IMG/VR virus record: IMGVR_UViG_3300028388_001194
Span: 1-25,472 of that record
Source: a virus
Direction: 5' to 3' (one strand)
Length of the DNA: 25,472 nt
Positions within the stretch are counted from its first letter, which is position 1. Each line of letters starts with the position of its first letter. Below the pieces are notes generated by a model. It was not told the origin of the DNA. It saw only the letters and a program-made list of their open reading frames with translations, and made no database searches. Positions 1-25,472 of this stretch are shown in pieces. The position numbers were made by a program, and so were the translations under genes.

Positions 1-3000
1 TTCTCTAAAACTCCAGATAAATATCTCTTTACTGTACTATCTAGAGTATTAGGTAAATCTGCATTTCAGATTACTGAACAAGGAGAAGTAACTTCTTTAA
101 TAAGGTATAAGATGGAGTTAAATCCTATCATCTTATTTAATGATCTAAGTAAAGATGAGATACCTGATCTAACAGAAGATAAATCTAAAGCTTTAGACAT
201 AATAAAAGAATACTACAAAGACTTTTCAGCTATATATAATGCTAATTTAATAGGAGATTCTAAAATATCTTCTAATGATATCGCTGAAATACTATCTGAA
301 ACTATAGAATCAGAATCTATATATCCTACTTTGCAGCAAGAACTTTCATTAATGGATAGTGTAAGAACCTTATCTACTCCAGGAGGTATAGCTCTAGTTA
401 AAGGTATTTATGGGTCTGGTAAAACTAAGCTTGTAGCTAAAAGAATGATGACTATCTATAAAAAAATGATGGGCATTAAAGATTCTGAAATAACAGCTAT
501 AGGCCATTCTTCTGCATCCTCTGAGGTTATTAATAAGTCTTTAGGATTAACTACCACTACTAAAGAACAACTCATGCAGGGTAATCTAGAGAATACTAAG
601 TTATTAGTTATTGATGAGGCTATAGCTTTTGATAATAATTCTTTGGTAGCTATACTGGAAGTTGCTAAGCAACAAAATATTCCAGTACTTTTGATGGGTG
701 ATCCATCTCAAATTACTGTAGAATCACTTCCTTACGCACTTAGAGGAGCTGCTACTTCTATTGTGGATGCTCACCCTATTACTGTAGTAATGAGAACTAA
801 TGTTCCTGCTATCTCTCTACTGGCTGAGAAGTTTCAATTTAATCCTAATAAAGTTACTACTGCTTACGGACGTAAATCTACACAAGAGCTCTCTAAAGAC
901 ACTATAGGAGTAGATTCTGGAGCAGCCTCTACCATCATTGAAAAAGTAAAACAGAAAACAGGCCGTAATAAACTTGTAATTACTAATACTCAAGCTGACG
1001 TAAATAACAAATATTCAGAACTAAAAGACTTAGATAACGTAAAGGTTGTAACCTATGATCAAGCTCAAGGATTAGAAGCAGATGAAGTATATATAGATCT
1101 AGATCCAACGGGTAAAGATTTAAATAATAAACCTTTTAGTTCTAATCTACAATTTAATGCTGCTATGGCTACTGCCATATCACGAGCTACTCAATATGTA
1201 TTCGTAGCAAATCAAAATAGTTTAACTGTTAATTCTACCTTAGATAATAATCTAGTATCTAAAGCAGAGATAGCAGAGGAAGAAATCAATCAGAATAAAG
1301 AACGATATATAGAATCTATAGACGATTATAAAAATTATTATGCTAAATATTTTGAAGGAGTTTCAATTAAGAAGAAGAAAAAAGAGGTTGTTGAATCAAG
1401 AGAAAAATCGAGAAAAAAAGAAGATACTAAGAAAGATGAGGAATCTGCGAGAAGACCAAATCCGGAAGCACTTCCTGAAGCGACGAAAGAAGCAACCCCT
1501 ATACCGCCACAAGAGACTGTAGAAGAAGGTGATTTTATACTTGATTACCCTCAAACAGAATCAGTAGACAGACTTAAAGTTAACCAAGAAGTTCGTATTA
1601 TTCCAGTACGTAAAAATTCTAAATCTAAAGTTCTCTATAAAGTTTACGCTAGAGAAGAAGATTCTCAAGGACGTGCTGTAGACAGAGTGGTCGGTGTGCT
1701 TTCTGAAGACGATATTATTCGTATGGGTATCCGTTCTCTAGAATCAGAAGATAAAGTACTTCTTACTTCTGCTGACCAAGGATCAGGCGTTATGCCTGCA
1801 GATATTATAGATAAGCAAGAACCTGTAGTTTTAGGTAAAGCTAAAATAAAACAAGCATCTTCTCTGACCTACCATACTGATGCTCCTCAACCTAGACAGG
1901 CTGATATTCTTAAAATTATCTCTGAGTTTATATCTGGGTTTTATGCTCAAGGAAATAAACTGGATATACCTAAACAGTGGACTAGTAAAGATGGTTCATT
2001 AAACACATCTAAAATATTAAAGTCTCTAAATTTACGTATTTTCTCTAGAGGTAGACTCTCCAAAGCTGTAGGACCTAAAGCTCGTTTAAAATCAGGAGCA
2101 GTATATTTAGAAGTGCAAGCTCCACAAGCATCTACTAATCAGGTTATTAATCAGTACATTAGATTAGAGCCTCCAACATTATCTCCTAGATCTCGTAACT
2201 TTAAAGTTATTAAGAAACTTGAAGATGCTTTACGTAATTACGCTAAGTTAATTACTAACTCGGATGACGTAGCTAAACAAGACGCATTTTTAAAAGCTCA
2301 TTTCAATACTAAACAGTTTGATACTAACATTCAAGCTATCTCAGAAATGTATAAATGGTCTGCTGCAGATAACAAAATAGTTAAGAAAGATCCTAAATCT
2401 AAAGCAGCTGAAGATATTATTCCTGAAGAAGCTCTGAAAGTTGTGCAGAATATGAGTAATGAAGGGTTTAATGCTCTTCTTCCAATTATGAAAATGTTTT
2501 ATGGCCCTCAGAAAGCAGCTACTACTGTTACTAGAGAAGAGTTTAATGCTATGATTAAAAATGATCCTGAGAGATTTCTCCCTATTTATACGGAGAAAAA
2601 CATGCGAGATAAAGGGTCACAACTAAAAGGAAATAATCTGGTACTTCCTAAAGTAAATACTAATGATGGTATTAGGTCATTTGAGACTGTACGACTTAAA
2701 CGAGGAGCAGGTGAAGCTTCTAAAGCTTGGAGAAGATTAGCTTATGCTAACGCTGAGATAGGAGGTTCATCATCACGTACTACTCCTAGACGAGGAAAAG
2801 ATGGAGGTGAACGAGTGAGTCCTAAAGTACTTCTATCTCATAAAGGTAGTATTGATGCTGTATCTGTTCTCATTAAAGATAAACTTAGAGAAGCTAGCGC
2901 CATACTTCAACAAGCTATAGATAATAGCCAAACAACTAAATCTGAGACAGAAAGAATTAATGCTTTACTCTCCCACTCAAATATTATAGTAGAATCTTAT

Positions 3001-6000
3001 CTTACTACAGATAATATAATATTTGAAGAGACAGGAGAAAACACTTTTAGAGCAGGTATACAAAATGCTAAGAATCTGTTATATGAGTTAAATAGAGTAG
3101 CTAAAGATTTAGGTCTAGAACATTACACTGTTAAGGAGATTAATAAAGAAATTGATAAACATTCTAATGTACCTATTGGTTATGGCGCTATAAAAAGTCT
3201 TAATACTGAGTTCTCTAACTACAGAGATCATGTTCGACTACTTAAAGGAGATGGCGTAGAATATAATGGAGAAGATATCACAGATATTGAACCAGATAAT
3301 CTAGATTATATTTCTCAACTCAGAACATATTTTAGTGGCGTATCTCCTACAAGAATTGTCATCACAGATTTAGTGGGAGGTAGTTCTGCTCCTGTATCTA
3401 AAAAGAAGGAGAAAACTGTTAAAGCCGTTAAAAAAGCTAAGAAAACAAAAGCGAAAGTTAAAGCTACTCCTAAAGTAGATACAGATAATTATACTCCTTT
3501 ACGTAAGGTAGGAGATAAAATGGTTTTGCCAGATAATTCAACCCTCTCTTTAGCTAGAGCAGATGGTATGAAAGGTTTTATTACTGTAACTCATCTAGAT
3601 ACTGAAGGTAATTCTATTTTAGGTCCATTTGTTTTTGATAGTAAAGACACTGAATCAATTGATGAGCTTACTGAAACTATACTCCAATCTTATAATAAAA
3701 CTATTCTTCCGGCAGCAGCTGCTACAGAAACTACTGAGGAGCAAGATACTGAAGTAGAAACAACTGAAGTAGAAACAACTGAGGTAGAAACAACTGAAGT
3801 AGAAACAACTGAAGTAGAAGAATCTAAAAGTAAACAAACAAAAAATAAACCTGTACCTGTTACGAGAATGCCGGAAAAGGAAGAGACTATAGTTATGGTT
3901 CCTCCTAAAACTAAAGTTGATGCTAAAGACATTAAAATAGGAGATACCTTAATAGTTTCTAATAGATTTGGTAATAAGTTTGTTACTATAAAAGATCGTT
4001 ATAATAAAAAGACTGTACTTAAAGATGATACTGGACACACCTTAGCTATTTCAGATGTTCAACTGCAGAAAAGATTAAATGCTAAAGATAATGTAACTAC
4101 TACTAGATATAGATTAATTACTGACAATAGAGATAATTATACTTCTCAAGTATATAAATCTGCAGAGAAAGCTCTTCGTGTGCCTAGATCTAGGAATAAA
4201 TCAGCTAAGGCTGATAAAATTACTGAAAGAAGTATACTACAAATCTTAGATACAGAAGGTTTAATTAGAGACGTTGTAGAAGTCATTAAAGTTACTCCTA
4301 AAACTATTACTACACAGTCCATACAAAACGTAGGAGCTAAGGTTACTGGTATGCGAAAAGCTACAGCTCAAAAGATGCTTGATCTAGAAAATGCGGATCA
4401 AGGAGATAAACTACGAGTGGTAGAACTAGCTCCAGAACCTATCAACCTAATTAAATATACTACTAAAACAAAAGGTAAAGATGGAGTAAAAGGTAAATCT
4501 AGAACCCCAACTAAAAAGACAGCTCGTAAATCTAAAGGACAAACAGGTAAGTCTAATAAAAAGTTTAAGACGAAACTTAATCCTAAATCTAAAGCTAAAA
4601 CATCTCAAAAGAAACTTTCAAAAAAAGAATTAGTAGATAAAATTTTAGCGCACAAGGATTTTAAGAAAACTAGTTTTACTCCTAGAGAAATTAAATCTGT
4701 GAACAGTGTCACTGAATTAAAACAAATACTTAATACTCTAGATAAAGGCAGTTCATTTAATGCTTGGACTACTTTATTCCCATCTACTGAACCTGGTGAA
4801 AAGATATCTAAGGAAGAAGCAATTCGCATTATTCAGAAAATGCTGCCTGGATTTAAAGTAGATCCTGATTCTGCTCAATCTCAACTTAAATTCTTATCTA
4901 AGTTAGAGATGTCAGCTAGATGGGGAGATGGAGTATATGGCCGAGTAGAAGATGCAATTATGTATCTCATGGCTTCTAAAGGACAGACATTTGATCAAGT
5001 AGCTCTTCACGAAGTATTTCACGTAGTATATAAATACCTACTAGATAATCATGAACGTGAAGCGTTAGAGAAAGCACTTAAAGAAATGTATCCTCAAGCA
5101 GCTTCTGTAGAAGAAGGATTAGCTGAGGTATTTCAAGCATTTGCTTCTAGACGTATAAAGACGTCTAGTATTACAAATAAGATATTAGATTTCTTTTACG
5201 ATATATTAGCATTCTTTAATCTCGTATCGTCTAACCAAGCTACTTTACGTAAAATATTTACTCGTATAACTCAAGGTTATTATTCTGCAGAAGTTCTTAA
5301 TAATGGGATGTCTGCTTCTAATGCAACTTTCTATGAGAATAATTTTGACTCAGTATCTCAATATGTAGAAATTAAAAATGAGATATTAGAACATCTAGGA
5401 CCTTATCTAAAACCCAATAAAGATAATGAATCTTTAACTCAGGTGTACTTAGATGATGAAGTAGAAGATCATATAGCTGTTACTAGACAAGAGGCTATTG
5501 AGGAAGTGTATAATTACTTAACTAATTATAGAGTGTCTTTAAAGCGTAACATATTCCAAGTAGAAAATAGTCCTAACTCTGAGATGATGTCTAAAATGCT
5601 AGATCGTTACCAAAAACGTCTACGTATTATAGATACTATGCTTAAGTATGATCCTGCATCTGGCAAGACTATATTTGAAAATGTAGTATTTAATAGACTT
5701 TCTGGTAATACTATGAATCAAGAAGACTTAGAAGTTATTTACGCTCATGAAACTATTGAAGATGCTGTAGAAGAATATAAAAAACTAAACAGTGAAACTT
5801 TAGGTATACAAGCTCACACTGTAGATCATTCTACTGTAAATTATGAACATAAACAATCTGAGTCTGTTAAAGACTTTCTCTCATTTATACCTAAACTAGA
5901 TGATGCAGCTTATTACGGATCTAAGAACTTAGAGAAGCCTGATGTAAGTTTCGTTGAAGATGACTATATTAATCCTAGATTTGCGTATATTCGTACAGCT

Positions 6001-9000
6001 CAAGTACTTCAAGAAATTGATTTATCTCAGTTAGATTATATAGGTAAACAGTTAAGAACATTTAGAGCTTTAAATCAAATGAATGCTGAGACTGAATCTA
6101 TATTAACTATGTTATCTATTTTAAGTGATAAAGCTCGTAATCATCCTCAAGGTTATGAGAATGTTAGTATAGTAACTCAGACGGAGGATTTATCCGCTAC
6201 TCCTAAATATTATCTCTTATATCATCCTACGACAGATATATCTAATCTTACTTTTGAGGAGGCTAAATTATTAAGTAAGCAAGAAGCTGACTTACCGCAA
6301 GATGAACAATTAGTTATAGCAGAACAAAAGACTATTAAACTCGAATCTCTTTACGCAGATGCTGTGTCTAAGGGAATAGAACTTCCTTTAGATATATTTA
6401 ATGAGCTCTACTTTAAGGAGGAAGCTGCTAATACTTTACGAGAACTTCACTCATCACTAGGTTCTTTAAAAGAGTCTAACTACTATATTATGAAATCATC
6501 TTATCATAAAGGTAAATATTTCATAAATTATCATCAAGCTACTGATAAAGGTCTTCAAACTAATATACGTGAGAAGTTTAAAGAGAATTTCCGTAAAATG
6601 GTTAAAAAGTATGATGAGAATAGAGGACCTATTAAAAAGTTAGCTGAAACTATTACTGGCAATGGAACTAGAGAAGAACGTATACAAGCTTTACGTAAGT
6701 TAGTTTCTCCAGAATTCCTAAACATGGAGTTTTACGCTAATAAAGTTTCATTTGATAAAGCACTTAATGATTTATCTAACATTGGTTATGTGTTAGAGAA
6801 AATTGATCACTTCTCTAATTTATCTACGGCAGAAGATATTGAATCTTTCTTCGAAGATCAAGCAGCTAATGTACGTAGATTTACTTCTAGCTTAGTTAAA
6901 TCCTCCGATAGGTTGAAGAATCCTTCTATTGTAGGTAGTAAAGGTAAGATGTTTACACTTCACCCATCTACGTACATAGATGATAGACTTAGAGAAATTA
7001 AAGAATACTTCAGACAACTTAGATCTGGACGTATAGCTTGGAGACGAAAAGCTTTCTCTAGTATATTTAATAACGATTTTATGATGAATAATATCTTCAT
7101 TAGTTCTAATAAAACTAAAGAAGGAGAAGATTTTAAGCCTCTCAACGTTATTCATAGAATTGTTACTCACGATGGTCTTATGTATTCTCAAGATAGAATT
7201 AAGACCTATTTACGTATGTCAAGGAATGAGTTAATCAATATGATGTTTAGTGCAGGATTTTTATCTACTGCTACTTCCACGGGGGAGAAATCATCTAAGT
7301 ATGTACAATATGTGTATCAACAATCTGATAAACCTAGACCTACAGGAGCCCTTATAGATGTTTTAAATCCTGCTCAGATAGATGAAGCGTTGGGACGTAT
7401 GTATGATCAGCTTGTACAACACCCAGATCTTTCTTCTCAAGTTAAGAAGTTTACTAATAAATTTGTTAATGCAGAGATATTTGAAGGAGCAGATATGAGT
7501 AATAAGAAGAAAGCTGTAAAACACGCTAAAGCTAAGCTCCTAGAGATTTCTTATCAAATGTCTGAGGAATTAGTTAATAAAACATTTAGACTTCCTGCTA
7601 ACTCTAAGTTCTCTAAATTAGATAAATTTGTAGATTGGAAGGGTATCTCAGATAAAGTTACTAAAAAAGAACACGATAAGTTAGGTTCTATGAGAGATGA
7701 AGATGGTAACGTATATGCAGATGATATTAATAAACTTCTTCCATATGTACACACATTTATTTCTAATTATTATGTTAACAGTTATTTTTTAACTCAGCTT
7801 GGAGCAGGTACTTCTCAATTCTTTACTACAGGTCAAAATCAAGTTAAACGTATGGCTGGACCATCAGGTCCTGGTACTAGAGGTTTAGTTGATGACTTTG
7901 TAGGTATGAAAGAAGAATTTAGAGCAATTATCGTTCAAGACGATGAAGTTAAATTTAATAGCGTAGCAGATAAACTATCTAATCTTGTGTTTAATAAGCC
8001 TTACTCAGATTTAGAAGGTACTGCTAAAGAAGAAATGGATGAGTTACTGCTTCTATTTGACCCAGAAGGATTTGAATTAACTGATGCTCAAGGATTTATG
8101 ACTCCTGCTCGTTTCGCACAACTTAATAAAGGGTTTGGTCGAGGAGCTAAACTTTCCAATATCTTAAAACCTATGTACTTTGGTGTGCATAATAGAGTTT
8201 ATAATCAGATAGGAGAGAATGGAGAAGTCACAGGACAATTTAATTTTCCTACGCCTACGTATCTTAAGTATTCATCTGTAGTAATTACAGACGAATTAGC
8301 TAAGCGATTCCCTAATACGTTAGGTAAAATAAGAGAAACTATGGAGAGTCAAGACAATCCTATTGACGAACTTATTTTCCATTCGGGAACTAAAGTAGGA
8401 GCTCCTATTAAATCTGAATCTGCTACTGTACAGAATATTATAAATGGAGTAATACCTGAATCTTCTGTAATTAATTTATCTAATAGACATTATCGTATTC
8501 AACTTAATCCTAGAGCTAAGACAACAGGTAAAAACATCGCACTCCCTTCTCAGTTAGTATATTTTACTAATCTATTTAATACCAATGTTAGACAAGCAGA
8601 TAGAATATTTAAGAGTATTGTTAATCTGTATAAAATTGGTGCTGCTCAATTTGGTCGTAAACTTAAACGAGAAGGTATTTCTAATATCGTTAAATCTGCG
8701 CTTGAAGGAACTACAGATGAGAGGTATAACGTATTCTTAAATCAAGAAAATGGTGATCGTACTTTACAAACACCTCTACTATCTAAAAAAGCTATCATTA
8801 GATTATCTTCTCTACTTGAGAAAATGACTACTACTATTAAAGTACCTGGAGGTAAAATGATTCTTCAATCTTCTGTAGGTATTACTAATCCTAAGACAAA
8901 AGAACCTCTTAAATATTATATAGAAAATGGTAAGTTAGTAGCTGAAGTAGTTCTCCCTTCAGGATTACTAGAATCTAACTTAGAGTCTAAAATAAAGAGT

Positions 9001-12000
9001 GGTAATTTAGAATCAATTAATCCACTTTTAGTAGGTTTCCGTATTCCTTCTACAGAACTTCACTCAGCTATTACTCTCAAAGTAGTAGATATTTATGATA
9101 CTAAGAAAACTAATGTAGTTATTGCTCCTGATATTCTAGTTGCACTTCACGGTTCTGACTTTGACGTTGACTCACTACAGATATTAAGACCAGGCGCTGC
9201 TAAAAATAATGTTAGTCTGTATCAAGATTCTTTTAATGAATCTTATCTAGAGACCATACGTGAATTTATTGAAGATCCGCAAGGAGAAATAGAAGAACAT
9301 GCGGCTTCTTTAATTAAAGATATTTTTTACTCAGAAGATCTACCTCAATCTTCTAAGGAACTTCACGAGCTACAAATGGAATCAATTAATAATAAAGAGT
9401 TCCAGCTGTACATAGAAAATTTATTCGAATCTTCAAATATTAATAATGAGAGTGAGTTTGCTTCCTTACTAGATCTCAAATATCGTAAACGTGAAGGTCT
9501 ATGGCAAATTAAAAGTAAATTATCCTGGGATCTTTACGAGTTATCTAAGTACGCAGAACTTCATGAGTCATTAGCTCCTCTAACTTACGATTTCCACATC
9601 TCTAAATTTACTTCAGGAGAGAATGAAATTCTAATTAAGAAAGGAGATTTAATAGGATTTAAATCTAATAAAGAAGGTAAATTATATTTTGATAGGAAAA
9701 TAGTACAGAAGTTAGAAGAATCCTATCAAGCTGTGCAAAGAGATTTGAGTACTATTAATTCTATGAGAGGTAACTATCCTAACTTATTGTTAGATAGATT
9801 AGAGAAAACTTATCAAAAAAGAATGAATAATATATCTGATGCTATATCAGTATATTATAAAAATGAAATTGTGGATACCTTCTCTGAAGTAGTAGCAAAT
9901 GCTGGTAAACAGTCAGATACTTTCGCTACTAAAGGTAATCTTCGTCGTATTGTTTCTCCTATCTCTATGGAAATGTGGAATGAAGCATTGGATGAGTTAT
10001 ATGATCTAGGATTAATATCTAAAGAAGATCTTGATTTATCTAACTTTGAGGATTTCTTAACTGCTCATGCTTCTGTATCAGATGGTGGTATTCTTACAGG
10101 TGTAGAAGCTAATAACGTTAAAGTTTTAGCATATATTTTACGCTCCGGTAGTCTAGCTAATAAAAAGATACTCGAAATTCAAAGTGAAATTGAAGAATTA
10201 AGAGAAGAAATTGCTTACTCAGATTTAGAAATGGGTAGGATTGAAGCAGATAAATACGGAGATATAGCAACTTATGGTGAACAGATAGCTGATCTTAAAA
10301 AGAAGCTTAGTAAACTATCTAAAGTAGAAGAGAACAATGATCGTATAATCTCCTATAAAGCAGAGATTGAAAATTTGCAAGAATTACAAGAAGAACTTAA
10401 ATTAAAACGTAATAAGGATAGTGCTTACGATAAATTTAAAAAAGCTTCTACTAAATCAAATAAAAAGTTAAATAAACTACAGAAGAAATTAAATAAATTA
10501 ATACCATCTTCTGCGCAAGAAGTAGCTAGTAAGAATCCTAATAAGATGAAACCTCATCTTGATTCTAATCTACACTTTAATTATAAACTATCAAATGGTA
10601 AAGTACAAAACTTCCATAGGATAGTAGAAAATCAATTAGAATCATCTCGCTCTGTATGGGAGGTGCTTGATTCTTTTATTAACATTGCTATTGATAATGT
10701 TAAAGAACAGATTCTCCCTAAAATTAAAGCTAATTCTGTTAATGGTAATGCTTACGCTGTATTATTTGCTATGGGTATGCCTTTAGTAGATACAGTACTT
10801 CTTATGCACCAACCTATATTTAACCTGTCTTTTGAAACTAAGAAATATTCAGGTGGACTGGTTAATGAAGCTACAGAAAAACTTGCTAAAAAATATAATA
10901 TTAAAGGGGAATTTGATACCAATCTAGATAAAATGAATGCTGTAGTAGATGCTATAGGTATTACTTTATCTAAGAAGGAATTGAAAAACATGCTTAAAGA
11001 GAAGAATAGAAATAAGGTATTAGATCTTATTAAAGATAAAAAAGCAGATGAAATTAATTTTAATGATCCACTTCTACTTAAACAATATGTAGCTTTAACT
11101 ATATTTCATAAAGCTTATGTAGCTGGAGAAAGTGTAAAAGAGCTAGCTCAATTCCTCAGTGTAGCTCGTGAGATCCCTGTTACGTATGAAGATTCTCTCT
11201 CGTTCTTAGATAATTTCTCTAAGAATATTGGTGACCTTAATATCTCTCCTAAAAGAGCTTACGAAATTTTATTTGAATCCGATATTAATTTCTCTCAAAA
11301 TCAACCAGAGTTCTATAAACAGTTGGATGAGATAATGACAAAAGGATTTAAGATGAGGAAGAATCTTAAATTTGATATACCTAACTTCTTCTATCAAAAT
11401 CCTCATATCTTATACTCTTATTTAGTAGTATTAGCTAATGTACATACTATAGAATCTAACTTTAAGATTCACTCTCCTCAAGCTAAAAAAGTTATTAATG
11501 GTATTAAACAGGTTGATCCTAATACTGGAGATAGTACCAAGATACACGATATCTTGTCTTTAGATGATGAATCTACTAATTCTAATCAATCATTAATTAG
11601 ACAGGAGATATTTAAATTCCTAGCTTTTAGATTATCTGGAGTAACAAACTTTAAAGAATTTAGTAGTACAGTAGCTAATCTTATAGAACAAGCTCAAGAG
11701 AAAGCTAAAGGCCAAAATGAATTTTTAAATAACATATCTGTAACTAGAGATAAAAAAGGTCTCGTTAAAATAGAATTTACTAATGCCGCTAATTTAGAGG
11801 ATGAAGATATTATAGATATCCATAACGCATTTAGAAATCTAGATAAATACTTTACTGACAAGGAAATAGATGATTTAGTAAATTATGCTGCTATTAGATA
11901 TGGGTTAGTATATTCTTCAGCTAATTATTCTTTCGCTATACCTCCAGAATACATTAACGAAATTTCCAATCGTTTAATGAATATGTTTGAGATGATGTTG

Positions 12001-15000
12001 GAAGAAAAAGAGTTAGATTATTTACAAGATGATTTCTTTTACTCAATTTTAGCGAGTAATGCAGAGGATATTAAATCATTTGTCCCATATAAATCTAATC
12101 CTAATATAGATATAATCAAAGAAACTCCTGATGAGTTAGAAGATTTTGTTTATGATGAAGGATACACTGGACTTATAGAACAGTCTTTCCCATTTATTAT
12201 ATCTAAACGTAAAGGTGAAACTATACATATTCTACAGAAAGCTGTTGAGTTAAGTTCTGAAAAAATTAAAAATAGAAAATACGTACTTTACAAAACTATT
12301 ATAGTTTCAGATAATTTAGCAGTTCATGATCAAAGATTCACTAAAGAAGATATAGAGAACTTAACGAATTATCGTATACCATTTAAAGGAAATATTGATA
12401 TTACTTCTCTAACTACTGCTCGTATGAGAGGTACGAATTCAAAGAGAGTTCCTACCTCTAAATTCTTTGCTCGTAATAATTTAGGTAGAGTAGTTATGTT
12501 TACTCCTTCTTCTAAAAAGAAGCATAAAATTAACGAGAAAGAGAAGACTATCACAATAAAAGGTAATCAACAAGCTCCTAATTTACTTCCTACTACTAAT
12601 AGGAGAAGTGATCTTAGAGATTCCTTAATTAAGTATAAATTACTTCCTTCTAATTTCTTTGCTCAGACTACTAAAGTTAGCGGAAAAGATATTATTAAGT
12701 CAGGTATGTTGCAAGATGATGTTCTTATGAATGGATTATCTCAAGAAGAGATAGAACTTCTCGAACAACTTCTTAATCTTGATACTCCTATCTTTTTCTC
12801 AGATAAATTAACTCATGCTGGTGTGTCTACTAAATCTGGAGTAGTTATTTCTACTACAGCAGGTCACCCTATGTCAATTGGACAAACTCTATTACATGAG
12901 TTAGTTCACGAAACTACTATCAATAATCTTAACTCTAACGCAGATATCAAACAGAGTTTACAAGATGAGATAGATATTTTATCTGAAACTATGGATGATT
13001 ATGGGTTAACTTCGCCAGAGGAATTCTTAGCAGAGTTTTATTCTAACCCTGTGTTTAGAGATAAAATAAGAAAACAAAGTGAACCTCAAGAGCGTAAAAC
13101 ATCTTTTATTAGAAGTATTTATGATCAAATAATTAGTCTTATCTCTAGACTTCTCTCAATCTCTTCTGAGCCAATTATATCTCGTATGTTAGGAGGTAGA
13201 AAATCATTTATTACTTCTAATACTTTATCTTCTGAGAATGTAACTGAATCCGAAATGGATGGGCTCATACCTGATTTCAACAGTATTAAATCTAAAGAAG
13301 TATTCTTAATGGAGTCTTCTACCTCTTCATCTGGTATAGAAGAAATTAAAAACATAGGATCTAAATTAAAAGAAACAGAAGAAGGTTATAAATTAGGTAA
13401 TAAAGTATTTAAACACGTAACTGATCCTGTTGAAGGAGGTATATCTAAACTTCGTAAAGTTAAAACTACTATTAAAGAAGCTGAACAGATTGCTGACCAA
13501 GAGTGGGGTAGCACAGATCCTGAGAAAACTCTTCCTACTAGATACGGACCATTAGATAAACAAGGATTTATCGAAGCGTTAGAGAGATCTAGAAATCAAG
13601 GTAAGATTAGAGGTAATATAGTTCACTCTATTATGCAGCAAGTATTCACTAAATCTGTTGAGCAATTATCTGAAATAAAGAATAAGATACAAGAGGAGCT
13701 AGAATACTCTGGTCTCCCTAAAGTAACTTTTGATTGGTTAATGGAGGAGAGTACCGTTAAAAAAGTAGTGGCTCTTATGGGTTTAAATACATATGATAAA
13801 AATGTTGAACAAGATGAGAGAGACATAGTAGAAACAGAAGTTCCTATATATTCTGAAGAATTAGAACTTGGAGGTAAAATAGATATTTTAGCCCAAGATA
13901 AAGATGGACTCTACTCTATATTAGATTTAAAAACAGGATATAAATTTAATGAAACTTATTCTTCTCAAATATTTAAATATGGTAATAACGGTTCTGGAGG
14001 ACAAGTAATTCACGATACAACTAAGAATAGAGCTAAGCTGCAGATTATGTGGTATGCTCTAATGCTTAAAGCTCAGCAACCAGACGCTAAATTTAAAGAT
14101 TTACGTATTGTATGGCTTCCTTCAGAATCAGCTCTAAAGACCACAGATTTAATTCAAGATGTAGATGTTCAAGCATTCCTTCGCATGTTAGAACTTTATC
14201 TAAAGAACGAAGAACCTAATGCTTACGCAGATCTTCTCGCTAAATCTCCTCAACTATTCCGTGCTCAAGATTACTCCATTAAAGGATCTAGATTAGATCA
14301 ACGTGAAATGAAAAGAACTGGTAAAAATCCTAAAGAAATTGCTGAGGATCTTTTCACTGAACTTACCGAGACTGTAGCATTCTCTGAATCTAGCTTTGGT
14401 ACGGATACAGATATGGTATCCATAGCTAAGAATAAAGCTAAGATATCTGATCTTACTAAAAGACTTCTCCCTTATCTGAATAAAGATCTAGGAGTTACTA
14501 TAGATGGTTACGATACAGATATATCCTGGGCTTCATACTGGTTAGGATCTCCCGCATCTTTAAATTCTCCTTACGTACAGATTTATAATAAAGTATATAG
14601 AGATAGAAAACAATTATATCTAAACAGATATGCGATGTATCAGACTGAATTTAGAAATAGATTACTCCCTATATATAATGAATATCTACGTCGTAATGGA
14701 CAAGCTACTATATCTAAGCTCACTAGAAATTATATGGTAAATGTTAACCATAAAGAATTATTTGGTTGGGCTTTAATACCTGTGTATAACGAAGCTAAAG
14801 AAGTTATTGATTATAAATTTGCTACAACTACTCAAGAGTGGGCTGAACAAAAGAAAAAATATCCATTCATAGATCAGAAACACATTGACTTTATACGTTG
14901 GATAAATGATTCCTATGCTCAATTCTTTATAGATTCTAAATCTTCTAGTGGAACTGCTCTAGCTAATAAAGTAGTGGCTTATAAACCTACATCTAGAGGA

Positions 15001-17100
15001 CAGATAGCTGTAACAGCTTTAGATGCTCATAACGGAGCGTTGTCTACTTCAGGTCGTAAGCGACAAGCTTTCGCTAATTCAAATGGCGAATACTTTTATG
15101 GATGGATGCCTAAAGTTCCTAAAGCTCTAAATGAATTTGGTTATTTAAATAAGAAAAGAGCTAGACAACAATTTGTTAGAGCTAAATCTAATTTTATTGA
15201 AAATACTTATCATGGTTGGGATCAACAAGAAATCGCTCTCCCACTCAAGTATATGGGTAGTAGGCAACTAGATGCTAACCCTGACAATTATACCTTTAAT
15301 ATAGAGCGACAGTTCGATAAATTTATGAGAGGTATGATATTTAAAGAACAGATGGATGAAGTTTATGCTTTAGGTAAAGGTATCCAGTTTTATTTAGAAA
15401 TGGAGAAAGGAGACAAGATGAAGAATACTCGTAAATATCTAGAGAAATCTTTAGATATGCACTTACGTAATATGACGCAAAGAGCTAATGATCCTCAACC
15501 AGTAGGTAAGAATGCCGCTAATGTAGATTATTGGAAAGTTCTCTCTAACTCCACTAACGTAGCTTCTGCTCCCATTATGTGGTTTAACTGGGTAGGAGGT
15601 ACAGCTAACGGTTTATTTACTTATTTGTATACTCATAAAGAATCTGTTAAAGGATCAATACTAAAAGGTGAAGGTATCACTGGTAAAATAGGACGAGGAT
15701 TAGTTAAAGGTCTTACTCTAGGAGCTGCTAATGATTTTACAGGAATTGATGGTAATCAAGTAGATTTCACTCAATCTGATATTAGAGCTGCTTGGGGAGA
15801 ATTTTCTAACATGATGAAAGATTCTATGACTAGAGATCTACGTAAGAATAAAACTTATCTCTTACTCCAGAAATTTGCTTATTTACCTGATAGCTGGGAT
15901 TGGGCTAGTTCTCCTGAGTCTTTAGTCACTGAGAAGTTTAAAGGAGTATCTCAACAGATGGCTTATATATTTCAAACTCTTCCTGAAGAGGCTATAGCTT
16001 CTCTTATTATGGTGGCTCAACTTAAATCTATGAAGATTTCTCAATCCCATCCGAATAAAGAATTTGCTGGCGCTTCTCTGTATGATATGTATGAGGTAAC
16101 CACCAGACAATCTACAGCTGGTGACACTATATATGATGTTACGTGGAAGAAAGACAAAGACGGTAATCCATTTGTTAGAGGTTACATTAATACTTCACCG
16201 CATGAATCTACTCCACAATATGAACCTCTCACTGAGCTTACTGGTAACGAAGTAAATAGAATGTTTTACGTCTATGAGCGTATGCACGGTGGTTATAGAC
16301 AAGAAGAGCGTACTATGTTAGAATATTACGTTATAGGTAAACTCTTCCTTCAATTTAAAAAATATATGCCCTCTATCTTACGTAACGCATTCCAGTCTTC
16401 AGGTAAGAGAACTTCTTTAGGTTATTATCAACCAGTAACTAAAAACGGAGAAGTTGTCATGGAAGATGGAGCGCCAGTAGTAGAATGGGTATCTAGGATA
16501 ATGGAAGGTAGATGGGTAGTCTTAGGAAAAATGCTACAATCTTATCTTAATATTAAGATGAAATATGAAGGAGATAATTTAAATGATTTCCAGAAATTTG
16601 TTAATAAGTTTGTCCTCGGTGAAGGTAAAGACATAGAATCTTATAGATGGGAGAATTTAGATATAGGTCAAAAAGAAGCAGTTATTGACTGGGCTCTAAC
16701 TATGACGATATGGAGCTCTATGTTAGGAGGATATTTCCTTATCTTTGGAGGAGAAGTAGATGATGATGATTCAATTCGTAAGTTCTACTCTAGAATTATG
16801 AATGACTTTTCCCATCAATATAATGCTTGGGAGTTATCTAAGAACCTCTCTAACCTTACTCCAGTAGCAATACGTAAGTTTCATCAAATAATTACATCTA
16901 CTACAGATGTATCTATAGGGGCTGCTAACTATTTCTTAGGAGATGAAGAAGCAGCATTTACGAATGAAGGCACGCTAGTAGGTTGGAATTCCTTACAACG
17001 AGATATTCCATTACTATCAGCTTATCGTAAGACAGCTTATTTCTTTGATAATTTATCTGACTCTCAAGATTACATACCTAGAAATTATGGTCTATACTAA
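1..17100 (+). CDS. Giant multidomain virion protein with DFDxD RNA polymerase (5' end cut by window)
   Basis: The frame is open from base 1 to a TAA at 17098-17100, giving 5,699 visible residues (numbered here from bases 1-3). The first Met codon is at 112, but the 37 codons before it contain no stop and read like ordinary protein, so the true start lies upstream. In order the protein shows an SF1B helicase (about 130-410), Lys/Glu-rich linkers (about 455-510 and near 1140), a Thr/Glu tandem repeat (about 1251-1273), a basic linker (about 1490-1545), a zincin motif (1670), the polymerase motif DFDVD (3053-3057), a coiled coil (about 3387-3500), a second zincin motif (4299), a RecB-like nuclease (about 4535-4690) and hydrophobic segments near the C-terminus. 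crAss-like phages package giant proteins with this polymerase and inject them for early transcription. The single-protein fusion is seen here; virion packaging is inferred. A terminator follows 28 bases after the stop. Confidence 0.93.
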   Translation, partial: FSKTPDKYLFTVLSRVLGKSAFQITEQGEVTSLIRYKMELNPIILFNDLSKDEIPDLTEDKSKALDIIKEYYKDFSAIYNANLIGDSKISSNDIAEILSETIESESIYPTLQQELSLMDSVRTLSTPGGIALVKGIYGSGKTKLVAKRMMTIYKKMMGIKDSEITAIGHSSASSEVINKSLGLTTTTKEQLMQGNLENTKLLVIDEAIAFDNNSLVAILEVAKQQNIPVLLMGDPSQITVESLPYALRGAATSIVDAHPITVVMRTNVPAISLLAEKFQFNPNKVTTAYGRKSTQELSKDTIGVDSGAASTIIEKVKQKTGRNKLVITNTQADVNNKYSELKDLDNVKVVTYDQAQGLEADEVYIDLDPTGKDLNNKPFSSNLQFNAAMATAISRATQYVFVANQNSLTVNSTLDNNLVSKAEIAEEEINQNKERYIESIDDYKNYYAKYFEGVSIKKKKKEVVESREKSRKKEDTKKDEESARRPNPEALPEATKEATPIPPQETVEEGDFILDYPQTESVDRLKVNQEVRIIPVRKNSKSKVLYKVYAREEDSQGRAVDRVVGVLSEDDIIRMGIRSLESEDKVLLTSADQGSGVMPADIIDKQEPVVLGKAKIKQASSLTYHTDAPQPRQADILKIISEFISGFYAQGNKLDIPKQWTSKDGSLNTSKILKSLNLRIFSRGRLSKAVGPKARLKSGAVYLEVQAPQASTNQVINQYIRLEPPTLSPRSRNFKVIKKLEDALRNYAKLITNSDDVAKQDAFLKAHFNTKQFDTNIQAISEMYKWSAADNKIVKKDPKSKAAEDIIPEEALKVVQNMSNEGFNALLPIMKMFYGPQKAATTVTREEFNAMIKNDPERFLPIYTEKNMRDKGSQLKGNNLVLPKVNTNDGIRSFETVRLKRGAGEASKAWRRLAYANAEIGGSSSRTTPRRGKDGGERVSPKVLLSHKGSIDAVSVLIKDKLREASAILQQAIDNSQTTKSETERINALLSHSNIIVESYLTTDNIIFEETGENTFRAGIQNAKNLLYELNRVAKDLGLEHYTVKEINKEIDKHSNVPIGYGAIKSLNTEFSNYRDHVRLLKGDGVEYNGEDITDIEPDNLDYISQLRTYFSGVSPTRIVITDLVGGSSAPVSKKKEKTVKAVKKAKKTKAKVKATPKVDTDNYTPLRKVGDKMVLPDNSTLSLARADGMKGFITVTHLDTEGNSILGPFVFDSKDTESIDELTETILQSYNKTILPAAAATETTEEQDTEVETTEVETTEVETTEVETTEVEESKSKQTKNKPVPVTRMPEKEETIVMVPPKTKVDAKDIKIGDTLIVSNRFGNKFVTIKDRYNKKTVLKDDTGHTLAISDVQLQKRLNAKDNVTTTRYRLITDNRDNYTSQVYKSAEKALRVPRSRNKSAKADKITERSILQILDTEGLIRDVVEVIKVTPKTITTQSIQNVGAKVTGMRKATAQKMLDLENADQGDKLRVVELAPEPINLIKYTTKTKGKDGVKGKSRTPTKKTARKSKGQTGKSNKKFKTKLNPKSKAKTSQKKLSKKELVDKILAHKDFKKTSFTPREIKSVNSVTELKQILNTLDKGSSFNAWTTLFPSTEPGEKISKEEAIRIIQKMLPGFKVDPDSAQSQLKFLSKLEMSARWGDGVYGRVEDAIMYLMASKGQTFDQVALHEVFHVVYKYLLDNHEREALEKALKEMYPQAASVEEGLAEVFQAFASRRIKTSSITNKILDFFYDILAFFNLVSSNQATLRKIFTRITQGYYSAEVLNNGMSASNATFYENNFDSVSQYVEIKNEILEHLGPYLKPNKDNESLTQVYLDDEVEDHIAVTRQEAIEEVYNYLTNYRVSLKRNIFQVENSPNSEMMSKMLDRYQKRLRIIDTMLKYDPASGKTIFENVVFNRLSGNTMNQEDLEVIYAHETIEDAVEEYKKLNSETLGIQAHTVDHSTVNYEHKQSESVKDFLSFIPKLDDAAYYGSKNLEKPDVSFVEDDYINPRFAYIRTAQVLQEIDLSQLDYIGKQLRTFRALNQMNAETESILTMLSILSDKARNHPQGYENVSIVTQTEDLSATPKYYLLYHPTTDISNLTFEEAKLLSKQEADLPQDEQLVIAEQKTIKLESLYADAVSKGIELPLDIFNELYFKEEAANTLRELHSSLGSLKESNYYIMKSSYHKGKYFINYHQATDKGLQTNIREKFKENFRKMVKKYDENRGPIKKLAETITGNGTREERIQALRKLVSPEFLNMEFYANKVSFDKALNDLSNIGYVLEKIDHFSNLSTAEDIESFFEDQAANVRRFTSSLVKSSDRLKNPSIVGSKGKMFTLHPSTYIDDRLREIKEYFRQLRSGRIAWRRKAFSSIFNNDFMMNNIFISSNKTKEGEDFKPLNVIHRIVTHDGLMYSQDRIKTYLRMSRNELINMMFSAGFLSTATSTGEKSSKYVQYVYQQSDKPRPTGALIDVLNPAQIDEALGRMYDQLVQHPDLSSQVKKFTNKFVNAEIFEGADMSNKKKAVKHAKAKLLEISYQMSEELVNKTFRLPANSKFSKLDKFVDWKGISDKVTKKEHDKLGSMRDEDGNVYADDINKLLPYVHTFISNYYVNSYFLTQLGAGTSQFFTTGQNQVKRMAGPSGPGTRGLVDDFVGMKEEFRAIIVQDDEVKFNSVADKLSNLVFNKPYSDLEGTAKEEMDELLLLFDPEGFELTDAQGFMTPARFAQLNKGFGRGAKLSNILKPMYFGVHNRVYNQIGENGEVTGQFNFPTPTYLKYSSVVITDELAKRFPNTLGKIRETMESQDNPIDELIFHSGTKVGAPIKSESATVQNIINGVIPESSVINLSNRHYRIQLNPRAKTTGKNIALPSQLVYFTNLFNTNVRQADRIFKSIVNLYKIGAAQFGRKLKREGISNIVKSALEGTTDERYNVFLNQENGDRTLQTPLLSKKAIIRLSSLLEKMTTTIKVPGGKMILQSSVGITNPKTKEPLKYYIENGKLVAEVVLPSGLLESNLESKIKSGNLESINPLLVGFRIPSTELHSAITLKVVDIYDTKKTNVVIAPDILVALHGSDFDVDSLQILRPGAAKNNVSLYQDSFNESYLETIREFIEDPQGEIEEHAASLIKDIFYSEDLPQSSKELHELQMESINNKEFQLYIENLFESSNINNESEFASLLDLKYRKREGLWQIKSKLSWDLYELSKYAELHESLAPLTYDFHISKFTSGENEILIKKGDLIGFKSNKEGKLYFDRKIVQKLEESYQAVQRDLSTINSMRGNYPNLLLDRLEKTYQKRMNNISDAISVYYKNEIVDTFSEVVANAGKQSDTFATKGNLRRIVSPISMEMWNEALDELYDLGLISKEDLDLSNFEDFLTAHASVSDGGILTGVEANNVKVLAYILRSGSLANKKILEIQSEIEELREEIAYSDLEMGRIEADKYGDIATYGEQIADLKKKLSKLSKVEENNDRIISYKAEIENLQELQEELKLKRNKDSAYDKFKKASTKSNKKLNKLQKKLNKLIPSSAQEVASKNPNKMKPHLDSNLHFNYKLSNGKVQNFHRIVENQLESSRSVWEVLDSFINIAIDNVKEQILPKIKANSVNGNAYAVLFAMGMPLVDTVLLMHQPIFNLSFETKKYSGGLVNEATEKLAKKYNIKGEFDTNLDKMNAVVDAIGITLSKKELKNMLKEKNRNKVLDLIKDKKADEINFNDPLLLKQYVALTIFHKAYVAGESVKELAQFLSVAREIPVTYEDSLSFLDNFSKNIGDLNISPKRAYEILFESDINFSQNQPEFYKQLDEIMTKGFKMRKNLKFDIPNFFYQNPHILYSYLVVLANVHTIESNFKIHSPQAKKVINGIKQVDPNTGDSTKIHDILSLDDESTNSNQSLIRQEIFKFLAFRLSGVTNFKEFSSTVANLIEQAQEKAKGQNEFLNNISVTRDKKGLVKIEFTNAANLEDEDIIDIHNAFRNLDKYFTDKEIDDLVNYAAIRYGLVYSSANYSFAIPPEYINEISNRLMNMFEMMLEEKELDYLQDDFFYSILASNAEDIKSFVPYKSNPNIDIIKETPDELEDFVYDEGYTGLIEQSFPFIISKRKGETIHILQKAVELSSEKIKNRKYVLYKTIIVSDNLAVHDQRFTKEDIENLTNYRIPFKGNIDITSLTTARMRGTNSKRVPTSKFFARNNLGRVVMFTPSSKKKHKINEKEKTITIKGNQQAPNLLPTTNRRSDLRDSLIKYKLLPSNFFAQTTKVSGKDIIKSGMLQDDVLMNGLSQEEIELLEQLLNLDTPIFFSDKLTHAGVSTKSGVVISTTAGHPMSIGQTLLHELVHETTINNLNSNADIKQSLQDEIDILSETMDDYGLTSPEEFLAEFYSNPVFRDKIRKQSEPQERKTSFIRSIYDQIISLISRLLSISSEPIISRMLGGRKSFITSNTLSSENVTESEMDGLIPDFNSIKSKEVFLMESSTSSSGIEEIKNIGSKLKETEEGYKLGNKVFKHVTDPVEGGISKLRKVKTTIKEAEQIADQEWGSTDPEKTLPTRYGPLDKQGFIEALERSRNQGKIRGNIVHSIMQQVFTKSVEQLSEIKNKIQEELEYSGLPKVTFDWLMEESTVKKVVALMGLNTYDKNVEQDERDIVETEVPIYSEELELGGKIDILAQDKDGLYSILDLKTGYKFNETYSSQIFKYGNNGSGGQVIHDTTKNRAKLQIMWYALMLKAQQPDAKFKDLRIVWLPSESALKTTDLIQDVDVQAFLRMLELYLKNEEPNAYADLLAKSPQLFRAQDYSIKGSRLDQREMKRTGKNPKEIAEDLFTELTETVAFSESSFGTDTDMVSIAKNKAKISDLTKRLLPYLNKDLGVTIDGYDTDISWASYWLGSPASLNSPYVQIYNKVYRDRKQLYLNRYAMYQTEFRNRLLPIYNEYLRRNGQATISKLTRNYMVNVNHKELFGWALIPVYNEAKEVIDYKFATTTQEWAEQKKKYPFIDQKHIDFIRWINDSYAQFFIDSKSSSGTALANKVVAYKPTSRGQIAVTALDAHNGALSTSGRKRQAFANSNGEYFYGWMPKVPKALNEFGYLNKKRARQQFVRAKSNFIENTYHGWDQQEIALPLKYMGSRQLDANPDNYTFNIERQFDKFMRGMIFKEQMDEVYALGKGIQFYLEMEKGDKMKNTRKYLEKSLDMHLRNMTQRANDPQPVGKNAANVDYWKVLSNSTNVASAPIMWFNWVGGTANGLFTYLYTHKESVKGSILKGEGITGKIGRGLVKGLTLGAANDFTGIDGNQVDFTQSDIRAAWGEFSNMMKDSMTRDLRKNKTYLLLQKFAYLPDSWDWASSPESLVTEKFKGVSQQMAYIFQTLPEEAIASLIMVAQLKSMKISQSHPNKEFAGASLYDMYEVTTRQSTAGDTIYDVTWKKDKDGNPFVRGYINTSPHESTPQYEPLTELTGNEVNRMFYVYERMHGGYRQEERTMLEYYVIGKLFLQFKKYMPSILRNAFQSSGKRTSLGYYQPVTKNGEVVMEDGAPVVEWVSRIMEGRWVVLGKMLQSYLNIKMKYEGDNLNDFQKFVNKFVLGEGKDIESYRWENLDIGQKEAVIDWALTMTIWSSMLGGYFLIFGGEVDDDDSIRKFYSRIMNDFSHQYNAWELSKNLSNLTPVAIRKFHQIITSTTDVSIGAANYFLGDEEAAFTNEGTLVGWNSLQRDIPLLSAYRKTAYFFDNLSDSQDYIPRNYGLY
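370..1230 (+). other. SF1B (RecD/Pif1-like) helicase domain in the giant protein
   Basis: Motif I (Walker A) is GIYGSGKT at 403-426, residues 135-142. A Ia-like stretch GHSSASSEVINKSLG follows. Motif II is LLVIDEA at 601-621, with Asp-Glu at residues 205-206. Motif III is GDPSQ at 697-711, with the sensing Gln at residue 237. A motif V-like QAQGLEADEV lies near 1060-1090, and motif VI is AISRATQYV near 1174-1200, with its Arg at 1183. The order and spacing fit SF1B helicases of the RecD/Pif1 type, which use ATP to move 5' to 3' on single-stranded DNA. A role in drawing in or unwinding the phage genome during early transcription is inference. Confidence 0.8.
3751..3819 (+). repeat. 15-bp tandem repeat coding for a Glu-Val-Glu-Thr-Thr linker
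   Basis: Four full copies of the 15-base unit GAAGTAGAAACAACT start at 3751, 3766, 3781 (one substitution, GAG for GAA) and 3796, and a 9-base partial copy ends at 3819. Each unit encodes EVETT, so the repeat keeps the giant frame and makes an acidic, low-complexity linker between domains. Near-identity of the copies suggests recent slippage, so copy number may vary between isolates. Confidence 0.95.
4969..5160 (+). other. First HExxH zincin-like metalloprotease motif in the giant protein
   Basis: The sequence LHEVFHVVYKYLLD places HEVFH at 5008-5022 (His1670, Glu1671, His1674). An EEGLAEVFQAF helix follows with Glu1709 at 5125, a good candidate third zinc ligand as in gluzincins. Hydrophobic helices surround both. 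This is a recognisable zinc-peptidase core, but the wider fold cannot be assigned by eye. It sits between a long basic linker and the polymerase region. Confidence 0.65.
7200..11500 (+). other. Single-chain RNA polymerase region with DFDVD catalytic motif
   Basis: The motif LHGSDFDVDSLQ places three metal-binding aspartates at residues 3053, 3055 and 3057 (9157-9171). This matches the DxDxD signature of double-psi beta-barrel polymerases, in the DFDxD form known from the crAss-like virion polymerase (phi14:2 gp66). An upstream FHSGTKVGAP stretch near 8380-8405 carries a Lys that may belong to the other barrel. A coiled coil rich in Leu, Glu and Lys follows the catalytic motif at about 10159-10500. 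The domain limits given are rough; only the catalytic motif is firm. The product would be early phage transcripts made before or without host polymerase. Confidence 0.8.
12841..13060 (+). other. Second HExxH zincin-like metalloprotease motif in the giant protein
   Basis: TLLHELVHETTIN places HELVH at 12895-12909 (His4299, Glu4300, His4303). A downstream SPEEFLAEFYSN helix supplies Glu4345 at 13033 as a possible third zinc ligand. The arrangement parallels the first zincin motif at 5008, but the surrounding sequence is different, so it is not a simple recent duplication. It lies between the polymerase and the nuclease. Confidence 0.68.
13570..14110 (+). other. RecB/Cas4-like PD-(D/E)XK nuclease domain in the giant protein
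   Basis: The motif series is typical of RecB-family nucleases. RGNIVHSIMQQ carries the early His (residue 4542, 13624). GGKIDIL carries Asp4628 (13882). SILDLKTG carries Asp4642 and Lys4644 (13924 and 13930). LQIMWYALML gives the QxxxY motif from Gln4681 (14041). Every expected catalytic residue is present, so the domain is probably an active DNA nuclease. Whether it acts on host DNA, on phage DNA ends or in superinfection exclusion cannot be told from sequence. Confidence 0.82.
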
Positions 17101-17128
17101 ATCGAAATAAATAAGTGTAAAAAAAAAT

Positions 17129-17165
17129 ACCCCCACCTACCTTAATTGGTAAGTGGGGGTTTTTA
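17129..17165. terminator. Terminator hairpin between convergent genes, probably bidirectional
   Basis: Arms 17129-17136 and 17153-17160 pair over 8 bp (ACCCCCAC with GTGGGGGT). One C/A mismatch follows, then a further 4 bp (TACC with GGTA), closing a TTAATT loop at 17142-17147. On the + strand the stem is followed by TTTTTAATTATT. On the - strand it is followed by a run of eight T. It can therefore end transcription of both the giant gene and the minus-strand genes that converge on it. Confidence 0.9.
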
Positions 17166-17166
17166 A

Positions 17167-17358
17167 TTATTCTTCTTCTGAAGATTTAAAAAATTCTTTA
17201 GCTACTATCGTATTAAATCGAGCTTCATATTCTTCTCCTTCAAGAACTGCCATTCTTCTCATCAATCCTATTAACTCTTGATCTTTATGTTTGATCGCTT
17301 GAGTCAAATGGTCTAAGTAACGGCCTTGCTCTGTCAGGAAGAATCCTCTCTTTATCAT
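17167..17358 (-). CDS. Small charged protein of unknown function
   Basis: I do not recognise this 63-residue protein. From the ATG at 17358 it begins MIKRGFFLTEQGRYLD and continues as a predicted helix with many charged residues, ending in an acidic tail (SSEEE). A longer reading from 17457 would add 33 very basic residues, but that part lies over the neighbouring gene and looks like a shadow of it, so the shorter form is preferred. The gene overlaps the end of the membrane-protein gene by 74 bases and ends right at the shared terminator, so it is the last gene of this short minus-strand group. Confidence 0.6.
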   Translation of the reverse strand: MIKRGFFLTEQGRYLDHLTQAIKHKDQELIGLMRRMAVLEGEEYEARFNTIVAKEFFKSSEEE

Positions 17359-17836
17359 ACGCAATCGCAGTCTTTTTAATAAGAGCTTTTTCTTTCTTCT
17401 TTTCTTTAAGTTGTCGAAAATCTCTCTCAATTTGACTAAAAGCATGAGGATTTGCATAGTTAATTTTTTTATTTAGAGCTTTGTAATATTTATACTTAAT
17501 CTTATTATCTTGTAGGTTTTGATACAGGTAATGAAAAATTCTATATACCCAAATCAATAAATCAGTGTCGTAAAGATACCTAATTTGAATAAAGTCAATT
17601 AATTCTTTTTCTAGTTTTTCTTCACTAATTTCCCACGTATTTAGAATTAGAGATAAACTTTTGTAGTGTTCTCTATATATAAGTAGTATAAGAATACTAG
17701 ATACTATTACGTATAAACTAGGAAAAGTAATAGACATTGGTAACTGCTGTTCTAATGCTATTGTCTTTACTACGTAAAGAAGACATACTAAAGTAGTTAG
17801 CCTAAAAATGATAGGTATCAAATAATATTTTCTCAT
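17285..17836 (-). CDS. Membrane protein of unknown function
   Basis: This 183-residue protein has two hydrophobic stretches near its N-terminus (about residues 5-25, LIPIIFRLTTLVCLLYVV, and about 36-53, ITFPSLYVIVSSILILLI). They are followed by a mostly helical, Lys- and Tyr-rich cytoplasmic-looking part. Two transmembrane helices joined by a short loop are likely. I recognise no family. It lies 3 bases downstream of the next minus-strand gene and overlaps the small gene behind it. A phage membrane protein here could act in lysis, in exclusion of other phages or at the cell envelope, but nothing in the sequence decides between these. Confidence 0.65.
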   Translation of the reverse strand: MRKYYLIPIIFRLTTLVCLLYVVKTIALEQQLPMSITFPSLYVIVSSILILLIYREHYKSLSLILNTWEISEEKLEKELIDFIQIRYLYDTDLLIWVYRIFHYLYQNLQDNKIKYKYYKALNKKINYANPHAFSQIERDFRQLKEKKKEKALIKKTAIAYDKERILPDRARPLLRPFDSSDQT

Positions 17837-17839
17837 AAG

Positions 17840-18010
17840 TTAAAACGAAATTGTATCTCCTCTTTGAAGAGAATGATTATGAAATTTTTCAAATAGAGTA
17901 CTTACTCCATTCGGAGTTATAACAGCTTTGCCTTCTTCTGTATAAGGTAAATAGATGAAAGTTGTTATAGCTTTTCCTGCTGTGTATAGATTGATAAGTG
18001 TTAGTTTCAT
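17840..18010 (-). CDS. Small protein of unknown function, 56 residues
   Basis: The frame is open from 18052, but the first 14 codons there lie over the T-run beside a terminator hairpin and read as low-complexity Phe-rich sequence. The ATG at 18010 (MKLTLINLYTAGKAI) is therefore the better start. The product is a compact, mixed-charge protein ending HSLQRGDTISF, with no signal peptide or clear membrane helix. A beta-rich fold is possible. It is followed after 3 bases by the membrane-protein gene, so the two are probably expressed together. Confidence 0.55.
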   Translation of the reverse strand: MKLTLINLYTAGKAITTFIYLPYTEEGKAVITPNGVSTLFEKFHNHSLQRGDTISF

Positions 18011-18030
18011 AAGTTTAAGTTGTAAAATAT

Positions 18031-18077
18031 AAAAAAAAAAATTCCCACTCATCTAAAATTAATTTAGGTAAGTGGGA
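18031..18077. terminator. Terminator hairpin, probably bidirectional, behind the replication operon
   Basis: Arms 18043-18049 and 18071-18077 pair over 7 bp (TCCCACT with AGTGGGA). Inner arms 18053-18057 and 18063-18067 pair over 5 bp (CTAAA with TTTAG). Read on the - strand, the stem is followed by a long T run made from the A tract at 18031-18041. The + strand side also carries TTTTTATTT. It sits 7 bases past the stop of the gene at 18085 and would end the right-arm operon. The downstream arm shares GGTAAGTGGG with the terminator at 17129-17160. Confidence 0.85.
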
Positions 18078-18084
18078 TTTTTAT

Positions 18085-18630
18085 TTACTCTATGTAGTTA
18101 TATGTTTCTTCGTTATCTATATCTGGAGTAGACCAGACTTCAGCATCTTCAGGTAGTGTAGTATTTAATAATTCTTCCCACTCTTCTCTTAATGCTTGAG
18201 ATTTTTTAAGAATTGAGTAGGTAATATCTGTTACTGCAACATTACCTATACGAACAATGGGAGAGAAATTTTTATCTACGTATTCCCTGCTTATTTCAGA
18301 ATATTTACCTTTCATAAAAGGAGTTACTACTTGATAGTAGTCTTCTTCAGGAATCTTAAAAACTAACAAATACTCTTCAGAGTTAGAACCTACTAAAGTT
18401 TTCTCGTAAAGAGCTTTTTCAGTAAGCCATTTTGCTTTCTCTTTTTTATCTGATTCCATTAATAAATAGAGATACTGACCTCGATGCTCTAGTTCTCTAG
18501 AGTCTCCCAAATAAGCGTTTTTAAATCCTGCCTCTATCAAGTCATAATATGACTCATCTAGTATAGGAAGGATAAATTGTGATGTCTTACTGCTTGTCTT
18601 GTCCTTAATAATTTCTTTGATGTATGACAT
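18085..18630 (-). CDS. Protein of unknown function, last gene of the replication operon
   Basis: I do not recognise this 181-residue soluble protein. It is mixed helix and strand, rich in Glu, Lys and Tyr, and has an acidic C-terminus (about residues 160-181). No signal peptide, membrane segment, zinc site or nucleotide-binding motif is visible. Its ATG lies 8 bases after the stop of the RecB-like exonuclease gene, so the two are almost certainly co-transcribed and may work together. A terminator follows directly. A role linked to DNA processing is a guess from position only. Confidence 0.75.
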   Translation of the reverse strand: MSYIKEIIKDKTSSKTSQFILPILDESYYDLIEAGFKNAYLGDSRELEHRGQYLYLLMESDKKEKAKWLTEKALYEKTLVGSNSEEYLLVFKIPEEDYYQVVTPFMKGKYSEISREYVDKNFSPIVRIGNVAVTDITYSILKKSQALREEWEELLNTTLPEDAEVWSTPDIDNEETYNYIE

Positions 18631-18638
18631 CGTATTAA

Positions 18639-19691
18639 TTAAAAGACGTTTAAATCCACTTCACCTTCAGACTCGATAAGAGCTTTAGGAAGGTCCCAAT
18701 CATTAGTCTTTAGATGCCATTTGTAGTCATCTAATAACTGTTCTATACCTTTATAGTACTTTGAGTTGGATGAATAACCTCCCTTAAGACCTATTTTATA
18801 GTCTTTCTCACTAGTATTAAAAATACGAGCAGGATTAGAGTGGTAAGCTTTTTTCTCAGTAACTATGAATTTCATGTAATCTATATCGTAATCTTCTATT
18901 TCAGATATTAGAGGGAATTCGCTATGATCTATGTAACCTTCTCCTTTATCTTTGATTAAGACCTCCAATCCTTTACGATAAAAGGCTCCTTGGAGATAAT
19001 ATCCGTATCTAAGATAAGAATTAGGAAATGTAAATATAGATCTCCCAATAGTTTTAAGATCAAAAGGAATTATCTTTTTTTTATTATGATCTATTAGTAC
19101 ACCATCTAATAATCCTTTGCACATAGTTTCTTCCATCTGAAAGTAGATGGGTACTTGATGTATTAATTCTACTGCGGACTCATTGTTTATAAAATATCGA
19201 CTACAGAAAGGGTTATTTAAAATGTAGTCTTTACAATGAAGTACTTCTTCCCACTCATCATAAGAGAGAATAGATTTACCTTGTCCGTTTTTACGTGAAA
19301 TGTAGTAGTCTTTATATTTGTCTACTTTCCATAGTTTTTTTATTATAGATTCAATACTTACTCTATAACCTGAAGCATCGTAAGCTTCTCGGTATTCTTC
19401 AGTATCAGATTCTTCAGTTAAATCAAGGGGGAGGGCATCAATAAAGATGCCCATTAACCCAGATGGACGTTCTTTGTAAGAAACATGGTATTCTTCAGAA
19501 AATGTCGAAGGTGATGTGAGGATAGAGTCAATGGCTCCACCGATTCTGAAGTGTCTCTTTTCATCATCCTCGATATCTGGATTATCCCGCTTGAATTTAA
19601 TCCATTTAGGATTGTGCAACCCTTTTAGAAGGGAAGCGTTAACGTGAGGTGAATTGTAGTAATTCTTTATTCTCTGTATTTCTGTGGACAT
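18639..19691 (-). CDS. RecB-like PD-(D/E)XK exonuclease
   Basis: This 350-residue protein has the core of phage RecB/Cas4-type exonucleases. HFRIGGAIDSILTSP lies at about residues 47-61, in place of the usual GxxxH helix. GLLDGVLID follows with Asp196. IIPFDLKT carries Asp211 and Lys213. YYLQGAFY gives the QxxxY motif from Gln234. The N-terminal NYYNSPHVNASLLK (about 10-23) resembles the substrate-loading start of this family. Such enzymes resect DNA ends for recombination by annealing, which suits the Sak4-like ATPase and SSB-like protein further upstream in the operon. The likely reaction is metal-dependent hydrolysis of DNA ends; polarity cannot be told. Confidence 0.85.
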   Translation of the reverse strand: MSTEIQRIKNYYNSPHVNASLLKGLHNPKWIKFKRDNPDIEDDEKRHFRIGGAIDSILTSPSTFSEEYHVSYKERPSGLMGIFIDALPLDLTEESDTEEYREAYDASGYRVSIESIIKKLWKVDKYKDYYISRKNGQGKSILSYDEWEEVLHCKDYILNNPFCSRYFINNESAVELIHQVPIYFQMEETMCKGLLDGVLIDHNKKKIIPFDLKTIGRSIFTFPNSYLRYGYYLQGAFYRKGLEVLIKDKGEGYIDHSEFPLISEIEDYDIDYMKFIVTEKKAYHSNPARIFNTSEKDYKIGLKGGYSSNSKYYKGIEQLLDDYKWHLKTNDWDLPKALIESEGEVDLNVF

Positions 19692-19731
19692 TATTATTGT
19701 TATTAACTATACAATTCTCCTAATTTCATGA

Positions 19732-20232
19732 TTACGCAACGTAGGCTTTCACGATAGACTCAACTGCTTTAGAAGCATCTTTGTGCTCACTCAACAGGAG
19801 TTTATCTTCGATTTCTTCAGTAAAACGCCAGGTATTCAGGAAACGGTACTTATCTGTCACTGGTTCTGTCAATTTATCGCGTTCTTGGCGAATTTTGTGG
19901 TACGTCTTATAGTACAGATCATTCAACATTGTTGAAAATGTATCATGTGTATCGCCCCACTCATCTTCTATTGAAATTGAAAGATTATGGTTTTCAGCTA
20001 ACTCCTTTGCTTGCTTTCGAAGAGCATTGATGGAGTCTTTGAGATCAGTGTATTCTTTGGTTTGACGGATATTACTTAACTGTTCACTAAGTTTTTTGTA
20101 TTCGTCACTATTTGTGATCTCTTTGAGTTCATTTTCTTTCTTATCCTTGAGTTGGCGCTCAATCTCACGGATTGTTGCTTGGCGGACATCGAAATCGTTC
20201 TTGAAAGTACGTGCTTTACGAATAGTAATCAT
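19732..20232 (-). CDS. Coiled-coil protein of unknown function
   Basis: This 166-residue protein is dominated by long charged helices. Residues from about 18 to 100 (IREIERQLKDKKENELKEI onward) carry heptad-like spacing typical of coiled coils, and a shorter helical part follows. No enzymatic motif is visible. Lines sampled by eye hold roughly 32-45% G+C, against about 25-33% in neighbouring genes, and more C- and G-ending codons. That points to a different origin shared with the membrane-protein gene upstream. It could be a structural or regulatory adaptor; nothing firmer can be said. Confidence 0.75.
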   Translation of the reverse strand: MITIRKARTFKNDFDVRQATIREIERQLKDKKENELKEITNSDEYKKLSEQLSNIRQTKEYTDLKDSINALRKQAKELAENHNLSISIEDEWGDTHDTFSTMLNDLYYKTYHKIRQERDKLTEPVTDKYRFLNTWRFTEEIEDKLLLSEHKDASKAVESIVKAYVA

Positions 20233-20262
20233 AATAGAGAAATGTTTAGAAAAACGTGTAAA

Positions 20263-20538
20263 TTAAATTACTTGTAAGTATATAGTTAGGAACCCAAGTA
20301 TGTATCCTAACACTAGGCCGAGAGTCATCCCAACCCAGAACTTTCGTGCAGATTTTTGTGATGCTGCATCCAATTCAGCTTGATGTAGATCATCAGCTGA
20401 TTGAACTAGCAGTACACAATCTGCGTAGGCACGAGCAGATCCGTCATTGAAATCGTAAGCTTGACTATTTTTTCTTGCTCGATCTCTTCGACTTACGCTT
20501 TCTTTGTGCCATTTTTTGATTTGGGTTGTTAGTCCCAT
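20263..20538 (-). CDS. Small single-span membrane protein
   Basis: This 91-residue protein has a charged N-terminal half with many Arg, Lys and Asp residues. One hydrophobic segment lies near the C-terminus (about residues 67-90, FWVGMTLGLVLGYILGFLTI), with glycines spaced in a helix-packing pattern. An N-in, C-out tail-anchored arrangement is likely. Its start overlaps the end of the endonuclease gene by 74 bases in another frame. Base composition is closer to the following coiled-coil gene than to the rest of the operon. I recognise no family; it is not an evident holin or signal-bearing protein. Confidence 0.65.
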   Translation of the reverse strand: MGLTTQIKKWHKESVSRRDRARKNSQAYDFNDGSARAYADCVLLVQSADDLHQAELDAASQKSARKFWVGMTLGLVLGYILGFLTIYLQVI

Positions 20539-20965
20539 TGTCTAATGATTTTATTATTTCAATACAACGTTGTATCTCTTTTTTGTTATGAGGTTTAAAC
20601 AAGACGTATTCTTGTCCAGTTTCCTGGAGATGTTTTTTAAACAACTTCCAACGAAGTTTGAATGATGGAGTTTCATAACCTTTAGTCTCCATTATCCAAT
20701 TTTTACCCACAAAATCCGGGGTGTAACTGATCTTAGAAATTGTTTTAGTAGGTTTCTCCTTAAAAGTTTTCTTACCTCTATAAGATACACGTTCATAACA
20801 AGTACCTGAAGTATATTTAAACTTAGGTATTAGTATGAAGCTGGTAGGTTCATACTCGAACTCTATTCCAGCTTCATTTAATAGTTGGTAAGCAGTCTTC
20901 TCTAATTTTGATCTTAGTTTCTTACCTTTATATATGACTTCTTTATTATTAAATTTCCTTTTCAC
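20465..20965 (-). CDS. PD-(D/E)XK phage endonuclease, DUF1064-like
   Basis: This 166-residue protein matches the pattern of DUF1064 and related phage nucleases. SKLEKTAYQLL carries Glu22, YTPDFV carries Pro-Asp at 83-84, and WIMETKGYETP carries Glu93 and Lys95, followed by a basic helix KLRWKLFKKHL. The C-terminal 20 residues are almost all Lys, Arg and Ser, suiting DNA binding. The start is GTG at 20965 inside the last codons of the glycosylase gene (17-base overlap); no ATG lies upstream of the conserved part. It ends in TAG, the only such stop among the complete genes here. A branched-DNA or single-strand endonuclease role is likely from family behaviour. Confidence 0.75.
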   Translation of the reverse strand: MKRKFNNKEVIYKGKKLRSKLEKTAYQLLNEAGIEFEYEPTSFILIPKFKYTSGTCYERVSYRGKKTFKEKPTKTISKISYTPDFVGKNWIMETKGYETPSFKLRWKLFKKHLQETGQEYVLFKPHNKKEIQRCIEIIKSLDNGTNNPNQKMAQRKRKSKRSSKKK

Positions 20966-21485
20966 CGCTTAACGGATTTTTGCACCACTTAATTTCACTC
21001 ACATTACTGAAAATATCTTGATCGTTAAATGAAGGGTATACTACACCGCCTCGTTTAAATGTTTTGTTGTTAGAAAATGGTGACGGATGAGATGAGATAA
21101 TAAAATTATGATCTGTATCTAGATAATCTGAGATAAGATCATAGGCTTTAGTTCCCATTATAATCCACGTTATAGAATCTTTATGATTCATTAGAACTTG
21201 AATAAGATCTTTAGTGAATCCGCTCCATAAAGCAGTATGAGATCCGGCATTACCTCTCTCAACTGTGAGAGCTGTGTTAAGAAGTAATACTCCTTGCTTA
21301 GCTTGGTATTCTCCCCAAGCTTCTGTGAAATCTTTTTTTGCTAAGGCTTTTGCGTACATGGCTTCCCCGTCTATAGGAAATTCTGTGGCTAATTTATGTA
21401 AAATGTTTCTTAATGAAGGAGGTAAATATCCTTTCTTCTGAGTAGAAAAACATAAACCATCTGCGACATCTGGAGTATGGTATGG
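20949..21485 (-). CDS. ung: Uracil-DNA glycosylase, exon 2 (C-terminal part)
   Basis: This stretch continues the glycosylase directly after the intron, beginning PYHTPDVADGLCFST. It carries the family 1 features in order: the rest of the GQDPYH loop, the uracil-stacking Phe in GLCFS (residue 85 of the spliced protein), LLLNTALTV with the uracil-reading Asn142, and SSHPSPFS with the catalytic His205. The first Met in this part is at 21359, but the 42 codons before it are clearly conserved glycosylase sequence, so the exon starts at 21485. Joined to exon 1 the protein has 250 residues, close to the usual size. It removes uracil from DNA by cleaving the base-sugar bond. Confidence 0.93.
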   Translation of the reverse strand, partial: PYHTPDVADGLCFSTQKKGYLPPSLRNILHKLATEFPIDGEAMYAKALAKKDFTEAWGEYQAKQGVLLLNTALTVERGNAGSHTALWSGFTKDLIQVLMNHKDSITWIIMGTKAYDLISDYLDTDHNFIISSHPSPFSNNKTFKRGGVVYPSFNDQDIFSNVSEIKWCKNPLSGEKEI

Positions 21486-22336
21486 CTACCTCCATCAACG
21501 AAGATGGAGGCTGGACTATCTCTTATTCTTCTTCGTCTTTAAGACCCAACTTCTCTGGGTCAAAGTCGATTAAAGAATCTAGGCGCTCTAGCTGGTAATT
21601 AAGGGTTCCTACCCCTCCAGTAGTCTCTGCACCTTCCTCGTCAGCGGACAAGGCTTGGCTCAGGGTTGCTGTACACTCTGTACATAAAGTAATGTCTCGC
21701 ACAAGATTTAATCTCGAAGAATCACTACCACATATACGGCATACAGGTTCCTTGAATTCACCTAGTTTAACTGGAGATCTTTTACAAACGTTAAGAAATC
21801 TAGAGAAATCGTCAGCGTTAGCTACCCACATTAAATTCATCTTCCCACTAACAATTCTCATTGATAAGGAGGGGAGCTGCTTATCTTTGCAATGACCTAA
21901 TAGATAAGCCATGAGAGCAGTAGAATTTAATATGGCGAGTTTCTCTGGATCTTTAGATTGTTTAAAAGATCTCACAACAGGACCCGTTTCAATGTCTTTA
22001 TGGAACAACTCTCGTACTTCTAGCATCATCTGACCCATAGAAGCACCTACTACAGCTCTAGAAACAATCTCAATAGAGATGTCTCCTAGTTGTTTACGCA
22101 TGGGTTGAAGAGATTGAATTGCTTTATTCAATACTTTCTCGTACATCTCGTCTTTATCCATATTAGCGTATAAACTACGAAATAATTTCATCATAGAATC
22201 CATGCCAATAGCATTTAGTCTAAGACTTTGGCCTTCAATACGAACATGTTTGAGTTCATATTTATAACCTTCTGTAGTTGTTCCAATTAATTTAGGTTGT
22301 GACATTGGTAATTAATTTAATTAAATAATTTAGCTA
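21486..22336 (-). ncRNA. Group I self-splicing intron in the uracil-DNA glycosylase gene
   Basis: The insertion has exact group I ends: exon 1 stops in T (22337) and the intron ends in G (21486). Conserved elements: Q AACCCTGAGCCAAG (21654-21667) and R GGTGCAGAGACTA (21621-21633), both like plastid and cyanobacterial trnL introns, and S AAGAGATAGTCC (21513-21524). Pairings: P3 21759-21765 with 21579-21585 (7 bp); P4 21750-21756 with 21659-21665 (one mismatch); P5 21742-21746 with 21669-21673; P7 21621-21625 with 21514-21518; P8 21570-21576 with 21536-21542 plus an inner 6-bp stem; P9 21489-21496 with 21503-21510. A P7.1-like hairpin (21602-21615) suggests subgroup IA. J3/4 is AA. One core line reaches about 58% G+C. 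Confidence 0.93.
21523..22305 (-). CDS. Intron-encoded protein with zinc-ribbon pattern, unknown family
   Basis: This 260-residue protein starts 32 bases into the intron and stops inside the S element just before P7 closes. It shows no LAGLIDADG, GIY-YIG, HNH or PD-(D/E)XK motif that I can see. Residues 1-180 look like a mixed helix-strand domain. Cys189, Cys192, Cys208 and Cys211 (CRICG and LCTEC) make a likely zinc ribbon, and the tail is acidic (KDEEE). Codons 181-260 overlie the ribozyme core from P3 to P8, so the same bases serve protein and RNA. It may be an unrecognised homing nuclease, a splicing helper, or a passenger gene. The open frame is real beyond doubt; the function is unknown. 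Confidence 0.75.
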   Translation of the reverse strand: MSQPKLIGTTTEGYKYELKHVRIEGQSLRLNAIGMDSMMKLFRSLYANMDKDEMYEKVLNKAIQSLQPMRKQLGDISIEIVSRAVVGASMGQMMLEVRELFHKDIETGPVVRSFKQSKDPEKLAILNSTALMAYLLGHCKDKQLPSLSMRIVSGKMNLMWVANADDFSRFLNVCKRSPVKLGEFKEPVCRICGSDSSRLNLVRDITLCTECTATLSQALSADEEGAETTGGVGTLNYQLERLDSLIDFDPEKLGLKDEEE

Positions 22337-22552
22337 ATCCTGTCCCAAGATGACGACTTTTAAATCGTCTAAGTCGTGATGATTAAATGCGTTAAATAGT
22401 TTAGAAGGATGAGGATATATTTCCTTCTCTGCTTTAGATAGCTGTTTATTAATTTTGTGTTCGTGTTTACCTAGAATAGGTGCTAATAGTTCTAAGTAAT
22501 TAGGTTGAACTCTGTTTTGTAACTTCGACTTTATCTTTTCTATGTTTTCCAA
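22337..22552 (-). CDS. ung: Uracil-DNA glycosylase, exon 1 (N-terminal part)
   Basis: The 72 codons end KVVILGQD, with Asp72 the catalytic aspartate that activates water in family 1 glycosylases. Before it lie IYPHPSKLFNAF and LDDLKVVIL, the standard N-terminal pattern of the family. Without splicing, translation would halt at the TAG just inside the intron (22334-22336) and give an inactive fragment, so glycosylase activity depends on RNA splicing. The ATG at 22552 is the only Met in the exon and overlaps the end of the primase gene by 53 bases in another frame. Phage glycosylases may protect the genome from uracil from cytosine deamination or host dUTP pools. Confidence 0.92.
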
Positions 22553-23570
22553 TATACTTATGGTGTTCTAACATATCAATTAATTTATTCTTTGTTTTAG
22601 TTTTTCCGTAAGCTTTATAATAATCACTTATATCTTTGTATTTACTATCTAAATAGATAAATGGCATGTTATACTTAGATGAAGTTTTACCAGCTATGTA
22701 TTTTCCTTTGCCTTCTTTTTTCGTGAATCCACCATCTGAGTCATAGAATACTATTACTTCTTTGAATTGAGATTTTAGCATATTGACAGTGTATTGGTCA
22801 GGTACTTTCTCTGAGTTAGGAGCTATAGCAGCATAACCTAACTCATGTAGTACCATAACATCTTTGAGGGAAGAAGTAATAAATATTAAATCCCCCATAA
22901 AAGGTGTTTGAGACATTCCTTGGTAAGTAGTAGGATCTTGATTAGTCATCCATTTCTGCTTCTTATCTAGAGGTCTGTATATCTTAATGGAAGTTGGTGA
23001 TAAGATATATGCGAAAATAGGATTCTTTTTGGTAGATCTCATTCTAAATTCTTTATCTACGTACACCTTGTCCACACTAATAACATTGTATTTCTTCAAT
23101 GTTTCACTACTAATACCGAATGACTTCCAATACTCTAACTCAGAATCTGAGAATTCTTTTTTCTGTACTTGAATTAGCTTCTTACCCTTAGTACCAAAAC
23201 TAGCTTTCTCTGACTTACTATCTTTCTTGATTTTCTGTACAGGTTCGCTAGTGTTGAGACCTATTTTAAAGTCTTTATTTATTTTCTCTAAAGCCTTATA
23301 AAACGATAAATTAAACTTCTCCATAACAATGTCGAAGCAATCATATGATCTAGATAAAGCGAAGTCATGGAAAATTAATCTGTCTTTGTAGACACCGTAG
23401 CTACCATTAAAGAATGAGCAGCCGGGGTGTGTATCTCTACGTAGTGGGTTAATATATTTACACCTAAGATCTAGCTTATCTAATCCTAGATAGTATTTAA
23501 ATACTTTCCTCTCATCTATTCTATCTAATAGATTATTCTTTGTCAGAGGAGTTATTGGCTTGTATTTCAT
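22500..23570 (-). CDS. DnaG-type DNA primase
   Basis: This 356-residue protein has the layout of a small phage primase. The N-terminal part keeps the shape of a CHC2 zinc finger (LRCKYINPLRRDTHPGC, then LIFHDF...DCFD, residues about 35-80) but with an incomplete ligand set. A charged linker (about 105-140) follows. The Toprim domain shows ITSSLKDVMVLHELGY (231-246), where SSLKD stands in for the usual EG motif, then FYDSDGG with the metal-binding Asp277 and Asp279, and KDISDYY (312-318). It would make RNA primers for phage DNA replication. No helicase domain is fused to it. Its start lies 38 bases inside the preceding gene. Confidence 0.85.
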   Translation of the reverse strand: MKYKPITPLTKNNLLDRIDERKVFKYYLGLDKLDLRCKYINPLRRDTHPGCSFFNGSYGVYKDRLIFHDFALSRSYDCFDIVMEKFNLSFYKALEKINKDFKIGLNTSEPVQKIKKDSKSEKASFGTKGKKLIQVQKKEFSDSELEYWKSFGISSETLKKYNVISVDKVYVDKEFRMRSTKKNPIFAYILSPTSIKIYRPLDKKQKWMTNQDPTTYQGMSQTPFMGDLIFITSSLKDVMVLHELGYAAIAPNSEKVPDQYTVNMLKSQFKEVIVFYDSDGGFTKKEGKGKYIAGKTSSKYNMPFIYLDSKYKDISDYYKAYGKTKTKNKLIDMLEHHKYIGKHRKDKVEVTKQSST

Positions 23571-23799
23571 CTTTTATTTCTTTGAGTAACTTATTAGCAA
23601 ATTCTTTACTCTTCATTAGATCATCTACTAATTCACTGATTTCGTTATATTGATCTGCCCATCTCTGATATAATTCTTCGTCATTTGTTTTATCAAAGTA
23701 AGACATCTCATAAGCTATGTTAGCTTGGTATTCCGTTAAATAGTAAATGATTCTGGATATACTGCTAAATCCGTCTAGTTTACTTGTCTGTTTGTGCAT
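23533..23799 (-). CDS. Small helical protein of unknown function
   Basis: This 88-residue protein has many Tyr, Glu and Asp residues and reads as two or three amphipathic helices (for example NDEELYQRWADQYNEISEL). No known motif is visible. It overlaps both neighbours, the helical protein upstream by 20 bases and the primase by 38 bases. This is usual for translationally coupled phage genes and supports it being real. A role as a small partner of the primase is possible from position only. Confidence 0.7.
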   Translation of the reverse strand: MHKQTSKLDGFSSISRIIYYLTEYQANIAYEMSYFDKTNDEELYQRWADQYNEISELVDDLMKSKEFANKLLKEIKDEIQANNSSDKE

Positions 23800-24040
23800 C
23801 TGGAGTTATTTCTTCTGTATCAAATAAATCGAGTAAGTCTCTATACTCAGTTAGGACTTCCCTATTTGCTTGTGCGTGTCCTCTTAATTCTTCTCGCTCT
23901 GATAGATCATTACCTGCTTTAGATATATAATCTGCCAGTATTTTTTGTTCGTCTTCTATATCGTCAATATACATTCCTATTAAAGAGTGTAGATTATTCA
24001 TTTGACGAGTAGTAAGAGTGATGTTGTGTTCTTTAGACAT
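23780..24040 (-). CDS. Small coiled-coil protein of unknown function
   Basis: This 86-residue protein is almost wholly helical and charged, with a probable antiparallel helix pair (about residues 10-45 and 48-75) and an acidic C-terminus (FDTEEITPDAQTDK). The pattern is common among small phage proteins and does not identify a family. It is the first gene after the terminator-like hairpin at 24063-24087, with 22 bases between hairpin and ATG. It may therefore be read from incomplete termination or from a promoter I cannot see. Confidence 0.7.
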   Translation of the reverse strand: MSKEHNITLTTRQMNNLHSLIGMYIDDIEDEQKILADYISKAGNDLSEREELRGHAQANREVLTEYRDLLDLFDTEEITPDAQTDK

Positions 24041-24050
24041 TGTAATAAAT

Positions 24051-24087
24051 ATATTAAAGAAAGCCGGGGGAATTTATGTCCCCCAGC
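24051..24087 (-). terminator. Terminator-like hairpin after the SSB-like gene
   Basis: Arms 24063-24071 and 24079-24087 pair over 9 bp with one G-U pair, around five G-C pairs in a row, closing a 7-base loop. Read on the - strand the stem is followed by TTTCTTTAATAT, a moderate U tract. It lies 9 bases past the stop of the SSB-like gene and would attenuate or end transcription of the ATPase-SSB pair. The next gene starts within 25 bases, so partial read-through that lowers expression of the downstream genes is likely. Confidence 0.75.
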
Positions 24088-24096
24088 ATTGGTTAT

Positions 24097-24681
24097 TTAA
24101 AACATTTCGTACGTCTCACTCGGATTATCTTTACCAAGTAACATATCGTCTGATTTAGGACGTTCAACGTTTACTCGGTTCTCTAATTCCCACTTAGAGT
24201 ACTTCAAGCCGTGAGGTTTATTTTCACTATACTCAGTAACCCACTTGCCGTAGCGAGGGAACTCTGAGTATTTACCATCCTTAGTAGGGATGAGTTTAAT
24301 GTTAAATGTAGTGTCACCTACATTAGACATAATTTCTTGTTTAGCTTTTAGCATATATTGATCGTAGGTAGGTGCAGAGAAATCGTCTAGATCATCAACT
24401 ACGATGCTTAACATGTCAGTAATGATACCTAAACGTTCTTGTTCGTCTCGTTGCTTAGCCTCCTCCAAAGACTCTCCATCTCGAGGATTAATCATATCCG
24501 GATTAGGAGGCCAAATACGTCTGTTGTGTACTTCACCGTTCTTATTCTTAAAGTGGATGTCTACATATTTTCCTGGTTCTACGTCGATACCAGTAAGTGT
24601 TACATTAGTGTGGAATCCGGATGTCATTTTTGAGTTTGATGTACTTCCTGTTTCTTCTTGGATTTTTTTAGCGCTATACAT
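24097..24681 (-). CDS. Probable single-stranded DNA-binding protein
   Basis: This 194-residue protein has a strand-rich OB-fold-like pattern. GFHTNVTLTGIDVEPGKYVDIHFKNK (written in parts: GFHTNVTLTG, KYVDIHFKNK) lies at about residues 22-48 and RRIWPPN at 54-60. A helical insertion follows (about 70-120), then NIKLIPTKDGKY and FPRYGKWVTEY at about 126-150. Similar arrangements occur in SSB-like proteins of Bacteroidetes phages. The acidic and polar tail ends in Phe (SETYEMF), as do the interaction tails of SSB and T7 gp2.5. It lies 15 bases downstream of the Sak4-like ATPase gene, a common phage pairing. The call rests on pattern and context, not on a decisive motif. Confidence 0.6.
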   Translation of the reverse strand: MYSAKKIQEETGSTSNSKMTSGFHTNVTLTGIDVEPGKYVDIHFKNKNGEVHNRRIWPPNPDMINPRDGESLEEAKQRDEQERLGIITDMLSIVVDDLDDFSAPTYDQYMLKAKQEIMSNVGDTTFNIKLIPTKDGKYSEFPRYGKWVTEYSENKPHGLKYSKWELENRVNVERPKSDDMLLGKDNPSETYEMF

Positions 24682-24696
24682 TAGTTAATTGTTTTT

Positions 24697-25368
24697 TTAG
24701 TCGTTGTAATATGAATTCACATTTTCGAGAATCTTACTTAGATCATTGTCTATGAAGAGATTACTGAACATTCCTTCCGGAGATTTAGCCGGATAATCTT
24801 TAGTTCTATTAGTGACAAATTTATATTCGGCGTTGCCGTCTTTGGTTTGTTCTACGTGCGTATAAAGCACTGTAGTAAATACTGCTTGAGGATCATACTT
24901 ATCATCTAACATACGTCCGATTGTCTTAATCTTACGTTGTGGTAAGTAACCGTCTATCATTTCTTTATCTTCGTGGAACATAAAGACGATATTAAGATCA
25001 TCCCTCAATGTAGTAGCAGTATCTAAAATCATCTGGAAATGTCTACCAATATCTGTGAACTTGTTATATCCAGTTTCATTAGCTCTTTGAAACAACTCTT
25101 TAGACATCACAAAACCTATATCATCTAAGATAAGATTCTTGATATGAGTATGTTTCTCAGAGATTGTCTTCATAGCTTTAATTATCTCAGCGTGTGAAGA
25201 AGTGATAATCATGTTTTTATTCTCTTTGCTATATTTACTCTTTGACCCTTTAAAAGGGAGAGGTTTAGCTAATACATTAATAATGAATGTTTCTTTGGGA
25301 TCTAAGTTTTTTGTCGAGTGTGATTTGCCGGTACTAGATTGACCGACAATAGCTATATTATTTGCCAT
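24697..25368 (-). CDS. Sak4-like RecA-fold ATPase (annealing recombinase type)
   Basis: This 223-residue protein starts with a Walker A motif (VGQSSTGKS, about residues 7-15) followed by TKNLDP, a layout typical of AAA_24/Sak4-like phage ATPases. Walker B is NLILDDIGF (about 77-85). FMFHEDKE (about 129-136) follows a hydrophobic strand where this family has its His/Glu sensor. The C-terminal FVTNRTKDYPAKSPEGMF is also characteristic. These proteins bind single-stranded DNA and, with SSB, promote strand annealing in phage recombination; here they are followed by the SSB-like gene. Its ATG overlaps the end of the upstream reading frame by 11 bases. Confidence 0.8.
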   Translation of the reverse strand: MANNIAIVGQSSTGKSHSTKNLDPKETFIINVLAKPLPFKGSKSKYSKENKNMIITSSHAEIIKAMKTISEKHTHIKNLILDDIGFVMSKELFQRANETGYNKFTDIGRHFQMILDTATTLRDDLNIVFMFHEDKEMIDGYLPQRKIKTIGRMLDDKYDPQAVFTTVLYTHVEQTKDGNAEYKFVTNRTKDYPAKSPEGMFSNLFIDNDLSKILENVNSYYND

Positions 25369-25471
25369 TATGGTTAAATTCTTCTACTTTACTGTATTTA
25401 AAATTCTCTATCATGGTAAGTATTACTGGCTTATAAAATCGGTTTTTGATTACGTGCCAATAAATTAAATC
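25358..25471 (-). CDS. C-terminal end of an upstream gene (cut by window edge)
   Basis: On the minus strand the frame starting at base 25471 is open to a TAA at 25358-25360. It encodes 37 residues, including LIYWHVIKNRFYKPVIL and ending VEEFNHNGK. The 11-base overlap with the ATPase start matches the packing style of this operon, and there is no room for a promoter, so this is probably the end of the preceding gene. Another minus-strand frame stops at 25431-25433 and is the weaker choice. The piece is too short to assign a family. Confidence 0.5.
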   Translation of the reverse strand, partial: DLIYWHVIKNRFYKPVILTMIENFKYSKVEEFNHNGK

Positions 25472-25472
25472 C

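Follow-up and report, generated by a model that had tools for sequence, protein, structure and literature searches.

An open reading frame running through the ribozyme core of a group I intron in the uracil-DNA glycosylase gene of a crAss-like phage

Can the same bases serve as the core of a ribozyme and as the code of a protein, and if they do, which of the two layers dictates the sequence? The question is raised by the minus strand of a 25,472-nt stretch of viral DNA (IMG/VR record IMGVR_UViG_3300028388_001194, positions 1 to 25,472; hereafter the window), where a sequence-only reading had placed the C-terminal codons of an intron-encoded protein over the core of a group I ribozyme and had proposed that production of the protein could be coupled to splicing. 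The genes of the window are those of a crAss-like gut phage: they include a Sak4-like protein, a primase whose best matches are in crAss-like phages, the DNA-repair enzyme uracil-DNA glycosylase (UDG), and a single 5,662-codon ORF that takes up most of the plus strand (112-17100). Intron-rich crAss-like phages are already known (PMC7886860). Two minus-strand ORFs match successive parts of PHROG 12143 and flank an insert:

22337-22552, minus strand: UDG exon 1, 72 codons, ending ...VVILGQD (PHROG 12143 positions 7-67, translation)
21486-22336, minus strand: group I intron, 851 nt, with the 5′ splice site between GGACAGGAU and UAG and the 3′ splice site between GGUAG and CCAUACC
20949-21485, minus strand: UDG exon 2, starting PYHTPDVADG... 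(PHROG 12143 positions 68-202, Pfam UDG)

The joined exons give the invariant UDG motif GQDPYH and align without gaps to intronless UDGs, so that the insertion point in this phage gene falls exactly between GQD and PYH. UAG is the first intron codon read from exon 1, and splicing is predicted to restore the UDG gene with GQDPYH at the junction. The first 40 nt of exon 2 (window 21485-21446) are 88% identical between two intron-bearing phages and 68-72% identical to two intronless relatives, an excess of identity near the intron such as exon co-conversion would leave. A search of openly licensed papers for UDG introns in phages gave no account of the present case.

The first layer to be established is the ribozyme. 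Rfam Intron_gpI (RF00028) matches positions 21807-21490 of the minus strand (56.9 bits, E 3.5e-12). Related introns were gathered through a distant DNA search, DNA pattern scans and UDG scans of viral contigs, and the distant DNA search matched only the ribozyme core, in crAss-like phages and in Flavobacterium phage immuto. A family covariance model was built by aligning the cores of 22 relatives with the window left out; 25 of the 35 pairs in its consensus covary, and the model finds the window's core at 21767-21508 with 116 bits (E 1.7e-32). When all 23 cores are aligned jointly, 94.5% of pair cells hold standard pairs, a value that drops to 33-49% with slid partners, and two-sided changes occur in 32 of 43 pairs. 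Base-pair covariation across homologous introns, which the sequence-only reading had put forward as a check, is thus present, with none of 500 shuffles reaching the same level. One compensatory change, in P3, is private to the window, which has A-U where all 22 relatives have G-C. The helices are arranged as follows:

21759-21765, minus strand: P3 5′ strand, CUAGGUG (23-core alignment)
21750-21756, minus strand: P4 5′ strand, pairing with 21665-21659 with one A.C mismatch
21669-21746, minus strand: extended P5/L5 hairpin of 78 nt, window-specific; residues 188-211, the CxxC...CxxC finger, are encoded here
21659-21665, minus strand: P4 3′ strand (alignment of cores)
21636-21653, minus strand: P6, CCUUGUC/GACGAGG (23-core alignment)
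21621-21625, minus strand: P7 5′ strand, GACUA (23-core alignment)
21592-21620, minus strand: P7.1/P7.2 (23-core alignment)
21579-21585, minus strand: P3 3′ strand, CGCCUAG (23-core alignment)
21525-21578, minus strand: P8, AUUCUU/AAGAAU, with an extended loop; the UAA of the ORF begins on the last P8 base
21514-21518, minus strand: P7 3′ strand, UAGUC, outside the ORF
21489-21510, minus strand: P9 hairpin, CCUCCAUC/GAUGGAGG (sequence, MFE, Rfam alignment)

The insert has the P3-P8 core of a group I intron with its P7 guanosine site and covarying helices; U ends exon 1 and G ends the insert, and the 5′ splice-site U.G is formed via a guide sequence whose position is provisional. P7.1/P7.2 lies between the P7 5′ strand and the P3 3′ strand, an arrangement characteristic of subgroup IA. 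The insert is, in short, a group I intron of IA type in the UDG gene of a crAss-like phage.

The second layer is an ORF that begins near the 5′ end of the intron and runs into this core:

21523-22305, minus strand: intron ORF, 260 aa, starting with ATG; residues 1-180 are coding-like, and a CxxC...CxxC finger and an acidic tail lie C-terminally

Codons 181-260 cover P3, P4, P5, P6, the P7 5′ strand, P7.1/P7.2, the P3 3′ strand and P8, an overlap of about 240 nt, and the P7 3′ strand and P9 are non-coding. The last 80 codons of an open frame and a covarying core do therefore occupy the same bases, as the sequence-only reading had it, and its account of the extent holds from P3 to P8, with a slight correction at the far end: the UAA stop (21525-21523) lies at the P8/J8-7 border rather than at the start of the S element. 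From P3 onwards in the same phase, the window has 80 open codons versus 7-59 in the relatives (counted to the stop or, in L054, to the end of the stretch), and shuffling the 240 nt of overlap leaves the frame open in 0.1-0.6% of cases (P 0.001-0.006, post hoc).

None of the relatives keeps the frame through the core open, save one GC-rich chance case, the phage contig L054, in which four related group I cores lie within 2.3 kb (L054:71-2284) and at least three of them apparently surround one capsid-like gene:

L054:71-238, 518-700, 846-1027 and 2109-2284: group I cores found by the family model

An open frame runs through three tandem cores of this contig, and we rejected it as a second instance of overlap because the contig is GC-rich and a capsid-like exon lies between the cores in another frame (by eye); its GC content is 56-58% versus 45% in the window's core, where the open run is longer. 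The introns of crAss-like phages cr55_1, cr1_1 and cr4_1 and of Flavobacterium phage immuto have closely related cores, but no ORF passes through them; in three of these introns there is a gene on the opposite strand, HNH in cr55_1 and cr1_1 and uncharacterised in cr4_1. Introns with an intact core and a disrupted frame, which the sequence-only reading had expected to speak against the overlap, are thus numerous, but none of them carries the window's ORF, so they show only that the overlap is lineage-specific; judged by these alignments, it is particular to the window's intron lineage. Upstream of the cr55_1, cr1_1 and cr4_1 introns we also noted RAGATH-22 and RAGATH-9 RNAs:

L003:1540-1740, L004:1541-1741 and L006:853-1014: RAGATH RNAs

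ARAGORN found no tmRNA near the cr55_1 and cr4_1 introns. In crAss-like phage cr118_1, an unannotated related core (L031:2948-3111, 44 bits) sits between two annotated 'DNA helicase' pieces and probably marks an intron that divides a single helicase gene.

Which layer, then, dictates the shared bases? The sequence-only reading had both constraints acting at once, and the answer differs along the overlap. Relatives translated in the window's phase yield the same peptides (LGEF, LSQA, EGAETTGE, LNYQLER). Mismatches to the relatives at codon positions 1, 2 and 3 are 0.369, 0.366 and 0.341, with no third-position excess, in a codon-phase test that stands in for dN/dS, which needs ORF homologues. 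The codon-usage score of residues 181-260 is -0.10 versus 0.44 ± 0.12 in other genes, as an RNA-dictated tail would show. Compared with synonymous recodings, codons 181-260 stand at z -5.2, part of which is a baseline effect of recoding, since other 240-nt pieces of the ORF stand at -2.5 and -2.9. From the shared peptides, the even differences across codon positions and the odd codon usage, we conclude that the conserved core RNA dictates most of the overlapping protein tail, where a separate protein constraint is undetectable.

The extended P5/L5 hairpin is where the two layers can be told apart. It folds at an MFE of -26.7 kcal/mol (z -4.2 versus dinucleotide shuffles) and is stabler than all 1000 of its synonymous recodings (z -4.5; in 61 windows of other genes, the mean z is -0.64, s.d. 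1.2, lowest -3.9), so the demands of the protein do not account for the RNA hairpin. The same segment encodes CxxC-x16-CxxC at residues 188-211, a motif that arises in 0.04-0.09% of shuffles (P 0.0004-0.0009, post hoc) and, when the bases of the hairpin are shuffled with its pairing preserved, in 0.02% of open frames (P ~0.0002, post hoc), so that the hairpin does not account for the finger either. The P5 extension is both a strong hairpin and finger-coding sequence. The motif had been assigned to the P4-P5 region; it belongs to P5 (21746-21669), and P4 drops out. A double constraint on the same bases accordingly stands for P5/L5, whereas the conserved core shows that of the RNA only, and we conclude that protein-specific sequence is limited to P5/L5, probably together with P8.

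These results could also be read to mean that the gene works only to about residue 175 and that the rest is neutral read-through of the core, accidental and without selected function. A tail made mostly of ribozyme-dictated peptide that is common to non-coding relatives is what such a history would produce, as are the missing third-position excess and the fall in codon usage at the core, and the literature on similar ORFs predicts that extensions of this kind are often non-essential (PMC3073962). The improbability of the CxxC...CxxC motif even with the hairpin preserved (0.0002, post hoc) and of 80 open codons (0.001-0.006, post hoc) pull the other way, and we regard neutral read-through as a possible account that falls short of an even chance.

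Database comparisons place the protein in no family. Searches of Pfam, PHROGs, NCBIfam and PDB gave no match to the intron ORF, and no homologue was found in phages (tblastn to E 10), viral contigs, genome contigs or the records behind the intron loci; weak matches at residues ~206-242 were rejected as ribozyme similarity and not protein homology. For the finger segment, profile matches are sub-threshold (PHROG 10532, E 0.013; DUF4428, E 0.06), and the AlphaFold models (pLDDT 59 for this segment, 34 for the whole ORF) are too poor for use. Going by its position, the protein is most likely a DNA-binding protein or nuclease serving intron mobility, and because no catalytic family was found it is not filed as a homing endonuclease.

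How a frame could come to run through a ribozyme core is suggested by a cousin at the same site. Apart from the window's intron, the UDG scans of viral contigs found introns at this site only in the phage contig L060 (IMGVR_UViG_3300007538_000020) and in contigs identical to it, of which there are two. The L060 intron shares the site between GQD and PYH, the guide GUCCUGU and a related core (88 bits with the family model), but its ORF stops before P3, its guide adjoins P3, and P5 and P7 differ; at L060:2774-2936, P7 has changed to the GCAUA/UAUGC type, versus GACUA/UAGUC. The L060 core scores below the Rfam gathering score, so that standard annotation would miss it. Its ORF, a LAGLIDADG_2 protein (E 6e-34) in the P1 loop, ends in the codons AGU CCU GUA UAA, which contain the guide sequence, and its UAA abuts P3. 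The corresponding stretch of the window is UCU CCA GUU AAA CUA GGU GAA, in the same phase, with one base fewer and without a stop. The L060 nuclease was rejected as a homologue of the window ORF (BLASTP E 4), and since the two are not detectably related, L060 would stand for the ancestral layout and not for the same gene before it lost its stop.

The account that we favour, and consider likely, is that a resident ORF was extended by 'core creep' some 240 nt into the ribozyme core, through P3-P8, with the relation between splicing and translation set out below as part of it. We infer that the stop of the ORF originally lay before P3, as in L060, and was then lost; thereafter the conserved core would have dictated most of the new tail, and P5 and P8 would have been free to take on protein-specific sequence. 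Core creep was described by Edgell, Chalamcharla and Belfort in 2011, whose Table 1 lists overlaps of up to 81 nt, the longest in Synechococcus lividus over P6/P7/P3/P8/P9, and who warn that long cases may be misannotated (PMC3073962). The window's ORF passes in frame through the ribozyme core helices and, like the ORFs listed there, extends into structural elements (PMC3073962), but its overlap is about three times longer, spans P3-P8, and comes with no recognisable nuclease domain. Overlaps between ORFs and ribozymes are already known, and that of the window is unusually long. T4 td/I-TevI resembles it in having an ORF that enters core helices and a zinc finger, for which the window has a candidate motif (PMC3073962, PMC2988022). 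The GIY-YIG enzyme I-TevI is, however, encoded in the P6 loop with a 20-nt core overlap, whereas the window's ORF enters before P3, overlaps for about 240 nt, and encodes a protein that matches no nuclease family.

Whether such an overlap would matter to splicing depends on how the RNA folds around the guide sequence and the start codon:

22337-22344, minus strand: P1 5′ strand (end of exon 1), pairing with 21983-21976 in an unbroken run of 8 that includes the splice-site U.G
21976-21983, minus strand: proposed internal guide sequence GUCCUGUU, with the GUCCUGU guide common to L060
22301-22307, minus strand: start-codon region CAAUGUC, predicted to pair with 21996-21990 (GACAUUG)
21990-21996, minus strand: GACAUUG, strand of a P1-side helix with which the start codon is predicted to pair (folding prediction)

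The P1 duplex has an energy of -11.0 kcal/mol; as an 8-bp run is equalled in 6.6% of shuffles, the identity of the guide is provisional and rests mainly on the match to L060. Guide and P3 are about 210 nt apart in the window versus adjacent in the relatives. CUCCAGU, directly before P3, was rejected as the P1 guide, as it has no G for the U.G pair and reaches -5.1 versus -11.0 kcal/mol. The start codon is predicted to be paired with a probability of 0.99, a tightness equalled in 2 of 60 shuffles; its partner lies just 5′ of the guide, and the pairing is predicted in both pre-mRNA and excised intron once that part has been transcribed. No Shine-Dalgarno-like site was seen for the intron ORF (by eye).

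A sequestered start without a visible Shine-Dalgarno-like site, an ORF with homologues in no collection and the example of L054, where a long spurious frame traverses group I cores, might suggest that the finger-like motif and the long frame are chance, that residues 1-260 are untranslated and that only the ribozyme matters. Yet codons 1-180 have coding-like usage (0.29, inside the range of other genes), and L054 is GC-rich, unlike the window's core, whose open run is longer; we hold this reading to be very improbable.

On the favoured reading of core creep into P3-P8, the coupling of protein production to splicing that the sequence-only reading had proposed is plausible, given the predicted pairing of the start codon beside the guide and the I-TevI precedent: in T4 td, the ORF's translation and splicing compete, with RNA structure at the start restraining translation (PMC3073962, PMC2988022), and splicing drops once the start hairpin is freed (reviewed in PMC2988022). 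By analogy with td, translation and splicing should be mutually exclusive here. Translation of exon 1 would meet an immediate UAG; in the folded RNA, the start codon would be held paired beside the guide sequence and splicing would follow; and ribosomes that start on the intron ORF would melt P3-P8 and block splicing until they had cleared. The source of the protein would thus be intron RNA, unspliced or freed, at the cost of UDG mRNA.

Two stronger versions can be envisioned. In one, the arrangement is a selected switch, in which P1 folding locks the start codon and allows splicing while a starting ribosome unfolds P3-P8 and blocks it, each transcript yielding either UDG or finger protein, and the private P5 hairpin serves as ribozyme part and finger code, and perhaps as a binding site; we consider this rather unlikely. 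In the other, the protein is maturase-like or autoregulatory, its finger binding the P5 hairpin (or intron DNA or RNA) and so coupling its own synthesis to splicing. That the finger is encoded in an element private to the window's intron, and that I-TevI, itself a zinc-finger protein, acts as an autorepressor (PMC2988022, PMC3073962), would fit such a protein; the structure models are too poor to bear on it, and we judge it improbable.

An overlap of about 240 nt, accompanied by a same-site cousin intron in which the ORF ends short of the core, allows the ribozyme and protein layers to be tested separately. It would also offer a compact system, one sequence serving both ribozyme and protein, in which to ask whether ribosomes and splicing are mutually exclusive.
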